From: Cyclobacteriaceae bacterium
Lineage (GTDB): Bacteria > Bacteroidota > Bacteroidia > Cytophagales > Cyclobacteriaceae
NCBI GenBank assembly: GCA_028284125.1
Contig: JANQSI010000008.1
Coordinates: forward strand, 124,001 to 188,000
Length of the DNA: 64,000 nucleotides
Reading direction: 5' to 3'
Below, in pieces: positions 1 to 64,000 of the stretch. Numbering within the stretch: position 1 is the stretch's first letter; each line of letters opens with the position of its first letter. The notes beneath the pieces are model-generated. The model was not told the DNA's origin, did not search any database, and saw only the letters and a list, made by a program, of their open reading frames with translations. Both the position numbers and the translations under genes were made by a program.

Positions 1-186
1 TTTGAAGAAGTGGTGGTACAAGGCAATAAGGTTAGTATTAGAGGTTATTCTACCAGTTCAGATAAGCGTGTTCATGGACCTATCTTATGGTCTGCAAAAA
101 TAAAAAATGAAAAGGTTGACGAATGGCGTGTATATAAGGATACGGAAGAAAATAGAAACATGTTGAAACTTAGTTTCAAGTCGTAA
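1..186 (+). CDS. C-terminal fragment of an NTF2-like (SnoaL-type) protein
   Basis: The window opens inside this gene. Frame 1 is open for 61 codons to a TAA at 184-186. The visible part has the pattern of the last strands of nuclear-transport-factor-2-like folds: a strand with VSIRGY, then HGPILWSAKIKNEKVDEWRVY and a polar tail. The 'kI..gKi.ewrvy.D' signature is typical of SnoaL-like ketosteroid isomerase relatives. The catalytic pocket and the start lie outside the window, so neither substrate nor enzyme status can be judged. It converges on the minus-strand M56 gene, with only 6 bases between the two stop codons. Confidence 0.5.
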   Translation, partial: FEEVVVQGNKVSIRGYSTSSDKRVHGPILWSAKIKNEKVDEWRVYKDTEENRNMLKLSFKS

Positions 187-192
187 TAAGAC

Positions 193-1242
193 TTATGGAG
201 TGAAACTCTCTGTGGTTGAATCTGAATTAAGGTAACGAGTATCTGCCTTAATCACTGGAACCAACAAGCCAAGAGCAAATAAGAGAAGCACGATTATAAC
301 GAATGAGAAGCGTCTGCTGGGCACAATAGTTCCTAACAAAATAGTATCAATACGATTCAATAATTTTCTCTGTTTTTTGAAAAAAGCCACCTTTGGTGAG
401 TGAGTATTCAATTGAATCATCTGAGCCACAGCTAATAATGTTTCAGCAACTGTTTTTCGATCTCCAATGGAAGTGATTGCTTCAGCATCAGATCTTTCTT
501 CAGTCAGGTCTTTGAGCTTTTGAATCATCCAATAATTGAGCGGCTGAAAAAACAAAACAATGTTTACTACACGAGTAGCCAACAACCAGCGGTCATCTCG
601 ATTTTTGATATGCGAATACTCATGAGCGAGAATGCATAGTAGCTGATCATCTGAGAATTCTTTAATCAATTCATGAGGCAATCCAACACCATTTTTTCCG
701 AACGCATAAGGACTCTCATTTTCATCCAATAAATACAAGATCAATCCGGTTCCCTCGAGAAAACAATTGACTTTCAATTTGTCTGGATATTCTTTAGCAT
801 CAAAGGTTATGGTGCTTTTCAGTTTTTTGGAAATGCCGATCCAGCTCCATGTATAGCGGATAGCTATTCCGGCTGCAATTAAGAACCATAAAGAGAAAAA
901 TGATGCGAAGAAACCTTGAATCATAATGGGGTTATAATCGAAGTAAAAAGGGGAAGACTGATTAAGTGTCCCGAAAATGTTTGAAGCAAAAAGCATTCGT
1001 TCGGAAGCAGCTTCAGCCAAGCTATTGGGGCATGCATAATACTCGAGGAATCCGGTGTTCAGATGAGTTGCAACCCAAGCCATGATTGGGCTTCCAAATA
1101 ATACGATTCTCCACAAGTTGATCCGATCAAGAACAGATTCGAAATAACTAATCTTCTGTAAGGAAATAGCAACGAGTACTAAAAATGTACTCATCATTAA
1201 GTAGGTGACGGACCAGGCTCCAAATGAGTAAATGAAATTCAT
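193..1242 (-). CDS. M56 family membrane metallopeptidase (BlaR1-like, no sensor domain)
   Basis: A 349-residue integral membrane protease of the BlaR1/MecR1 M56 family. Hydrophobic segments lie near residues 10-30, 45-65 and 105-130, with another near the C-terminus around 310-335. The zinc motif HEYSH is in the central cytosolic domain (LAHEYSHIKNRDD), followed by the family's downstream acidic EERSDAEA segment. Unlike BlaR1 it has no C-terminal penicillin-binding sensor; the protein ends about 15 residues after the last membrane segment. By family logic it cleaves the partner BlaI-type repressor when triggered, but the signal is unknown here. Its start overlaps the repressor gene by 4 bases, so the two are translationally coupled. 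Confidence 0.87.
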   Translation of the reverse strand: MNFIYSFGAWSVTYLMMSTFLVLVAISLQKISYFESVLDRINLWRIVLFGSPIMAWVATHLNTGFLEYYACPNSLAEAASERMLFASNIFGTLNQSSPFYFDYNPIMIQGFFASFFSLWFLIAAGIAIRYTWSWIGISKKLKSTITFDAKEYPDKLKVNCFLEGTGLILYLLDENESPYAFGKNGVGLPHELIKEFSDDQLLCILAHEYSHIKNRDDRWLLATRVVNIVLFFQPLNYWMIQKLKDLTEERSDAEAITSIGDRKTVAETLLAVAQMIQLNTHSPKVAFFKKQRKLLNRIDTILLGTIVPSRRFSFVIIVLLLFALGLLVPVIKADTRYLNSDSTTESFTP

Positions 1243-1616
1243 GAATCCTTATTGAGCTTTTCCAATCTTGTCTTGATCAAGTCAATCTCCTCATCCGTAA
1301 GTTGCTTCGCATCAATAAGGTGGTTAACGATCTCTATGTTTCGACCGTCAAAGAATCGTTCTTTCAACTTACTGAGTGCACTTGATTGTGCTTTTTGTTC
1401 GCTAACCAAAGCAGAGAAAATAAACTTCCGGCTATCTTTAAAATGACTCACAAATCCTTTTTCCTCCAACCGTTTCAAGACTGTCCCAATCGTATTGATT
1501 GCGAGTGGTTTTTCCTTCGCCAATTCTTCTCTAATTTCCTGAACGCTGCTTTTTCCGTTTGACCACAATGCCTTCATAATTTTTAGTTGTAACTCGTCTA
1601 AGGATCCTTCTTTCAT
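1239..1616 (-). CDS. BlaI/MecI/CopY family transcriptional repressor
   Basis: A 125-residue winged-helix repressor. Residues 6-70 carry the penicillinase-repressor pattern (LDELQLKIMKALW, then SSVQEIREELAK, then INTIGTVLKRLEEKGFV), and the C-terminal half is the helical dimerisation region. It is the first gene of a two-gene operon with the M56 protease. Family members bind dyad operators with TACA/TGTA-like half sites. Two such 14-bp dyads lie just upstream at 1667-1703, between this gene and the divergent lipoprotein operon, so it probably represses both directions. Release is expected through proteolysis by the M56 partner. Confidence 0.9.
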   Translation of the reverse strand: MKEGSLDELQLKIMKALWSNGKSSVQEIREELAKEKPLAINTIGTVLKRLEEKGFVSHFKDSRKFIFSALVSEQKAQSSALSKLKERFFDGRNIEIVNHLIDAKQLTDEEIDLIKTRLEKLNKDS

Positions 1617-1666
1617 GGACTATTCGTTATTGTATACCTCAATTTTAAACCATTCATCAATTAAAT

Positions 1667-1703
1667 CCTACTTCTGTAGGAATTTATTTCCTATACTTGT
1701 AGG
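1667..1703. promoter_or_regulatory. Tandem BlaI-type operators in a divergent promoter region
   Basis: Two 14-bp dyads lie 23 bp apart. Site 1 (1667-1680) is CCTACTTCTGTAGG, a perfect 5-bp inverted repeat. Site 2 (1690-1703) is CCTATACTTGTAGG, with CCTA/TAGG arms. Site 2 overlaps TATACTTG (1692-1699), a one-mismatch form of the Bacteroidota -7 element TAnnTTTG, only 17 bases before the ATG at 1716. Occupancy would therefore block transcription of the lipoprotein operon. The placement between a blaI-type gene and a divergent operon supports an operator role; binding is inferred. Confidence 0.7.
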
Positions 1704-1715
1704 AAATAAGAAAAT

Positions 1716-3566
1716 ATGAAACCAGTTCTTTTTTTGTCGCTTTTGTTCATTTTGTCCTGTCAGCGAGAGGATTGTTCAGAACCTTCCGTTTTTGCGAGAG
1801 ATGTAATTTCAACTTCTGCCATTGAGTACAGTGCCTCTTTTTCTAAAAGTATGGATGAGGTCTATTTTGTAAGAAGTGATGGAGAATGGGGGAAAGGTTC
1901 ACGTCAAGGAGCTATTTTTTATTCTAAGAAAGTAAATGATCAATGGAACGATCCGGTCATGATGCCATTTTCAGGACAACACGATGATTCTGATCCACAC
2001 CTTACGGACGATGGAACTAAACTTTACCTTGTCTCAGATCGCCCATCGAATGCTGAAGAGAAATCTGCAGATATCTGGGTAGTGAAAAAAAACGCTTCTG
2101 GTTGGAGTGCCCCGGAAAGATTACCAGATCATATTAATTCTACCAAAACGGAATATGGACCAAGAACTACTTCAAATGGTGATCTCTATTTTGCGGCTAC
2201 ACGCCCGGAGGGAATGGGTCAAGGAGATCTTTACATGGCGAAAAGTCTTCCCGATGGTTTTTCTGAACCAGTCAATTTAGGTTCAGTGGTGAACAGTCAT
2301 AAGGGAGAATGGAACTTGGGGATCAGTAGTGATGGAGAGATCTTAATGTACGAAGCTTCTGAACGAGCTGAAAATAAGTCGTCGTATGGTGATCTCTATA
2401 TCAGCATTAGAAAAGACGGAAATTGGACGATTCCGCAGAATGTAGACGAACTAAACACAACAGGGAGCAATCTCTATCCGCAATTTCTTGATAACAATTC
2501 CAGATTGTCGTATTCCAGTAGTGAGACTATCGAAAGTACAGATGTCGATATCTACATGACGGATTTTTCTGACCTCTTGGAAAAATATAGGGCCAATGCT
2601 CAGTTAGCTAAAAAATACCTGATTGCAGCAAACCGCTCAGCTCATTCTATTTCAGTTGTAGACCTTGAAACCGAAAATGTAGTCAAGACCTATGAGGTAG
2701 GGAAAGGACCACATGAAATCACTTTAACAGCGGATGGTCGTTTTCTTTTTGTAGCGAATTATGGATTTTTTCCACGCCCACATCAAGATCCGATCCCTTC
2801 AAGTGAGTTAAAATGGACGCAAGAAGTGCAGAATTCGGTATCAAGAATTTCTCTAGAAAATGGAGAGATTAGAACATTTGAAATCCCAAATTCAAATTCA
2901 CCTCATGGAATTCTAGCCAATGCTGATGGGAGCATTTTCTGGACAACCGCGGAAAATGAGGGATTAATTAAGGAGATGAATGGAGAAACCGGAGATCTTC
3001 TTTTTGAGTATCCAACCATGGAAGGGAGTCACATCATTGCAGGAACTCAGAATCGAGCCAGACTTTTCTCGTCCAATATCGAATCCAACACCGTATCCAT
3101 TATTGATACAAAAACCAGAGAAGTAAAGCACATCAACACACCCAAAGGTCCTGAAGGGTTGATGTTATCTCCTGATGAACGTGAACTATGGATCTTAACT
3201 AATCAAGACCATAAGGTGTCCGTATTCAATTTGGAGAATGAGGAAATCACTCATGAATTCTCATCCAATGGAAAATTTCCAGTGAAACTGACTTTCATAA
3301 ACGGAGAGGCCTGGATTTCAAATGTGTTTAGTAGAAACATTGCAATTTTTGACGCTGACAGCAAGGATTTTAAACATGAAATAGAACTCGAAACCACTCC
3401 ATTAGGAATCACCTCTTTTGAAGGTAAAGTCTATGTTACCTTGCCTAGAAAGAATTTGGTTCGAGTCTTTGATGCAGCATCTAAGGAATTCGTCTCGGAA
3501 TTTTCTCCAGGGATGGAGCCAGATGGATTGATCGTAATGTATGACCTAAAAAAGTACTTTGAATGA
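1716..3566 (+). CDS. Beta-propeller lipoprotein (PD40/TolB-like plus YVTN-type repeats)
   Basis: A 616-residue predicted lipoprotein: the N-terminus MKPVLFLSLLFILSC fits a short signal peptide with lipobox FILSC, so Cys15 would be lipidated. Residues about 30-290 carry WD40-like PD40 repeats (DSDPHLTDDGTKLYLVSDRP, GEWNLGISSDGEILMY). Residues about 295-610 carry YVTN-type repeats (ISVVDLETENVVKTYEVGKGPHEITLTADGRFLFVANYG cut into blades). Two different propellers in one chain is an uncommon build. It has no enzyme motif that I recognise; such propellers usually bind proteins or ligands at the cell surface or in the periplasm. The gene lies directly behind the BlaI-type operators and overlaps the next gene by 4 bases (ATGA). 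Confidence 0.8.
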   Translation: MKPVLFLSLLFILSCQREDCSEPSVFARDVISTSAIEYSASFSKSMDEVYFVRSDGEWGKGSRQGAIFYSKKVNDQWNDPVMMPFSGQHDDSDPHLTDDGTKLYLVSDRPSNAEEKSADIWVVKKNASGWSAPERLPDHINSTKTEYGPRTTSNGDLYFAATRPEGMGQGDLYMAKSLPDGFSEPVNLGSVVNSHKGEWNLGISSDGEILMYEASERAENKSSYGDLYISIRKDGNWTIPQNVDELNTTGSNLYPQFLDNNSRLSYSSSETIESTDVDIYMTDFSDLLEKYRANAQLAKKYLIAANRSAHSISVVDLETENVVKTYEVGKGPHEITLTADGRFLFVANYGFFPRPHQDPIPSSELKWTQEVQNSVSRISLENGEIRTFEIPNSNSPHGILANADGSIFWTTAENEGLIKEMNGETGDLLFEYPTMEGSHIIAGTQNRARLFSSNIESNTVSIIDTKTREVKHINTPKGPEGLMLSPDERELWILTNQDHKVSVFNLENEEITHEFSSNGKFPVKLTFINGEAWISNVFSRNIAIFDADSKDFKHEIELETTPLGITSFEGKVYVTLPRKNLVRVFDAASKEFVSEFSPGMEPDGLIVMYDLKKYFE

Positions 3567-5278
3567 TTACTTTCACAAGAACCCAGCTTTTGTTCCTAAT
3601 AGTTCTCCCATTTCTGATTGCTTGCTCCAATCGAAACTCAGAATTTACAGATTTGGGAACGATTCGGATGGAAACGAGCACCAAAAATGAACAGGCAGAT
3701 TATCATTTTAAAAGAGGTTTGGCCGCTTTACATAGTTTTTGGTATTCCGAAGCAAAGAAAGAGTTTAATCGAGCCATCGAATTTGATAAAGATTACGCGA
3801 TGGCTTATTGGGGAATAGCAATGTCTAACAACCAAACACTTTGGCAAGGACAGGACTTAGAGGCTTCTCGAAGTGCGATGACGCACATTAAGCTCAATAA
3901 TCTGATGGCTACAGCAACCGAAATGGAGAAAGCACTCATTTCTTCTTTGGATGTCCTGTTCGATTCCAAAAATGAAGACAAGCTGTCTCGCGATAGAAAT
4001 TTTCGAAAATACATGAGGTCAGTGTATGGGCAATTTAAAGACGAGGAAGAAGCCCAGGCATTATACGCGCTATCAATCCTAGGAACAATTAGAGGAGGAA
4101 TGGAACTTACCAAGGATAAAATGGAGAGTGCTTCTTTAATGCAGGATTTGATGCAAAAAAATCCCAATCATCCAGGGGCTGCTCATTACCTCATTCATTC
4201 GGTAGATGATCCCGTGCATGCATATTTGGGATTGGAAGCGGCCAACATTTACGCCAAAATTGCTCCAGCTTCAAGCCATGCGCTACACATGCCCTCGCAC
4301 ATCTATGTGCAGCTTGGAATGTGGAATAGTTCAATTGAATCCAATATTGATGCCTACCGAGCTGGAGTTGAAAGAGTACGAAATGATAAATCGTTGGGAC
4401 TTCAAAACCGTGACAATCATTCGCTGGAATGGCTGATCTATTCGCTGGAACAACAAGGAAGATACCGAGAAGCAAAACAATGTCTTGATTCCATAACAAG
4501 AGATCGGTCGCTTACGGAAAGTCAAAGTGTAGACAACTATTTCAAAATGAGTCATTCCAGGTATGTATTGGAAACCAGGAAATGGGACCGAATTGATTTT
4601 CCAGAAACATATGAAAAGACAGGTTATGCCAGTCATGTTGAAGTTTCTCGTCTAGGAACTTTGGTTATTAGCCACTTAAAACTGGGACGGGAAGAAATGA
4701 TCCAGGAAACGTTTGACCGATTGGAAGAGATTATTGAAATGAATGAATCAGAGGATAAAACCTACCTATTGCTACTAAGTAAAATAGTAAAGAACCAAAT
4801 GTTAGCGATGAAGGCATGGTTCAATGAAGACCAAGAAAATGCTTTGACCTATGCGAGTATTGCAGCTGATTTAGAAGCTGGGCGCCCCAGTCCAAATGGC
4901 CCAAATATCATCTTGAAGCCTGCACACGAATTTTACGGAGAATTGCTGATGGAATATGGAGAATACAGAAAAGCAATACGTCAGTTCAATATCAGCTTGT
5001 CGAGAATACCTAACAAAAGCCTGACGCTTTTGAACATGGCGAGAACCCATGTGGCACTGGATGAAACCATGGAAGCTAGCTTTTATTATACACGATTGAT
5101 GGAGAATTGGGAAAAGGCAGATAATGATATCGATGGCTTCAAAGAAGCGGTCGATTTTCTTGAAAAGAATCCATTCAGTGGGGAATTGATAGCTGATGGA
5201 ACTTTGACAAACAATGATTTGAGAAACTTCATTAGCTATCAATTTTCCATTTGTGATAAGCCATTAGCGGTGGAATAG
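3563..5278 (+). CDS. TPR-repeat lipoprotein
   Basis: A 571-residue protein whose N-terminus (hydrophobic LLFLIVLPFLIAC) is a lipoprotein signal with lipobox LIAC. The rest is tetratricopeptide-like. The first repeat has ADYHFKRGLAALHSFWYSEA followed by KEFNRAIEFDKDYAMAYWGI, a form common to a family of large TPR proteins of unknown function. More helical pairs occur around residues 195-300 and 420-500 (EYRKAIRQFNISLSRIPN). It is translationally coupled to the beta-propeller lipoprotein gene, so the two products probably work together at the cell envelope, under the BlaI/M56 switch. No catalytic motif is seen. Confidence 0.8.
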   Translation: MITFTRTQLLFLIVLPFLIACSNRNSEFTDLGTIRMETSTKNEQADYHFKRGLAALHSFWYSEAKKEFNRAIEFDKDYAMAYWGIAMSNNQTLWQGQDLEASRSAMTHIKLNNLMATATEMEKALISSLDVLFDSKNEDKLSRDRNFRKYMRSVYGQFKDEEEAQALYALSILGTIRGGMELTKDKMESASLMQDLMQKNPNHPGAAHYLIHSVDDPVHAYLGLEAANIYAKIAPASSHALHMPSHIYVQLGMWNSSIESNIDAYRAGVERVRNDKSLGLQNRDNHSLEWLIYSLEQQGRYREAKQCLDSITRDRSLTESQSVDNYFKMSHSRYVLETRKWDRIDFPETYEKTGYASHVEVSRLGTLVISHLKLGREEMIQETFDRLEEIIEMNESEDKTYLLLLSKIVKNQMLAMKAWFNEDQENALTYASIAADLEAGRPSPNGPNIILKPAHEFYGELLMEYGEYRKAIRQFNISLSRIPNKSLTLLNMARTHVALDETMEASFYYTRLMENWEKADNDIDGFKEAVDFLEKNPFSGELIADGTLTNNDLRNFISYQFSICDKPLAVE

Positions 5279-5314
5279 AAAAATTGGTAGATCTTATAAC
5301 TACGATGAAGCTGC

Positions 5315-5335
5315 CTATTGATTTTGATTCAATAG
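5315..5335. other. Hairpin in the gap after the TPR lipoprotein gene
   Basis: CTATTGA and TCAATAG form a perfect 7-bp stem around a TTTTGAT loop. No T-tract follows on the plus strand, so it is not a convincing intrinsic terminator. It could protect the 3' end of the lipoprotein mRNA. The rest of the 198-base gap up to 5476 is AT-rich and shows nothing else that I can support. Confidence 0.35.
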
Positions 5336-5476
5336 TGATTAGTTATATAACTTCTTGAATTACTCATATTACAAGATCAAAATACCAGAAAGTGGGTATT
5401 GAAATTGAGTTGGACTGTCTCTAAATTTATAAGACATAACTACTTTAGACCACCAACAACCAGCCCAGCTCTCACC

Positions 5477-6109
5477 ATGATCAAGCTACTTGTTGCTAAT
5501 AAAAACCCCATATTCAGACAAGGCATAAGGTCTTATTTATTGAATGATAGTGGCGTTAAAGTAGTAGGAGAAGCGGCTGGAAAGCGTCAGATCTTTTTGA
5601 AGACAACCGAATTGAAACCGGATATTTTGACTTTCGATGCAGGTGCTGACTTTACTGAAGTAAGAAACTTCTTTCACTCATTCAGAAAGGAATTTACTGG
5701 TATACGAGTGATCTACTTTCTGCAAAAGAATGAAGCCCACTTTTGCAAGAAAATGTTAAAGCTTGGTGCGGATGCCTACTTGTCTGATTTTGATACCAAA
5801 GAACATTTGATGGAGGGTATCGATCAGATTATGATGAAAGAAACGTATGTCAGCAAGAGCATCCAGGCTGCTATCATTGACAACTGCCTGCCTAAATTCA
5901 AACAAAAATTAAAACTGCAAGAACTGACCGAAAGAGAAAAGGAAATATTAACCATGATCTCAAATGAGCTCATCACAAAGGAGATTGCCAACAACCTTTT
6001 CATCAGTACGCATACGGTAGAATCTCACCGAAAAAAGCTGCTCTTAAAAACGCATGCTAGAAACACTGCTGGACTTGTAAAATATGCCATTGAAAACGGC
6101 TTGACCTAA
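5477..6109 (+). CDS. LuxR/NarL-type response regulator with a degenerate receiver
   Basis: I choose the ATG at 5477 (210 residues): the protein then begins MIKLLVANKNPIFRQGI, a standard receiver start, while the longer TTG start at 5399 adds 26 residues without homology. Residues 1-120 form a receiver and residues about 147-205 a LuxR helix-turn-helix (LTEREKEILTMISNELITKE, then IANNLFISTHTVESHRKKLL). The receiver keeps the acceptor Asp54 but has Asn8-Lys9 where the Mg-binding acidic pair should be, and Asp104 where the conserved Lys should be. Conventional phosphorylation is therefore doubtful. It stands alone just upstream of the eCIS operon, with no kinase next to it, and is the obvious candidate activator of that operon. 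Confidence 0.87.
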   Translation: MIKLLVANKNPIFRQGIRSYLLNDSGVKVVGEAAGKRQIFLKTTELKPDILTFDAGADFTEVRNFFHSFRKEFTGIRVIYFLQKNEAHFCKKMLKLGADAYLSDFDTKEHLMEGIDQIMMKETYVSKSIQAAIIDNCLPKFKQKLKLQELTEREKEILTMISNELITKEIANNLFISTHTVESHRKKLLLKTHARNTAGLVKYAIENGLT

Positions 6110-6123
6110 TTATAAGTGGCTCT

Positions 6124-6193
6124 TATTTTCAGGTTAACTCCGCCCATTCTCTCCTATAAGTAGTGGTTTTTTGCTATCCCTATTTTCAGGGAT
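6124..6193. promoter_or_regulatory. Direct repeats and hairpin ahead of the eCIS operon
   Basis: The 10-mer TATTTTCAGG occurs at 6124-6133 and again at 6181-6190. The second copy sits in a hairpin, ATCCCT (6176-6181), loop ATTTTC, AGGGAT (6188-6193). Both lie between the LuxR-type regulator and the first eCIS gene. They may be regulator sites or a leader structure; this is a pattern seen by eye without proof of function. Confidence 0.35.
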
Positions 6194-6242
6194 GCTATTG
6201 AATAGCTAATACATAAAATTTACTATGGATTAGTTGCTCCAT

Positions 6243-6848
6243 ATGATCTCTAGTACAATAAAATTCCTCACCACTCAAATAAATAGCTTCCTGCAATCAA
6301 GATTGGATGGAAATCAAGGTCAAGGAGAAAAGATCATTTCTGGCAACATTGTAAACCAAAGTGGTTCCACTTCTCATCTTGCGGATAACGTCATAATTGC
6401 TTCATTGATAAATATTGAGGAGGAACGAACAGTAAGATCCCAAGACATCTATAAAAGAAATCAGGAGGGTGGTTTTGATATGTTCAATCCCACACAAAAA
6501 CTCAATTTATACATCCTTTTCAGTGCCCATTTTGAAGATTACAATTCTGCGTTAAGATCACTTTCCGAAGTGGTCTTGTTTTTTGAAATAAACAAGGTTT
6601 TTGATAAGACCACAGATCCAGTACTTCCTACTGAAAATCTCCAAAAAATTGTGGCTGAAATGCGCACCCTAAACTTCGAAGAGCAGAATCAGCTCTGGGG
6701 TTCATTAGGTGCAAAGTACTTGCCTTCAGTCCTGTACAAAATCAAGACGATAGGCATTGTGGATATTGAAAGCAAAGGATTAGTCAAAGGAATTGATAAA
6801 CGAACACTTCAATTCCACGATTTCGAAGAAAAAACATTTATAGAATGA
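6243..6848 (+). CDS. eCIS cap/terminator protein, DUF4255 (Afp16/Pvc16-like)
   Basis: From the ATG at 6243 it encodes 201 residues; the TTG at 6234 would add three. The start MISSTIKFLTTQINSFLQSRL, the segment VIIASLINIEEERTVRSQ and the following NLYILFSAHFEDYNSALRSL match the DUF4255 (Pvc16 N-terminal) pattern. In Afp, PVC and AlgoCIS this protein binds the distal end of tube and sheath and stops their growth. The gene comes first in the eCIS operon, directly before the sheath gene (24 bases). Only one copy is present in the window. Confidence 0.85.
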   Translation: MISSTIKFLTTQINSFLQSRLDGNQGQGEKIISGNIVNQSGSTSHLADNVIIASLINIEEERTVRSQDIYKRNQEGGFDMFNPTQKLNLYILFSAHFEDYNSALRSLSEVVLFFEINKVFDKTTDPVLPTENLQKIVAEMRTLNFEEQNQLWGSLGAKYLPSVLYKIKTIGIVDIESKGLVKGIDKRTLQFHDFEEKTFIE

Positions 6849-6872
6849 TAAACTCACTAAATACTCAAGCTT

Positions 6873-8243
6873 ATGCAAGACTATAAAACACCCGGTGTTT
6901 ATGTAGAAGAAATTCCTAAGTTCCCCGCATCGGTCGCTCAGGTAGCTTCTGCGATCCCAGCCTTTATCGGTTACACCGAAAAACAAGGTGATGGCAATAA
7001 GTACCATTTGTTGCCGACTAGAATTTCCTCACTTGCCGAATATGCTGACAGATTCGGAGGACCTAAAAATGAGGCCATAACGGTGACAGCAACTGAAACT
7101 TCCGAAAAAGTTTATGATGTGTCAGTAGCGCCTATTAATCCAACTCATTTAATGTACTATTCTTTGGAAATGTATTTTGCAAACGGAGGTGGTGCGTGCT
7201 ACATCGTTTCAGTTGGTACCTATGTAGATGCTCCTGAGTATGGTGACAATGGAACCAAATCAGGACCAGCAAAGGGACTCATTGCAGGCCTTAACAAACT
7301 CAAGGAGCAAGACGAACCAACCCTTATTGTCTTTCCTGATGCCACAAAAATGACTACTAAATATGCGAATCTGCTTCAAGATGCGCTGATGCAATGCAAT
7401 GAGCTTCAGGACAGGTTTGTGATCATGGATGCACATCCGGACATTTCGACTTTTAGAAATCTTTCCTCTGATTATCTGAAATACGGCGCAGCGTATTATC
7501 CTAGTTTAGTCACTTCTCTCAACTATAGCTATTTAGATGCCGGGGTAACTGTTGGAGTGAAAGGATTGTCAGCTTCTAAAGCAGCAAACTCTCCATTGTC
7601 TGAACTCAAAACTTCCAATAATGCACTATATAACCAAGTAAAGGATCTCTTAGCATTGGAAAACGTGGTGTTACCACCGAGCAGTGCCATCAGTGGGGTT
7701 TACGCAAGAGTAGATCGGGAAAATGGTGTTTGGAAAGCTCCGGCTAACGTTTCCTTGAATGCTGTAATCAAACCATCGATTCGTATTACGGACAAGGACC
7801 AGGAAGATTTGAATGTGCACACAACAGGAAAATCAATCAACGCGATACGAGCCTTTAGTGGAAAAGGAACCCTGGTTTGGGGGGCGAGAACCTTAGATGG
7901 TAATAGCAATGAATGGCGATTTGTTTCCGTTCGACGCTTTTTCAACATGGTTGAAGAATCCATCAAGAAAGGAACAGGCTGGGTAGTTTTTGAGCCAAAT
8001 GATGCTAATACCTGGATCAAAGTCAAAGCGCAGATAGAGAACTTCCTCATACTACAATGGCGTGCGGGCGCTTTGGCAGGTGCCGTGTCAGAAGATGCAT
8101 TCTATGTGAATGTTGGACTCAACACAACAATGACCGAGCAGGATATCAATGAAGGCCGACTGATTATTGAAATTGGGTTAGCTACATCCAGACCTGCTGA
8201 GTTTATCGTGTTGAGATTTTCACACAAGCTGCAGCAATCATAA
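6873..8243 (+). CDS. Contractile sheath protein (Afp2/Pvc2-like)
   Basis: A 456-residue sheath subunit. The N-terminus MQDYKTPGVYVEEIPKFP is the classic sheath start shared with phage, R-type pyocin and eCIS sheaths, followed by SVAQVASAIPAFIGYTE. The C-terminus (ERSDAF-like segments SEDAFYVNVGLNTTMTEQDI, then GRLIIEIGLATSRPAEFIVL) is the conserved sheath core that binds the tube and exchanges strands between neighbours. The subunit contracts to drive the inner tube into the target. It is the only sheath gene here, whereas Afp and PVC clusters carry several paralogues. Confidence 0.95.
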   Translation: MQDYKTPGVYVEEIPKFPASVAQVASAIPAFIGYTEKQGDGNKYHLLPTRISSLAEYADRFGGPKNEAITVTATETSEKVYDVSVAPINPTHLMYYSLEMYFANGGGACYIVSVGTYVDAPEYGDNGTKSGPAKGLIAGLNKLKEQDEPTLIVFPDATKMTTKYANLLQDALMQCNELQDRFVIMDAHPDISTFRNLSSDYLKYGAAYYPSLVTSLNYSYLDAGVTVGVKGLSASKAANSPLSELKTSNNALYNQVKDLLALENVVLPPSSAISGVYARVDRENGVWKAPANVSLNAVIKPSIRITDKDQEDLNVHTTGKSINAIRAFSGKGTLVWGARTLDGNSNEWRFVSVRRFFNMVEESIKKGTGWVVFEPNDANTWIKVKAQIENFLILQWRAGALAGAVSEDAFYVNVGLNTTMTEQDINEGRLIIEIGLATSRPAEFIVLRFSHKLQQS

Positions 8244-8270
8244 TCTATTCATTCATTTAAAAAAATAATC

Positions 8271-8708
8271 ATGGCTATATATCCAGTACCAGTTTTTCAT
8301 TTTGCCGTCGAATGGGGCGGAACACAAATTGGCTTTTCAGAAGTATCCGGACTGACTCTTGAAACAGAGGTGATCGAATACCGAAATGGAGCAAGCGTTG
8401 ACTTTGGAAAAATTAGGATGCCAGGTCTGAAAAAATATGGGAATGTCACTTTGAAACGCGGTATCATCCCCGCTGACAACCAGTTTTACGATTGGCTGAA
8501 TTCCACCAAAATGAACAAGCCAGATCGACGAGATCTGACCATTATGCTGCTCAATGAAGAGCATGCGCCCATCATGGTTTGGAAGGTCAATAACTGTTGG
8601 CCTGTGAAAGTGGAAGGACCGAGTTTGAAATCCGATGGAAATGAAGTTGCGATCGAATCAATAGAGTTGGCTCATGAGGGCATTGCTATCGAAACAGTTG
8701 GGGTTTAA
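8271..8708 (+). CDS. Inner tube protein (Afp1/Pvc1-like, gp19 family)
   Basis: A 145-residue tube subunit of the gp19/Hcp-like family. The start (YPVPVFHFAVEWGGTQIGFSEV) and the core EYRNGASVDFGKIRMPGL, then KKYGNVTLKRGII are diagnostic, as is the C-terminal SDGNEVAIESIELAHEGI. These proteins stack as hexameric rings to make the hollow tube through which cargo passes. It follows the sheath gene by 27 bases. Being the better match of the two tube genes to the family, it is taken as the main tube subunit. Confidence 0.94.
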   Translation: MAIYPVPVFHFAVEWGGTQIGFSEVSGLTLETEVIEYRNGASVDFGKIRMPGLKKYGNVTLKRGIIPADNQFYDWLNSTKMNKPDRRDLTIMLLNEEHAPIMVWKVNNCWPVKVEGPSLKSDGNEVAIESIELAHEGIAIETVGV

Positions 8709-9159
8709 TTCCTCTGATGAGCATCCACCAGTTGCATTTCATTTCAAAGTCGAATTTGAAGGCAACAAGAGCACGTCGGACATTATGTTCCAGGAGGTTT
8801 CAGGACTTTCAGTTGATTTAGAATACGAGGAAATCACTGAAGGTGGAGAGAATCGTTTCGTGCATCGATTACCCAAGCGCACCAAATATCCTGACTTGGT
8901 TCTAAAGCGTGGACTCGTTTCCAACTCTGAAGTACTTACATGGTGCAAGGATGCCATTGAGAATTTCAAATTCAAACCTTGGAACATCGTGATAATGCTT
9001 TTGAATGAAGATCATGAAGGTATCGCATCCTGGAATGTAATAAATGCTATTCCTAAACAATGGGCCGTATCAAATTTCAATGCAACAAGCAATTCTATTG
9101 TGGTGGAGACTTTGAAATTGAGCTATCAATATTTCAAGATAAATGAAAAGGTGAAATGA
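8674..9159 (+). CDS. Second tube protein / tube initiator (Afp5/Pvc5-like)
   Basis: A 161-residue paralogue of the tube protein: PPVAFHFKVEFEGN, VSGLSVDLEYEEITEGGENR, KYPDLVLKRGLV and a C-terminal SNSIVVETLKLSYQYF. In related systems the second gp19-like protein forms the ring that joins tube to baseplate. The ATG at 8674 lies inside the previous gene (35-base overlap); a TTG at 8698 is an alternative that would remove eight residues lacking family resemblance. Its stop overlaps the next small gene. Confidence 0.9.
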   Translation: MRALLSKQLGFNSSDEHPPVAFHFKVEFEGNKSTSDIMFQEVSGLSVDLEYEEITEGGENRFVHRLPKRTKYPDLVLKRGLVSNSEVLTWCKDAIENFKFKPWNIVIMLLNEDHEGIASWNVINAIPKQWAVSNFNATSNSIVVETLKLSYQYFKINEKVK

Positions 9160-9323
9160 CAGTGATTATCAAAGAAGTGGTGGTAAACACAACGGTAAAT
9201 AGTGAAACTACTGGCGAGTCCAGGATTGGTTCCATTGCGGAATCTTCTATTTCACAAGAAGAAACCATCAATGAATGCGTCGAACAAGTGATGCGAATAC
9301 TCAAGGATAAAAATGAACGATAA
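9156..9323 (+). CDS. Small eCIS protein, DUF5908 family (Afp6 position)
   Basis: A 55-codon gene from ATG 9156 to TAA 9321-9323. It overlaps the previous stop by 4 bases and the next start by 11. The product starts MTVIIKEVVVNTTVN, is acidic and Ser-rich in the middle, and ends with an amphipathic helix (INECVEQVMRILKDK). The start, size and position between the second tube gene and the LysM gene match DUF5908, the short protein found at this point in Bacteroidota eCIS clusters. Its role is not established; a helper in joining tube and baseplate is the positional guess. Confidence 0.75.
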   Translation: MTVIIKEVVVNTTVNSETTGESRIGSIAESSISQEETINECVEQVMRILKDKNER

Positions 9324-9990
9324 GGAAGGAAAGCTTACGAAACTAAAAATATCCGGTTATAAGGATAATCGCTTCAAGGAGGCTACTAACTTGAGCTATG
9401 AGGTTTTGTTTAACCCAGAAGAGTTTCATAGCAATTACGAACTCGAGTATAAAGAAGGCAAAGCCTCCGGAAGGTCAAGTCCACGTCTTAAGTTCCAGGG
9501 AATCAAACCACAAACCCTGGATTTGAACCTGATTTTTGATGGAACGGGAAGTATTCCAGGAACCGAAGGAGTAAGTGTCCACGATCAAATTGAGAGCTTC
9601 AAAAAAGTAGCACTTTACTATGATGGGGATCTTCACGAACCACCTTATGTCCGTGTTCAGTGGGGAAACTTAATTTTTCAGGGCAAACTCCAAAGTTTCA
9701 AGGTCACGTACAATCTATTTGCACAAAATGGTACGCCACTAAGAGCTAAGGCGGCTGCCTCATTCAAAGAAGTTGTCAGTGATAAAAAGCGTGCGGCGAA
9801 AGAAAATAAGAAATCCTCCGATCTGACTCATTTGGTCAAGGTGAAAGGAGGTGATACACTTCCTCAACTGGCATTCAAAGTTTACAATGATTCCAGCTAT
9901 TACTTAGAGCTAGCTAGAATCAATAATCTCACATCATTCAGGAAGTTAACCGCCGGATCTCAACTTGTATTTCCTCCTTTAGAAAAATAA
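9313..9990 (+). CDS. eCIS hub protein with LysM domain (Afp7/Pvc7-like)
   Basis: A 225-residue protein. Residues about 25-160 match the gp53-like CIS tube/baseplate region (YEVLFNPEEFHSNYELEY, then LKFQGIKPQTLDLNLIFDGTG). Residues about 170-223 are a LysM fold (HLVKVKGGDTLPQLAFKVYN, then ELARINNLTSFRKLTAGSQL). In PVC and AlgoCIS this protein links the tube initiator to the spike hub and baseplate; the LysM here is a structural joint rather than a peptidoglycan-binding enzyme part. Gene order tube2 - small - LysM - spike is exactly that of Afp and PVC. Confidence 0.92.
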   Translation: MNDKEGKLTKLKISGYKDNRFKEATNLSYEVLFNPEEFHSNYELEYKEGKASGRSSPRLKFQGIKPQTLDLNLIFDGTGSIPGTEGVSVHDQIESFKKVALYYDGDLHEPPYVRVQWGNLIFQGKLQSFKVTYNLFAQNGTPLRAKAAASFKEVVSDKKRAAKENKKSSDLTHLVKVKGGDTLPQLAFKVYNDSSYYLELARINNLTSFRKLTAGSQLVFPPLEK

Positions 9991-9993
9991 ATA

Positions 9994-11715
9994 ATGGCAG
10001 AAAAAAGATCACCATCGAGAGACAAAGTTGAAACCGTCATTAAAATAAATGGTGAAGTGATCGATGGTAGCTATGAAGCATTCTCCTTTGTCATCCATAA
10101 GGAAATAAATAAGATTCCATTTGCCAGAATCACATTATCAGATGGTGACATTCCCACTCAAAAATTTGAAGCGAGTGATGTTCCAGAATTTATCCCGGGT
10201 AATGAGATTGAGCTATTAGCAGGAACAGCAGATGATCAAGAACTTCTATTTCGTGGTATTATCACAAATCATGGGATTAGAATGAAGCGAGGAAGAGGAT
10301 CGTTGGAAGTCGAGGCGAGGGACGTGGTGACAAAAATGACGCTGGGAAGAAAGAATGCCCTTTTTACGGATCAAACCGATAGTGATGCCTTCAAAGAAAT
10401 CGCTGATTCCTATAACCTGGAATCTTCTATTGACACAACAGAAATCACACACGAATCGCTTGTTCAGAATAATGTAACTGACTGGGATTTCATTGTGAGC
10501 AGGGCTGAAATCAATAGTAGCTATGTAATCGCCGATAATGGTCAACTCAACATTAAAAAACTAGTTTCGACTGAGCCTGCTCTTCCAATTGTTAACGGAA
10601 CAGAGGTTATCGACTTTGAAGCAGAAATTGATGCCCGTTATCAATCAAGTGATGTATTCAGCTATGCATGGTCGCCAAAAGGGCAAAAGAACATAAGCTC
10701 AAAAGGGAGAAAGCCGAGATTGCCAGAGCAGGGGAATCTCAGTTCAGAGGCACTTTCAGATTCCCTTGAAACGGGTGAACATAATCTGTATAGCAACGGA
10801 ATTGTTGTAGAAAAAGAAATTGAATCTTGGGCCGATGCAGTATCACTGAGAAATCATCTAGCAAGGATTAGGGGGGTAGTCAAATGCGAAGGAAATTTTG
10901 ACATTGCTCCCGGAGCAACGATTGATCTGGTTGGATGGGGTGAAAGATTTAGTGGCGAAACATTTGTGACCGGTGTTCGACATGAAATAATCGAACAATC
11001 ATGGGTAGTTAACATACAGTTTGGACTTGAGCCCAATCTGTTTGCTCAAACCCAAAACATTGCTGCACCACCTGCAGCAGGATTGATCGCTCCAATTTCA
11101 GGTCTTCATATTGGTACCGTCATCCAGATCGAGGACGATCCAAGCAAAGAAGAACGAATCAAAATCAGGCTTCCTGGCATCAGCGATACACAAGATGGAG
11201 TTTGGGCAAGATTGGCCACTTTCGATGCAGGAGCAGCTCGTGGCAGTTTTTTCAGGCCTGAAATCGATGATGAAGTAGTAGTAGGTTTTGTAAACGACGA
11301 TCCACGTTCACCGGTCATACTTGGATCGATGCATAGTAGCAATGCACCCTCACCCGTTGCACCCTCACAAGCAAACAATGAAAAAGGACTGGAAACTCGT
11401 GGAGGTCAGCGATTGGTTTTTGACGATGAGGATGGTGGTGCGGTATTGGGAAGTGCCAATGGCAACCTCATTGAGTTAAGCGACGGATTGGGTGGCATTA
11501 AGATCGAAGATGAAAATGGGAACTCGATCACTCTATCATCTAGTGGTATTGAGATCAAGAGCGCTTCTGATATCATTTTGGATGCGGAAAAAATCACATC
11601 ACCTGGTGATATCAATATTGAAACAAACAATTTAAAAACGGACTGTACTGGAAATCTTGAATTGACTTCTGGCTCAACAGCAATACTGAAAGGATCTATA
11701 GTACAAATAAACTGA
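9994..11715 (+). CDS. VgrG-like spike protein (Afp8/Pvc8)
   Basis: A 573-residue spike. Residues about 15-350 form the gp27-like hub (EVIDGSYEAFSFVIHKEINK, then IPFARITLSDGD; GMRKRGRGSLEVEARDVVTK-like segment at about 95). Residues about 365-455 form the gp5 OB-fold (HIGTVIQIEDDPSKEERIKI, then GVWARLATFDAGAARG and DEVVVGFVNDDPRSPVILG). The last 110 residues are short Gly/Asn/Asp-rich repeats that should make the trimeric beta-helix needle. No extra effector domain follows the needle, so this is a structural spike. The PAAR gene follows after 6 bases. Confidence 0.94.
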   Translation: MAEKRSPSRDKVETVIKINGEVIDGSYEAFSFVIHKEINKIPFARITLSDGDIPTQKFEASDVPEFIPGNEIELLAGTADDQELLFRGIITNHGIRMKRGRGSLEVEARDVVTKMTLGRKNALFTDQTDSDAFKEIADSYNLESSIDTTEITHESLVQNNVTDWDFIVSRAEINSSYVIADNGQLNIKKLVSTEPALPIVNGTEVIDFEAEIDARYQSSDVFSYAWSPKGQKNISSKGRKPRLPEQGNLSSEALSDSLETGEHNLYSNGIVVEKEIESWADAVSLRNHLARIRGVVKCEGNFDIAPGATIDLVGWGERFSGETFVTGVRHEIIEQSWVVNIQFGLEPNLFAQTQNIAAPPAAGLIAPISGLHIGTVIQIEDDPSKEERIKIRLPGISDTQDGVWARLATFDAGAARGSFFRPEIDDEVVVGFVNDDPRSPVILGSMHSSNAPSPVAPSQANNEKGLETRGGQRLVFDDEDGGAVLGSANGNLIELSDGLGGIKIEDENGNSITLSSSGIEIKSASDIILDAEKITSPGDINIETNNLKTDCTGNLELTSGSTAILKGSIVQIN

Positions 11716-11721
11716 TATGAT

Positions 11722-12012
11722 ATGCCATCAGCAGCGAGAGTATTAGATATGCACATTTGCCCGATGACCACCGGTCCGGTGCCTCACGTTGGAGGCCCGA
11801 TTTTACCTACTGGTGCCACCACTGTGTTGATTGGCGGAATGCCTGCTGCTAGAGTTGGAGATAAGTCGCTTTGTACAGGACCAGTAGATTCAATTATTCA
11901 AGGGTCTTCAAGTGTGATGATTGAAGGAATGCCAGCCGCGCGAATGGGAGATCCAACAGCTCATGGTGGGTCAATTTCAACAGGATGTCCAACGGTAATG
12001 ATCGGAAATTAG
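11722..12012 (+). CDS. PAAR-repeat spike tip protein (Afp10/Pvc10-like)
   Basis: A 96-residue PAAR protein with the three expected repeats: PTGATTVLIGGMPAARVGD, then IIQGSSSVMIEGMPAARMGD, then STGCPTVMIGN. His and Cys near HICPM, GPVPHVGG, AHGG and STGC can supply the zinc site at the apex. It sharpens the VgrG needle. It has no C-terminal extension, so it is a plain tip rather than a toxin carrier. Here it precedes gp25, reversing the Afp9-Afp10 order. Confidence 0.95.
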   Translation: MPSAARVLDMHICPMTTGPVPHVGGPILPTGATTVLIGGMPAARVGDKSLCTGPVDSIIQGSSSVMIEGMPAARMGDPTAHGGSISTGCPTVMIGN

Positions 12013-12015
12013 GAT

Positions 12016-12438
12016 ATGAAACCAGAAAAATCAAAAGCATCATTCTTAGGTACCGGATGGAGTTTTCCACCTCATTTTTCGAAAGATTCCGGATCGGTAG
12101 AGCTGGTCAGTGAAGCTAAAGATATAGAGGAGAGTATTTCGATCCTGTTGGCGACAGGTCTTGGTGAAAGAGTGATGCAGCCTGATTTTGGGTGTGATCT
12201 CAAGTTTATGCTGTTCGACGAATTGACGGTAACAACTGAGTCCACAATTAAGGAGATGATTGAAACTTCTATACTTTATCACGAGCCCAGGGTAGACTTA
12301 GATAATGTAACAATAGAAAGGAATGAGTTAACTGGGAAAATCACCATTGATGTTGAATACACCATCCGGTCGACTAATGCCAGGAATAATGTGGTGTTTC
12401 CATTCTATTTCACCGAAGGAACTGATGTTAACTTATGA
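12016..12438 (+). CDS. Baseplate wedge protein, gp25/GPW family (Afp9/Pvc9-like)
   Basis: A 140-residue gp25-like protein. FLGTGWSFPPHF at the start and DIEESISILLATGLGERVMQ, then PDFGCDLKFMLFDE are the family's signature; the EExxR-type core is represented by the GERVMQPDFG region. In related systems it starts sheath assembly on the baseplate. It lies 3 bases after the PAAR gene and overlaps the next baseplate gene by 4 bases (ATGA). Confidence 0.94.
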   Translation: MKPEKSKASFLGTGWSFPPHFSKDSGSVELVSEAKDIEESISILLATGLGERVMQPDFGCDLKFMLFDELTVTTESTIKEMIETSILYHEPRVDLDNVTIERNELTGKITIDVEYTIRSTNARNNVVFPFYFTEGTDVNL

Positions 12439-15400
12439 GCTCGAACATCAAATTAACGAATCCATTAAGCCGAGACGGCACAAGCCAATCTAAAAGGTTC
12501 CTTCCTTCGTTGGATCCCGATTACATAAAGTTGGATGAGCGTTCTCAATCCGACCTTATTCAGTTTGCCAAATTATTCGCAAGGGAAATACAGTACTATG
12601 ACTTAGAATATTCCCCTGACGGTGATTGGCAATCCTTTTTCGAAAATCCTGAACGCTCGGATCAGCCGCATATGTCCTTGTTCATGGCCTTTCTGAATTT
12701 GTTTGGAAAAGTACAAGGCCAGTTAAATCAGATGACACGCAGGCATCTGGATTTTTATTTTCAAGATGTACTTAAACTAAAGCGAAAGCCAGCTCAAGAA
12801 GACAAAGTTCACATTCTATTGGAGTGTGCAAAGAATGTCGACAAATTCAAGTTGGACAAATATTCGTTGCTAAGTGCTGGTGAAGACAACCTGGGAAATG
12901 AGTTAAGGTACCGCACAGATAGGGAAATCGTTGTGACTCCAGCATATGTAGATTCCTTAAAATCTATTTTCGTTGATTTTGATAATGAAGCAAGAACTTA
13001 TGCCTCGGATGCAACAAATTCAGCAGATGGATTAGGAAAAGCTTTTTCAGAACCAGGACAAAAATGGAATGCATTTGGTGAAAGCCAAGCTGGGAAAAAG
13101 GATACCCAAAAGACCATGTATGAAGCTTCCCACGGATTCGTCATTAGCTCTCCCATACTTCTGTTGAATGAAGGAATAAGGACCGTAAGAATTACTTTGG
13201 AATTTTCCAATCCCGAAAGCTATGATAGAAAAAAACTGAAGCTCGACGATCTGAAGTTGGAGGCCTTCTTTAGTGGATTAGATGGTTGGAGTGAAGCCAA
13301 GGATGTGCTTGTGTTGAAAGAAGACTCTGATCAACAAATGGTGTTAGAAGTTAAGCTTGGTGTAGATGATGAGTCCATAATACCACTTGGTCAAGATTCA
13401 GACGAATCATTCAATACGAAATGGCCAATGATCAAGCTTCAATGCAAAAAGGACAGCCAGCAATTCGCATATGAATATTTGATGTCATTGAAACTGAAAA
13501 AGGTTTTGATAAAAGCTTCAGTAGAAGGCCTCAGGAATGTGATGTTGCAAAATGATCAGTCAACGCTATCTCCCGATAAACCTTTTCAGCCTTTTGGAAC
13601 CACACCTTCACTGGGATCTACTTTTTACATCGGAAGCACAGAAACATTTTCAAAGAAGCTGGATGAACTCAAGCTCAATATTGAATGGCACGAAATGCCA
13701 GATAGTGATTTGGGACAGTATTACGGAGCATATGTTCCTGATTCAGTGGCTTTGAATAATGATTCTTTTCAAGCAAAAGTGTTTTCTCTTAGCAATAAAT
13801 CCTGGAAAGAAGCTGAGAATAAAATACAACTATTCAATTCCAATGATGCTTCATCAAAACGCCAAATTGTTTTCGAAACGGGCCATGCGCATTTAGTTAA
13901 GGTACATTCAGAAATACTTACCGATGCACTCAAAAGTGCACGGTATTCAAATGATACTCAGTTTGGATTTTTGAAACTGGAGTTGACCAACCCGAGTAAC
14001 TCGTTTAAAGCTTTTGGACACCGACAATATCCTGATGCTTATGCACAGGCAATTCTGAAAAAATCTCAAAATCAGAGTGCTGAGTTACCAAATTCACCCT
14101 ACACACCAACGATCAAATCTTTTTCCATCGATTATGAAGCAAGTCAGGAAATCTTTCTAGACTCGTCGGAGAATAGGGCTTATCCATTCAAGTTTTTCCA
14201 TACCGAGCCGTTTGGGTATGAAGAAAAATCTCTGGACGGATCTGTTTCACTATTCCCAATACAGGATTATGAAGGCAACTTATTCATTGGCATTAAAGAA
14301 CTCAATCCGCCTCAAGATCTTTCATGTCTCTTCCAGGTAGCAGAAGGCAGTAGCGATCCCTCAATGTCTTTGAAAGAAAAAGATATTGAATGGAGTTATT
14401 TATCTGATGAAGGATGGAAGAGCCTGTCTGATCGCGGGAAATTATTTGATTCAACAGGTGGCCTTTTGACTTCCGGAATTATCACGTTCCAAATCCCTTC
14501 CGATGCTAGTGATACTCATTCCCTAATGCCAATTGGGTATCATTGGTTGCGATCGTCAATCAAGAAAGATTCTGGTGGAGTTGCAAGATTCATTGATGTG
14601 CGAGCACAAGCTGTTACCGCAACTTTTGTCAATAACAACAATGATCCACTTCACCTAAGTAAACCCTTAGCGGCAGGAAAAATTAAAGAGCTGATTGAGA
14701 AGCCAGCGGCCATCAAATCTGTACAGCAGCCTTACGCTTCGTTTAACGGCAAGATGGAAGAGCAAAGCAATGCTTTCGATACCAGAGTTAGCGAAAGACT
14801 AAGGCATAAAAACAGATCTGTTAGCATTTGGGATTATGAGCGAATCGTCTTAGAAAAATTCCCATCTATTTATCAGGTCAGATGCATCAATCATACGAGT
14901 AGAGATTCGGAATTTGTACCCGGATCTGTCACGCTGGTGGTGATTCCCAATTTGAGAAATCTCAATGCGACGAACACATTGGAGCCTAAGGTAAGTGCAC
15001 ATATCCTGAATGAAATCAAAGAATACCTTGTTGAGCGAACGTCACCATTTGTAAATATCGAGGTGATCAATCCGGAGTATCAACAGCTACTTCTTGATTT
15101 CAAAGTTGGTTTCCATCCAGAATACGACGCAGGTTTTTACAGTCAGCAGTTAAATGAGGAAATCAAGCGGTTCCTTTCTCCCTGGGCCTACGACGAAGGA
15201 GAGGACATATTCTTCGGAGGCAAAACTTTTAAGTCGGTGGTATTGACATTCGTGGAGCAGCGACCTTATGTGAATTTCGTCAACGATTTCCAGATGTTCC
15301 ACAACATCACCGAAAGTTCAGGAATCGGTAACATGATTATTGGCCGGGATTTTGGCATTAGTGATGAGTGGGGAATTGTCAGAGAGGATTTAGAAGTAGC

Positions 15401-15545
15401 AGAAGCCACCAGTTCCAGAGTGATTTTAGTCTCTTACCCACAGCACGTTATTGAAGTCATCGATCAAGATGATAGCACTTGTCAGGGAGCAAGAGGGCTC
15501 GGAATTGGATACATGGCAGTTGATATAGATTTCAAAGTAAAATAG
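12435..15545 (+). CDS. Baseplate J-like protein (Afp11/Pvc11-like)
   Basis: A 1036-residue baseplate wedge component. The N-terminus (DPDYIKLDERSQSDLIQFAK, then LFAREIQYYDLE) and the C-terminal third (ERLRHKNRSVSIWDYERIVL, then EKFPSIYQVRCINHT; GSVTLVVIPNL; VNIEVINPEYQQLLLDFKVG) match Afp11-type baseplate proteins. The middle 500 residues are variable beta-rich sequence. Together with the Afp12-like protein it should make the wedges that hold spike, sheath and fibres. Translation is coupled to the gp25 gene. Confidence 0.9.
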   Translation: MSSNIKLTNPLSRDGTSQSKRFLPSLDPDYIKLDERSQSDLIQFAKLFAREIQYYDLEYSPDGDWQSFFENPERSDQPHMSLFMAFLNLFGKVQGQLNQMTRRHLDFYFQDVLKLKRKPAQEDKVHILLECAKNVDKFKLDKYSLLSAGEDNLGNELRYRTDREIVVTPAYVDSLKSIFVDFDNEARTYASDATNSADGLGKAFSEPGQKWNAFGESQAGKKDTQKTMYEASHGFVISSPILLLNEGIRTVRITLEFSNPESYDRKKLKLDDLKLEAFFSGLDGWSEAKDVLVLKEDSDQQMVLEVKLGVDDESIIPLGQDSDESFNTKWPMIKLQCKKDSQQFAYEYLMSLKLKKVLIKASVEGLRNVMLQNDQSTLSPDKPFQPFGTTPSLGSTFYIGSTETFSKKLDELKLNIEWHEMPDSDLGQYYGAYVPDSVALNNDSFQAKVFSLSNKSWKEAENKIQLFNSNDASSKRQIVFETGHAHLVKVHSEILTDALKSARYSNDTQFGFLKLELTNPSNSFKAFGHRQYPDAYAQAILKKSQNQSAELPNSPYTPTIKSFSIDYEASQEIFLDSSENRAYPFKFFHTEPFGYEEKSLDGSVSLFPIQDYEGNLFIGIKELNPPQDLSCLFQVAEGSSDPSMSLKEKDIEWSYLSDEGWKSLSDRGKLFDSTGGLLTSGIITFQIPSDASDTHSLMPIGYHWLRSSIKKDSGGVARFIDVRAQAVTATFVNNNNDPLHLSKPLAAGKIKELIEKPAAIKSVQQPYASFNGKMEEQSNAFDTRVSERLRHKNRSVSIWDYERIVLEKFPSIYQVRCINHTSRDSEFVPGSVTLVVIPNLRNLNATNTLEPKVSAHILNEIKEYLVERTSPFVNIEVINPEYQQLLLDFKVGFHPEYDAGFYSQQLNEEIKRFLSPWAYDEGEDIFFGGKTFKSVVLTFVEQRPYVNFVNDFQMFHNITESSGIGNMIIGRDFGISDEWGIVREDLEVAEATSSRVILVSYPQHVIEVIDQDDSTCQGARGLGIGYMAVDIDFKVK

Positions 15546-15552
15546 AAAAACA

Positions 15553-17673
15553 ATGGGCAAGCAAACCAGGACACATTTAAAGGAAAAATTCAACGATGGT
15601 AAGAAGCCAACGGGAAAAGATTTTTCAGACCTGATTGACTCGTTTGTGAATCAAGAAGATGATAAAGTGGGGGTCGGTGAGAATGGAGTGCACATTCCAG
15701 ATGAGGTCGCCATTGGAACAGAAATTCCCAACGAAAAGCTGACCATTGATGGTGCGATTAGCTTAAGGGAATTGCAATCATCTCCGAATGCTACCAATGG
15801 TTTTGGGAAGTTGTATGTTAAGGAGGAGAAGTTGGTGAGTGCTGAGTTTGATGGAAATGATAGCTATATAAGCATGCCATCACTCGACATAGCAGATGTT
15901 AGAGATTTTACTATTGGCACATGGTTTAAAGTTGATCAAAAAACTACTGGTATTCGATTTCTTGTGGATTTACGCAAGAAGTCGGTTAATACAGCAGCTT
16001 TGAGGTATACAATAAGAGAAAATGGACAATGCCAGATTGAACATTTTGTGGAATGGCCACAGGAAGGAAGCAGCTCAAGATTTGCGGAAGGCGTAGGATT
16101 CATTTTTGATGAATGGCATCATACAGCATTAGTACGCAAAGGAGGAGAACTTCAGGTTTTTTTTGACGGCAAGATGATATCGAAAACACCTGCCTCTGGC
16201 CCAATTAATGTTGATAAGCCAATCCCATGGAATTCAGCTTGGAAAGTAAATAATCACTTTTTGGGCGATTATGGTCAAATAGGTCAGATTGATGAACTAG
16301 GTCTTTGGACTCGAGCCTTAGATCTGGAAGAGGTCAAAAGCATTTTTCTTGCAGGACGTGATCTTGACTTACGAGAAAAATATAACAATGAGTTTGTCAG
16401 TTACTGGCGAATGGGAGATGGAGAGATTCAAAATGGCACAATCACGGATCAAATCGAACCCAGTAGAAAAGGTACCCTTAAAAATGTCAGCTTTTATGAA
16501 GAGAAAATAAAGGCACTCCACTTTCGAGATAGTAGTGGTAGTGAGGTGGTACTTGGAGGAGGAAGTTCGCTGGGAAGCGGTTCTGCTGGATCGGTTTGGA
16601 GTAAAAACGGAGGTGACATTTTTTATGAAAGTGGAAATGTTGGAGTGGGTGCTTCAGAAATTGATCTTGGAAACGGAGAGGGTATTTTCATAAAAGCAAA
16701 TACTAAAGGGAATGCAAAGGTTGTACTGGAAAAAGGTGAAGCATCTGGTGGAATCAATGTTAGTGATGATGCGAATGGTTTATACCTCAATTCTGATCGT
16801 GGAATATCATTTTATCCCAATAATAAACAGGCTGCAACCATAACATCTGATGGAAATCTGGGAATGGGCACTGCTTCACCGGCAAAAGATTTTCATATTC
16901 AAGGACACAATTCAGCACCTTTTGTTAACGACGGGAATGATCGGCCTGGAATAGCAATTACTGGTCATTATCCGGAATTAACATTGTTCAGTTCAATGAA
17001 TAATCCTAATCATGGTCCTACGATAAGAATGGGAGGCTATAGTGATGATTCAAAAAACTCTTTTAAACATTGGGTAATCGGTACTTCAGCAAGAAACTCC
17101 TCCTTCTTGGATATAGGAATTGGTCATCTTAATGATCCAAATCCCCATGCAGGAATAAGAAATTATATGGGTAGGACTGTTTTGATACTTAACGAGAATG
17201 GTAGCGTTTGGGCTCAAACGCGCACTGGTGGCCGAGCAGATTATGCTGAATATTTCGAATCAAAATCTGGCAAGTCACTAGAAGATGGAGTTTCAGTTGT
17301 CCTGGATCAAGGAAAAATAAGACCCGCTAAAAAAGATGAAACCCCGATAGGAATAATCTCCACAAGCCCTGTAATGTTAGGCAATTCTCCTAATGAATGG
17401 CCTGAAAAATACTTGATGGATGATTTTGGAAATATTTTGATGGAACCAGCTAAAAAGTCTAAGAAAGGAGATAAAAACCCACTTCCGGAAATACCCAAAC
17501 TCAATCCAAAATACGACCCTAAGAAAGAATATGTGCAAAGATCGGATCGCCCTGAATGGAACATTGTAGGACTACTTGGTCAATTGCCTATGCGAAAGGG
17601 TCAACCAGTAGCCCCATCATGGGTTAAGATCAAGAATATTTCAAAAGATGTAGAACTATGGTTAGTTAAATAG
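15553..17673 (+). CDS. eCIS fibre 1: anchor module, LamG type A, Peptidase_G2-like tip
   Basis: A 706-residue fibre. Residues 5-45 are the first, most diverged copy of the shared anchor (KEKFNDGKKPTGKDFSDLID). Residues about 92-280 are a LamG/concanavalin-like lectin domain (type A: KLVSAEFDGNDSYISMPSLD, DEWHHTALVRKGGELQVFFDG). Fibre-shaft repeats of the NVGVG/NLGMGTASP type follow. Residues about 555-706 resemble Peptidase_G2, the self-cleaving domain of phage neck appendages (GGRADYAEYFESKSGKSLED, ETPIGIISTSPVMLGNSPNE, EKYLMDDFGNI). It should bind the target surface; autoproteolysis after trimer folding is the family expectation, not shown here. First of five fibre genes in a row. Confidence 0.82.
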   Translation: MGKQTRTHLKEKFNDGKKPTGKDFSDLIDSFVNQEDDKVGVGENGVHIPDEVAIGTEIPNEKLTIDGAISLRELQSSPNATNGFGKLYVKEEKLVSAEFDGNDSYISMPSLDIADVRDFTIGTWFKVDQKTTGIRFLVDLRKKSVNTAALRYTIRENGQCQIEHFVEWPQEGSSSRFAEGVGFIFDEWHHTALVRKGGELQVFFDGKMISKTPASGPINVDKPIPWNSAWKVNNHFLGDYGQIGQIDELGLWTRALDLEEVKSIFLAGRDLDLREKYNNEFVSYWRMGDGEIQNGTITDQIEPSRKGTLKNVSFYEEKIKALHFRDSSGSEVVLGGGSSLGSGSAGSVWSKNGGDIFYESGNVGVGASEIDLGNGEGIFIKANTKGNAKVVLEKGEASGGINVSDDANGLYLNSDRGISFYPNNKQAATITSDGNLGMGTASPAKDFHIQGHNSAPFVNDGNDRPGIAITGHYPELTLFSSMNNPNHGPTIRMGGYSDDSKNSFKHWVIGTSARNSSFLDIGIGHLNDPNPHAGIRNYMGRTVLILNENGSVWAQTRTGGRADYAEYFESKSGKSLEDGVSVVLDQGKIRPAKKDETPIGIISTSPVMLGNSPNEWPEKYLMDDFGNILMEPAKKSKKGDKNPLPEIPKLNPKYDPKKEYVQRSDRPEWNIVGLLGQLPMRKGQPVAPSWVKIKNISKDVELWLVK

Positions 17674-17675
17674 TT

Positions 17676-18593
17676 ATGCCTAAAAAAAGTAGAGAAGCAC
17701 TAAAGCAGTTTTTTGAAACCGGAGATACGCCAACTTCCTCCGATTTTGGAGATCTCATAGACTCAACGATCATTTCGGAAGATGATGGAATATGGGCATC
17801 AACCGGAAAGCTTGGAATTGGAGTTGAAGATCCGAAAAATGCACTCGAAGTATATGGCGATACAAGGATAGGAAAAGGCTTAAACCAAGAGGATATAGTA
17901 CCTGTGGATGGACTACTGGTTCAGGGAGATGTTCGAATCGGCAGACAAGAAGCGCCATCTAAACTTGAATTATCAGGAGAATTACTTTTCTCAGGAAGCA
18001 CACCAGTGAACAAAGTCTCTAAAAATCTTGATCAAACTGAAGTTTCCGATCTTTCCTTACCTACAGAAAAAGCAGTCAAGACGTATGTTGATAATGTTAA
18101 AGACTATGTAGATGAATTATTGATCGGCGCTGTAATGGCATTTGCTATGACCGGACCTCCGGAGGGTTGGCTGGCGTGTAATGGTCAAGCAGTGAGCAGA
18201 GAAACTCATCAAAGACTTTATAAAAAAATTGGAACGCAATTTGGAGCTGGGAATGGTTCTACGACATTCAATGTACCTGATATAAGAGGTGAATTTGTAA
18301 GAGGTTGGGATGGCGGTCCAGGAGGGAGTCGAGGTGCCGATCCTGACCGAAATGGAAGAAGAACTCGAACTGGGCATACAGGAAATTACTTAGGATCATA
18401 CCAGGGTCATATGTTCCGGCATCACGGTCATAATATTAACACTAGACAGGATGATTGGAATGTGAGTGGAGGCAGTGGGCCTTCATGGGGAGCAGATAAT
18501 GGACCTTATAGAGCTTACCATGGAGTTGCTGGTAACGGAGGCAATGAAACACGGCCAAGGAATATTGCACTGCTCTATTGTATCAAAACCTAA
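17676..18593 (+). CDS. eCIS fibre 2: anchor module with gp12-like tail collar tip
   Basis: A 305-residue fibre without LamG. Residues 5-40 are the anchor (LKQFFETGDTPTSSDFGDLI). A short shaft of LGIGVEDPKNALEVYG-type repeats follows, then a helical stretch around residues 115-145. Residues about 148-215 are the phage tail collar domain (VMAFAMTGPPEGWLACNGQA, TTFNVPDIRGEFVRGWDGG). The tip is Gly- and His-rich (TGHTGNYLGSYQGHMFRHHGHN) and ends NETRPRNIALLYCIKT, a C-terminus common to collar fibres. In phage T4 gp12 paired HxH motifs hold a metal inside the trimer, and the His pairs here may do likewise. It lies 2 bases after fibre 1. Confidence 0.88.
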   Translation: MPKKSREALKQFFETGDTPTSSDFGDLIDSTIISEDDGIWASTGKLGIGVEDPKNALEVYGDTRIGKGLNQEDIVPVDGLLVQGDVRIGRQEAPSKLELSGELLFSGSTPVNKVSKNLDQTEVSDLSLPTEKAVKTYVDNVKDYVDELLIGAVMAFAMTGPPEGWLACNGQAVSRETHQRLYKKIGTQFGAGNGSTTFNVPDIRGEFVRGWDGGPGGSRGADPDRNGRRTRTGHTGNYLGSYQGHMFRHHGHNINTRQDDWNVSGGSGPSWGADNGPYRAYHGVAGNGGNETRPRNIALLYCIKT

Positions 18594-18603
18594 CTACATA
18601 GAA

Positions 18604-19212
18604 ATGTACATTGTAAGAGACATTGAAAGTAAGAAGATCCTTCATTTAAACCCGGCACCAATTTCCCAGGAATTGAGGGAAAAGGACATTTATGGAGACT
18701 TTGATCCCGCAACAATGGAGATTGGAAAAACGGATGGAGAAATTCCCGATCAGTTTGAGATCAATCAATATGGTTTTATAGAACCCCAGGATTCTCAAGA
18801 AATCGAAGAAATTGGTGCCTATGAAATACCATCAGATGAAACTGGCTATCAATTGGATGAACCTTTTGAATACCTGGAGGATGGTGAGGTAGTGAATGCA
18901 TCAATCGAGAAGGTTGTTGAGAAAGGTCTTATGACAACTTCAGAACACTGCATCAAAGCATTGAACAGGTTGAATAAAATTATGGGACACAGGATCAGCC
19001 TTGAATACAATGCTGGTTATGAAATGAAGCTTACAAAAAACTATTTGTCCTGGCTAAAAGATGGTCAACCAGAAAACGATGATAGAGAAAAGGATTTCAA
19101 TCAAATGCAGGAAACCATTGACAAAATCAAAGAGGATCATAAGGAGCTTAAACAGAAAATAGAAGAACGGCAGGTTGAAATTGAAAAGAAAATTAAAACA
19201 GGAGGTAATTGA
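18604..19212 (+). CDS. Unknown fibre-cassette protein (possible fibre assembly chaperone)
   Basis: The ATG at 18604 gives 202 residues; the upstream extension overlaps fibre 2 out of frame and is not credible. I do not recognise the family with certainty. Residues 1-45 (MYIVRDIESKKILHLNPAPI, then YGDFDPATMEIGKTD) look like small phage tail-region proteins. Residues 50-100 are very acidic, and the last 50 residues are a charged coiled coil (MQETIDKIKEDHKELKQKIE). It lies 10 bases after fibre 2 and its stop overlaps the start of fibre 3. Position and composition suggest an assembly helper or adaptor for the neighbouring fibres; this is inference. Confidence 0.7.
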   Translation: MYIVRDIESKKILHLNPAPISQELREKDIYGDFDPATMEIGKTDGEIPDQFEINQYGFIEPQDSQEIEEIGAYEIPSDETGYQLDEPFEYLEDGEVVNASIEKVVEKGLMTTSEHCIKALNRLNKIMGHRISLEYNAGYEMKLTKNYLSWLKDGQPENDDREKDFNQMQETIDKIKEDHKELKQKIEERQVEIEKKIKTGGN

Positions 19213-21059
19213 TGGAGGAAAAACCAAGAGCCGAGATCAAAAACTATTTCGAGACAGGGGATACACCAACTTCCAGAGATTTCGCAAGTCTCATAGATTC
19301 ATCGATCAATAAGTTGGATGATGGAATCTTTGTTCAAAATCAAAAAGTAGGATTGGGGACGCAAGATCCGAAAAATAAGCTTGAGGTTGCCGGATCCTTG
19401 ACTGTCGGTTCTACCTATGTTGGAAAGGAAGAAATAGGGAAAAACAATCTCTCCATAGAGGGAAGTCTTGGAGTGGGCACCACTGCTCCCAAAAACAAAT
19501 TGGATCTGTCAGGTTCAGGTGTAATCGGAGAAACGTATGCTGGAAATGTAGAGGCTCCCAAAAATGGACTTACGATAGAAGGAAATCTTGCAGTCGGCAC
19601 TTCATCAAATAATGAGAAGTTGACCGTTGGTGGGGTACTCAGCCTTAGTGAGCAAGAAGGCTCTCCTTCTGTAAGCGATGGGTTTGGTAAACTCTTCGTA
19701 AAAAAGGAAATCGTGAGCAGCATCAAATTCAATGGTGAGGATAACTACCTGGAATTGAACCACGACCTTCATAGACTTAACTCCCTCAAGACTGGCACTA
19801 TTAGTTTGTGGTATCGACCATCGGATGAAGAAACCAGAACACAACAACTCATTTGGCGGGGCCCCGATTTAAACTTTCAGATGGGAATTGGTCCATGGAC
19901 TTCAGGCTATGAAGACGAATGTTTAATGGTGGGGATTTCCAAGGAAGGTGGTCATGAGCTTGGTTTCTACCTTCAACGAGGACACAATTTTTTTGCAGAG
20001 AATAAATGGTACCACATAGCACTGGTTATCGGCACCAATTTCAATAAGTTGTTCATTGATGGAGTTGAGCAAGAAGTTACCTACACCGTTGGTCGACCTG
20101 ACACAGGCAATATTTTCTTCGACCAAAACCCAGATAGTGTTGATCCATTGGTCATTGGTAAGCGAAATCACGAAGGAAATGCTCAAAACTTTATTTCAGG
20201 ATATTTAGATGAGATTGCGATCCTTGATCAACCCTTGACGGGATGGGATATTAAAGAGCTGTTTGAAAAGGAACGTAAGTACGATTTAAAAACTAAATAT
20301 GAAACATCGCTAGTGGCTTATTGGCGAATGGGAGAGGCTAGAGAACTACCAGAAATTCCTGATTATTCAAGGAATAATTTGGATGCTGTATTAAAGGGAA
20401 CAATTGTTGAAGAACAGTCATCGGAAGAAGTCAATAGCAATACACTCCAACGCAGGAATGTGAGCAGTCTTTACTTCAAAGACAGTGAAGGGAATGAAGT
20501 TCCTCTGTCAGGCTCGCTGGCTGATAGATCCACTCAATCACTTTGGGGAAGAAAAGGTGAGGATATTTATTATGAAAGTGGCAGTATCCATGTAAATGGA
20601 AGGCTATCAAGTCAAAAAAATCAAATACAGAGAGATTTTGCCACTTGGTTCACTACTAATGGAACAACTGAGCCTATTCATATAAAGACGAACATCAAGG
20701 TAAGATCAAATATTATGTACAGAATCTTGGTTGAAGGATACAACTATGGAGTATCCATGCCAATCAATACAGAGATTGTAGGGTATACATGGAATCGTCC
20801 TCCTTATGATAAGGTATATAAATCCATTCAGGAAGAGATTCAAGGTAATTCAATCGTGAGGGAAGGTTTGTGCAATCATGCACCTGGAACTACCATTTCC
20901 CAATACATCGGTAGTGATGGATTTGTTGTGATTAAACTACATGCAGCTTCGTTCTACTATGTTGGATTTTCAGTCTCTGCTTGGTTTACAAATCCGACTC
21001 CTGGAAATGGGTTCGAAATAGAGGCATTGTCAATACGACATGCTTCTGGAAATTATTGA
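19212..21059 (+). CDS. eCIS fibre 3: anchor module, LamG type B, unknown tip
   Basis: I place the start at ATG 19212, which overlaps the previous TGA. The product has 615 residues. Residues 5-45 are the anchor (IKNYFETGDTPTSRDFASLI). Three shaft repeats follow (GLGTQDPKNKLEVAGS, GVGTTAPKNKLDLSGS, AVGTSSNNEKLTVGG). Residues about 165-375 are LamG type B (FNGEDNYLELNHDLHRLNSL, WYHIALVIGTNFNKLFIDGV). The last 150 residues (HIKTNIKVRSNIMYRILVEG, IVGYTWNRPPYDKVYKSI) form a separate domain that I cannot name; it should be the receptor-binding tip. Closest relative in the cassette is fibre 5. Confidence 0.82.
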   Translation: MEEKPRAEIKNYFETGDTPTSRDFASLIDSSINKLDDGIFVQNQKVGLGTQDPKNKLEVAGSLTVGSTYVGKEEIGKNNLSIEGSLGVGTTAPKNKLDLSGSGVIGETYAGNVEAPKNGLTIEGNLAVGTSSNNEKLTVGGVLSLSEQEGSPSVSDGFGKLFVKKEIVSSIKFNGEDNYLELNHDLHRLNSLKTGTISLWYRPSDEETRTQQLIWRGPDLNFQMGIGPWTSGYEDECLMVGISKEGGHELGFYLQRGHNFFAENKWYHIALVIGTNFNKLFIDGVEQEVTYTVGRPDTGNIFFDQNPDSVDPLVIGKRNHEGNAQNFISGYLDEIAILDQPLTGWDIKELFEKERKYDLKTKYETSLVAYWRMGEARELPEIPDYSRNNLDAVLKGTIVEEQSSEEVNSNTLQRRNVSSLYFKDSEGNEVPLSGSLADRSTQSLWGRKGEDIYYESGSIHVNGRLSSQKNQIQRDFATWFTTNGTTEPIHIKTNIKVRSNIMYRILVEGYNYGVSMPINTEIVGYTWNRPPYDKVYKSIQEEIQGNSIVREGLCNHAPGTTISQYIGSDGFVVIKLHAASFYYVGFSVSAWFTNPTPGNGFEIEALSIRHASGNY

Positions 21060-21072
21060 AAAAATAAAAATC

Positions 21073-21279
21073 ATGAATACAATCAAATTACAACTCACAC
21101 TTGAAGAAACGAACCTAATCCTAAATGCCTTGGGTGATCAACCTTACAAACAGGTGTTTCAATTGATTCAGTCACTGCAGCAACAAGCAGCCCAACAGAT
21201 TGAATCCGAGAACAACCCTGATGTTTCGAAAAAGAATGGGAAATCAAAAATTAAGCAAAATGGGCAGCTAGTTAACTAA
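21073..21279 (+). CDS. Small conserved phage-like protein of unknown function
   Basis: A 68-residue protein starting at ATG 21073. The pattern LQLTLEETNLILNALGDQPY, then KQVFQLIQSLQQQA recurs in many phage and Bacteroidota accessory loci that I have seen, always as a short helical protein without known function. The tail is Lys/Asn-rich and probably disordered. It sits between fibre 3 and fibre 4, 13 bases after the first. It may bind the fibres or the baseplate, but nothing in the sequence proves that. Confidence 0.7.
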   Translation: MNTIKLQLTLEETNLILNALGDQPYKQVFQLIQSLQQQAAQQIESENNPDVSKKNGKSKIKQNGQLVN

Positions 21280-21303
21280 TTGGTAGCAGACAACCCTTGA
21301 ACC

Positions 21304-22971
21304 ATGGCAACACAAAACCGATCGAAGCTAAAGCAATATTTTGAAACAGGAGATACACCTTCCTCTTTAGAATTTGCCAACCTAATTGATTCTACCATCA
21401 ATAAGCAGGATGATGAGGTTTTTGTAAAAAACCAAAACATCGGACTTGGTATTGAAACCCCTAAAAACAAACTGGATGTATTTGGAGAAGGTGTGATTGG
21501 TGAGCGCTATGCAGGACAAGCGTCTGCACCTGAAAATGGCTTGTTAATTCAAGGGAGGTTGGGAGTAGGGACGACAAATGCGAATGAAAAACTAACGATT
21601 GATGGATCTGTAAGTCTGCGTGAATTGGAAGCCGCTCCAGAGGCGAGTTCAGGTTTTGGAAAACTGTATGTAAAAGAAGATAAGCTGGTTAGTGCAGAAC
21701 TCAATGGCGAAGACAGTTATATGAGTATGCCATCCCTCGGTATTGCTGATGTACATGATTTTACAATTTGTCTATGGTTTAAGGTACTGCCTGGAAAACA
21801 GTCAAGACACTATTTGGTTGATTTTAGAGGTGATGGCTCAAAAGTGGCCCATAGCTGTGGCTTGCTAATTGATGAGGTAGGAAATGGTACTGCTGTTCTT
21901 GGTCATTATTCCGTCTGGAATGCGAATGAAAATACTTCTTTCCAGGAAAATGTTGGAAGAATCTTTGGTGATTGGCACCATACTGTACTTTCAAGAAAAG
22001 GAGACAAGCTGACTGTTTTTCTTGATGGGAAAATGGTGTCTGACCAACCAACCCTAGGAGGTGCGGTGAAGGATAGTTCCATACCCTGGAACAACAAATG
22101 GCGAATTGGTACATTTTCTGGAAGTACGAATGAAGGTGGCAATTATTGGATGAAAGGATCGCTCGATGAAATTGCCTTATGGACAAGGGCATTAAGTCAG
22201 GAAGAAATAATGAATGTTTTTCTTGCGGGCAGAGGAATTGACCTTAGAGATAAATACGAAAATGGATTGAAAAGCTATTGGAGGATGATTGAGAGCGACC
22301 AGCTAAGCGACTCGAGCATCCATGATCAGATGGATGCAAGTAGAAAGGCTGTTCTACATAATGTTAGTTTTCATTTGGATACCATAAAAGCACTACATTT
22401 TGTAGATAGTAACGGCAATGATCAGATATTAGGGGGTAGTGGTTCTGTTGGCGCTAGAACTACTGGACCTGTATGGAATCAGAAGAGTAAAGCCATTTTC
22501 TATGAAACTGGAAATGTTGGAATTGGAACGGTAAATCCAACCACACATTTAGATGTAAATGGCTTTATAACAAAAAAAGAAGTAGCGTTTTCTTGTCAGA
22601 GTGAAAGTCACGTCTCAAGCGGTTCGGATAAACGTCTGAGTTACAATAATACGTCAATCAATAGTGGAAAATGTTGGGATGGTAAACGATTTACCGCTCC
22701 TGTTAAAGGATTGTATTTTTTCACCATGTCCTATGTGAGAGACGCCTACTACAAAGGTGGTACCTCGGATGATATCCAAGTTTGGATAAGACTTAATGGA
22801 GCCAATAAAGCATCAGCATGGACTGGACAAGGAGACGGAAAAAGAGCTACGGCTACTTGCAATGTCATATTTAATATGAAGAAAGGAGATTTTGTTGAAA
22901 CGTATGTGACGTCTGATGGAGGAGAAAAACGTTACTTGCGTCGCTGTTATTTAAGTGGATTTAGGTTATGA
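21304..22971 (+). CDS. eCIS fibre 4: anchor module, LamG type A, C1q-like tip
   Basis: A 555-residue fibre. Residues 5-45 are the anchor (LKQYFETGDTPSSLEFANLI). Shaft repeats (LGIETPKNKLDVFG, GVGTTNANEKLTIDG) come next. Residues about 125-310 are LamG type A, close to that of fibre 1 (KLVSAELNGEDSYMSMPSLG, DWHHTVLSRKGDKLTVFLDG). Residues about 425-555 match the C1q/TNF jelly roll: VAFSCQ at the start, KRFTAPVKGLYFFTMSY, IQVWIRLNG, NVIFNMKKGDFVETYV and the closing YLSGFRL. C1q heads form trimers, which suits a fibre tip, and bind proteins or sugars. The first 57 bases match those of fibre 5 at 49 positions. Confidence 0.85.
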   Translation: MATQNRSKLKQYFETGDTPSSLEFANLIDSTINKQDDEVFVKNQNIGLGIETPKNKLDVFGEGVIGERYAGQASAPENGLLIQGRLGVGTTNANEKLTIDGSVSLRELEAAPEASSGFGKLYVKEDKLVSAELNGEDSYMSMPSLGIADVHDFTICLWFKVLPGKQSRHYLVDFRGDGSKVAHSCGLLIDEVGNGTAVLGHYSVWNANENTSFQENVGRIFGDWHHTVLSRKGDKLTVFLDGKMVSDQPTLGGAVKDSSIPWNNKWRIGTFSGSTNEGGNYWMKGSLDEIALWTRALSQEEIMNVFLAGRGIDLRDKYENGLKSYWRMIESDQLSDSSIHDQMDASRKAVLHNVSFHLDTIKALHFVDSNGNDQILGGSGSVGARTTGPVWNQKSKAIFYETGNVGIGTVNPTTHLDVNGFITKKEVAFSCQSESHVSSGSDKRLSYNNTSINSGKCWDGKRFTAPVKGLYFFTMSYVRDAYYKGGTSDDIQVWIRLNGANKASAWTGQGDGKRATATCNVIFNMKKGDFVETYVTSDGGEKRYLRRCYLSGFRL

Positions 22972-23007
22972 CCAAAAAGTAGCTTAGGTATAAAAGAAAG
23001 ATAGACT

Positions 23008-24951
23008 ATGGCCACCCAAAACCGATCGGAACTAAAAAAATACTTTGAAACAGGTGATACACCTACCTCAAAGGATTTTGCCGACTTGATAGATTCATCG
23101 ATAAATCTATTGGAAGATGATATCTCGGTCGCCAATTCAAAAGTAGGATTAGGTGTAACCAAACCAGTCAACAAGTTGGATATAGGTGGTAATATGGCGA
23201 TTGGAACAAACCTCTCTGGCAACATGCAAGCTCCACCCAACGGATTAGCTATTGAAGGAAATTTATCTGTGGGCTCAACTCAGTCAAATGAAAAGTTGAC
23301 CATTGATGGTGTAATAAGTTTAGCTGCACAAGAAGGTTCGCCCTCTAAAACCAACGATTTTGGAAAGCTCTTTGTAAAAAAGGAAAAAATCACAAGCATT
23401 CTTTTCAATGGTTCTGACAATTTCATTGAGATCAATCAAAATCTGGAAGCATTAGAAACTCTAAAACAGGGAACATTAAGCATGTGGTATAAGCCGTTTG
23501 ATGGTGAATTGAGACCACAGCAGCTGATTTGGCAAGGTACCGGAGCTTACTTTCAAATTGGAATCGGTGAATGGACAAGCAGCTTTGAAGACGAGAGTTT
23601 GGTGGTTGCTACCTATAAAAATCAAAATGCTCACTCTGCTTCTTATTTGCGAAAGGGTGTCAATTTTTTCACGAAAAATCAATGGTACCACATTGTTGTT
23701 ACTGTTGGAGAAAGTTTCACCAAAATGTTCATTGACGGAATAGAACAGAGTGTAACTTATACAAGTGGTAATGCTCAAACCGGCCATCAATTTCTCAATG
23801 GAGCAGCCGGTGAACCCCTCTTTATTGGCAAAAGAATTTTAAACAAAGATCCCAATATGTTTGTCAAAGGGTTCATTGATGAAGTTTCTATCATCGATCG
23901 ACCACTTTCTAGCTGGGATGTAAAGAAGTTATATGATGGTGGTCGACGGATGGACTTAAGAATGTCGCATGGATCTAATCTTGTTGCTTATTGGCGCATC
24001 AATGAAACGGATGACTTGCCTACCATCAAAGACCACTCAGGAAACGGACTCCATGGCACTTTTAAAGGAACAATCGACGAAAATACACTTTCGACCAATG
24101 AAGTGAACACCCTTTACTTTAAGGATGGTGACGGAAATGAACTTCCGCTTTCCGATACCTCGCAAGCAGGTTCCGTTCGTTCATTGTGGGGACAAAAGGG
24201 ATCAGATATTTACTTTGAAGACGGAAGAGTTGGTATTGGCACATCTGATCCAAAAGCTCACCTTCACTTATACAAGGATAAATACACTTTGCATGGGCCA
24301 AACACGACATGGGGAGCCTATTTGCAAGTAGGAGGTAATGGAAGAGTAACCGATCATGCATCAGTTGTTGCTACCAATGGAAACCTTCACCTTGATTCAA
24401 GAAATGGAAATTATCAAACTTATCTAAACTACTATAGCCAGGGACATACTTATATTAACACCAGGGGTGGGAATGTAGCAATTGGAACAGGTAGTCCAAG
24501 TCATAAACTACATGTCAATGGAAATGTTAAGGCGGATAAATTTTTTGGTCAGTTAGCCTCCAACAACAATGCATATCGCTTGATACTTCAAGACGATAGA
24601 AACCTGGTGATTTATCAATCTTCCGGACCGGTATGGGCTAGCAACACTCATTTATCAGACGAACGATTGAAAACGAATTTAAGACCTGTTAAAAAGCAGC
24701 TTGATTTACTTGACAAAATTGAGGGTTTTGAGTTCAGCTGGAAGGATCAATCACTGGGAAAGGAACTAGAATTCGGATTGAGTGCTCAACAGGTAGAAGA
24801 GGTCTTTCCTCATCTAGTTAAGGAAATCAATGGGAGAAAGTTTGTGAAATACCAATCTTTCATTCCGGTACTCATAGAAGCCATAAAATCTCAACGTAAA
24901 GAAATAGATGACCTGAAGAGATTTTTGAAAAACAAGTCAACAGAATCCTAA
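23008..24951 (+). CDS. eCIS fibre 5: anchor, LamG type B, bulb-lectin motif, S74 chaperone
   Basis: A 647-residue fibre. Residues 5-45 are the anchor (LKKYFETGDTPTSKDFADLI). Residues about 128-340 are LamG type B (FNGSDNFIEINQNLEALETL, QWYHIVVTVGESFTKMFIDG). Shaft repeats (VGIGTSDPKAHLHLY, VAIGTGSPSHKLHVNG) follow. Gln528, Asp530, Asn532, Val534 and Tyr536 spell the QxDxNxVxY signature of bulb-type mannose lectins. From Ser550-Asp551 (LSDERLKTNL) to the end is the S74 intramolecular chaperone (GLSAQQVEEVFPHLVKE; coiled-coil end), which in endosialidase-type fibres folds the trimer and then cuts itself off before that Ser. The lectin motif would be left at the exposed end. Confidence 0.88.
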   Translation: MATQNRSELKKYFETGDTPTSKDFADLIDSSINLLEDDISVANSKVGLGVTKPVNKLDIGGNMAIGTNLSGNMQAPPNGLAIEGNLSVGSTQSNEKLTIDGVISLAAQEGSPSKTNDFGKLFVKKEKITSILFNGSDNFIEINQNLEALETLKQGTLSMWYKPFDGELRPQQLIWQGTGAYFQIGIGEWTSSFEDESLVVATYKNQNAHSASYLRKGVNFFTKNQWYHIVVTVGESFTKMFIDGIEQSVTYTSGNAQTGHQFLNGAAGEPLFIGKRILNKDPNMFVKGFIDEVSIIDRPLSSWDVKKLYDGGRRMDLRMSHGSNLVAYWRINETDDLPTIKDHSGNGLHGTFKGTIDENTLSTNEVNTLYFKDGDGNELPLSDTSQAGSVRSLWGQKGSDIYFEDGRVGIGTSDPKAHLHLYKDKYTLHGPNTTWGAYLQVGGNGRVTDHASVVATNGNLHLDSRNGNYQTYLNYYSQGHTYINTRGGNVAIGTGSPSHKLHVNGNVKADKFFGQLASNNNAYRLILQDDRNLVIYQSSGPVWASNTHLSDERLKTNLRPVKKQLDLLDKIEGFEFSWKDQSLGKELEFGLSAQQVEEVFPHLVKEINGRKFVKYQSFIPVLIEAIKSQRKEIDDLKRFLKNKSTES

Positions 24952-27935
24952 TGCCTCAAAACCTGACTATATCGAAATCACCACCACCTCACCAAAGCAT
25001 GGATTACAATGCTTTGCGAGAAGAAGGGATTCGGAAAATTCAAGAACTCGCAGGTGAAGTCTGGACAGATTACAACCTTCACGATCCGGGAGTAACAATA
25101 CTCGAAGTACTGTGCTACGCCATCACTGAACTTGGTTATCGAACAAATGCCAACATTGAAGACATCCTTGCAGATAATACTGATTTTGATACGTACCAAA
25201 ACCAATTTCTTACCGCTGGACAGATTTTACCGAACGCACCATTGACAACAGAAGACTATAGGAAACTTGTCATTGATTTACCAGGCATTCGAAATGTGTG
25301 GCTCGGCAAAGCAGATCGTGAAGAGGTAGGGTTGTATTGGAACGAAAAAAACCAAACACTCAACATTGAAGGAGGAGAAAAAATGCCTATCAATGGGTTG
25401 TATGATGTTTTGCTTGAGTTTGAGGAGCACGAATCGTTAGGAGATCTCAACAACAACATTTTTAAACGCACTCTGTCTGGAGGTATTGAAATAGAAGTAG
25501 CATTTCCATTTTGGGATGAAATAGACAACATGTTCAAGTCGGAAATCGATTTGGAAAAAATCTCCATCAAAATCAAGGATAATGAACTCAAACCATTCAC
25601 AGATAACCTTGAACAGGATTACTACGCATTGTTAGAGATCCAAAATAAAAAATCCGGAAAAACGCTCACCTCAATTGGAGCCCGTATCAAATTAAGCGGT
25701 CAGGAAAAAGAACTAACCACTCAAGAAGAATCAAAGCTCAAGGCAGAACTTAAAAAAACAAATTCCTCAAGCCTCATAAGTACGCTGAACTCGCGGTTGA
25801 TCGAAGTGGCTGAATTGGTCGAAAATGTAAAATCGCTTTTGCTTCAATACAGAAACCTGTGTGAAGATTTCTTTCAATTCAAAGCAGTAAGAGTCCAGGA
25901 AATCGCACTTGATGCGAAGATTGAGATCTCATCCAGTGCAGACGCCAATCAAGTATTGGCTCAGATATTTTTTGAAGTCTACAAGTATTTTTCTCCGGAG
26001 CTTAAGTTCTACACGTTGGAAGAACAATTAGCCAAAGGCCTATCACCAGATCTAATCTTTGATGGTCCGAGCCTTATGCACGGATTTATAGATTCAGAAG
26101 AGCTGAAACGTCTTAAAAATAGAAGTGTTATCTATTGCTCAGACCTGGTGCATTTGCTTATGAAAGTGGAAGACGTAGTAGCTGTGATGGATCTGGAAGT
26201 AAGCAATTTTATCAATAACAAAGTACTGGATTCCGGCATTCGCAACTGCTTGAAACTTCCACTGAGTAATTTGTACAAACCCGTACTTAGCACTGATAAG
26301 TCTGCATTGAAGCTTGAGCGAAACGGTGTTATTCCATCGATTGATCGGGAAAAGGTTGAAGAACTTTTTGAAGAACTCAAAGAACAACATAAAAGAAAGC
26401 GTCCGGATCCAAAGCTGTACGATATTCCAATTCCGACGGGGCAGTCTCAGAATCTTGCAGACTATTATTCTATCCAACACGATTTCCCTGCTGCTTATGG
26501 ATTAGGCCAAGATGGCATTCCAAAAAGCGAGACCAGGGAAAGAAAAGCCAAGGCACTCCAACTGAAAGGCTATCTGCTTTTCTTTGAACAGATCTTAGCC
26601 AATTACCTGACTCAACTGGCTCATGTGCGTGATTTGTTCTCGCTCGACACATCAATCAAGAATACCTATTTTGTTCAAACCCTGGAAGACGTTCCAGAAG
26701 TATGCATGCTGGTCGGCTCTTTTGTTAAAATTCTTAAAAAGAAAAAAGTTGACTTTGAAAACTCATCCAGAATTGAAAGAGAGTGGGAAGCATTTTTGAA
26801 AGCACAGCAAGACGATCTTCACAAAGAAATTCAAAAAGCTACGGAAGAAAAAGCAACGTTTCTCGATCGAAGAAATCGATTCCTAGAACATTTATTGGGA
26901 CGCTATGGCGAAGATTTAGGTGAGTATTCAAGGTTGGCTACTCTGGTAGAAGAAAAGAGTAAAAGCGTCATTGAAGACAAAATTTCACTACTCGCCGAAT
27001 ATCCGAACTTCAGCAGCAATCGAGGGCAGGCCTACAACTACTATTTGCTTAATGAAAAGAAACTGCCAGATGTCTGGAATACACAAAATGTATCAGGGTT
27101 TGAAAAAAGAGTCAGTGCACTTTTAGGCATAGATAATTACCATCGCCGATGGCTTTCAGGAGATGCCACCAATTACATGTTCAGATATCAGGAAGAAGAT
27201 GATGACAACATTGATGAGTTTCGATACCGGATCGTGGATGGAAGAGGACAAATTCTGTTAAGCAGCCCATGGAAATTTATGGATGAAGAAGAATGTGCTA
27301 AGCAGCAGCAAGAAGTGGTTAAGTATGGCGGCACAAGAACAAGATACAAACACAAGAAAGGAAAAGATGGTCGATACTATTTCAATCTGGTAAACGACAA
27401 TAACAAAATCATTGCAAGACGAATAGAACCATTTGATTCGGCAAGCGAAGCAAAAGCTGAAATCAGCAAAGTGGTTCAATTCTTCAGAGACCAGAAGGAA
27501 TATCAGGAAGGCTTCTATTTGATTGAAAATGTGTTACTTAGACCGAAGCATCCATCCAACAAAACTTCACCATCTCAATTGCTATCCGTCGATATTGACT
27601 ATAGTAACTTGGTAAAACCAGTACCAATCAATCCATACTCGTTTTGTGTAACACTGATTTTTCCAGGTTGGTCAAAGAAGCTCGCTCAACCAGAGTTCAG
27701 AATGTATGCCGAGCGAGTAATTAGAAGTGAAATTCCTGCCCATATTTTCCCGGAAATCTACTGGCTAGACCGATCGACTTTTGAAAAATTCGAAGACACC
27801 TATCTTGACTGGCTTAATGTAAATACGCTATATCATCAGCCCGGTTCCAAGACAAAAGCTAGTGAATGGGATGACGCTACAGAAACATTAACAAACCTTA
27901 TCAATCAAATACGTTCTGATTTGGAAAATGACTAG
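24951..27935 (+). CDS. Afp12/Pvc12-like baseplate protein
   Basis: A 994-residue baseplate wedge protein. The N-terminal segment EEGIRKIQELAGEVWTDYNL, then HDPGVTILEVLCYAITELGY is the hallmark of baseplate J-like proteins of the Afp12 type. The central region has long charged helices (residues about 590-690) and the C-terminus contains PYSFCVTLIFPGWSKKLAQP and IRSEIPAHIFPEIYWLD, also typical. It should pair with the Afp11-like product in the wedge heterodimer. Its ATG shares a base with the stop of fibre 5 and it overlaps the tape measure gene by 8 bases, so fibres, wedge and ruler form one transcript. Confidence 0.88.
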   Translation: MPQNLTISKSPPPHQSMDYNALREEGIRKIQELAGEVWTDYNLHDPGVTILEVLCYAITELGYRTNANIEDILADNTDFDTYQNQFLTAGQILPNAPLTTEDYRKLVIDLPGIRNVWLGKADREEVGLYWNEKNQTLNIEGGEKMPINGLYDVLLEFEEHESLGDLNNNIFKRTLSGGIEIEVAFPFWDEIDNMFKSEIDLEKISIKIKDNELKPFTDNLEQDYYALLEIQNKKSGKTLTSIGARIKLSGQEKELTTQEESKLKAELKKTNSSSLISTLNSRLIEVAELVENVKSLLLQYRNLCEDFFQFKAVRVQEIALDAKIEISSSADANQVLAQIFFEVYKYFSPELKFYTLEEQLAKGLSPDLIFDGPSLMHGFIDSEELKRLKNRSVIYCSDLVHLLMKVEDVVAVMDLEVSNFINNKVLDSGIRNCLKLPLSNLYKPVLSTDKSALKLERNGVIPSIDREKVEELFEELKEQHKRKRPDPKLYDIPIPTGQSQNLADYYSIQHDFPAAYGLGQDGIPKSETRERKAKALQLKGYLLFFEQILANYLTQLAHVRDLFSLDTSIKNTYFVQTLEDVPEVCMLVGSFVKILKKKKVDFENSSRIEREWEAFLKAQQDDLHKEIQKATEEKATFLDRRNRFLEHLLGRYGEDLGEYSRLATLVEEKSKSVIEDKISLLAEYPNFSSNRGQAYNYYLLNEKKLPDVWNTQNVSGFEKRVSALLGIDNYHRRWLSGDATNYMFRYQEEDDDNIDEFRYRIVDGRGQILLSSPWKFMDEEECAKQQQEVVKYGGTRTRYKHKKGKDGRYYFNLVNDNNKIIARRIEPFDSASEAKAEISKVVQFFRDQKEYQEGFYLIENVLLRPKHPSNKTSPSQLLSVDIDYSNLVKPVPINPYSFCVTLIFPGWSKKLAQPEFRMYAERVIRSEIPAHIFPEIYWLDRSTFEKFEDTYLDWLNVNTLYHQPGSKTKASEWDDATETLTNLINQIRSDLEND

Positions 27936-29409
27936 CGCCTCTAACCATATGGTCCGAAGTATCAACTGGAATGTTCAGGTTGGAACCTATGACGAGGCTA
28001 TTAAGATCAATGAGGAAATTTCGGAATTGAATAGTACAATAGGAAACACCTTGGATGAAGTTAGTGACGAATTTCAAACCAATGATACCATCTTCTTTGA
28101 TCAAATTGTGGTTGATTTAGGATCGATCGATCATTCGGATTTGAATGAAAAGCTTAGACTAAAGTTTAGAGATGCATTATACCAAAAGCTTCACGACAAT
28201 AAATCTCGAATCGATCTCTCATTGTCGGTGAAGGAGAATCGCCATTCAAATGACGAACCTCAATCTGAAATTTCCAGTGAAAGCTTAGTTCTTTATTTTC
28301 TTAAAAATGGATCACTGCCCTGGTGGGCGGAGGAATATGATTTTGAGACGATCTCAGAGCAGTTGAGTGAGTTAGTTAAATCCAGTAATCAATATTTTGA
28401 GCAGACACTTGCTGAAGTTTTAAGGAATGAGAAAGCAGCTTTTCGATTAGTCCATCAATTTGAAGAAAATGTTTCGGTTGAGGTATTGGCTAATTTGATG
28501 AAGGTCGATCCAAAGGATTTAAAATGTCATTTGGAGGCGATCATGTTTCTCATTTCTTCTAACAAAAAGAAGCAGTCCGTAATAAAAGATGAAATTCTGA
28601 TAGAGCTGGCAATGCAAGCTTCAGCGACAAATTCCGATGATGAGTTGATCAACTTAATGGCTGCAGTTGCTCTTAAAGGAAGTAACAAGACATTAATTCC
28701 TGATGAGAAACTTATCCAAGAGTTACCTCTCCAAGCAGAACAAAGAATATTCCTAGACAAGGTTGTTCTTAAAATGAATGATCTGAGAAAGAATGAATCC
28801 AAAGAAATCTATAAAAAAGAAGGATATGCTCTGAACAGACCTTTTGAAACCATTGAAGACGACAGTGCCAACCAATTAATGACATACAGTGCTGAACAGC
28901 AAGAGGCTCAAGATTTTTTCATCAAAAATTCTGGGCTCGTCATTCTTTGGCCGTACCTCCAGGAATTTTTTAGATCACTCAATCTGGTGGTAGATGGAAC
29001 ATTTATAAATGATGAAGCAAGAGTAAAGGCAGTCCATCTATTGCAATTCTTAGGCGAAGGAATCCAAGAGCAACCAGAATACCGTCTGATGCTGAACAAA
29101 CTCTTGTGCGGAATTGATTTGGAAGTTCCAATTCCTCGAAAATTCAAGTTGGCCAAATCAGAAGAAAATGCTTGTCTTGAATTGCTGGAAGCTGTAATTC
29201 AAAATTGGGGAGCATTGAAAAATACTTCGGTGGAAGGATTGCAAGCTTCTTTTTTGACGCGAGAAGGAAAGTTGGGTAAGGGCAATCATGGATGGACGCT
29301 TGTCGTCGAGAGCAAAGCTTACGATCTGTTGCTGGACAAAATGCCGTGGAGCATTTCAATTGTTAAACTGCCCTGGATGAATGAACCTCTTTATGTAGAA
29401 TGGACATGA
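27928..29409 (+). CDS. eCIS tape measure protein (Afp14-like)
   Basis: A 493-residue protein. Its N-terminus (HMVRSINWNVQVGTYDEAIK, FFDQIVVDLGSIDHSDLNEK) and the later GLVILWPYLQEFFRSLNLV, then EARVKAVHLLQFLGEGIQEQ, then YRLMLNKLLCGIDLEVPIP match the CIS tape measure family of Bacteroidota. Such proteins lie in the tube lumen and set its length. This copy is short for a ruler, which points to a short particle or to a measuring role for only one part. It lies between Afp12-like and ATPase genes, as in Afp/PVC, and overlaps the ATPase start by 10 bases. Confidence 0.85.
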   Translation: MTSASNHMVRSINWNVQVGTYDEAIKINEEISELNSTIGNTLDEVSDEFQTNDTIFFDQIVVDLGSIDHSDLNEKLRLKFRDALYQKLHDNKSRIDLSLSVKENRHSNDEPQSEISSESLVLYFLKNGSLPWWAEEYDFETISEQLSELVKSSNQYFEQTLAEVLRNEKAAFRLVHQFEENVSVEVLANLMKVDPKDLKCHLEAIMFLISSNKKKQSVIKDEILIELAMQASATNSDDELINLMAAVALKGSNKTLIPDEKLIQELPLQAEQRIFLDKVVLKMNDLRKNESKEIYKKEGYALNRPFETIEDDSANQLMTYSAEQQEAQDFFIKNSGLVILWPYLQEFFRSLNLVVDGTFINDEARVKAVHLLQFLGEGIQEQPEYRLMLNKLLCGIDLEVPIPRKFKLAKSEENACLELLEAVIQNWGALKNTSVEGLQASFLTREGKLGKGNHGWTLVVESKAYDLLLDKMPWSISIVKLPWMNEPLYVEWT

Positions 29410-30752
29410 CACAAACGGAATTAAATGCGCGAGACCTGAATCTTGAACTGGAATGGTTAAAACGCGTCATCGAAACTCGAATACAGCTTCAGTTTGAAGA
29501 AAAGTCAGAAGTTAACGATGTGTTTGAATTGTTGCCGCCAAAACTTGATCCCAAAGGCTCCTTTTACGCTAGCTTGATTGAACATTATGAATTTGGCTTT
29601 GCTGAGCGATTAGCGATCATTCTGAGTTTAGCTCCTCATGTTCTACCTCAATCCCTGGATGCTTTCTTTTTGAGAAATCCGAATTATGATCGTGGCTTCA
29701 CAGAGTTTGGAGGAATAAGAGGGACAAATCATGGCGGATTTATTCCAACAGGGGAAACACTGATGTTCCTATTTGCGGGAACTGATCTCAGTAGAAGATT
29801 TGAAATACAACAACTCTTTGGTGGAAATCATGTTTTCTCCGTGCACAAAATTCTCACACTGGAAGCCTCAGCTGAAGGAGAACCCTTATTGAGCGGAGTT
29901 CTACGATTTTCAACTGATCTGATTGATCAATTGACGCTGGGAGAAGTTCGATTACCTATTTTCAGCAATAAATTCCCAGCAACACTGGTGACTACTGAGC
30001 AAGAATGGACTGACCTCATTCTTGACCCTTATACCATGGACCAAATCAATGAAATCAAGATTTGGATAGAAAACGAGAGCGTGTTAATGAATGAATGGGG
30101 TCTCGGAAAGAAGATTCGTCCAGGTTTTAGATGCCTCTTTCATGGATTACCTGGTACAGGAAAAACACTTACTGCAGGATTACTTGGAAAACACACAGGA
30201 AGACCAGTGTACAAAATTGACCTTTCTGCTGTAGTTTCTAAGTACATCGGGGAAACCGAAAAGAATCTTTCACGGATTTTTGATGAGGCAGAATCTAAGG
30301 ACTGGATACTATTCTTCGACGAGGCAGACGCACTTTTTGGAAAAAGAACCAAAGTAGATCATGCACACGATCGATATGCTAACCAGGAAATCTCTTATTT
30401 ACTTCAACGATTAGAACACTTTGATGGAGTGGCAATACTAGCCACCAATATGAAAGCAAATTTAGATCGTGCTTTCGCGCGACGTTTTGAATCAATCATT
30501 CATTTCCCTGTTCCCAACGCATCCGAACGGCAAAAACTGTGGCAGAAAGGATTTTCCCAAAAATGTAAGCTAGACAAAGATGTAGATCTTAAGAGTTTAG
30601 CCGAAAGGTATGAATTGACTGGAGGCACAACAATGAATGTGATTTTGTACAGTTCACTGAAGGCGGTAAACCGAAAAAGCAAAGTGATCAAACTCAGTGA
30701 TGTCGAAGAAGGGATAAAGAAGGAATACCAAAAAGAAGGGCGAACACTCTAA
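29400..30752 (+). CDS. AAA+ ATPase of the eCIS (Afp15/Pvc15-like)
   Basis: A 450-residue AAA+ protein. After a winged N-terminal region (residues 1-225) it has Walker A GLPGTGKTLTAG, Walker B ILFFDEADALFGKRT, a sensor-1 region (VAILATNMKANLD) and the arginine-finger pattern AFARRFESIIHFPVP. All catalytic residues are present. In PVC the ATPase is needed to load cargo and assemble particles rather than to fire them. It directly precedes the DUF4157 gene, its stop TAA sharing the final A with that gene's ATG, which ties it to cargo handling. Confidence 0.93.
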   Translation: MDMTQTELNARDLNLELEWLKRVIETRIQLQFEEKSEVNDVFELLPPKLDPKGSFYASLIEHYEFGFAERLAIILSLAPHVLPQSLDAFFLRNPNYDRGFTEFGGIRGTNHGGFIPTGETLMFLFAGTDLSRRFEIQQLFGGNHVFSVHKILTLEASAEGEPLLSGVLRFSTDLIDQLTLGEVRLPIFSNKFPATLVTTEQEWTDLILDPYTMDQINEIKIWIENESVLMNEWGLGKKIRPGFRCLFHGLPGTGKTLTAGLLGKHTGRPVYKIDLSAVVSKYIGETEKNLSRIFDEAESKDWILFFDEADALFGKRTKVDHAHDRYANQEISYLLQRLEHFDGVAILATNMKANLDRAFARRFESIIHFPVPNASERQKLWQKGFSQKCKLDKDVDLKSLAERYELTGGTTMNVILYSSLKAVNRKSKVIKLSDVEEGIKKEYQKEGRTL

Positions 30753-33700
30753 TGGCAAAGGTAAGGTCAGAATCCAGGCAAGAATCCTCAAGAGCTAATG
30801 CAAATCAGCTGGCCAGGAATCAGAATTTACCTATTCAAAAGAAAGTTGCGATTGGGAAATCTGGCGATAAGTACGAACAAGAAGCTGATCAGATCGCAGA
30901 TCAAGTAGTCAACAACAAAAAAGTTGACATAAAACAACCAGAACGAAAGAAGGAAGAACAGCCACTTCAAAAAAAGGAAGATGAAAAGGAGAAGCCGGTA
31001 AAAGGCATTCAAAAGAAAGAAGCCGAAGAAAAAGAAGAATCGCCTCAGGAGGAAATCCAGAAAAAAGAAGAAAAAGAACCCACTCAAACGGATGGCGGAG
31101 CAAGAAATGATATAACCAACCGATTGAAAAACTCCAAAGGCAAAGGACATCCACTGCCTAGTGATACATTACGGAGCATGGAGTCGCAGATGGGCGGAGA
31201 TTTTAGTGGAGTACGGATACACACAGGTCCAGAAGCTGCTCAACTCAACCGAGACGTAGGAGCACAAGCTTTTACGCATGATCAGGATATCTATTTTAAT
31301 GAAGGAAAATACAATCCGAATTCTTCAGAAGGAAAGTGGTTGTTAGCTCATGAATTAACGCACACCATTCAACAAGGTGGAGGATCTAAGCCCACTATCC
31401 AGCGAAAGGAAAGTACGGAAACTAATGTAGCTGCCCCGCAAAGTACAACTCCATTGAACACAGCTCAGTTTCAGCCAGGTTTGGATGTCTCAAGCTATTT
31501 GGAAAACAAGGGCAATTCCGGTGGTAACATAAAAGTTGGATTAGGGTCCTTTGCTTCAGGTTCGATTAAAGTGAGGAAAACAGGAGAAAACACTTTTGAT
31601 ACCGTTGGAAAACGAGAAAACATTCCGCTCAATGTAGATTTCTTGAAGCCGTTAGAAGGAATTGGTCAACCAGTACTCGGAGTTAAGATTAGAAAAAATA
31701 AAATCACTGGCTATGCAACGCTAAAGGTTGGAAACAAAGTTTTTCAGAATCCGAATGTGATCCTTGATAAGATGCGAGCAAATTCGGAAGCCATGGGATG
31801 GTTTGGGATGGATAAAATCAGGATACCTAAATCAATAACCAATGAAATAAAGAACGGTCAGCTCCATTTTGGCTCTGAGAATATAAAAGTGCGTGTTGGC
31901 GGTTTTATTGATGCGAACTTGAAACTTGGCTTGATAAATGATAATCCAATTTTTGAGGTTGATTCCACCATCAAAGTTCCCAAACTAAAACCAGTACAAC
32001 TTTCAATCAAAAGAGATAAGGCAGGCAGAATGTCCGGTCGAGCGGCAGCAGAAGTTGATATTGCGAATTTCAATGGAGCCATCGATGTGAAATACCTGGA
32101 TGGCATTGTTGATATCAAAGGTGTGGTGGGATATGACACGGAAAAAATGCGCGGCAAGATTCACATTCTTGTCACCGATTTAGCTACAGCCAAAAATGCG
32201 GCACTACAGGAATTAGGACCCGAGAACATTGTCCAATCGAAAGCAAAAAACACAGGCGAGAAAGAAGGAAAACCAAAACCGAAAACAGGTCCTAGAGCTT
32301 TAGCAGGTTGGGGCGATGTAGAATTCAGCTTCACCGACTGGATGACAGGAAGGGCCAAAGTGGTCGTAGATCACGAAGGTCACATTACAGTTTACGGTGA
32401 AATGACTCCTCCTAATGAGGTTGAACTATTTCCACAGAAAGACATCATCCGACCCATTTTTGCGTGGGAGCTGAGAGCTACTTACGGAATTCCATTACTG
32501 GGAAGCGCTTTTTTCTTTGCTAAAATCGGGATGGATGCGATGGCCAAGATCGGGCCTGGCAAATTGTACAACATCAAAGTCATTGGACGGTATTCTACCA
32601 ATCCTCGAGTTTTTAAGGCATTCACTATACAGGGGACAATGAATATTTCGGCTTTTGCCGGTGCTCGAATAAGAGCAGAGGGCGGAGTAGGCATAAGCAT
32701 TATTGCTCATGATGTCAAGGTAGGTGTAGGAGTCGAAGCTCTGGCTGGAATTAGAGGTTACGTGGATGCGACACCAACCATTGGATATCGAGAAAAGGCA
32801 GATCCAAAAGCTGGTAAAAAAGGAGAGTACTTTATCAAAGGCTATATGGAGATTGCAGCACAACCTTTCTTGGGTTTAGGTGGAGACTTGTTTGTGGAAT
32901 TGGATGCACCTTGGTGGTCGCCAATCTTTGATAAGAAATGGACCTGGCCATTGGGAGATATCGAATATCCATTGCCTGGTGAATTTGCTATGGGCGCTAA
33001 CCTGGATTATACCATTGGATCTGACAGCCTTCCAGAAATTCAGTTTGACGAAATAGAATTTGATAAGGACAAGTTCATGAGTGACCTCATGGATGACAAA
33101 ATGCCAAAAAAGAAAGGCGATCGGGAAGACAAAAAAGGAAAATTTTCGGATGGAAAAAAGAAACCCGGGTTGAACAAACCAAAAGTAAAAGGCGGAGCTG
33201 GTAAAAAAGGAGAACCGAAACCCAAGCAAGAAGATGGTAAACCGTTGACAAAAGCCGAGATGAAGGCTTGGGGTAAAGGCCTGGAAAAACTCAAAGACAT
33301 TGCAGAAGAATCAAAAAGCAAGCCGCTAGACGAAGAAAGCATCAATGCCAAGCTTCAAAAAGTAAAAGGGTTTGATTCTGTGAAAGCCGAACCACAAGGG
33401 CAGGAGTGGAAGATCAAAGCCAAAAAGGGTTCCATGACCAATAAGAAGAGCCCAATTTTGGTTAAGGGCATCATTCCCCCTGAGAGTAAGGATGCAAAGG
33501 TTGATGGCAAAAGTGATAAGGCCAAGATGTTATCCTCCATTAAAGAAACCTTCTTAGATGAAAGAGACGATCAAACGCACACTATAAAGTTTGTGAAAGA
33601 GGGCTCTACCGTAACACCAAAAATATTTAGCAATGCAACACATATTCCTACATTCTTAAATGGACTACCTCAAAGTGAGGAGGTTGAAAAAACAAGAAAA

Positions 33701-34414
33701 GTCCATCAGAGAATCCTTGAGTTAACCAGAAAGGAGCTAGATGAAAAGGGTGTAAAACTCTTAAACAAAAATGTTTACATATTAAGTCAACGACTGTTAC
33801 GATTGACCGACATAGATTACGGTGAACTACCATCACCGAAATACAACTTTGAAATGTCAGACGGAAAGGCATATATAGCAAAAGTTGAATATTTATCAGC
33901 AAAACGAGGTTCAGGAACAGGACCTGGTGGTTTCGTTAAGGGATGGAAGCATTTGCAACAAGGGCTTAGCAAATCTTCTGAAGGATGGAGAAGACTACAT
34001 TTGATTAACGATAATTTTGGAGGCCTAGGCGTTTCTTCCAATCTTGTACCAGGCACTAGGCAAAACAATTCTGATCATCTCAAAAAATTTGAAAATCCAA
34101 TTAAAAAGAAGATAGGTGCTAAGGCTTCAAATAAGATAGAGGTAGATAAAGAAGGAAACCCAAGGAATAATGTGGTTAGCCTTGAGGCAAAAGTTCACTA
34201 TGATCATGGTAAGGGACCTATACCTGACAAGTTCAAGCCGCCGATTATTGATGGAGAAAAGCCAAAGCGAGAATGGTATGCTAGCAAGATCGAGTTTGCC
34301 TCCAAAAAATATGAATTTGACAATAACAAAAAGAAATGGGAGAAAAATGAAACAAGAGATGCCGTTCCAAGCATGACACTTGAAATTGATCTGCCTGATT
34401 GGACTAAGAAATAG
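30752..34414 (+). CDS. DUF4157 (eCIS core domain) protein with nuclease-like C-terminus; candidate cargo
   Basis: A 1220-residue protein. Residues 40-115 are a Lys/Glu/Gln-rich low-complexity leader (QPLQKKEDEKEK, EIQKKEEKEP). Residues about 130-210 are the eCIS core domain DUF4157: MESQMGGDFSGVRIHTGPEA, AQAFTHDQDIYF and the zinc-like motif HELTHTIQQ. Residues 220-760 are long beta-rich and Gly-rich sequence; 765-830 is a Lys-rich linker. The last 200 residues hold WRRLHLINDNFGGLGVSSNL, then VPGTRQNNSDHL, with His1083, Asn1086, Asn1097, Asn1105 and His1109. This His-Leu-Ile-Asn...Asn-Leu-Val-Pro pattern recalls nuclease-like toxin domains found behind DUF4157. It is probably an injected effector; the nuclease activity is inference. 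Confidence 0.8.
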   Translation: MAKVRSESRQESSRANANQLARNQNLPIQKKVAIGKSGDKYEQEADQIADQVVNNKKVDIKQPERKKEEQPLQKKEDEKEKPVKGIQKKEAEEKEESPQEEIQKKEEKEPTQTDGGARNDITNRLKNSKGKGHPLPSDTLRSMESQMGGDFSGVRIHTGPEAAQLNRDVGAQAFTHDQDIYFNEGKYNPNSSEGKWLLAHELTHTIQQGGGSKPTIQRKESTETNVAAPQSTTPLNTAQFQPGLDVSSYLENKGNSGGNIKVGLGSFASGSIKVRKTGENTFDTVGKRENIPLNVDFLKPLEGIGQPVLGVKIRKNKITGYATLKVGNKVFQNPNVILDKMRANSEAMGWFGMDKIRIPKSITNEIKNGQLHFGSENIKVRVGGFIDANLKLGLINDNPIFEVDSTIKVPKLKPVQLSIKRDKAGRMSGRAAAEVDIANFNGAIDVKYLDGIVDIKGVVGYDTEKMRGKIHILVTDLATAKNAALQELGPENIVQSKAKNTGEKEGKPKPKTGPRALAGWGDVEFSFTDWMTGRAKVVVDHEGHITVYGEMTPPNEVELFPQKDIIRPIFAWELRATYGIPLLGSAFFFAKIGMDAMAKIGPGKLYNIKVIGRYSTNPRVFKAFTIQGTMNISAFAGARIRAEGGVGISIIAHDVKVGVGVEALAGIRGYVDATPTIGYREKADPKAGKKGEYFIKGYMEIAAQPFLGLGGDLFVELDAPWWSPIFDKKWTWPLGDIEYPLPGEFAMGANLDYTIGSDSLPEIQFDEIEFDKDKFMSDLMDDKMPKKKGDREDKKGKFSDGKKKPGLNKPKVKGGAGKKGEPKPKQEDGKPLTKAEMKAWGKGLEKLKDIAEESKSKPLDEESINAKLQKVKGFDSVKAEPQGQEWKIKAKKGSMTNKKSPILVKGIIPPESKDAKVDGKSDKAKMLSSIKETFLDERDDQTHTIKFVKEGSTVTPKIFSNATHIPTFLNGLPQSEEVEKTRKVHQRILELTRKELDEKGVKLLNKNVYILSQRLLRLTDIDYGELPSPKYNFEMSDGKAYIAKVEYLSAKRGSGTGPGGFVKGWKHLQQGLSKSSEGWRRLHLINDNFGGLGVSSNLVPGTRQNNSDHLKKFENPIKKKIGAKASNKIEVDKEGNPRNNVVSLEAKVHYDHGKGPIPDKFKPPIIDGEKPKREWYASKIEFASKKYEFDNNKKKWEKNETRDAVPSMTLEIDLPDWTKK

Positions 34415-34439
34415 TATGTGATAAGAAATAAGTGTAACT

Positions 34440-34946
34440 ATGGAAACTACAACCCGACAAATGGATAAAGAAAAAGCACTCATCATAGCGCAACAGAAGA
34501 TCTCTGAAAACCGGATCGATGAAGCTTTTGATCTGATCAAAGAATTGATCCAGGAATACCAAGACTATGGTCCGGCTTACAACTATCTTGGTTGGATCTA
34601 TGCGAATGTCTTTAGCAATTTTCAAAAAGCTTGCGAGTGTTATGAATTGGCGGTGAAATACAGTCCGGAATATCCAAGTACTTACGTCAACTACGCATTG
34701 GTATTAAATACCATTGAGAATTTTGATCGACTGAAGACTTTGCTTCCGGAGGCCTTGAAAATTCCTGGAGCCAACAAATCCAAACTTCATCATGAATATG
34801 GAGTCATGCATGAACTTCATGGCGATCTTCAAAAAGCGATTGAATCCTATGAAGAAGCGATAAAAACCTGCTTAGTAACCCAAGAAGTAGAAAGATACCA
34901 AAGTGCTATTTATCGTTGTAGGCTCAAGTCAGAAGAGGGAGAATAA
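34440..34946 (+). CDS. TPR-repeat protein at the end of the eCIS operon
   Basis: A 168-residue cytoplasmic protein with no signal peptide. It holds about three or four tetratricopeptide units (YGPAYNYLGWIYANVFSNFQ, KACECYELAVKYSPEYPSTY, HGDLQKAIESYEEAIKTC). It starts 25 bases after the DUF4157 gene and is the last plus-strand gene before a tRNA terminator, so it is probably in the eCIS transcript. TPR proteins usually bind partner proteins; a chaperone or loading role for the DUF4157 protein would fit, but it is not proved. Confidence 0.75.
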   Translation: METTTRQMDKEKALIIAQQKISENRIDEAFDLIKELIQEYQDYGPAYNYLGWIYANVFSNFQKACECYELAVKYSPEYPSTYVNYALVLNTIENFDRLKTLLPEALKIPGANKSKLHHEYGVMHELHGDLQKAIESYEEAIKTCLVTQEVERYQSAIYRCRLKSEEGE

Positions 34947-34978
34947 AAAAACTCCACCAATTACTAATTAGTGGAGTT
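34945..34978 (-). terminator. Intrinsic terminator of the tRNA gene
   Basis: AACTCCAC (34950-34957) pairs with GTGGAGTT (34971-34978), and inside it AATTA can pair with TAATT. Read on the minus strand the stem is followed by TTTTTT, a textbook intrinsic terminator that begins about 5 bases after the tRNA 3' end. On the plus strand no T-tract follows, although the stem may still shape the 3' end of the eCIS mRNA, whose last stop codon is at 34944-34946. Confidence 0.8.
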
Positions 34979-34982
34979 CTTG

Positions 34983-35056
34983 TGGGCCCTGCTGGGCTCG
35001 AACCAGCGGCCACCTGATTATGAGTCAGGTGCTCTAACCAACTGAGCTAAGGGCCC
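34983..35056 (-). tRNA. tRNA with CAT anticodon (Met or Ile2)
   Basis: The minus strand folds as a full 74-base tRNA. The 7-bp acceptor stem is GGGCCCT/AGGGCCC with discriminator A. The D arm is GCTC-AGTTGGTTA-GAGC, the anticodon arm CCTGA-CTCATAA-TCAGG and the T arm GCTGG-TTCGAGC-CCAGC. Anticodon CAT can mean elongator Met or, after lysidine modification, Ile (AUA). The CCTTAGCTCAG start and the GGCCGCTGGTTCGA part recall bacterial Ile2 tRNAs, but this does not settle identity. CCA is not encoded. An initiator tRNA is unlikely because the three G-C pairs at the base of its anticodon stem are missing. Confidence 0.92.
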
Positions 35057-35062
35057 ATTTCT

Positions 35063-35089
35063 CAAACATCTTTGAAAAAGGGAGCGCAA
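35063..35089 (-). promoter_or_regulatory. Candidate tRNA promoter
   Basis: On the minus strand TTG (35087-35089) is followed after 16 bases by GATGTTTG (35063-35070), one mismatch from the Bacteroidota -7 element TAnnTTTG, and the tRNA begins 6 bases further on. The location is right for a tRNA promoter. The divergent HAD gene has its own weak TTG-N20-CATATTTG candidate in the same 65-base gap (35072-35102, plus strand). Confidence 0.45.
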
Positions 35090-35120
35090 TATTACATATT
35101 TGCGCCCTAATATTCAATGG

Positions 35121-35756
35121 ATGTCAGAGCAACTTAAAGGTATCGAAGCGATCATTTTTGATTTTGGAGAAGTCATCATAGAACTGGACTATCCGAAAGT
35201 GATTGATGGATTCTCAAAAGAGGCAAACAAGAATATTGATGAGATCAATGAACTAGTTGTCACCTCGCCAATACTCAAGGAATTTGAAGTCAGCAAAATT
35301 ACTCCTGATGAATTCAGAGCCGGTGTGAATAATTTATTAGGAATGTCATTGGACGATGTAACATTTGATGCCACTTGGAATCTGATGCTAAAGAATTTGC
35401 CAAAAGAACGAATGGATATACTTGAAGTTGTCGGCAAAAGATTTGATACATACGTTCTTAGCAATTCCAATGTGATTCATGAAAAAGCATACAATCAAAT
35501 GATCTTGGATGTGACTGGAAAACCAAGCCTGCACGAGTTTGTTAACAAAGCTTATTTTTCGCAGGACATTGGAATGCGGAAACCTGGGAAGGAATGCTAC
35601 CAACTTGTTATTGATGAGATTGGATTAGACCCCAGTAAATTACTTTTTCTAGACGATCGACAAGATAATATTGAAGGAGCTAAGAGTTGTGGAATAAACA
35701 CCGTACACGTGACCGATGCAGCTCGACAATTGAAAGAACTTTTTGAAAATGGATAA
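35121..35756 (+). CDS. HAD-superfamily hydrolase (YihX-like phosphatase)
   Basis: From ATG 35121 it encodes 211 residues; the TTG at 35100 would add seven residues and lies in the promoter zone. Motif I is IIFDFGEVIIELD, motif II is the Ser in YVLSNSN, motif III is the Lys in GMRKPGKECY, and motif IV is LLFLDDRQDNIEGA. The cap is the helical type of subfamily IA. This is the YihX-like group, with phosphatase activity on sugar phosphates or nucleotides; the substrate cannot be told. Note that motif I has Gly (DFG) where many HAD enzymes have Asp (DxD); this is normal in the YihX-like branch. It overlaps the next gene by 8 bases. Confidence 0.87.
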   Translation: MSEQLKGIEAIIFDFGEVIIELDYPKVIDGFSKEANKNIDEINELVVTSPILKEFEVSKITPDEFRAGVNNLLGMSLDDVTFDATWNLMLKNLPKERMDILEVVGKRFDTYVLSNSNVIHEKAYNQMILDVTGKPSLHEFVNKAYFSQDIGMRKPGKECYQLVIDEIGLDPSKLLFLDDRQDNIEGAKSCGINTVHVTDAARQLKELFENG

Positions 35757-36903
35757 AGAGCAGAAAACAAGGCTGATTCAGCTTATCCTTTTCATTGTCA
35801 CACTGGTAACGACAACACTGGCAGGAGCGGAATGGATGTATGGCAAATATCTCATTTTGGGTATTACCTGGTCAGATTTTATAGCTGGATTTTCATTTTC
35901 ACTACCATTTTTGGCCATCCTGACTTTTCACGAATTTGGTCATTACTTCACTGCTCGCTATCATCAAATAAGAGTTTCCCTTCCTTATTATATCCCCTTA
36001 TGGTTTGGCTTCATACTTAGTCCTTCTATTGGAACAATGGGTGCTTTCATAAGAATTCGAGAGCACATCGATAGTCGTCTCAAATACTTTGATGTAGGGG
36101 TTTCCGGACCTATCGCTGGGTTTGTGATTGCCTTAGGCGTTCTTTATTATGGATTCACCAATCTGCCACCGCAGGAACATATTTACGAAATACACCCGGA
36201 ATATGCAGAGTTCCAATCTGTAGATGAAGCTATTGAAGCGAGTGAAGGCTATGTGATTCATTTGGGAGGAAATCTTCTTTTCAACTTTTTCAAAACATAC
36301 GTTGCAGATCCAGAGCTTCTGCCACATGAAAATGAATTGATGCATTATCCTTGGCTTCTTGCTGGCTACCTGGCGCTTTTTTTTACAGCGCTAAACCTCT
36401 TACCCATTGGTCAGCTTGATGGAGGGCACGTTTTGTTCGGATTATTTGGCCCAAAAAGACATGCAATAATTTCTCGTGTTCTATTCAGCTGCTTTGTCCT
36501 TTATGCTGGGCTTGGTTGGATAACGATTAATGATATGCAGGATATGTCGTTGGGAAGCCTTGGAGATTTTCTTCTCTCCGTTGCGTTGTATTTGATTGTT
36601 GTATACATAGCAGCTTACAGTGTTTTTAAAGAACCAAAAGATCGTCTACTTTATGCAACTGTCTTGCTCACTGTTCAGTTTTTGCTCAACCTTTTTACTG
36701 GTTGGGAGGGATACCAAGGTTGGTTGTTGTTTTCTGTTTTGATTGGAAGATTCTTGGGGGTAGATCATCCGCCTGTAACAGATGATAGGGACCTGAGTTT
36801 GGGAAGAAAAATTGTAGGTTGGATTGCGCTGGTGATATTTATTATTTGCTTTAGTCCTCAGCCGCTTGTCCTCGAGATTCATGGATCTCAAGGTACTCCG
36901 TGA
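35749..36903 (+). CDS. Site-2 protease family protein (M50)
   Basis: From ATG 35749 it has 384 residues and about seven membrane segments. The zinc motif is TFHEFGHYFTARYH in the second segment, and the third ligand motif LLPIGQLDGGH lies near residue 220. Between them is GVSGPIAGFVIALGVLYYG, as in other S2P enzymes. It has no PDZ domain, so it resembles the cyanobacterial/plant EGY-type branch. S2P enzymes cut membrane-bound regulators or signal-peptide remnants. Its last 53 bases overlap the 3' end of the convergent rhodanese gene. Confidence 0.9.
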   Translation: MDKEQKTRLIQLILFIVTLVTTTLAGAEWMYGKYLILGITWSDFIAGFSFSLPFLAILTFHEFGHYFTARYHQIRVSLPYYIPLWFGFILSPSIGTMGAFIRIREHIDSRLKYFDVGVSGPIAGFVIALGVLYYGFTNLPPQEHIYEIHPEYAEFQSVDEAIEASEGYVIHLGGNLLFNFFKTYVADPELLPHENELMHYPWLLAGYLALFFTALNLLPIGQLDGGHVLFGLFGPKRHAIISRVLFSCFVLYAGLGWITINDMQDMSLGSLGDFLLSVALYLIVVYIAAYSVFKEPKDRLLYATVLLTVQFLLNLFTGWEGYQGWLLFSVLIGRFLGVDHPPVTDDRDLSLGRKIVGWIALVIFIICFSPQPLVLEIHGSQGTP

Positions 36904-37180
36904 TTCCACCTAGCATATTTCGTACATTGGTAAATCCTTGTGAGGTTAGGTATTTTTTAGCTCGATTTCCTCTTGGACCAGTTTTGCAATGAACAATAAT
37001 TTCGTCCATTTTGAATTGACTCAGCTCGTCAAGATTTTGTGGCAGCTCGCCCAAAGGGAAACATTTTGCTCCAATGTTGCTTTCAGTGTGTTCCCATTCC
37101 TCACGTACATCAATGAAGTGAAAAGATGTTCCTTCTTCTAATCGTCTCTTTACTTCCTGGCAGGTTATGTCTTCACTCAT
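36851..37180 (-). CDS. Single-domain rhodanese-like protein
   Basis: A 109-residue rhodanese. It shows FIDVREEWEHTESNIGAKCF at the N-terminal half and the active-site loop VHCKTGPRGNRA, with the catalytic Cys and a basic loop, then the C-terminal GFTNVRNMLGGITEY. It should transfer sulfane sulfur in the cytoplasm; the acceptor is unknown. It is the last gene of the minus-strand run that includes Mrp and NifU, which may hint at sulfur or Fe-S handling. Its start overlaps the preceding gene's stop by 4 bases. Confidence 0.92.
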   Translation of the reverse strand: MSEDITCQEVKRRLEEGTSFHFIDVREEWEHTESNIGAKCFPLGELPQNLDELSQFKMDEIIVHCKTGPRGNRAKKYLTSQGFTNVRNMLGGITEYLEIHESRGQAAED

Positions 37181-39036
37181 TCTAGAATGATTTTTTGAAT
37201 GGTAGATGAATTACTTTGGTGAATTCTTAGCAAATATACGCCCTGTCTAAATTTTGAAATATTATGCAGCTGCTTCCTTTTTTCAGAAAACAATATCCTT
37301 CCACTCAAGTCCAATAGTTCGATTTTTTCGTATTCATCTTGTATTTGAAAGGTGCCATTGGTAGGATTCGGATAAATAACTAGCAATGATTTTGGCTCAT
37401 TTCCCAAGACAAAATCAACGCCATTTTGAAAAATGGGTCGAATCATTAACGCGCCATTAAGATTCACATTTTGAATCCAATCACCGTCTTTGTTTTCAAA
37501 AATGTGTTGCGACGCATCCGAATTGCTTCGATCAAAGCCAATGCCGATGTAATCATTAATGAATTGTTGATAGGCCACATAAAATGTGTCAGTTACCACA
37601 ATCGGACGACTTAATTCATATCTGGTGAAGGCATCTCGTGTCTCGTTGTACTCTACCGTGATCTGTTCAGAGGTAAGCATTATTTCAGGAGATAAGCTTC
37701 GAAAAATCTTCAGTGAAAGTGTTGGAGCAGACTGAAGGACAGGAGCAATATTTGGAAAGTTAAAATCGACGTGAGTGATTGTATCTCGTTGTTCAACCCA
37801 AAACTCAACCGCTACTTGGCCATTTCTTAAGTTCGTGCCTGCAGCAAATTCAGCGGTTCCATCGTCAAATGCATAGTAGTTATGCAACGTGTAATTCTGT
37901 CTGATGGTGTCGTTCACCCGGAGATCTACTACTGTTCCATCCAATACTCCATCATTAGATTTCAATGAGATGGATGTTTGAAGAACAACCGAATCGAACG
38001 AGGTAATACTAGAAAAATCAACATCAGCCAGATTGATTGGAGTCTGGTCTGCATCCAAAAGCGTTATGGTATCTTTTTCAGATGGAAGAAGTACGGCATA
38101 CGCTCGATCAGCATCACTAATAAAAACATTGTTGTTCATGGTATTGCTAATAGAATATGCGACATCAATAGGGTAGAGGTCCGTTGCATCCAAATTGCTA
38201 ACCTCAATTTGTTGATTTGTAATGAAACGATTGTCGGCGTTGAATTGTACCAAAGGAACTGATTTGAATGGCTTTAGCGGAGAAGTCAAATCTCCAGCGA
38301 AAGCCCGATCTAAGTAACCATTATCTACGTTACTGCGACCCTCATTTAAGTAGATCCAATCCACATGCCAGGCATCAAATGGCCCATCCAAATCCCCGTA
38401 TGATTGAAAACGAAAACGAAAATTCTCACTAAAATAAGCGGTGGTTACTTCAATAATCTGCTGAGTAAATACTGTTTCATTGATATCCTCGGAACCTTCC
38501 GTTGACCAAATAGGCACCCAAAGAGAATCGCTATTCATGAAATGCAAAACAAGTGAATCGCCTTCTTCAGGTTTTTCTACATTGCCACCCGCTTGCCAGA
38601 AAAAGGAGAAATAAACATCATCATTTACAGTCTTTCCTGTTAGGTCAATGGTGGTGGAAACTAATTCGTCTGCCAATCCAGTTGCTGTGTTGTCTCGGAC
38701 GTAAAAGTCTCCGTTTGCATCTAATCCATCGAAAGTCGCGACGTTGTAGGAAGGTGGATTGATTGCCATCGTTGAATTGACAAAAACATTGGCACTTAGT
38801 TCCGGCTCCCACTGAAGGGTAGTGTCTGTTCCCCAAATGCGATTTTCATCTACCGTTCGATTTGCCAAAGAAAAATCATCCCAAAAAGGAAGAGTGGCAG
38901 GACTGATGGCATTTGTTTGGCTTGTCTCTAAAATTCTTCCTCTGGATTTCTGAGGATCTACGATTGGCCTTACTTCCAGTTGAGCGAATGATACATTTAT
39001 AAGAAAAATAGAAACGATATAGGTCAGCTGCCTCAT
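37177..39036 (-). CDS. Secreted protein with T9SS type A sorting domain
   Basis: A 619-residue protein with an N-terminal signal peptide (MRQLTYIVSIFLINVSFAQ). The C-terminal 80 residues are a type IX secretion sorting domain: VIYPNPTNGTFQIQDEYEKI, LLDLSGRILFSEKR, FRQGVYLLRI. The central part is beta-rich with FWDDFS and DAWHVDWIYLNEGR segments that resemble MAM/choice-of-anchor-J folds. No catalytic motif is seen. It should be exported across the outer membrane and attached to or released from the surface. Start overlaps the PASTA gene by 4 bases. Confidence 0.85.
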   Translation of the reverse strand: MRQLTYIVSIFLINVSFAQLEVRPIVDPQKSRGRILETSQTNAISPATLPFWDDFSLANRTVDENRIWGTDTTLQWEPELSANVFVNSTMAINPPSYNVATFDGLDANGDFYVRDNTATGLADELVSTTIDLTGKTVNDDVYFSFFWQAGGNVEKPEEGDSLVLHFMNSDSLWVPIWSTEGSEDINETVFTQQIIEVTTAYFSENFRFRFQSYGDLDGPFDAWHVDWIYLNEGRSNVDNGYLDRAFAGDLTSPLKPFKSVPLVQFNADNRFITNQQIEVSNLDATDLYPIDVAYSISNTMNNNVFISDADRAYAVLLPSEKDTITLLDADQTPINLADVDFSSITSFDSVVLQTSISLKSNDGVLDGTVVDLRVNDTIRQNYTLHNYYAFDDGTAEFAAGTNLRNGQVAVEFWVEQRDTITHVDFNFPNIAPVLQSAPTLSLKIFRSLSPEIMLTSEQITVEYNETRDAFTRYELSRPIVVTDTFYVAYQQFINDYIGIGFDRSNSDASQHIFENKDGDWIQNVNLNGALMIRPIFQNGVDFVLGNEPKSLLVIYPNPTNGTFQIQDEYEKIELLDLSGRILFSEKRKQLHNISKFRQGVYLLRIHQSNSSTIQKIILE

Positions 39037-39884
39037 TGACTATCCAGAATAGTAGTTCCTGTGCTCAGTGAATCTGGCTGGTACACCCAAATGTCAATGG
39101 GATCTCCGATTTTGAGAATTTTTTGCGCCTCCGGGTATTGTTGTTGGACACTGCCAGGAGCTACATCTCGAAATTCTATGACGTCAAGGCCTGCAGTATC
39201 TCGCACTACGAATCCAGCTTGTGCTATCGTTGTAAATCGTACTTTTCCTACCTTAAGACCAGAACCTATAATCACAACCTCTGCTTCTTCTTGCTCTAAA
39301 CCAATAAGGTTAGGCGATTGAAAAATGGTATTTCCAAAGCCATCTCCAACGACCAGATCGATGGTAGATCCTTTTTCAATATTTTCACCCTCAAGCACGT
39401 TCCTTCCATTCATTTTCGCTTCCAAAATCACACCAAAAAAGTCATCTGGCACAAATCTTATTTTTCCTAACTTCAAATCGTACGATTTTAGAACCATTTG
39501 AGCGCTCTTTAATGAAAGATCCTCTACTCGCGGCATTCGTACCGATGGAGGTCTCTCGGCATTTAGAGTAACGTAGATTTTGCGATTTTCTTTCACCTTA
39601 GTATTAGGCTTTGGAACTTGCCTTAAAACCGATAATGGCTCAAATTCAGAGGAATAGCTGCTGTCTTCCGTCACTTCGAAACGTAAATTCCTTTTCTCAA
39701 GAAATTCACTTAACTCGTCTGGGGACATTCCAACCACATCGGGTACAGAAATAGTCTCGCCATGATTTGTTCGAACGGGTAGGTAGATGTAAAAGAGAAA
39801 AGCTACCAGGAAAAGTGAAGATCCAAGAATCACACCGATGTGAATAAAAAGGTCTTTTATGTTTTCTGGTTTCTTAAAGGACAT
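39033..39884 (-). CDS. Membrane-anchored PASTA-domain protein
   Basis: A 283-residue protein with a short cytoplasmic start, one membrane segment (residues about 15-33, IGVILGSSLFLVAFLFYIYL) and three PASTA repeats: VPDVVGMSPDELSEFLEKRN, then PRVEDLSLKSAQMVLKSYDL and SPNLIGLEQEEAEVVIIGSG, each followed by a Gly-rich strand. PASTA repeats bind peptidoglycan or beta-lactams in kinases and PBPs; here no kinase or transpeptidase domain is attached. It lies between two genes for secreted T9SS proteins and is coupled to the downstream one. Confidence 0.87.
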   Translation of the reverse strand: MSFKKPENIKDLFIHIGVILGSSLFLVAFLFYIYLPVRTNHGETISVPDVVGMSPDELSEFLEKRNLRFEVTEDSSYSSEFEPLSVLRQVPKPNTKVKENRKIYVTLNAERPPSVRMPRVEDLSLKSAQMVLKSYDLKLGKIRFVPDDFFGVILEAKMNGRNVLEGENIEKGSTIDLVVGDGFGNTIFQSPNLIGLEQEEAEVVIIGSGLKVGKVRFTTIAQAGFVVRDTAGLDVIEFRDVAPGSVQQQYPEAQKILKIGDPIDIWVYQPDSLSTGTTILDSQ

Positions 39885-39915
39885 TCCTCAGCATCTTTAT
39901 TGATAAACCTAGCAA

Positions 39916-42861
39916 TTATTGGCGAATGTACAGTCTTTCTACCTGGTTGATTCGATTGCCGGTTATTTTCACAAAATAAAAGCCTTCCAGTGAATTAGTG
40001 TTAATATCAAAGACCTGATCTAGCACATTTTCGTACGTTTGGGAATAAATGATCCTTCCTGAAACATCCATCAGCTGAACTTGAACATCGTCTCTTTCTT
40101 GTAAGGAAAAAGCCACATTGAATACCGAACTGGCAGGATTTGGAAAAATCTTAAAACTATTTTCAGCGACTTCATTAGGTTTTATACCGACATGAATATC
40201 ATCGATGTAAAGATTATTCCCATTTCCGTTGGTAAAAACAAAAGCTAATCGAATGTCATCTCTCCAAGGGATGGAACGACTAAGATCAAGTTTGAATTCT
40301 TTCCAATCTGCATCCGATTGAGGAATCCACGAAGTGTTAGATTCTGTTATAGCTAGTGAATCGGAGGTAGCATTTAGCAATTCGAAAGTGTATGATTCTC
40401 CACAATTGACTGACATTAACACCTGAAGCCGATCAATAAATCCGGTTCGTTGTGCATAAGAAACTTTGAAAGAAAGTCCGGCACTATCCAATGAACCAAT
40501 GGTTAGGTTAGGGCTAATGAACCAACTTTTACCTCCAAATTCAGTGGCGATGAAAGCATTTGCCTGCAAGGTCCAATTATCATCGACGAGTGTTTTGGAC
40601 CAAAGTTGTGTTTCCGATTCTGCCAAAGAAGACCATCGGTTCGGGGTTTCAAAATCTACAGAAAGTGGATATGCCTCACTGCTTTGCGATTGGTTGATAG
40701 TGAAATTGGCGGAGTTATTGGTCAGGTCATCGTCAGTAGAACCATTTACCTCAAGTATGGAAAGGTTCAGTTGATTTTCCCCTTCCAAGAGATTGACGTC
40801 AAAACTTATGGTTTGAAAGCCACCCGAAATAATTGAAAGTTCATCGATCGTTTCTGTTGTCGGGATTCCATTGGTTTCATATTGATATCTTAAACTGGTA
40901 ATCTCTTCGAAACCCACATTTCGAATTCTGAAATCTGCTGAGGAAACATCACGGCAAGTCAGTATAGGTGATTCAACTTCCAAAACACTTGCATCACGAG
41001 CTTTTAAATTGGTTTGTAAAACTTGGATATCGTCAACGTAAATATTGTTGCTTCCTCCATTTTGTCCTACAAAAGCGAACTGGACTCCATCAAAAGAAGA
41101 GAATTGGGTGATATTGATGGTTGTATCTTTCCAATCGAAAAAACTTTCCGGTGAGTACGAATCTTCCGTTTGAGTAGCTGTTGCCAATGTTGGACCATAG
41201 CTATTGAAGATATGTTCATCTGAAAATGTTTCTCCACAATCCGTACTCACTTTTACTGCTAGTCCGTCCCAAAAAGTACTTGAGGTTTGCGCATACGAAT
41301 AGCTAAAGGACAAATCGGCTGAGTTAATCCCTGAGAGATCAAAAATGGGTGTTTTTATCCATGTGTCTTCTCCAAAAGCAGTTGTATTTTGGAACGATTT
41401 GAAGGACAAAGCCTTGTTTGTTGCACTTTCTTTTGCGGCGGTTAGAACTTCCCATGGAAATGAGGCTCCATTATTTCCCAGCACATTTAAATCAGACTCA
41501 AAATCCTCAGAAAAAGGTAGCGACAAAGCTGCTGATTGAAAAAGTGAAACACTTTTTGTGTCATTAGCAGAATTTCCGTCAGAACCCCCATTAACATTAA
41601 CTACCCGAAATTCAATCGTTTGAGACGCATCTACCAACTCATTATTAAAACCAAGGATTTCCCTTTCATTCGTTTCCAGCGTGGTTGTTTGATTGATCGA
41701 TTGAACTTGTGAACCATCGACCAATAATGCAATTGTATAAGAATTTATGGTTGTGTTGCCATGATTGGAAACCTCTACCAGTGGATTTACAATATTGACG
41801 CATGAACCTTCATCAGGCGATATCACAGAAACGATAGCTAAGTCATTGGCAAACCTAGCTGGCTCGTTCAATGCTGGAGAAGTGAGTAAACTAGCCCTTC
41901 GTGGAGAGTTTTCCAGCACTGTTCGCATCCTGACTTTCTGGCCCTCTGTGAAAAGATTCATGCAACCATCATCGGTGTAATCCATATAGTTTTGAAACAT
42001 TTCCGGAGTATCGCACACATTACTGTCATCTGGGTTTGGAAAGGTACATGGAGAAGATAAACCTCCATTGTCATCATCCGCAGGAGGTGTGTCGCTCACA
42101 AAGTCATCTACTCCACAACCACCATCACCCCAAATGTGTCGCAAGCCGAGATAGTGACCGATTTCATGCGTAGCTGTTCTTCCAAAGCTTGGAAAAGCAG
42201 AAGCATCGGGATTCTCACCAAAATAGACGTAATCCACCAAAACGCCATCCCAGAAAGAATCGCTGGTTTCGTTAACAATTCCATCTAGTGAAGTCACCGG
42301 GAATGCCGCCCAACCTAAAAAAGTATTGATATCCAACACATACAAATTCAAATAGTTGGTTGCCGGCCAATAGGATTCGGAGCGAATTAAATCCAGGTGA
42401 ATAAATGTGCTGTACCAATCCCGCGATCCTTTGATCCGAACAATTCCATTGGTAGGATTTCCAGCCGGATCTTGTCTTGCCAGGACAAATTGAATTTCAG
42501 TGTCTGCTGCTAAAGGCAGAAAATCAATGGGAGTATTACTAGCATCTGCATTAGTGCGACGGAAGTCTTCGTTGAGAATTTCAATTTGCCTGAATACTCG
42601 TTCATCTGTGATGTTCAGACTTCCAGTTGCTGGATCGATGATGTGAACTACTACAGGGATTTCATAGACTTCAGCAATTCGTTCTCTGAATCGGGATAAT
42701 TCCCTGTTTTGAATTTTATCTTGAATCCAAGGCTCAAAAATGACAGGATCTGGAGCTACTGTGCCACATCGATCTTGGGCTAAGCTTGGAAATTTTATAA
42801 GACTAAGGGCAACAAAAACATACAGTCCCCAAGCTCTATGAGCTGTGCGGAAGCTTGGCAT
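39916..42861 (-). CDS. M43-family zinc metalloprotease with T9SS sorting domain
   Basis: I prefer the ATG at 42861 (981 residues): it gives a normal signal peptide ending at FPSLAQ, whereas the ATG at 42894 adds 11 residues before it. The zinc site HEIGHYLGLRHIWGD starts at residue 232, followed by Cys-rich GDGGCGVDDFVSDTPPADDD and the Met-turn MQNYMD-like segment (FQNYMDYTDDGCMNLFT). This is the pappalysin (M43) pattern. After the protease come CARDB-like and two jelly-roll (VYVDDIQV, LYIDDIHV) domains and a C-terminal sorting domain (FPNPASSVFNVAFSL...LEGFYFVKITG). It should be a secreted endoprotease. It overlaps the nifU-like gene by 26 bases. Confidence 0.92.
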   Translation of the reverse strand: MPSFRTAHRAWGLYVFVALSLIKFPSLAQDRCGTVAPDPVIFEPWIQDKIQNRELSRFRERIAEVYEIPVVVHIIDPATGSLNITDERVFRQIEILNEDFRRTNADASNTPIDFLPLAADTEIQFVLARQDPAGNPTNGIVRIKGSRDWYSTFIHLDLIRSESYWPATNYLNLYVLDINTFLGWAAFPVTSLDGIVNETSDSFWDGVLVDYVYFGENPDASAFPSFGRTATHEIGHYLGLRHIWGDGGCGVDDFVSDTPPADDDNGGLSSPCTFPNPDDSNVCDTPEMFQNYMDYTDDGCMNLFTEGQKVRMRTVLENSPRRASLLTSPALNEPARFANDLAIVSVISPDEGSCVNIVNPLVEVSNHGNTTINSYTIALLVDGSQVQSINQTTTLETNEREILGFNNELVDASQTIEFRVVNVNGGSDGNSANDTKSVSLFQSAALSLPFSEDFESDLNVLGNNGASFPWEVLTAAKESATNKALSFKSFQNTTAFGEDTWIKTPIFDLSGINSADLSFSYSYAQTSSTFWDGLAVKVSTDCGETFSDEHIFNSYGPTLATATQTEDSYSPESFFDWKDTTINITQFSSFDGVQFAFVGQNGGSNNIYVDDIQVLQTNLKARDASVLEVESPILTCRDVSSADFRIRNVGFEEITSLRYQYETNGIPTTETIDELSIISGGFQTISFDVNLLEGENQLNLSILEVNGSTDDDLTNNSANFTINQSQSSEAYPLSVDFETPNRWSSLAESETQLWSKTLVDDNWTLQANAFIATEFGGKSWFISPNLTIGSLDSAGLSFKVSYAQRTGFIDRLQVLMSVNCGESYTFELLNATSDSLAITESNTSWIPQSDADWKEFKLDLSRSIPWRDDIRLAFVFTNGNGNNLYIDDIHVGIKPNEVAENSFKIFPNPASSVFNVAFSLQERDDVQVQLMDVSGRIIYSQTYENVLDQVFDINTNSLEGFYFVKITGNRINQVERLYIRQ

Positions 42862-43114
42862 TTGGATCGTCAGGTGAAGTAATATTGACTGCATGGACGC
42901 CTTTTATTTCTGGGACTTCTCTCTTGATAGCTTCTTCCACGCCAGCTTTAAGTGTCATAGTTGACATTGGACAAGAACCGCACGCTCCAAGCAATTCGAG
43001 CACTACATTCTTGTTTTTGTCCACTTTCAACACTTTAACGTCTCCACCATCTGCCTCAAGATAAGGCCTGATGTTGTCTAAAGCGCTTTCAATTCTATCA
43101 ATTAATTCAGGCAT
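42836..43114 (-). CDS. NifU C-terminal-domain protein (Fe-S scaffold/carrier)
   Basis: A 92-residue protein of the Nfu type: YLEADGGDVKVLKVD, then LLGACGSCPMSTMTLKAGVE with the CxxC that holds a bridging 4Fe-4S cluster, and IKREVPEIKGVHAVN. It has no N-terminal A-type domain. It lies 4 bases after the Mrp-type ATPase gene; the two together form a common Fe-S delivery pair. Both catalytic Cys are present. Confidence 0.94.
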   Translation of the reverse strand: MPELIDRIESALDNIRPYLEADGGDVKVLKVDKNKNVVLELLGACGSCPMSTMTLKAGVEEAIKREVPEIKGVHAVNITSPDDPNAKLPHSS

Positions 43115-43118
43115 AAGT

Positions 43119-44210
43119 TTAAACGGTCATTTCTACTTTTTTAGTCTCATCCATTGACGCATTTCTAATCGCCACCTGTTGTGCGACTCGTTCTGCTAGT
43201 TTCATGAAAGCGGCTGAAACCTCACCATCTTTCATTACAACCGGGAATCCACTATCCCCACTTTCGCGGATGGATTGCACAATTGGTATCTCGCCAATCA
43301 ATTCAACACCATTTTTTTCCGCCAAGTTTCTTCCTCCATCTTTCCCAAAGATAAAATACTTATTGTCAGGAAGCTCCTCCGGCGTAAACCATGCCATATT
43401 TTCAATCAAACCAAGGATAGGAACGTTGATTTGTTTTTGTCTAAACATCGAGATTCCTTTTTGGGCGTCAGCTAATGCCACTTTTTGAGGTGTAGTTACC
43501 ACAATAGCTCCTGTGACCGGAACGCTTTGTACAAGTGTCAAATGAATATCGCTGGTTCCCGGAGGCAGGTCGATAAGTAAATAATCCAAATCCCCCCATT
43601 TCGCATCACTAATGAATTGCTTCAAAGCCGAACTTGCCATTGGTCCTCGCCAAACGACGGCATCTTCACTGTTGGTCAAAAATCCGATCGAAAGAAGCTT
43701 AACTCCATATTGCTGCAATGGAACAATCTTGTTTTTGCCATCCTCTTGAACGATGGTTGGTTGCTCAAATTCGCAGTTGAACATGGTTGGAATGGACGGC
43801 CCAAAAATATCTGCGTCAATAAGCCCAACATCGGCACCTGTTTTAGCTAAAGCGACTGCTAAGTTGGATGCAATTGTAGATTTACCAACACCACCTTTTC
43901 CTGAAGAAATCGCAATAATGTTTTTTACACCCGGCAAAACAGGACCTTCGTCTCGCTGGGTAGTAACATTAGAAGTCATGTTGATAGTGAGTTGCACCTC
44001 ACCGACATGTTTCGCTACAGCTTCTTCACAATCTTTTCTAATGAGTTCCTTCATCGGGCATGCCGGTGTAGTTAACACTACATCAAAAGCTGCCTTATCT
44101 TCATTGATGTGGATATTTTGGATCATGCCAAGTGTTACGAGATCCTTTTTTAGATCCGGATCTTGCACATGGCTGAGCGCCTTAAGTAGATTTTCTTTCG
44201 TTAGTTCCAT
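43119..44210 (-). CDS. mrp: Mrp/NBP35-type P-loop ATPase (Fe-S cluster carrier)
   Basis: From ATG 44210 it has 363 residues; the upstream alternative adds four. Residues about 5-80 are a MIP18 (DUF59) domain (LLKALSHVQDPDLKKDLVTL; TTPACPMKELI). Then comes the deviant Walker A ISSGKGGVGKSTIASNLAVA, and DADIFGPSIPTMF, LLIDLPPGTSDIHLTL and a C-terminal ENMAWF segment. Many Mrp proteins have a CxxC pair after ENM; here the segment is ENMAWFTPEELPDNKYFIFG without it, a variant seen in Bacteroidota. It should carry Fe-S clusters in the cytoplasm. It is divergent from dnaG. Confidence 0.93.
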   Translation of the reverse strand: MELTKENLLKALSHVQDPDLKKDLVTLGMIQNIHINEDKAAFDVVLTTPACPMKELIRKDCEEAVAKHVGEVQLTINMTSNVTTQRDEGPVLPGVKNIIAISSGKGGVGKSTIASNLAVALAKTGADVGLIDADIFGPSIPTMFNCEFEQPTIVQEDGKNKIVPLQQYGVKLLSIGFLTNSEDAVVWRGPMASSALKQFISDAKWGDLDYLLIDLPPGTSDIHLTLVQSVPVTGAIVVTTPQKVALADAQKGISMFRQKQINVPILGLIENMAWFTPEELPDNKYFIFGKDGGRNLAEKNGVELIGEIPIVQSIRESGDSGFPVVMKDGEVSAAFMKLAERVAQQVAIRNASMDETKKVEMTV

Positions 44211-44286
44211 TCCGAACTGCAAGTTTAGCTATTCTAGACTTTTTGCATTTAAGTAATTTTACAATTCAAATGCCGAAATTGTTCCT

Positions 44287-46203
44287 TTGATCCACCCAAA
44301 CACCATAGAAGAAATCAAAAATCGTATCGACATTGTTGATGTTGTTGGGGATTTTGTGTCATTAAAAAGGTCAGGATCGAGTTTTAAGGCCTTGAGTCCG
44401 TTTTCAAACGAGAAAACCCCGTCTTTTTATGTCGTTCCATCCAAAGGCATTTATAAGGACTTCAGCTCAGGGAAGGGTGGTGATGCGATTTCTTTTGTCA
44501 TGGAAATCGATGGATTGAGCTACATCGAGGCACTGAAGTATTTGGCAGGGAAATACGGGATTGAAATTGTAGAGGAGGAAAAGTCTGATGAGGCGATGGC
44601 TGCTCAAAACAGACGTGAGAGTCTCTACATTGTACTTAGCTACGCCAATCAGTATTTTCAAGAGGTGCTTCATACTTCCGATGAGGGAAAATCGATCGGA
44701 CTTACTTACTTCAAGGAGCGCGGTTTTTCAGAGGAAACGATCAAAAAATTTGAGTTGGGTTACTCAAAGGAAATTTGGGATGGGTTATATGATGATGCTA
44801 CCAAAAAGGGCTACAAAAAGGAAATTCTAGAAGAGGCTGGACTAGTCATAACCAAAGAGGATCGAACCTACGATCGATTTAGGAGCAGGGTCATTTTCCC
44901 TATTCACAACATTTCAGGGAAACCGATTGCTTTTGGAGGAAGAAAACTCACAAGTAATGACAAACAGCCGAAGTACATCAATAGCCCAGAGACGGAGCTT
45001 TACATCAAAAGTAGAATCCTTTATGGACTTTTTCAGGCCAAGATGGCTATCCGGAAAGAGGACTTTTGCATCCTGGTCGAAGGATATACCGATGTAATTT
45101 CCTTACACCAGTCGGGTGTTGAAAATGTGGTTTCTTCTTCTGGAACTGCATTGACAGAAGATCAGGTAAAACTGATTCGACGTTACACGGAGAATGTCAC
45201 AGTCATTTTTGATGGAGATCCAGCAGGAATCAAAGCTGCTCTCAGGGGAATTGATTTGCTATTAGAGGGTGATTTAAATGTCAAGGCAGTTGCCCTGCCT
45301 GAAGGGGAAGATCCGGATAGCTATTCTAATGCTCTCGGGCCTGCCGGATTCAAAGATTTTATCACAGAAGAGGCTCAGGACATCATTCGTTTCAAGACGA
45401 AAGTTTTGCTGGATGAAACTGGTGACGATCCAGTCAAAAAAGCGAGTGTGATTAAAGAAATCGTTTCCAGTATTTCCAGGATTAACGATCCGGTCAAAAG
45501 AACAGTCTACATCAAAGATTGTAGCAACTTGATGGGGATTTCGGAATCTGTTTTGGTAGCTGAGCAAAACAAGATTCTAATTGAGAAACGAAAAGGTCAG
45601 CAGCCCGAACAACCACCACTTCCTGAAATTCCACCTGAGCAGGAGGAATTACTTGATAAAATGGATATCGGGCAAATTATTGACCTTCAAGAGAGGGAAA
45701 GTGTCCGGGTGCTTGTAAACTATGGGAAAAACAAAATTCAAACTCGTGAGTTGCAAGATCAATACCTGATCAATTATTTTCTGAATGAGTCAGAGGAGAT
45801 TCAATTTTCCAACCTGACTTACAAGAAGATCATTGATTTTTTCAAGGAGAAATTGAGAGAAGGAGAGATCATCGATGGAGAAAACCTGATTAATCATCCT
45901 GACGAGGATGTGAGAAGAACAGTTGTGGATCTTGTGGCAGATAAATACGAGATAAGTCAAGACTGGAAGGATAAGTACCAAATTCATGTGCCCCGGGAAA
46001 CTGAATTTTTGCGTGATGTGACTTATACCAACGTTTTGAGGCTTAAATTCAGAATCATTGAGCATTTGATTGTTGAGGAAAAGAAAAAATTGAAAGAAGC
46101 CAGGACTGAGGAGGAAACCGATGAACTTTTAGATGAGATAATTGAGTTAGAGAAAGTAAGAGTGTCGATAGCCAAAATATTAGGAATTGTATTAGTAGGA
46201 TAA
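44287..46203 (+). CDS. dnaG: DNA primase DnaG lacking the zinc ligands
   Basis: A 638-residue primase starting at TTG 44287; the first residues ([20 protein letters not shown]) align with other DnaG starts, and no in-frame ATG precedes. The N-terminal domain keeps the CHC2 scaffold, [20 protein letters not shown], then [19 protein letters not shown], yet the four zinc ligands are replaced by Ser37, Ser40, Asp58 and Ser61. The TOPRIM core is intact ([36 protein letters not shown]). A C-terminal helicase-binding region is present. The enzyme makes replication primers; a zinc-free N-domain must bind template differently. No other primase is in the window. Confidence 0.95.
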
Positions 46204-46204
46204 T

Positions 46205-47404
46205 ATGCTAGATAAAATAGAAGAGGCCATAGAAGCCATTGCAAATGGAGAAATTGTCATTGTAGTTGATGATGAAGATCGTGAAAATGAAGGGGACTTT
46301 ATCTGCGCCGCGGAGAAGGTGACGCCTGAGATCATCAATTTCATGGCAAAGGAAGGACGAGGATTGATTTGTGCGCCTTTGAAAGAAGATCGTTGCGATG
46401 AACTTGAGTTGGACCTGATGGTTGGCAAAAACACGGCCTTACATGAAACTCCATTCACTGTTTCTGTGGATTTAATCGCAAAAGACACTTCCACAGGAAT
46501 TTCAACTTCAGATCGGGCCAAAACTATTCAAGCGTTGGTTGATCCTAACACTAAACCGGAAGATCTTGGACGACCTGGTCATATTTTTCCACTAAAAGCT
46601 AAAAATGGGGGAGTACTCAGGAGGTCTGGACATACAGAAGCAACAATAGATCTTGCCAGGTTGGCTGGCTTGTATCCAGCCGGCGTGTTGGTTGAGGTGC
46701 TTAAAGAAGATGGCACTATGGCTCGGCTGCCTGATTTGCGTGTAATCGCAGATAAATTCAATCTAAAACTGATTGCAATCAAAGATCTGATTGAATATCG
46801 AATGCAAAAAGAATCGTTGGTCGAGGAGGAGATAGAGGTGAATATGCCCACGGAATTTGGAGATTTTCAATTGAAAACATTTCTACAAACAAACACCAAT
46901 GAGCGTCACTTGGCTTTGATCAAAGGAGAATGGGAAAAAGACGAACCGGTTCTTGTTCGAGTCCACTCTTCATGTGTTACAGGCGACATTTTCGGTTCTT
47001 GTCGGTGCGATTGTGGCGGTCAATTGCATAGTGCCATGCAAATGGTGGAACAAGCAGGAAAAGGAGTCGTTTTATACATGAACCAAGAAGGAAGGGGAAT
47101 CGGTTTGTTAAATAAGTTGAAAGCATACAAACTACAAGAACAAGGGAAAGACACGGTTGAGGCCAACCTCGAGCTTGGCTTTCAAGCGGATCAGCGAGAT
47201 TACGGCGTAGGAGCTCAGGTTTTGCGTAAATTGGGAATTACCAAGATGAATCTGATCACCAATAATCCAAAGAAAAGAGTTGGATTGATGGGATATGGCT
47301 TGGAAATTGTTGACAATACACCGATAGAGATCACTCCAAACTCTCACAATAAGAAATATTTGGAGACGAAACGAGATAAACTGGGTCACGAAATTTTAAA
47401 ATAG
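46205..47404 (+). CDS. ribBA: RibBA, DHBP synthase / GTP cyclohydrolase II
   Basis: A 399-residue fused riboflavin enzyme. Residues 1-200 are 3,4-dihydroxy-2-butanone-4-phosphate synthase ([34 protein letters not shown]). Residues about 205-399 are GTP cyclohydrolase II with its zinc Cys set in [20 protein letters not shown] and [20 protein letters not shown]. Both active sites look intact, so it can supply both branches that lead to riboflavin. It starts one base after the dnaG stop, so the two genes probably share a transcript. Confidence 0.97.
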
Positions 47405-47405
47405 C

Positions 47406-48008
47406 TTGAAGAAAGTCTTAATCATATTGTTTGTTGGGTTCACTTCACTGAGTTATGCTCAGCGGTTTTCCTCCGAAGTATTTCATCAGGGATTTCTTGT
47501 GACCAATGATCGTGATACCGTGCGTGGGAAATTGAAGTACGATATGGAGACCAACATCGTAACATTAGCTGTTGGTCAAAAGCTTCATTCATTTTCCAGT
47601 CATAAAATACACTACTTTGAGATCAACGATGAGATTCTGAATACCTATCGTCAGTTTTATTCAATTCCACATAAAGTCAATTACGATTACAAGATTCCAA
47701 TCCTGTTCGAATTACTATATGAGGGCCCACTTTCACTGTTAACCAGAGAATCGATTGTTCAACAAGCGCAAGCCTCCAATTCTCCATATTGGGGTGGTGC
47801 TAATTACCCAAGAACTGTTGTTCAATACTCTTTCTTTTTTCTAGATACAAAAGGGAAAATCACTTTCTTCTCTGGCCGGAAAAAGGATTTACTTCTTATA
47901 ATGAGAAGAAAGCAGAACGATGTGAAGAAATACATGAAAGATAATCGGCTGGATTCGGATGATGTTCGGGATTTGATTAGAATTACGGCCTTTTATAATA
48001 CAATCTAA
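47406..48008 (+). CDS. Secreted protein of unknown function
   Basis: A 200-residue protein. The TTG at 47406 is accepted as the start because it opens a good signal peptide (MKKVLIILFVGFTSLSYAQ). The mature part begins with RFSSEVFHQGFLVTNDRDTV, then RGKLKYDMETNIVTL, a pattern that I have seen in Bacteroidota secreted proteins of unknown function, where a beta strand set reports on 'data for object'-like stored values. It is basic toward the C-terminus (GRKKDLLLIMRRKQNDVKKY). It lies between ribBA and surE with 1 and 8 bases of spacing. No function can be assigned. Confidence 0.8.
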   Translation: MKKVLIILFVGFTSLSYAQRFSSEVFHQGFLVTNDRDTVRGKLKYDMETNIVTLAVGQKLHSFSSHKIHYFEINDEILNTYRQFYSIPHKVNYDYKIPILFELLYEGPLSLLTRESIVQQAQASNSPYWGGANYPRTVVQYSFFFLDTKGKITFFSGRKKDLLLIMRRKQNDVKKYMKDNRLDSDDVRDLIRITAFYNTI

Positions 48009-48016
48009 ATTTCACT

Positions 48017-48787
48017 ATGTCAAAACCGTTGATCCTTGTTACCAACGATGATGGTATCACTTCAAGAGGTATACGAAAACTTGTAGAACTTGTCAGTACA
48101 ATCGGAGAAGTAGTTGTCGTTGCACCCGACAGTCCTCAGTCAGGGATGGGACATGCTATTACGGTGGGTGACACTTTACGATTGAAACCCAACCATATTT
48201 TCGGTGACATTCAAGCATATGAGTGTAGCGGAACTCCAGCGGATTGTGTGAAATTGGCCAGGCATTATGTTTTGAAAGATCGGACGTTGGACCTTGTAGT
48301 GTCTGGTGTAAATCATGGAAGTAATAGTTCCATTAGCGTGCTTTATTCTGGGACAATGAGTGCAGCGATTGAGGGGGCGATAGAAGGATGTCCATCGATT
48401 GGCTTTTCACTTTGTGATTACGATATTGAAGCAGACCTATCCCACATTGATGAATATTTAATAAGAATTGTAAAAGAGGCATTGAAAAAAGGTCTTGAAG
48501 AAGGAGTAGCACTTAATGTGAATTTTCCACCAATTCAAAAGCAGAAAATCAAAGGAATAAAAGTTTGCCGTCAGGCCAATGCCAACTGGGAAGAAGACTT
48601 TGATGAAAGAATTGATCCATACGGAAGAAACTATTTTTGGATGGTGGGAAATTTCGTCAATCACGACAAGGGAGAAGATAATGATGAAACCGCGTTGGCC
48701 AACAATTACGTTTCTATCGTTCCTTGCCAGTTCGATCTTACCGCCTATCATGCAATCAGACAGATCAACGAAGATTGGGATATTTAA
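48017..48787 (+). CDS. surE: SurE 5'/3'-nucleotidase
   Basis: A 256-residue SurE. The metal site is LVTNDDGITSRGI at the N-terminus, with the Asn of the VSGVNHGSN loop and the Ser of PDSPQSGMGHAIT completing it. The C-terminal tetramerisation hairpin is present. SurE removes phosphate from nucleoside monophosphates and helps stationary-phase survival. Length and motifs are normal. It ends the dnaG-ribBA run; a 106-base AT-rich gap with no clear terminator follows. Confidence 0.96.
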   Translation: MSKPLILVTNDDGITSRGIRKLVELVSTIGEVVVVAPDSPQSGMGHAITVGDTLRLKPNHIFGDIQAYECSGTPADCVKLARHYVLKDRTLDLVVSGVNHGSNSSISVLYSGTMSAAIEGAIEGCPSIGFSLCDYDIEADLSHIDEYLIRIVKEALKKGLEEGVALNVNFPPIQKQKIKGIKVCRQANANWEEDFDERIDPYGRNYFWMVGNFVNHDKGEDNDETALANNYVSIVPCQFDLTAYHAIRQINEDWDI

Positions 48788-48893
48788 TCGAAGTTAAGCT
48801 GACGTTTGTCGTATTGCAGTTAAATTATATTCTTTGAAAACAATGGATTGAGAGTTTCGTTTTGTAAATTGGTAGTCACCAGCTATTAATACC

Positions 48894-49460
48894 ATGAATT
48901 CAATTCAAAAATCCAAACTAGAGTATCTATTTGCGATACTCGATGAAAATCACAATCAAGTCCTTCAACCCGATGACTTTACGAATGTCGCAGAGAAGAT
49001 TAGCGACCAATTAGGTTATGATGCTCAGTCGAAAGCAAGGTTAGATTTAAATCTGAAATCCTATCGTTTGTTTGTTCAAATATTGACCGACATGGGCAAA
49101 CAAGATATCAGCATAAACCTTGACGAATGGTTGCATTTTTTCTCTCATTTTCATCGGACAAGACCAAAATTCATTCAACGATACATAACTAGGGTTGCCA
49201 ACTATATTTTCTCGCTGTTTGATCATAATGACGATCAGATGATATCCAAGGAGGAATACACTAACATGTTTGAAACCTATGGGTTGAACAGGGATTTTGT
49301 ACAAATTGGTTTTGACAAATTAGACGAGAATAGTGATGGGTTTATTAGTAACGATGAACTCATGAAGGGTTTTTACGAATTCTTTTTGTCCTCAAATGAG
49401 GATGCTCCTGGAAATTGGATCTTTGGTGATTGGCGCGGTAAAGAAGTCAATGCTGCCTAA
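48894..49460 (+). CDS. EF-hand calcium-binding protein
   Basis: A 188-residue cytoplasmic protein with three EF-hand loops. Loop 1 (DENHNQVLQPDD) has Asp at position 12 and no Gly at position 6, so it is probably weak. Loop 2 (DHNDDQMISKEE) and loop 3 (DENSDGFISNDE) have canonical ligands with Glu at 12. The spacing resembles the sarcoplasmic calcium-binding protein/calexcitin type found in some bacteria. It may buffer or sense calcium. Its 3' end overlaps the convergent NFACT gene by 4 bases. Confidence 0.87.
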   Translation: MNSIQKSKLEYLFAILDENHNQVLQPDDFTNVAEKISDQLGYDAQSKARLDLNLKSYRLFVQILTDMGKQDISINLDEWLHFFSHFHRTRPKFIQRYITRVANYIFSLFDHNDDQMISKEEYTNMFETYGLNRDFVQIGFDKLDENSDGFISNDELMKGFYEFFLSSNEDAPGNWIFGDWRGKEVNAA

Positions 49461-51004
49461 TTATCTGGATTTTCATTCGGTTCTATCATAATCACTTCCT
49501 CTTTTTCAACAATCACGGTACCTGGTGGCGAACCTTTTGGTTTTCTTACAAACTTCTTTTTTGTATAAATAACGGGACAGACGGAATCGGTCTTTCTTTT
49601 GGAATTGAATGCAGCCAAAGCTGCCGCATACTCAATGATATGGATAGGAAAATTTTGGCCGGGTTTTTCCTTGATGACCACATGCGATCCGCTCACGTCT
49701 TTTGCATGAAGCCATAGATCATTCTTTGTCGCTACTTTCAGCGTCAACTCGTCGTTGGCTTTTGCATTTTTCCCAACAAGAATATTCCATGAATCTTTTT
49801 CAAATTCATGGTAAGGTTTGTTTTTTTCTGGTTTTGAAGAAGTCTTTTCCAGTTTGTTCGTCTTCAAATACTGTTTCAACTCTTTGGAGTTTTGGACACT
49901 TTCTAATGCTTCTATCAGCTGATTGAGATCATCGATTCTCTTTTGCTTTTCCGATATGTTTTTTTCAAGTGCATCGATTTCCTGATGTCGATTTTTAGAT
50001 TTCCGGTAAAAATTTTCAGCGTTTTTCTGTGGCGAAAGCTTTGGATTGAGTTTTATCTCTATGAAGTCTCCTGAATAAATGTCGTTGAGAACCACTTTTG
50101 ATAGTCCCTTTTCGATCAGGGATAAATTGGCCATAATGATGTTGGCAATTTCCTCCGGATTTCTCTGTGACTGAACCACTCGTAGTTTTTCTGAGGTCTT
50201 GAAAATGTAATTCTCGGATTGACGGATAGATTGATTGAGCCTACTCTTTATTTGTGTTTTTTCTCTTTCGAAGTAGAATTCTCGAGTCTTTTTTGCAAAC
50301 AACCAATTAGAAGCTTCAATTGGATCAAGCGTCTCTGTAGCATCATCTATCTGAAGTAAGCTAAGTTTTGAATTCTCCTCATCAAGAAAGATGGGATTCG
50401 TATCCAATTGTTCAAGTAGCTTTTGTAATTCCACCCATTTTTCATGATCGTCACTGGTTGAAAAATGACTTTCCCAATAAGATTGAACTTCTTTCCCTAG
50501 CGCTGGCAATAATTCTATTGGATTGCATCCATTTGTCCGAAATGAAGACTCGCTTATTTCAATTTCCTTTTTTAAACCGTCTGGGGTCAAGTCGAAATCA
50601 GCTGAAAGGGAATTTCTGAATACTTCTTTGACTTTATTTTCCTGTAAAAACAAAATGTTCGCTCTTCGTCCGTGCATTTTGAAAATCAAGGAAAGCTCAT
50701 CTTTGAAAGTGATCTCGAACGACCTTTCGAATTGAAAAACCTTGCAACTCACGACCGTTTTGCTTCTTAGTGAAGTGAAGAGATCGACGCTATTCTTTCG
50801 AGCACGTGCCACCGATTCTGGAAAAGAAATAATGGAAATGTTGGGATCAAGATTGGCCTTGATCCAGAATTCTTTTGTCTCGTTTGCAAAGCCTAGGATC
50901 AACTCCTCTTTATTCTGTGAAAAACACTCAATGAATGTTAATCCAGCAAGTTCTTGCTCGAGAGATAAAGCTAATCGTTTAAGAAAAAAGTAATTGCTGA
51001 ACAT
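49457..51004 (-). CDS. NFACT-family protein (RqcH/Rqc2-like ribosome quality control factor)
   Basis: A 515-residue NFACT protein. NFACT-N occupies residues 1-200, a long coiled coil about 250-375, and the NFACT-R (DUF814) domain about 405-505 (ILVGKNAKANDELTLKVATK, then DLWLHAKDVSGSHVVIK). It should bind stalled large ribosomal subunits. In Bacillus RqcH an Asp-Arg pair in NFACT-N is required for alanine tailing; the matching site here reads Glu93-Arg94 (FQFERSFEITF). The middle helix-hairpin-helix part is short. A Bacteroidota variant of the family is the best reading. Confidence 0.88.
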   Translation of the reverse strand: MFSNYFFLKRLALSLEQELAGLTFIECFSQNKEELILGFANETKEFWIKANLDPNISIISFPESVARARKNSVDLFTSLRSKTVVSCKVFQFERSFEITFKDELSLIFKMHGRRANILFLQENKVKEVFRNSLSADFDLTPDGLKKEIEISESSFRTNGCNPIELLPALGKEVQSYWESHFSTSDDHEKWVELQKLLEQLDTNPIFLDEENSKLSLLQIDDATETLDPIEASNWLFAKKTREFYFEREKTQIKSRLNQSIRQSENYIFKTSEKLRVVQSQRNPEEIANIIMANLSLIEKGLSKVVLNDIYSGDFIEIKLNPKLSPQKNAENFYRKSKNRHQEIDALEKNISEKQKRIDDLNQLIEALESVQNSKELKQYLKTNKLEKTSSKPEKNKPYHEFEKDSWNILVGKNAKANDELTLKVATKNDLWLHAKDVSGSHVVIKEKPGQNFPIHIIEYAAALAAFNSKRKTDSVCPVIYTKKKFVRKPKGSPPGTVIVEKEEVIMIEPNENPDN

Positions 51005-51013
51005 GAGTAATTA

Positions 51014-51042
51014 TTAATTGACAATTATTAATTATCAATTAA
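51014..51042. other. AT-rich hairpin between the NFACT and MBL genes
   Basis: TTAATTGA (51014-51021) and TCAATTAA (51035-51042) form a perfect 8-bp stem; the loop holds a second copy of the aattattaatt string. It spans the stop of the hydrolase gene and the 23-base gap to the NFACT start. It has no GC-rich part, so terminator function is doubtful. Confidence 0.35.
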
Positions 51043-51795
51043 AAGAGTTAGTCCATCATGCGCAAGTTCCACATTTTCAGGAAGTTCTTTGCTTACGGAA
51101 CTGTGCAAACCCAATTTATGGCTTATGTGTGTGAAATAGGTTTTTTTAGGTTTTAGTTCTTCTGCTAATGCTACCGCCTCATCCAATGTGAAATGGCTTA
51201 TATGTTCTGTTTTTTGTAAAGCGTTCAATACAAGTACTTCAGAACCCACAATTTTTTCCTTCTCTTCATCGGTAATAAAATTTGCGTCTGTGATGTAGGT
51301 AAAATTTCCAATCCTGTATCCGAACACAGGTAATTTGTGATGCATTACCTCAATAGGAGTTATTCTTCTTCCATTTACTTCAAAGGGTTTGTTGTCGATA
51401 GGATTCAAACTTACTTGAGGAATTCCAGGATACTTGTTTTCCGAAAATATGTATGAGAATTCGGTTTTAAGTTGGTCAAGAGCATGTGCCTGACCATAGA
51501 CAGGCATTTCTTTTTTTTGAAGAAAATTGAAACTACGAACATCATCGAGTCCTGCCGTGTGATCTTTATGTGCGTGCGTGAACAAAACAGCGTCTAGCCG
51601 CTTCACCCTTTCCCGTATCATCTGCTGTCTGAAGTCGGGTCCGGTATCTACTACAAGTTGGAACTCAGGGGTTTCAACCAAAATTGAAGATCTCAATCGT
51701 TTGTCACGATAGTCCAATGATGTGCATACTTCACATTCGCAAGCTATGACAGGAACCCCTTGAGATGTGCCAGTTCCAAGGAAGGTAACTTTCAC
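51028..51795 (-). CDS. Metallo-beta-lactamase-fold hydrolase (PhnP-like)
   Basis: A 255-residue enzyme: start MKVTFLGTGTSQGVPVIACE, metal motif THAHKDHTAGLDD, later ligands in VMHHKLPVFGYR and a C-terminal TYFTHISHKLG. The Cys-rich ACECEVCTSLDYRDKR segment near residue 20 matches the zinc loop of PhnP-type phosphodiesterases. Such enzymes hydrolyse cyclic phosphodiesters; the substrate here is unknown. Its start overlaps the next small gene by 4 bases. Confidence 0.92.
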   Translation of the reverse strand: MKVTFLGTGTSQGVPVIACECEVCTSLDYRDKRLRSSILVETPEFQLVVDTGPDFRQQMIRERVKRLDAVLFTHAHKDHTAGLDDVRSFNFLQKKEMPVYGQAHALDQLKTEFSYIFSENKYPGIPQVSLNPIDNKPFEVNGRRITPIEVMHHKLPVFGYRIGNFTYITDANFITDEEKEKIVGSEVLVLNALQKTEHISHFTLDEAVALAEELKPKKTYFTHISHKLGLHSSVSKELPENVELAHDGLTLLIDN

Positions 51796-52067
51796 AGTTG
51801 CAGTTGATTTTGGGTAATCTCAGCGTATAATTTTTTGTTGTTTTCGCTGAGTTTAGAAGTATCTAGTTCGATGGATTTTAGGATTTCTACAAGGCTGTTG
51901 ATTTTTCCCTCAAGTGCGAAAAATTTGTTTACTATCGCAATTTTACTATCGTTGAGGATGCAATAGCCGGATTGAAAATTACCTTTTTCGTAACGTAGGA
52001 TATAATCGGTCTCGGACATCACATCCTCAAGTTTGTTAAGGAAGTGTTTGGTGTACTTAATTGACAT
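51792..52067 (-). CDS. Conserved small protein of unknown function
   Basis: A 91-residue protein (MSIKYTKHFLNKLEDVMSET, YILRYEKGNFQSGYCILNDS). No domain that I can name; the pattern 'ryekG.F.sGyCil.....ivvNkf...egkin.l' looks like a conserved single-domain protein of Bacteroidota, always next to PhnP-like genes in my recollection. It overlaps the receiver gene upstream by 11 bases and the hydrolase gene by 4, so it belongs to that operon. Confidence 0.72.
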   Translation of the reverse strand: MSIKYTKHFLNKLEDVMSETDYILRYEKGNFQSGYCILNDSKIAIVNKFFALEGKINSLVEILKSIELDTSKLSENNKKLYAEITQNQLQL

Positions 52068-52434
52068 CCGTAACGTATTTCCTAACCATCTCTACCAAGC
52101 TATCATAATTCAAAGGCTTAGGAATAAAGTCATTGATCCCCACACTCTCAAAATCTTTCATGCCATAGTTATTTGCGTTTCCAGTGATTGCAATGATTGG
52201 AATGTCTTTGCTCTCCGTTTCGAGATTTCTAATTCGTGTAGCGCATTCCATTCCATCCATTACAGGCATGTGGATATCCAACAAGATCAAATCATAGCTG
52301 TCCTGTTCAAGAAGGTCAAGCACTTGTTGACCGTTTTTCACAGACGCAATTTCATAGTTCATCTGAGTTAGGATCTTCTTGGTTAGGTTTTGGATGACAC
52401 TACTGTCTTCGGCAACAATGATTTTTTTACTCAT
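52057..52434 (-). CDS. Receiver-only response regulator
   Basis: A 125-residue CheY-like protein: VAEDSSVIQNLTKKILTQ, phosphoacceptor in LILLDIHMPVMDGMECATRI, Thr in IIAITGNA and the conserved Lys in FIPKPLNYD. All receiver residues are intact and no output domain follows. The gene overlaps the hybrid kinase gene by 8 bases, so it is the probable acceptor from the kinase's HPt domain, or it regulates the kinase in return. Confidence 0.94.
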   Translation of the reverse strand: MSKKIIVAEDSSVIQNLTKKILTQMNYEIASVKNGQQVLDLLEQDSYDLILLDIHMPVMDGMECATRIRNLETESKDIPIIAITGNANNYGMKDFESVGINDFIPKPLNYDSLVEMVRKYVTDVN

Positions 52435-55400
52435 CAGTAATTAGCATGTTTTGACTGCTCTCCTTGAATTCTTCAAAATGAGCAACTAGTTGGGTTACTT
52501 CCGCTTTAAGGTTATCAAATTTATTGGCTTTCAACAATTTTTCAATGGATGCAGCCTGATTAGATAATTTTTCAATGCCTAAAGTGCCTGCATTGCCTTT
52601 TAGCGTGTGTAATTCTCCTCGCATAGCCTCGTAATCTTTCTTTTTTAGAAACTTTTGAGTGTTACTAACAAGCTCTTCGGCCTCTTGTTCAAAGTCAACC
52701 AATGTAGTTTCGATAAGTTCTTGGCCACCAAATTTTGCCAATTGATTGATTGTATTCTGATTGATAACCAAAGCTTCAGATGTTTCTGTCAGTTTTTCTG
52801 TAGTCATTTGTTTAGGTTCAAATGCTAACCAACTTTTCACTTTGTTGATCAATGTTTCAGCCTTGATTGGTTTGGCCAAATAATCATCAAGCCCATTGTC
52901 GAGAAATTTCTGACGATCCTCTTCCATCGAATAAGCAGTCATTGCTACGATTGGAGGAAGATTTTTAATCTTCAACTTCTTAATCTCTTGAGTGGCCTTC
53001 ACACCATTCATTTTTGGCATTTGAATGTCCATGAAGATCAAATCATAAGTGCCTTTTTTGACCAATTCTATCGCTTCGAACCCATCTTTCGCTTCGGTAA
53101 TTTCACAACCTGATTTTTTCAGAATACCAGTAGCAACTTTTCTGTTTACGTCATTATCATCGACCAACAGAATTCTTGGAGCTTTATCAATGAATTGTTT
53201 GGTAAATGATTGATCCGGTTGGATCTGGGTTACTTTGCTTGGGTCAATCTCTTCTGCTGCAAATGTGAACCAGAAAGTACTTCCCAAACCTGGTGTAGAA
53301 ACAACCCCAATATCACCTTCCATGGACTTTACCAACTCCTTAGAAATAGCTAACCCAAGACCAGTGCCACCGAAATTTTTGCTTGTACTATTGTCTAGTT
53401 GGTGAAAGCTTTGGAATAATGTCTTTTGATCTTTTTCAGAAATTCCAATTCCGGAATCCTTTATGGAGACTTTAAAAAAATGTTTGTTTTTCTTCGATTT
53501 TTGCAGTCTGACACTAATGTTAATGTTCCCCTTTTCTTCACTGAATTTGATAGCATTAGCGGTAAGATTTGAAAGAACTTGTATCAAACGTGTTTCATCA
53601 GAAACAATCCATTCAGGAATTCTTTCATCAATGTGATAGTAAAGTACATTGTCGCTTAATGAAGCTTGTTGAGAGAAAAGATCGTAAACTTTCTCGATGG
53701 CTTTCACCATTCTAAATGGTTCTTGCCTGAGCTCCATTTTTCCAGCCTCAATTTTTGAGAGATCTAAAATGTCGTTGAGGATGTTAAGGAGTGTCTGAGA
53801 GGATTTACTAATCGTCTTTACATATTCAGATTGCTCATTATCCAATTTTGTGCTTCCCATCAAATCAATCATACCGATGATCCCATTCATGGGAGTTCTG
53901 ATCTCGTGACTCATGTTCGCTAAGAACCGTTCTTTGATTTTCAGTGATCGTTCGGCGAAATCTTTAGCTCTTTGTAGTTCCTTGGTTGTCTCTTTTAGTT
54001 TAGAAATATCCCGGCCCACACCCTCAATTTCGGTTTCTCCATCTTCCTTTTGAATAAGTCTTATGTTACAAAGGAAGTCAAGCTTTACACCATTTTCTTG
54101 AGCTACCGTCCCTTCTACGTTTCGGAGTCTTTTTTCCTCAAAAAGCTTCTCCATGATGTCTTTCAATGGTGCTTTTGTCTTAATGTAATCGGTCACTTGT
54201 CTTCCGATCATATCGTTTTGATCATATCCTAATACTTCTTTCACAGAAGGACTCATCATGGAAATGAATCCTTCCATATCACATCTGAAGTAGACATCCT
54301 GGAAAGATTCAAAAATGGTTCTAAACTTTTCTTCACTGGAAATGAGAGCAACTTCCGCTTCCTTCTTATCAGTAATGTCATTCGCAATCACTGAGAGCTC
54401 TTCAATTCGCCCATTGGGGAGGAAGATTGGATTTAAGAATACATCACGCCATATTTCTTTTTTGTCCTTTTCAATTTTTGTTTGAAAGTTGACAAATTTC
54501 CCCTGGAAGGCTTCCTTGTATTTGTCTTCCCAAAATTCTTTTCTTTCATCTGAAAAAGTGATCTGATCAAGTTCGAATAGGCTTTTTCCAACTTCTGGTT
54601 CAATTCCAAAGTAGTACTTGAATGCCTCGGAATAATTATGGTTAAATGAAGTAAAACGTAACTTTCTATCGACCGACCAGATTTGGTGCGTACTACTGTC
54701 GAAAATAGCACCCAGGGTAGCCGCTTGGTTTTCTATCTTATCTTCTTTTTCCTTACGCTCCATTGCCAAGCTTATCTGACCACTGATAAAGTCTAGGAGC
54801 TCAAGGTCTTTGTTATTGAATGCACTCTGGTCAGTGTAACTATAAACTGACATTATACCTTGAGGTCTGGAATTGAGGTAAATGATCACACCCAACCAAA
54901 TCTTCGGCATAGAATCCTTGAATTTCTTCTTGAATTGAGATTCAATTTTCTGAATCCCATCTTCATAAATGATTAGGGATCTTCTTCGATCGAATGCATA
55001 ATCCATCAGCGCATTGTCAACATCTCCAGTCAGATCATCATTCTCATTTCTTCTAAATATGGTGGTATAGCTTCCTCCTTTTTTTAAGGAAATATTGAAA
55101 TTCTTTACCATCATCATCTGGCTTAGCTGGTCATAAATGCCAGTGTACAGATGTTCAAGGTCATTTTCTGTGATTGTGATGTTGGCAATTTGATAGTAAA
55201 GACTCTGTGCACTTTCTGCTCTGATTCTTTCCGAAATATCATAGAATACACAGCGATATTCCACGGGCTCGTTGTTTTCGAAAATGGAGGTAAGCTTTCC
55301 TGTCACATAAATATTTTTACCAGATTTAGAGATCAGAACTGTCTCAAAGCGCTCCATTCTGCTTCCGGCAGTAATTTTTAGGATGTTCTGAAGTGCGTTT

Positions 55401-55678
55401 CTTCGGTGATCGTTGTGAACAACTTCAAGAAATTTTAAGTCGAGGATTTCGTCATCTGTATATCCAAGCTTGTTTTTCACTACGGCATTGGCAAAACGAA
55501 TTTCTCCTGTGGGTTTGAAAATGGTGATAAGATCATTTGAGTTATCAAATAGATCTTTCAGGTTTTGATTGGTTTTTTCAACCAGGGAATAATAATCCCG
55601 TTCTGCTTGCTCAAGCTTACTTTTGAGCTCAGAAATCTCCTTGTTTTGATCCTCCGCTATGTTATCAACAACTGCCAT
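52427..55678 (-). CDS. Hybrid sensor histidine kinase (PAS-GAF-PAS-PAS-HK-REC-HPt)
   Basis: A 1083-residue soluble kinase without membrane segments. A coiled coil (1-45) leads to PAS (about 45-155), GAF (about 165-315), two PAS domains (about 322-440, 447-565), HisKA (MSHEIRTPMNGIIGM), HATPase (LTANAIKFSEEKG, DSGIGISEKD, GGTGLGLAISKEL), REC (LLVDDNDVNRKVA; LIFMDIQMPKMNGV) and a C-terminal HPt (ELHTLKGNAGTLGI). All phosphorelay residues are present. It should sense a cytosolic signal and pass phosphate to the receiver-only protein that overlaps its 3' end. Confidence 0.95.
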   Translation of the reverse strand: MAVVDNIAEDQNKEISELKSKLEQAERDYYSLVEKTNQNLKDLFDNSNDLITIFKPTGEIRFANAVVKNKLGYTDDEILDLKFLEVVHNDHRRNALQNILKITAGSRMERFETVLISKSGKNIYVTGKLTSIFENNEPVEYRCVFYDISERIRAESAQSLYYQIANITITENDLEHLYTGIYDQLSQMMMVKNFNISLKKGGSYTTIFRRNENDDLTGDVDNALMDYAFDRRRSLIIYEDGIQKIESQFKKKFKDSMPKIWLGVIIYLNSRPQGIMSVYSYTDQSAFNNKDLELLDFISGQISLAMERKEKEDKIENQAATLGAIFDSSTHQIWSVDRKLRFTSFNHNYSEAFKYYFGIEPEVGKSLFELDQITFSDERKEFWEDKYKEAFQGKFVNFQTKIEKDKKEIWRDVFLNPIFLPNGRIEELSVIANDITDKKEAEVALISSEEKFRTIFESFQDVYFRCDMEGFISMMSPSVKEVLGYDQNDMIGRQVTDYIKTKAPLKDIMEKLFEEKRLRNVEGTVAQENGVKLDFLCNIRLIQKEDGETEIEGVGRDISKLKETTKELQRAKDFAERSLKIKERFLANMSHEIRTPMNGIIGMIDLMGSTKLDNEQSEYVKTISKSSQTLLNILNDILDLSKIEAGKMELRQEPFRMVKAIEKVYDLFSQQASLSDNVLYYHIDERIPEWIVSDETRLIQVLSNLTANAIKFSEEKGNINISVRLQKSKKNKHFFKVSIKDSGIGISEKDQKTLFQSFHQLDNSTSKNFGGTGLGLAISKELVKSMEGDIGVVSTPGLGSTFWFTFAAEEIDPSKVTQIQPDQSFTKQFIDKAPRILLVDDNDVNRKVATGILKKSGCEITEAKDGFEAIELVKKGTYDLIFMDIQMPKMNGVKATQEIKKLKIKNLPPIVAMTAYSMEEDRQKFLDNGLDDYLAKPIKAETLINKVKSWLAFEPKQMTTEKLTETSEALVINQNTINQLAKFGGQELIETTLVDFEQEAEELVSNTQKFLKKKDYEAMRGELHTLKGNAGTLGIEKLSNQAASIEKLLKANKFDNLKAEVTQLVAHFEEFKESSQNMLITDE

Positions 55679-55711
55679 TCTGATTAAAATTAGGCATTTT
55701 AGCCTTCATAA

Positions 55712-56632
55712 ATGTCTGATATAGCAAGCAAACCTTTACTAGTATCTGTTGTAGGTCCCACAGCAGTCGGTAAGACGAGTTTGGCCATTGAGCTCGCACA
55801 TGTTTTTAATACTGAAATCATATCTGCTGATTCAAGGCAATTCTATCAAGAAATGGAAATTGGTACAGCAAAACCAACAGCTGAAGAGCTTTCAGCTATA
55901 AAACACCATTTCATTAATTCTCATTCCATTAGTGAATTCTATAGCGCCGGAGAATTTGGAAGAGATGCAAAAGTGGTTTTGGAATCAATTTTCCAACAAA
56001 AAGAGATTGTTATTGCAGTAGGTGGATCAAGTCTGTACTTAAAAGCGCTTTGGGAAGGTTTTGATGAAATCCCTGGAGTAGACCCCATTTTTAGAGAACA
56101 ACTGAATGAAGAATTTCAAAAAACAGGATTGGAAATACTATTAGAGGAATTGAAAGATTCCGATCCTGAATATTTTGAAATTGTTGATCAAAAGAATGGT
56201 CAGCGAGTTATTCGTGCGTTGGAAGTAATACGGGGAACTGGGATGAAGTTCAGCTCATTCAGACAATCGACTATGAATGACAATTTTTATAAAAACTTAA
56301 AAATTGGTCTGAATATGAACAGAGAGCTGCTTTTCGAACGAATCAATAAGCGCATGGATATAATGATCGAGAATGGTTTGTTCGAGGAGGTAGAAAAGCT
56401 GATTTCGTTTCGGGATCACAATGCGTTGCAAACGGTGGGATATTCTGAAGTTTTTGATTTCATGGATGGAAAATACGATCGTGATGAAGCGGTGAGGTTA
56501 TTGAAACGGAACAGCCGGAGATACGCCAAGCGTCAGATGACCTGGTTTAGAAGATATGAAGACATCAACTGGTTTGAGTCGGATCAAAAAGAAGAGATAA
56601 TTGAAATGGTGAGCAAAACCCTCGCTCGGTAG
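55712..56632 (+). CDS. miaA: tRNA dimethylallyltransferase MiaA
   Basis: A 306-residue MiaA of normal length: P-loop VVGPTAVGKTSLAIELA, SADSRQFYQEMEIGTAKPTA, GGSSLYLKALWEGFDEIP and the C-terminal SRRYAKRQMTWFRRY. It adds dimethylallyl to A37 of tRNAs that read U-initial codons. It is divergent from the hybrid kinase gene with a 33-base gap and lies ahead of the sugar kinase gene. Confidence 0.97.
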   Translation: MSDIASKPLLVSVVGPTAVGKTSLAIELAHVFNTEIISADSRQFYQEMEIGTAKPTAEELSAIKHHFINSHSISEFYSAGEFGRDAKVVLESIFQQKEIVIAVGGSSLYLKALWEGFDEIPGVDPIFREQLNEEFQKTGLEILLEELKDSDPEYFEIVDQKNGQRVIRALEVIRGTGMKFSSFRQSTMNDNFYKNLKIGLNMNRELLFERINKRMDIMIENGLFEEVEKLISFRDHNALQTVGYSEVFDFMDGKYDRDEAVRLLKRNSRRYAKRQMTWFRRYEDINWFESDQKEEIIEMVSKTLAR

Positions 56633-56666
56633 ATGTAATTTTGGCCGTTCGAAAAAAACTTATCAA

Positions 56667-57506
56667 GTGGCAGATTCTTTTATTGTTGGTGATGCAGGTG
56701 GAACAAAAACCCAGTGGCGAGTCGTCAGAAATGGAGAGATTTCGCAATTCAATACCATCGGATATAACGCCTATACCCACGACTTGAGTGATTTAAAGGA
56801 AAGTATTCTTCAAAACCTGGAGAGTGAATTGAAAGATGATAGCCCCGTATTTTTTTATGCGGCAGGAGTGGATACCGAAGAGCAAAAAGAGGAAGTAGAG
56901 GATGAGCTCGGTGAAGTTTTGGGAGAAAATCTCCATGTAAGAAATGACCTGGTCGGGGCCTCTCGGGCTCTTTGTGGAGACGAGCCTGGAAATGTCTGTA
57001 TTCTTGGAACCGGTTCCAATGCGTGTTACTACAATGGAAAACGTGTCAATAAGGTGAGTGCTTCTCTTGGATATGTTCTTGGCGATGAAGGAAGTGGAGC
57101 GTATCTAGGGAAAAAACTCATGATGGGAGTATTTAGAGAGCAACTTCCTAAGGAAATCATTGAAGCCTTTCAAGAAGAATTCAACCTCACATCACACAAG
57201 GCAATTCAGCAGATTTATCACAAACCAAAACCTAATCATTTCCTGGCTTCATTTGCTCCTTTTGTCTTTAAGCACAAATCACACCCTGAAATCTACCGAC
57301 TGATTTATGATGCTTTCGTAGATTTTCATAATGCCTTCTTTTTCAGGAATCAATATGCGGCAGAAACATTTCATTTTTCAGGCTCAATTGCCTATCATTT
57401 CTCCGATATTTTGAGACAAGTCGGAAATGATCGAGGTTTTCACATCCAAAACATTGTAGAAACTCCAATTGCTGGGCTCGTCTTATTCCACCAAAATCAT
57501 GGCTAA
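56667..57506 (+). CDS. BadF/BadG/N-acetylglucosamine-kinase-type ATPase
   Basis: A 279-residue sugar kinase with GTG start at 56667 that gives MADSFIVGDAGGTKTQWRVV, the phosphate-1 loop of the ASKHA fold. GTGSNACYYNGK and GYVLGDEGSGAYLGKKLM are the other hallmark motifs. This group includes N-acetylglucosamine kinases and MurNAc/GlcNAc kinases. It overlaps murQ by 8 bases, which favours a role in cell-wall amino-sugar recycling, feeding the 6-phosphate to MurQ or the GlcNAc-6-P pathway. Confidence 0.9.
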   Translation: MADSFIVGDAGGTKTQWRVVRNGEISQFNTIGYNAYTHDLSDLKESILQNLESELKDDSPVFFYAAGVDTEEQKEEVEDELGEVLGENLHVRNDLVGASRALCGDEPGNVCILGTGSNACYYNGKRVNKVSASLGYVLGDEGSGAYLGKKLMMGVFREQLPKEIIEAFQEEFNLTSHKAIQQIYHKPKPNHFLASFAPFVFKHKSHPEIYRLIYDAFVDFHNAFFFRNQYAAETFHFSGSIAYHFSDILRQVGNDRGFHIQNIVETPIAGLVLFHQNHG

Positions 57507-58317
57507 AAAATCAATCACCGAATCGGAATCCCATTACAATCATTTAGAGAAAATGACCGTTTCGGAACTACTCACCAATATCAATCATGAAGATGGGGGA
57601 GTAGCGGAAGCTGTGAGAAAAGCAATACCTCAAATTGAAGCTTTAGTGAGCGCGATCTTACCCAGGATGCTTGATGGTGGTAGGTTATTTTATATCGGAT
57701 CCGGGACTAGCGGCCGGCTTGGAATTGTCGACGCTTCCGAATGTCCACCTACATTTGGAGTTCCACATGAGTTAGTCAATGGCATCATTGCCGGCGGAGA
57801 TAGCGCAATTAGAAAAGCAGTAGAATTTGCTGAAGATGATAAAGAACAGGGTTGGAAAGACCTACTAACCAATGATATTTCCGAAAACGATTCACTGATC
57901 GGCATTGCCGCCTCTGGAAGGACACCTTATGTAATTGGGGCAATAGAAATGGCCAACAAAAACCAGGTGCTTACAGGGTGTGTTACTTGTAACATTGAAA
58001 CTGAACTTGCCAAAGTAGCTGCATTTCCGGTTGAGGTTCCAGTTGGACCGGAGTTCGTGACTGGAAGCACTCGAATGAAGGCGGGTACAGCTCAGAAACT
58101 TGTTCTTAACATGATCTCAACATCCTTAATGGTAAAACTCGGAAGAGTACAAGGAAACCGAATGGTTGACATGCAACTGACCAACCAAAAATTGGTGGAA
58201 AGAGGAGCGAATATTTTAAGGGAAGAATTGAATCTTTCGAAGCAAGAAGCCAAAGAAATTCTAGTCAAATACGGGTCTGTAAGAAAAGCTCTAGAATTTT
58301 TCAGAAAAAAATCTTAA
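57499..58317 (+). CDS. murQ: N-acetylmuramic acid 6-phosphate etherase
   Basis: From ATG 57499 the product has 272 residues; the earlier TTG/ATG options add 10 residues without homology. The SIS domain shows RLFYIGSGTSGRLGIVDASE, then CPPTFG, and EFVTGSTRMKAGTAQKLVLN, which are specific to MurQ. The C-terminal helical part is complete. It turns MurNAc-6-phosphate into GlcNAc-6-phosphate and D-lactate during peptidoglycan recycling. Coupled to the upstream kinase. Confidence 0.96.
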   Translation: MAKKSITESESHYNHLEKMTVSELLTNINHEDGGVAEAVRKAIPQIEALVSAILPRMLDGGRLFYIGSGTSGRLGIVDASECPPTFGVPHELVNGIIAGGDSAIRKAVEFAEDDKEQGWKDLLTNDISENDSLIGIAASGRTPYVIGAIEMANKNQVLTGCVTCNIETELAKVAAFPVEVPVGPEFVTGSTRMKAGTAQKLVLNMISTSLMVKLGRVQGNRMVDMQLTNQKLVERGANILREELNLSKQEAKEILVKYGSVRKALEFFRKKS

Positions 58318-58464
58318 TCATAAATTACTGATAATCAGTATTATACCATCAATATTCTTGAGATTTTACTTTAAGTGTGTGGATAACTTGTGTATTTAGA
58401 TCCGCTATTTGAAATCCGATTCTTTTAGTTTTCGAGGTTGATTTGAAATCTAGCTTAATATACA

Positions 58465-58502
58465 GTTAACACAAGATAACATTAACATAATGTTAAGTTA
58501 AC
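58465..58502. promoter_or_regulatory. Cluster of TTAAC palindromes, candidate operator
   Basis: GTTAAC occurs at 58465-58470 and 58497-58502, and between them TTAACATAATGTTAA (58482-58496) is a perfect 15-bp palindrome around one central A. The group lies about 80-110 bases upstream of the promoter. Such spacing suits an activator or a looping repressor. The regulator is not known; nothing next to it looks like one. Confidence 0.5.
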
Positions 58503-58577
58503 ATTGAAAATCGGCCTAATTACCTTAACTAAAAGTATGATCCTAAAGCTTAATAATTATGTAACGATCTGTTCAGG

Positions 58578-58605
58578 TTGAGGTTGTTAGGCGAACCTAC
58601 ATTTG
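58578..58605 (+). promoter_or_regulatory. Bacteroidota-type promoter of the TonB receptor gene
   Basis: TTG at 58578-58580, a 17-base spacer and TACATTTG at 58598-58605 match the Bacteroidota primary-sigma consensus (TTG at -33, TAnnTTTG at -7) exactly. Transcription should start near 58612, giving a leader of about 20 bases before the ATG at 58631. Confidence 0.8.
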
Positions 58606-58630
58606 TGAAAATTTAAACCAACAAACAATT

Positions 58631-61216
58631 ATGAGAAAACTCTTACTAAGCTTTTCGCTTGTAATGGGTACCCTGATCACTGTGGCACAAACCACGGTAA
58701 CAGGTACAATTACAGATAGCGAATCGGGCGAGGCTCTTATTGGGGCCACAGTATTGGAAAAAGGCACAAACAACGGAGCTATTGCAGATATCAATGGTTC
58801 ATTTACATTGTCTGTTTCTTCTAGTAATGCAACACTGGTAGTATCTTATGTCGGCTATCAAACAATCGAAGTAGCTGCAAATTCGGACTTGTCTTCTTTG
58901 ACTTTGGTATCTGGCTTAATCGGACTTGATGAGGTTCTCGTCATTGCCTCTTATGGAGTTGACAGAAAGACTCCCGTTGCAATGTCTAACATAAAGGCAG
59001 ACGTGATTGAAGCGAAAATTGGAAGTCAGGAATTTCCTGAAGTCCTCAAATCCACTCCTGGTGTTTTTGCCACCAAAGAAGGTGGAGGATGGGGAGACGG
59101 AAGAATTTCCGTGAGAGGATTTAATTCCGAAAATGTTGCAGTCCTTATTAATGGTATACCTGTGAATGATATGGAAAATGGTCGCGTTTTCTGGTCTAAC
59201 TGGGCAGGACTTACTGACGCTACCCACACCATTCAGGTTCAAAGAGGTTTGGGTGCGGTCAATTTAGCTGTTCCATCAATTGGTGGAACCATCAACATCG
59301 TATCTAAAGCGAGTGAAAGAGAAGAAGGTGGGTCATTTTCCTTTACTTCCGGAAATGATTCCTATCAGAAAGTAGGATTTGAACTTTCCTCAGGTCTGAC
59401 CGAAAATGGATGGGCTTTCACCATTGCAGGATCAAGAGCAGAAGGGAACGGTTTCGTAGACGGAACTGAATTTCTAGGGCATAGTTATTTCGCCACAATA
59501 GCAAAGCAAATTAACGATGCTCACGAAATAACTTTTACTGCGATAGGTGCTAAACAGCGTCACGGACAAAGACAGCAGCAGCACAGACTTTCTACTTATG
59601 AAAACAGCCCTAGAGGTATTAAGCATAACTCCAACTGGGGCTATTTGAGAGGTGAATTAATCCAGGTAGAAGATAATTTTTACCACAAGCCACAATTGTC
59701 ATTGAATCACTACTGGACTATTAATGATGGAATGGAGCTTTCTACTGCATTGTACGGTTCGTGGGGAACTGGTGGTGGAGGCGGAGCCCTTGGAGAAAAC
59801 AGGGGTAAACTTGAAGGAAACGTCGATGGATATAATTTCGCAGATGGAACCATCAATCTTGAAAGAATTTATGATGAGAACGTAGCTAGAGGCGGTCTGG
59901 GATCGGATGCTATCATGAGGGCATCCCGAAACGATCACAACTGGTACGGCCTTCTTTCATCACTGAGATATGAAGTTTCTGATAAACTCTCTGTATTAGG
60001 AGGTTTGGATTGGAGATACTATAGAGGGGCTCACTTCAGAGAGGTTACGAATCTTTTAGGTGGTCAATTCTACCTGGATGATGATAACGTGAATAATCCT
60101 GTAAATGCAGCTCGTGTTGGTGACAAAATAGACTACCATAATGATGGTATTGTTAAGTGGTTAGGTGTCTTTGGTCAGGTTGAATACAGTGTGAATGATC
60201 TTTCGACGTTTGCATCAGTATCAATTGCCAACACTGGCTATGATCGAGAGGATTTCTTCAACTACCTGGATAGCGATTCTCAGCAAAAGGTTGGAACGTT
60301 TAACTTTTTGGGATACATGGTGAAAGGTGGAGCCAACTATAATTTGAATACCAATTGGAATGTATTTGCAAACATTGGATACTTCGAGAAAGCTCCGGGA
60401 TTTGATGCGGTATTTCCAAACTTTGACAATGAAGACCCTAACTCAAGCGCTGAGAATCAGAAAATCTTTAGTACCGAGCTTGGCCTGGGTTATCGATCAA
60501 GCACATTCAACGCTAACATTAACTTCTACCGAACAGAATGGAGAGACAGAACATTTACGGATTCTTTCAACTTCACACGAGATGAAGGTTTGCCAACAGA
60601 GCAAGACGTAACACTTACAGCTAACTTCTTAGGAGTAGATGCTTTGCACCAGGGGATAGAAGTAGATTTCATTTATCAACCAATTCCTGATTTCAAACTT
60701 ACTGGTATGCTTTCGTTGGGTGATTGGACGTGGCAAAATAACCTACAAGATGTTGGGGTATTTGATGAAGGAAACCCTACGCCAATTGCTACGGTTGATG
60801 CATTTATTGCAGGAATTCATGTTGGTGATGCAGCTCAAACCACAGCGGCCTTGGGTGTATCCTACAATTTGTTGCCTAACCTGACATTAGGTGCAGATTT
60901 TAACTACTATGACAACTTATATGCAGATTTTGATCCAACAGATCGGTCAGATCCTTCTTCTGAAGGTATCGATGCATGGAAAGCACCATCATACGGTTTG
61001 TTGGATTTCAACATAAAGTATGATTTCGATCTCGCCGGATTGGATGCATCTTTTATTGGAAATGTATTCAATATTGGAAACGTAGAATATGTAGCTGATG
61101 CTCAGGACGGAGGAAGTGTTGTTAGCGATGTTTACCAAGCGGGGACAGCTCTGAATTCGCTTGTGTTTTACGGTTTTGGTACAACATGGACTGCCGGTGT
61201 AAAAGTTAGATTTTAA
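58631..61216 (+). CDS. TonB-dependent receptor with CarboxypepD-like domain
   Basis: An 861-residue outer-membrane receptor. Signal peptide MRKLLLSFSLVMGTLITVAQ; residues about 22-105 are the CarboxypepD_reg-like domain (VTGTITDSESGEALIGATVL, then GAIADINGSFTLSV); the plug follows (TPVAMSNIKADVIEAK, GGWGDGRISVRGFNSENVAV, LINGIPVNDMENGRVFWSNW), then the barrel to the terminal VKVRF with final Phe. No TonB box is obvious. The substrate is unknown; the barrel has no SusC signature and the next gene is not SusD. Together with the anchor-J lipoprotein and the phosphodiesterase-like lipoprotein it may import a breakdown product of an extracellular polymer. Confidence 0.94.
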   Translation: MRKLLLSFSLVMGTLITVAQTTVTGTITDSESGEALIGATVLEKGTNNGAIADINGSFTLSVSSSNATLVVSYVGYQTIEVAANSDLSSLTLVSGLIGLDEVLVIASYGVDRKTPVAMSNIKADVIEAKIGSQEFPEVLKSTPGVFATKEGGGWGDGRISVRGFNSENVAVLINGIPVNDMENGRVFWSNWAGLTDATHTIQVQRGLGAVNLAVPSIGGTINIVSKASEREEGGSFSFTSGNDSYQKVGFELSSGLTENGWAFTIAGSRAEGNGFVDGTEFLGHSYFATIAKQINDAHEITFTAIGAKQRHGQRQQQHRLSTYENSPRGIKHNSNWGYLRGELIQVEDNFYHKPQLSLNHYWTINDGMELSTALYGSWGTGGGGGALGENRGKLEGNVDGYNFADGTINLERIYDENVARGGLGSDAIMRASRNDHNWYGLLSSLRYEVSDKLSVLGGLDWRYYRGAHFREVTNLLGGQFYLDDDNVNNPVNAARVGDKIDYHNDGIVKWLGVFGQVEYSVNDLSTFASVSIANTGYDREDFFNYLDSDSQQKVGTFNFLGYMVKGGANYNLNTNWNVFANIGYFEKAPGFDAVFPNFDNEDPNSSAENQKIFSTELGLGYRSSTFNANINFYRTEWRDRTFTDSFNFTRDEGLPTEQDVTLTANFLGVDALHQGIEVDFIYQPIPDFKLTGMLSLGDWTWQNNLQDVGVFDEGNPTPIATVDAFIAGIHVGDAAQTTAALGVSYNLLPNLTLGADFNYYDNLYADFDPTDRSDPSSEGIDAWKAPSYGLLDFNIKYDFDLAGLDASFIGNVFNIGNVEYVADAQDGGSVVSDVYQAGTALNSLVFYGFGTTWTAGVKVRF

Positions 61217-61233
61217 CCTGTAATAAAGAAGTA

Positions 61234-62931
61234 ATGAAAATTGTAAAAAAACAAATAGTATTGATTGCAGTGCTTCTTTTCGGAGCTTGTAACCCGCTAG
61301 AAGATGAATTGGAAGTTGTAGAAGCAGAAAATTCAATTCCGGCCCTTGATATTGAGTACACCTTAACCGAGGATGATTATGAGACTGCTGATGAGGTTTG
61401 TGAGTGTGCACGCTTTGGTAATTTCAGTGATGAGGATGATGTGAAAATAGGAATCCCAGCGGTTCTAAATGATGTATTTCCTGCATTAGGAAATGGCTCT
61501 TCGGCCATTGTGACCTACGACTTTTTTAGAGGGTTTGATGCCCCTGAAGAAGAACCTTGGATAGATGCTGCTGACGACAATAGATATTCTGTTGTAGCTG
61601 CTGATTACACCTCGGTTAGCGCAGCAGCTGGAAATGCTGGGTTTTTCAATAATACAACAAGAGCGGCGGATAATATTTCTGATATATTAAAAGCAAACAT
61701 TACTACTCCAACAGATGGAGACCTTGCGGCAGTGACATTCAAGTGGTCTTCTTCTGAATATAGTAATTATACTTTTTCAGAGAATTACAATGGAGGTGAC
61801 TTATCCGGAGTTCAAACTATATCAGTTACTGGTGATGAAGCTTGGGAATGGGATAGCAGTAGCAGTGGTTACAACTATGCTGGCATGAGTGGATTTGGAG
61901 GAGATACTGGCAATGAAGATTGGCTAATTACCCCTCAATTGGATCTTACTGGAAGAAATGCTGGAACTACAACATTAAGGCTTAGGCAGGTTTTGGCGTT
62001 CCTTGATGCACCAACCGTAGTTGGAACTGATATTGCAGTACGAATTTCAACAGACTACAATGGTACAGATCCATCTACTGCCACGTGGACAGACCTTACC
62101 GCTCAGTTTGATCAATTTCCTACTGGATCCGGGGCAGATTTTGGTCAGTATGAATCGCAGGTCAGTTTGGCAGCATGGGAAGGCCAGCAAGTTTACATTG
62201 GATTCTACTATCGATCAACACTTGATAACTCTGCACTTTGGAGAGTAATTGATATTGGTGTGGATAATGGAACTCCAGTGAATATTACCACACAAAATGA
62301 GTTTTATGAGTACAGTGAATCTACAGATTTCTGGTCACCGGCCGATGAGGATGGCTATTTTGTTACAGAAGCTGATTTTGAATCGATGGGCGTATTTTTG
62401 AACTTTGGTAGCGATGTGCCTGCTGATGATTATCTGCCGCAGTTTCTGACAACTTTACGACCATTTGCTCAAGAAGAAGACGAGCAGGTGATTGTATACG
62501 ATTATGTTTCAAGTAGTTCTGGCGCCCAAATACGTGGAGACTTTTACACATTCCTGGGAGGTACTTGGGTTAAATGGGAGTCTACAGTAGCTCAAACCCT
62601 TGGTTTTGCTCATGACGGAACAGGATGGGAGGCAGATAATACAATTAAGTATTCATTGACTGGTGATGACTATACCGCGATTGCAGCTGCGTATGCTAGT
62701 AGCAACTCAGCAGGCTCTGAAAGTATGTCGGACTTTGGTAATTATGACATTGGTCTCTGGTCAAGTACGGAGATTTTTGAGTCAATCACAACTCGATTGG
62801 AAACTAACTTCGGTCCTATACCTGCAGGTCAGAAATACCTGGTTAGTTATGCAGTATGGAAGCCGGGTAATGATGTTTTCACCTTGAATGTTATCTACGA
62901 CGGATCATCTTGGTCTGAAATAACTGAATAA
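61234..62931 (+). CDS. Choice-of-anchor-J-type surface lipoprotein
   Basis: A 565-residue lipoprotein (MKIVKKQIVLIAVLLFGAC, lipobox FGAC). Residues about 195-350 match the choice-of-anchor-J/DUF5017 jelly roll (EDWLITPQLDLTGRNAGTTT, VYIGFYYRSTLDNSALWRVI). Several stretches of the form 'Y.lt.dDY......' (EYTLTEDDYETADE, KYSLTGDDYTAIAA, YFVTEADFESMGV) repeat, and may be small repeated domains. It lies 17 bases after the TonB receptor, in SusD position but without SusD features, so it may act as an alternative surface partner for ligand capture. Confidence 0.8.
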   Translation: MKIVKKQIVLIAVLLFGACNPLEDELEVVEAENSIPALDIEYTLTEDDYETADEVCECARFGNFSDEDDVKIGIPAVLNDVFPALGNGSSAIVTYDFFRGFDAPEEEPWIDAADDNRYSVVAADYTSVSAAAGNAGFFNNTTRAADNISDILKANITTPTDGDLAAVTFKWSSSEYSNYTFSENYNGGDLSGVQTISVTGDEAWEWDSSSSGYNYAGMSGFGGDTGNEDWLITPQLDLTGRNAGTTTLRLRQVLAFLDAPTVVGTDIAVRISTDYNGTDPSTATWTDLTAQFDQFPTGSGADFGQYESQVSLAAWEGQQVYIGFYYRSTLDNSALWRVIDIGVDNGTPVNITTQNEFYEYSESTDFWSPADEDGYFVTEADFESMGVFLNFGSDVPADDYLPQFLTTLRPFAQEEDEQVIVYDYVSSSSGAQIRGDFYTFLGGTWVKWESTVAQTLGFAHDGTGWEADNTIKYSLTGDDYTAIAAAYASSNSAGSESMSDFGNYDIGLWSSTEIFESITTRLETNFGPIPAGQKYLVSYAVWKPGNDVFTLNVIYDGSSWSEITE

Positions 62932-62945
62932 ATATTAACATCAAA

Positions 62946-62979
62946 AAACGCTCCCTATTTGGGGGCGTTTTTCTTTTTT
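62946..62979 (+). terminator. Strong intrinsic terminator
   Basis: AAACGCTCCC (62946-62955), loop TATTT, GGGGGCGTTT (62961-62970): a 10-bp stem with one G-T pair, followed by TTCTTTTTT. It ends the TonB receptor/lipoprotein transcript 15 bases after the stop. Confidence 0.93.
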
Positions 62980-63030
62980 GCTTTGTGAAGCAAATTATGT
63001 GTAGTTTAAGATTTTAACACCAATACTTGA

Positions 63031-63600
63031 ATGCACAAAATCCTACCTTATGAACGATGGAATCAATACTACAATTCCAGCTATGATGAAAAATCTCCGT
63101 TTGCAGGTAAAGAGTATAACTACGATTTGTATTCTGAAAATATCTATGGGTATTATATAGATCCGGCATGGGATTTTATTGGGTCGGAGACGCTGTATAT
63201 TAAGATCATTTTCGTCGATTATGAAATTAAGTTTGCGGTTATAGAAATGATTGGGGAATGGAACGACGCGATCAACAATGATATTATGCAGCTCAAGCGT
63301 AGTATTTTGGAGTTTATGATGGATTATGGAATAAATAAGTTTGCGCTAATTGGTGAAAGTGTCATGAATTTTCACGGAAGTGATGATTGCTATTATGAAG
63401 AATGGTTTGAGGAGGTAGAGGATGGTTGGATTGCAGGAATTAATTTTCATGAGCATGTTGAAAATGAAATGAAGAAATTCAATATTGATAACTACATAAA
63501 TATGTCTGGGAGTCTTTCGATTGACAAGTGGAGGACGCTTACACCGCATAAGTTTTATGAGCTGCTGGATGGATTAATTATGAGAAGACTTTCCGCTTAA
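63031..63600 (+). CDS. Protein of unknown function, acidic and aromatic
   Basis: A 189-residue cytoplasmic protein with no signal peptide. It is rich in Tyr, Trp, Phe and acidic residues (WNQYYNSSYDEKSPFAGKEY, DDCYYEEWFEEVEDGWIAGI). A central stretch IYIKIIFVDYEIKFAVIEMIG-like (residues about 62-80) reads as a beta hairpin. I do not recognise the family; a conserved protein of Cytophagales is the best guess. Its start is ATG 63031, and its stop lies 11 bases before the next lipoprotein gene, so these two are probably co-transcribed. Confidence 0.72.
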   Translation: MHKILPYERWNQYYNSSYDEKSPFAGKEYNYDLYSENIYGYYIDPAWDFIGSETLYIKIIFVDYEIKFAVIEMIGEWNDAINNDIMQLKRSILEFMMDYGINKFALIGESVMNFHGSDDCYYEEWFEEVEDGWIAGINFHEHVENEMKKFNIDNYINMSGSLSIDKWRTLTPHKFYELLDGLIMRRLSA

Positions 63601-63611
63601 AGGAGAATGTA

Positions 63612-64000
63612 ATGAAAGTATTATTTACATGGTTTGGGTTAGTACTTGGATTCTTATTCCTGACTAATTGTGGGTCTGAAGATCCTAATCCTGCAGGAGA
63701 TGAAGACCAGGGTGGTGATAGTGCTACGGAAGTAGGAGATGCTGGTAAGGATGCTTCAGAATGTTATCCAGCCTTTGAGGAAAATGAGCTCAATGTGGTC
63801 ACCTGGAATATTCAATTTTTTCCTTTGGTAGGAAATTCCACTGTGGGTAAGGTACAGGATATTATTGAAAGCCTAGATGCTGATATCATTGCTGTACAAG
63901 AGATTGCTGAAGCTCCGGAATTTATTGCAATGGCCGATGAAATGGACGGCTGGAGTGGGGTCTATTCTGATGTGAGGTTTACTTTGGAAATAGGCTACCT
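63612..64000 (+). CDS. Endonuclease/exonuclease/phosphatase-family lipoprotein, partial
   Basis: The gene starts at ATG 63612, behind GGAG, and runs off the window with 129 codons seen. Signal MKVLFTWFGLVLGFLFLTNC has lipobox LTNC. An acidic linker (residues 21-50) leads into the start of the EEP fold: LNVVTWNIQFFPLVGN, then IIESLDADIIAVQEIAE with the metal-binding Asn and Glu. It should be a surface or periplasmic phosphodiesterase, nuclease or phosphatase. The rest of the active site is outside the window. Confidence 0.88.
   Translation, partial: MKVLFTWFGLVLGFLFLTNCGSEDPNPAGDEDQGGDSATEVGDAGKDASECYPAFEENELNVVTWNIQFFPLVGNSTVGKVQDIIESLDADIIAVQEIAEAPEFIAMADEMDGWSGVYSDVRFTLEIGY

What the first reader, a model, noticed from the sequence alone, without database searches (positions are those of the whole stretch)
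15553..24951. Five-gene fibre cassette with one shared anchor and five different tips
Five consecutive fibre genes start with the same ~40-residue module (FETGDTPTS..F..LIDS) and end in different domains: Peptidase_G2-like, tail collar, unknown, C1q-like, and lectin+S74. Afp and PVC usually carry one or two fibre genes. A common socket with varied heads suggests a particle carrying several specificities, or a set from which particles draw. I know of no description of an eCIS with this arrangement.
Basis: partly seen in the sequence, partly recalled or inferred. Interest (0 to 1): 0.9.

Follow-up and report, generated by a model that had tools for sequence, protein, structure and literature searches.

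The report
Five-headed fibre cassette of bacterial syringe
A bacterium's toxin-injecting syringe carries five genes for attachment fibres that share one plug but end in different heads, which is a rich example of an arrangement already described in print rather than a new kind of system.

Summary
Five open fibre genes (F1-F5, 15553-24951) lie between the Afp11-like and Afp12-like baseplate genes of an eCIS locus, and all begin with one ~40-residue module (leave-one-out E 8e-12 to 2e-22). Corrections: two small ORFs interrupt the run; similarity reaches ~101 residues in all pairs and ~365-510 in four, which share a LamG lectin domain; Peptidase_G2 and S74 are probably assembly chaperones, not heads.

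The module matches residues 1-39 of Anabaena Cis13 (PDB 7b5h, E 2e-8), whose N-terminus binds the baseplate; the entry has 18 Cis13 and 6 Cis11 chains, i.e. one trimer per wedge. In 32 of 38 selected eCIS loci the module gene sits directly between Afp11 and Afp12. A related MAG keeps the order and shows a sixth module. Orthologous pairs have pN/pS 0.12-0.39; the distal part is replaced in F5 and apparently in F1.

Best reading: five co-expressed fibres compete for six equivalent sockets, giving multi-specific particles. Mixed occupancy is not shown. Nachmias et al. 2026 already report such anchors (eBAP2) and up to five fibres per locus: a new member of a known kind.

The parts
15553..17673 (+). 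F1 fibre, 706 aa: anchor, beta-repeat linker, LamG_3, middle region, Peptidase_G2 C-terminus
   Evidence: anchor 41-49% identical to F2-F5
17676..18593 (+). F2 fibre, 305 aa: anchor, linker, phage tail Collar domain; no LamG match
18604..19212 (+). 202-aa ORF of unknown function after the collar fibre; two long C-terminal helices predicted at mixed confidence (10-residue blocks 48-85, mean of whole model 57.6)
   Evidence: homologue found only in the sister MAG (L048); none in 294 other class genomes or in viral contigs
19212..21059 (+). F3 fibre, 615 aa: anchor, linker repeats, LamG_3, beta-rich tip of unknown fold (tip about 20574-21056)
   Evidence: poor model, mean pLDDT 48; tip relative in G192 at 54% identity
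21073..21279 (+). 68-aa ORF, recurrent fibre companion: a homologue lies 5-84 bp after a fibre gene in 11 of 38 related loci scanned
21304..22971 (+). F4 fibre, 555 aa: anchor, linker, LamG_3, C1q tip
23008..24951 (+). F5 fibre, 647 aa: anchor, linker, LamG_3, shaft, Peptidase_S74 C-terminus
15553..15675 (+). anchor module of F1 (FNDGKKPTG variant)
17676..17798 (+). anchor module of F2
19212..19334 (+). anchor module of F3
21304..21426 (+). anchor module of F4
23008..23130 (+). anchor module of F5
12435..15545 (+). Afp11-like baseplate wedge; best PDB sequence match Anabaena Cis11 (All3317); candidate socket for the anchors
   Evidence: E 1.6e-155
24951..27935 (+). Afp12-like baseplate wedge; best PDB sequence match Anabaena Cis12 (All3315); the other candidate socket
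   Evidence: E 2.1e-133
6234..12438 (+). eCIS core upstream: Pvc16_N, sheath, two gp19 tubes, DUF5908, CIS_tube, VgrG-like, PAAR, gp25
27928..34414 (+). eCIS core downstream: CIS_TMP, AAA ATPase, eCIS_core (DUF4157) protein with a DNA/RNA non-specific endonuclease domain (candidate payload)

Best explanation
F1-F5 are five receptor-binding tail fibres of one eCIS. Each probably forms a trimer. Its N-terminal ~40 residues (a Cis13/eBAP2-type anchor) plug into the wedge formed by the Afp11-like and Afp12-like proteins. By homology with Anabaena there is one trimer per Afp11, so six equivalent sockets per particle, and the five fibres must share or compete for them. All five lie in one closely packed unit with the two wedge genes, with no + strand terminator-like site between them, so they are expected to be made together. 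LamG lectins plus distal heads (C1q, collar, the F3 beta tip, and regions ahead of the G2 and S74 chaperones) would give particles, or a mixed population of particles, several surface specificities for delivering the downstream nuclease-type payload. Shown here: five open genes, one module, eCIS context, homology of the anchor to a baseplate-bound protein, recurrent position, purifying selection, replacement of the F5 distal part. Inferred: trimers, six shared sockets, co-expression, mixed occupancy, receptors.
For: Module profile hits PDB 7b5h All3316 residues 1-39, E 2.1e-8, 18 chains; All3317/Cis11 has 6 chains and is the best PDB match of this Afp11. Weiss et al. (PMC8894136, passages read): All3316 is Cis13; the N-terminal domains of its trimer bind the baseplate, and the Cis11 C-terminal extension contacts it. 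The module gene lies directly between Afp11 and Afp12 in 32 of 38 loci, which were chosen for having eCIS genes or came from the family survey. Sister MAG: same order F1..F5 and same small ORFs; pN/pS 0.16-0.39 for the fibres; anchors of orthologues 80-98% identical, of paralogues within the window 41-68%. F5 aligns over residues 1-424 at 71% and then only in a 32-residue piece. Promoter-like sites at chance level (37 found, 37.2 expected) and no + strand terminator-like site in 15553-24951.
Against: No expression or particle data. The Cis11 C-terminal extension that contacts Cis13 is not matched by this Afp11: local alignments end near residues 957-963 of 1036, so the exact socket is not confirmed, and PMC12923769 models put most anchors on Afp12. 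The module is not peculiar to eCIS: with window proteins as queries (E<=1e-4), 47 of 59 genome-contig loci and 70 of 70 viral loci showed no homologue of the 15 window proteins in the DNA held. F1's divergent anchor, kept as such in the sister MAG, could mean a second kind of socket. The six-socket count is by homology only. Purifying selection does not prove simultaneous expression.
Confidence: 0.72

Rival explanations
1. Homogeneous particles from a menu: each cell or condition makes mainly one fibre kind, so particles are uniform but the population or life cycle draws from five.
For: Phage precedent of alternative fibres (recalled). No call bears on expression.
Against: No inverted repeats of 20 nt or more in 15000-25500; all genes on one strand; no + strand terminator-like site between them and promoter-like sites at chance level; no match to the Bacteroidota-type pattern TTTG-N17..23-TANNTTTG (recalled pattern) in the window, 3.65 expected by chance. 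These consensus scans are weak evidence.
Confidence: 0.2
2. Division of labour: different anchors use different sites (for example F1 on one wedge surface, F2-F5 on another), like the long and short fibres of myophages.
For: F1's anchor is distinct (41-49% to the others) and its distinctness is kept in the sister MAG (83% F1 to F1r; 39-51% F1r to the other window and sister anchors). PMC12923769 suggests eBAP2 may also use Pvc11 besides Afp12. F2 is short and lacks LamG.
Against: All five match the one non-self profile about equally (E 6e-22 to 4e-20); no tool here models complexes.
Confidence: 0.25
3. Redundant duplicates in decay, with only one or two fibres functional.
For: F1, F3, F4 and F5 are evident paralogues sharing ~365-510 residues.
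Against: All are open; pN/pS well below 1 for every orthologous pair at high or saturated synonymous divergence; order kept in the relative.
Confidence: 0.05

Closest known systems
eBAP2-anchored eCIS tail fibres and multi-fibre eCIS loci (Nachmias et al. 2026, PMC12923769)
   Same: ~50-aa N-terminal anchor with varied C-terminal domains including C1q and S74; present in Bacteroidota, Pseudomonadota and Cyanobacteriota; fibre genes beside Afp11/12; multi-fibre loci with up to five fibres
   Different: Direct membership could not be tested because the eBAP2 model was not at hand. This locus has LamG domains shared by four fibres, Peptidase_G2 and Collar members, and a relative that shows six anchors on two contigs
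Anabaena thylakoid-anchored CIS Cis13 (All3316), PDB 7b5h
   Same: homologous N-terminal module; its gene number lies between those of cis11 (All3317) and cis12 (All3315); best PDB matches of this Afp11 and Afp12
   Different: Cis13 is a single 154-aa protein ending in a predicted transmembrane helix that anchors the system to the thylakoid membrane, not a receptor-binding fibre
AlgoCIS (Alg19 fibre) of Algoriphagus
   Same: related Afp11/Afp12-type baseplate; one homotrimeric fibre at each of six vertices (PMC13314943, passages)
   Different: a single large fibre with shoulder and neck domains at its N-terminus, not the short module
Ackermannviridae phages with several tailspikes
   Same: several receptor-binding proteins with differing heads on one contractile tail allow several receptors
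   Different: the tailspikes form one branched complex; here there is one common plug (search listing with starts of abstracts only)

Membership tests
eCIS (Afp/PVC/AlgoCIS-type) | sheath, tube, spike/PAAR, gp25, Afp11/Afp12 baseplate, CIS_TMP, AAA ATPase, Pvc16_N and a DUF4157 protein in one locus | tested here: met
   Pfam; PDB relatives of Afp11 and Afp12
eCIS (Afp/PVC/AlgoCIS-type) | particle released and active outside the cell | not testable with these tools
   needs purified particles; the locus could in principle be an anchored CIS, although none of F1-F5 has a 19-residue hydropathy peak above 1.32
eBAP2-anchored eCIS fibres | short (~50 aa) N-terminal module followed by diverse fibre domains | tested here: met
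eBAP2-anchored eCIS fibres | match to the published eBAP2 profile | not testable with these tools
   profile is in supplementary data, which could not be read; module taxonomy (Bacteroidota, Trinickia, Shewanella, a cyanobacterium) agrees with the paper
eBAP2-anchored eCIS fibres | locus with Afp11 and Afp12 and without Tail_P2_I | tested here: met
   both present; no Tail_P2_I listed for the 20 locus proteins scanned (at E<=0.1, at E<=0.001)
eBAP2-anchored eCIS fibres | helical-bundle fold of the anchor bound to the baseplate | tested here: inconclusive
   homology to Cis13 residues 1-39; no structure of this anchor was predicted, and complexes cannot be modelled here
Multi-fibre eCIS locus | more than one fibre gene with a baseplate anchor in the locus | tested here: met
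   five copies

The most novel reading that the evidence does not exclude
A combinatorial injection system: five (six in a relative, if its two contigs adjoin) fibre species with interchangeable plugs are drawn at random onto six equivalent sockets, so that one cell releases a population of mosaic particles with many head combinations, while heads are swapped beyond conserved anchors and lectin shafts between species.
Probability: 0.35. Interest if true: 0.72.

Novelty: new member of a known kind. Interest (0 to 1): 0.45.

Why it matters
It is a natural set of heads for one plug, at the upper end of what has been reported, with a relative whose fibres show where heads can be exchanged. The homology to Cis13 ties a sequence-defined anchor to a solved baseplate contact, so the question whether one eCIS particle carries several fibre kinds can be put to a direct test.

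Tried and rejected
Helper-gene idea: fibres without a self-chaperoning tip (F2, F3) each have a small ORF behind them, F1, F4 and F5 have none. Rejected as a rule: a homologue of the 68-aa gene follows an S74 fibre in L168, and L168's collar fibre has no small gene listed behind it. The 202-aa ORF was found only here and in the sister MAG (none in 294 other class genomes; none in viral contigs).

F3 tip: no Pfam or PHROG match at E<=0.1 to its last ~160 residues, no PDB match of whole F3 at E<=1, no match in phages or viral contigs; one relative in 294 other class genomes. Its model was too poor to search (mean pLDDT 48, two sequences). The model of the 202-aa ORF (mean pLDDT 57.6) was not searched either.

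Invertible or recombining cassette: no inverted repeats of 20 nt or more; the direct repeats listed are 20-130 nt copies spread over the fibre genes, as expected from the coding similarity.

PDB hits to designed PPR proteins with the module profile (E down to 4.6e-7) are sums of weak repeats, each with i-Evalue above 1000 in the two shown, and were dismissed. Weak hits to a 'Tail fiber protein' (9qgo, 0.001), AfpX13 (0.0036) and an 'Adenoviral fiber protein' (0.16) fit a distant tie to the Afp13/Pvc13 type but prove nothing.

dS was saturated for F2, the F1 C-part, the 202-aa ORF and Afp11, so the ratios quoted are of uncorrected proportions.

Multi-copy module arrays in Tenacibaculum were set aside as evidence on eCIS: none of the 15 window proteins used as queries had a homologue in the DNA held for them, and the one Baseplate_J gene in L070's genome lies about 320 kb away on the same contig.
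Full report
WHAT IS THERE. The window comes from a Bacteroidota genome (its closest named relative in the scan is a Cyclobacteriaceae MAG). It holds an eCIS locus: Pvc16_N, sheath, two gp19-type tubes, DUF5908, CIS_tube, VgrG-like spike, PAAR, gp25, Afp11-like, five fibre genes, Afp12-like, CIS_TMP, AAA ATPase and a DUF4157 (eCIS_core) protein with a DNA/RNA non-specific endonuclease domain. The five fibre genes fill the place between Afp11 and Afp12. Gene ends are close: Afp11 stop 15545, F1 start 15553; F1 stop 17673, F2 start 17676; F2 stop 18593, small ORF 18604; F3's ATG overlaps that ORF's stop at 19212; F3 stop 21059, second small ORF 21073-21279; F4 21304-22971; F5 23008; F5 stop and Afp12 start overlap at 24951.

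IS THE SHARED MODULE REAL. Yes. A profile built from 42 modules of other genomes and viral contigs (48 rows of A3 minus 6 from this genome or the sister MAG) picks exactly F1-F5 out of 581 open stretches of the window (E <= 4.2e-20, next best 0.82); leave-one-out profiles find each omitted copy (7.7e-12 to 2.3e-22). No sixth copy shows in the held genome at E <= 1. The five anchors share 12 invariant residues of 41. No Pfam or PHROG match listed for the fibres has its best stretch in residues 1-30 (for F2 and F5 only the best 25 PHROGs were listed).

WHAT THE FIBRES ARE. F1: LamG_3 and C-terminal Peptidase_G2. F2: Collar, no LamG. F3: LamG_3 and an unassigned tip. F4: LamG_3 and C1q. F5: LamG_3 and Peptidase_S74. 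BLASTP between them aligns residues ~1-101 (F2 with F3, F4, F5; 42-44%), ~1-140 (F1 with F2; 28%), and ~365-510 residues among F1, F3, F4 and F5 (26-48%). So four fibres share anchor, linker and lectin, and differ beyond. From general knowledge (recalled, from no call), Peptidase_G2 and S74 domains are C-terminal chaperones that cleave themselves off after trimer folding; if so here, the working heads of F1 and F5 lie ahead of them.

WHERE THE MODULE SITS IN A PARTICLE. A profile of 48 modules hits chain AE of PDB 7b5h (All3316, residues 1-39) at E 2.1e-8. Weiss et al. (PMC8894136; passages read) identify All3316 as Cis13, a tail-fibre-like trimer whose N-terminal domains bind the baseplate and which is contacted by the C-terminal extension of Cis11. 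The entry holds 18 Cis13 chains and 6 Cis11 chains, i.e. one trimer per wedge. The window's Afp11 and Afp12 have Cis11 and Cis12 of the same entry as best PDB matches (E 1.6e-155 and 2.1e-133). Against a simple transfer: the local alignments of Afp11 end near residues 957-963 of 1036, so the Cis11 extension itself is not matched.

POSITION IN RELATIVES. 38 loci were examined: 29 of the 30 loci from the family survey (L009-L037; L008 is this genome) and 9 genome-contig loci picked because one search showed eCIS core genes in them. In 32 of the 38 the module gene has Afp11 and Afp12 both within 362 bp (overlaps included). Of the other six, L009, L019 and L024 show Afp11 near with no Afp12 seen in the short stretch, L010 and L011 show neither, and L042 (Shewanella) has both genes but not adjacent. 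The 32 include Bacteroidota, two Trinickia and a cyanobacterium. In ten such fibres scanned, tips were S74 (2), FGE-sulfatase-like (1), Gp10_C (2; one below the curated cut-off, the other with a Collar match just below cut-off), and none or insignificant (5). In the family sample, 33 of 148 genomes have the module and 56 of 148 have CIS_TMP. In 4 of those 33 copies stand side by side: G000 (5), G035 (4), G059 (3 and 2) and G002 (2 to 4 on short contigs). In the phylum sample 21 of 395 genomes have a match; their contexts were not examined.

THE MODULE OUTSIDE eCIS. It is not peculiar to eCIS. Of the 59 genome-contig loci, 11 hold a homologue of a window eCIS core protein, one (L048) only of the 202-aa ORF, and 47 none; of the 70 viral loci none does (phmmer with single window proteins, E <= 1e-4, DNA held only). 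Named phages with a match include Flavobacterium phages where the feature is annotated 'structural protein'. So the anchor looks like a general tail or baseplate plug used by phages and eCIS alike; that wider reading is inference.

SISTER SPECIES. Two contigs of MAG IP30a_bin.7 (L038, L048; read apart) carry Afp11 and F1 start, then F1 end, F2, a 235-aa counterpart of the 202-aa ORF, F3, a 69-aa counterpart of the 68-aa ORF, F4, F5 and the start of a further module gene at the contig end. That this is one continuous array is inferred from the broken F1. pN/pS: F1 N-part 0.18, F1 C-part 0.25, F2 0.39, F3 0.16, F4 0.24, F5 0.37 (its part beyond residue 420: 0.81, where the sequences are not orthologous), 68-aa ORF 0.12, 202-aa ORF 0.37, Afp11 0.20 (dS 1.2 or more, or saturated). 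F3 and F4 keep their tips (69% and 66% identity beyond residue 420). F5 is 71% identical over residues 1-424 and then aligns only in a 32-residue piece; the sister's F5 has LamG but no S74 match at E <= 0.01. F1 keeps its first ~310 residues (80%) and residues 508-706 (50%), while between them only a 28-residue piece aligns with what the sister contigs hold; part of the sister's F1 may be missing. F2's collar C-terminus has diverged strongly. So distal parts change while anchors and lectins stay. Orthologous anchors are 80-98% identical, paralogous ones within the window 41-68%; one sister anchor (F4r) is as close to F5 as to F4, 80% each. On the whole the anchors are not being homogenised.

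HOW IT PROBABLY WORKS. Each fibre trimer would be plugged by its anchor into a baseplate wedge; with six wedges and five fibre kinds, either each particle carries a mixture or sites are assigned. LamG, C1q and collar domains are taken to bind glycans or proteins of target cells; binding would lead to contraction and delivery of the downstream payload. AlgoCIS work (PMC13314943, passages read) shows one homotrimeric fibre per baseplate vertex and that fibre binding to a resin alone does not fire the particle. These steps are inferred for this system.

WHAT IS KNOWN. Nachmias et al. 2026 (PMC12923769; abstract, passages, parts 1 and 2 of 4 of Results, and Discussion read) define five anchors; eBAP2 is ~50 aa, placed by the Results in Pseudomonadota, Bacteroidota and Cyanobacteriota (the Discussion words this more narrowly), and is joined to C1q and S74 among others; 23.4% of 2585 fibre-bearing loci have more than one fibre, with five as maximum. 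The present cassette fits that description, though the eBAP2 profile itself could not be applied. A 2023 review (PMC10598620, passages read) notes multiple fibre genes in R-tailocin clusters. What I did not see in the parts read: the link of this anchor to Cis13 by sequence, a LamG shaft shared by four of five fibres, and head replacement between related species at fixed gene positions.

VERDICT. A real, well-kept, five-fibre eCIS cassette: a new member of a known kind at the upper end of the reported range. Interest is moderate because it is a good test case for whether one particle carries several specificities.

Noticed in passing
L048:8149-8363 with L038: The sister MAG shows the start of a further anchor-bearing gene at a contig end, so its cassette has six fibres if the two contigs adjoin; that would exceed the published maximum of five per locus.
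   Followed up: partly
L070:9998-19041: Tenacibaculum array of seven genes with the same module behind a CHAP-domain protein and a phage holin, near an EndoU-type toxin-like ORF and an SMI1/KNR4 immunity-like gene. No homologue of the window's eCIS proteins in the 20 kb held; the next 20 kb on one side was listed as ORFs only.
   Followed up: partly
window:21073-21279: 68-aa gene recurring as a fibre companion, 5-84 bp after a fibre gene in 11 of 38 related loci scanned; function unknown.
   Followed up: partly
window:24951-27935: The Afp12-like protein contains a DUF1508 match (residues 805-841, E 1.6e-6).
   Followed up: no
L043:10001-11125: A cyanobacterial eCIS fibre with the same anchor ends in an FGE-sulfatase-like domain, a fold related to C-type lectins (recalled).
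   Followed up: no
L167:9429-17843: Same-genus relative G035 has a four-fibre locus in which one fibre carries NHL repeats and another YadA-head repeats with Peptidase_G2.
   Followed up: partly
window:30752-34414: DUF4157 protein with a DNA/RNA non-specific endonuclease domain next to the locus; a likely payload, described only.
   Followed up: no
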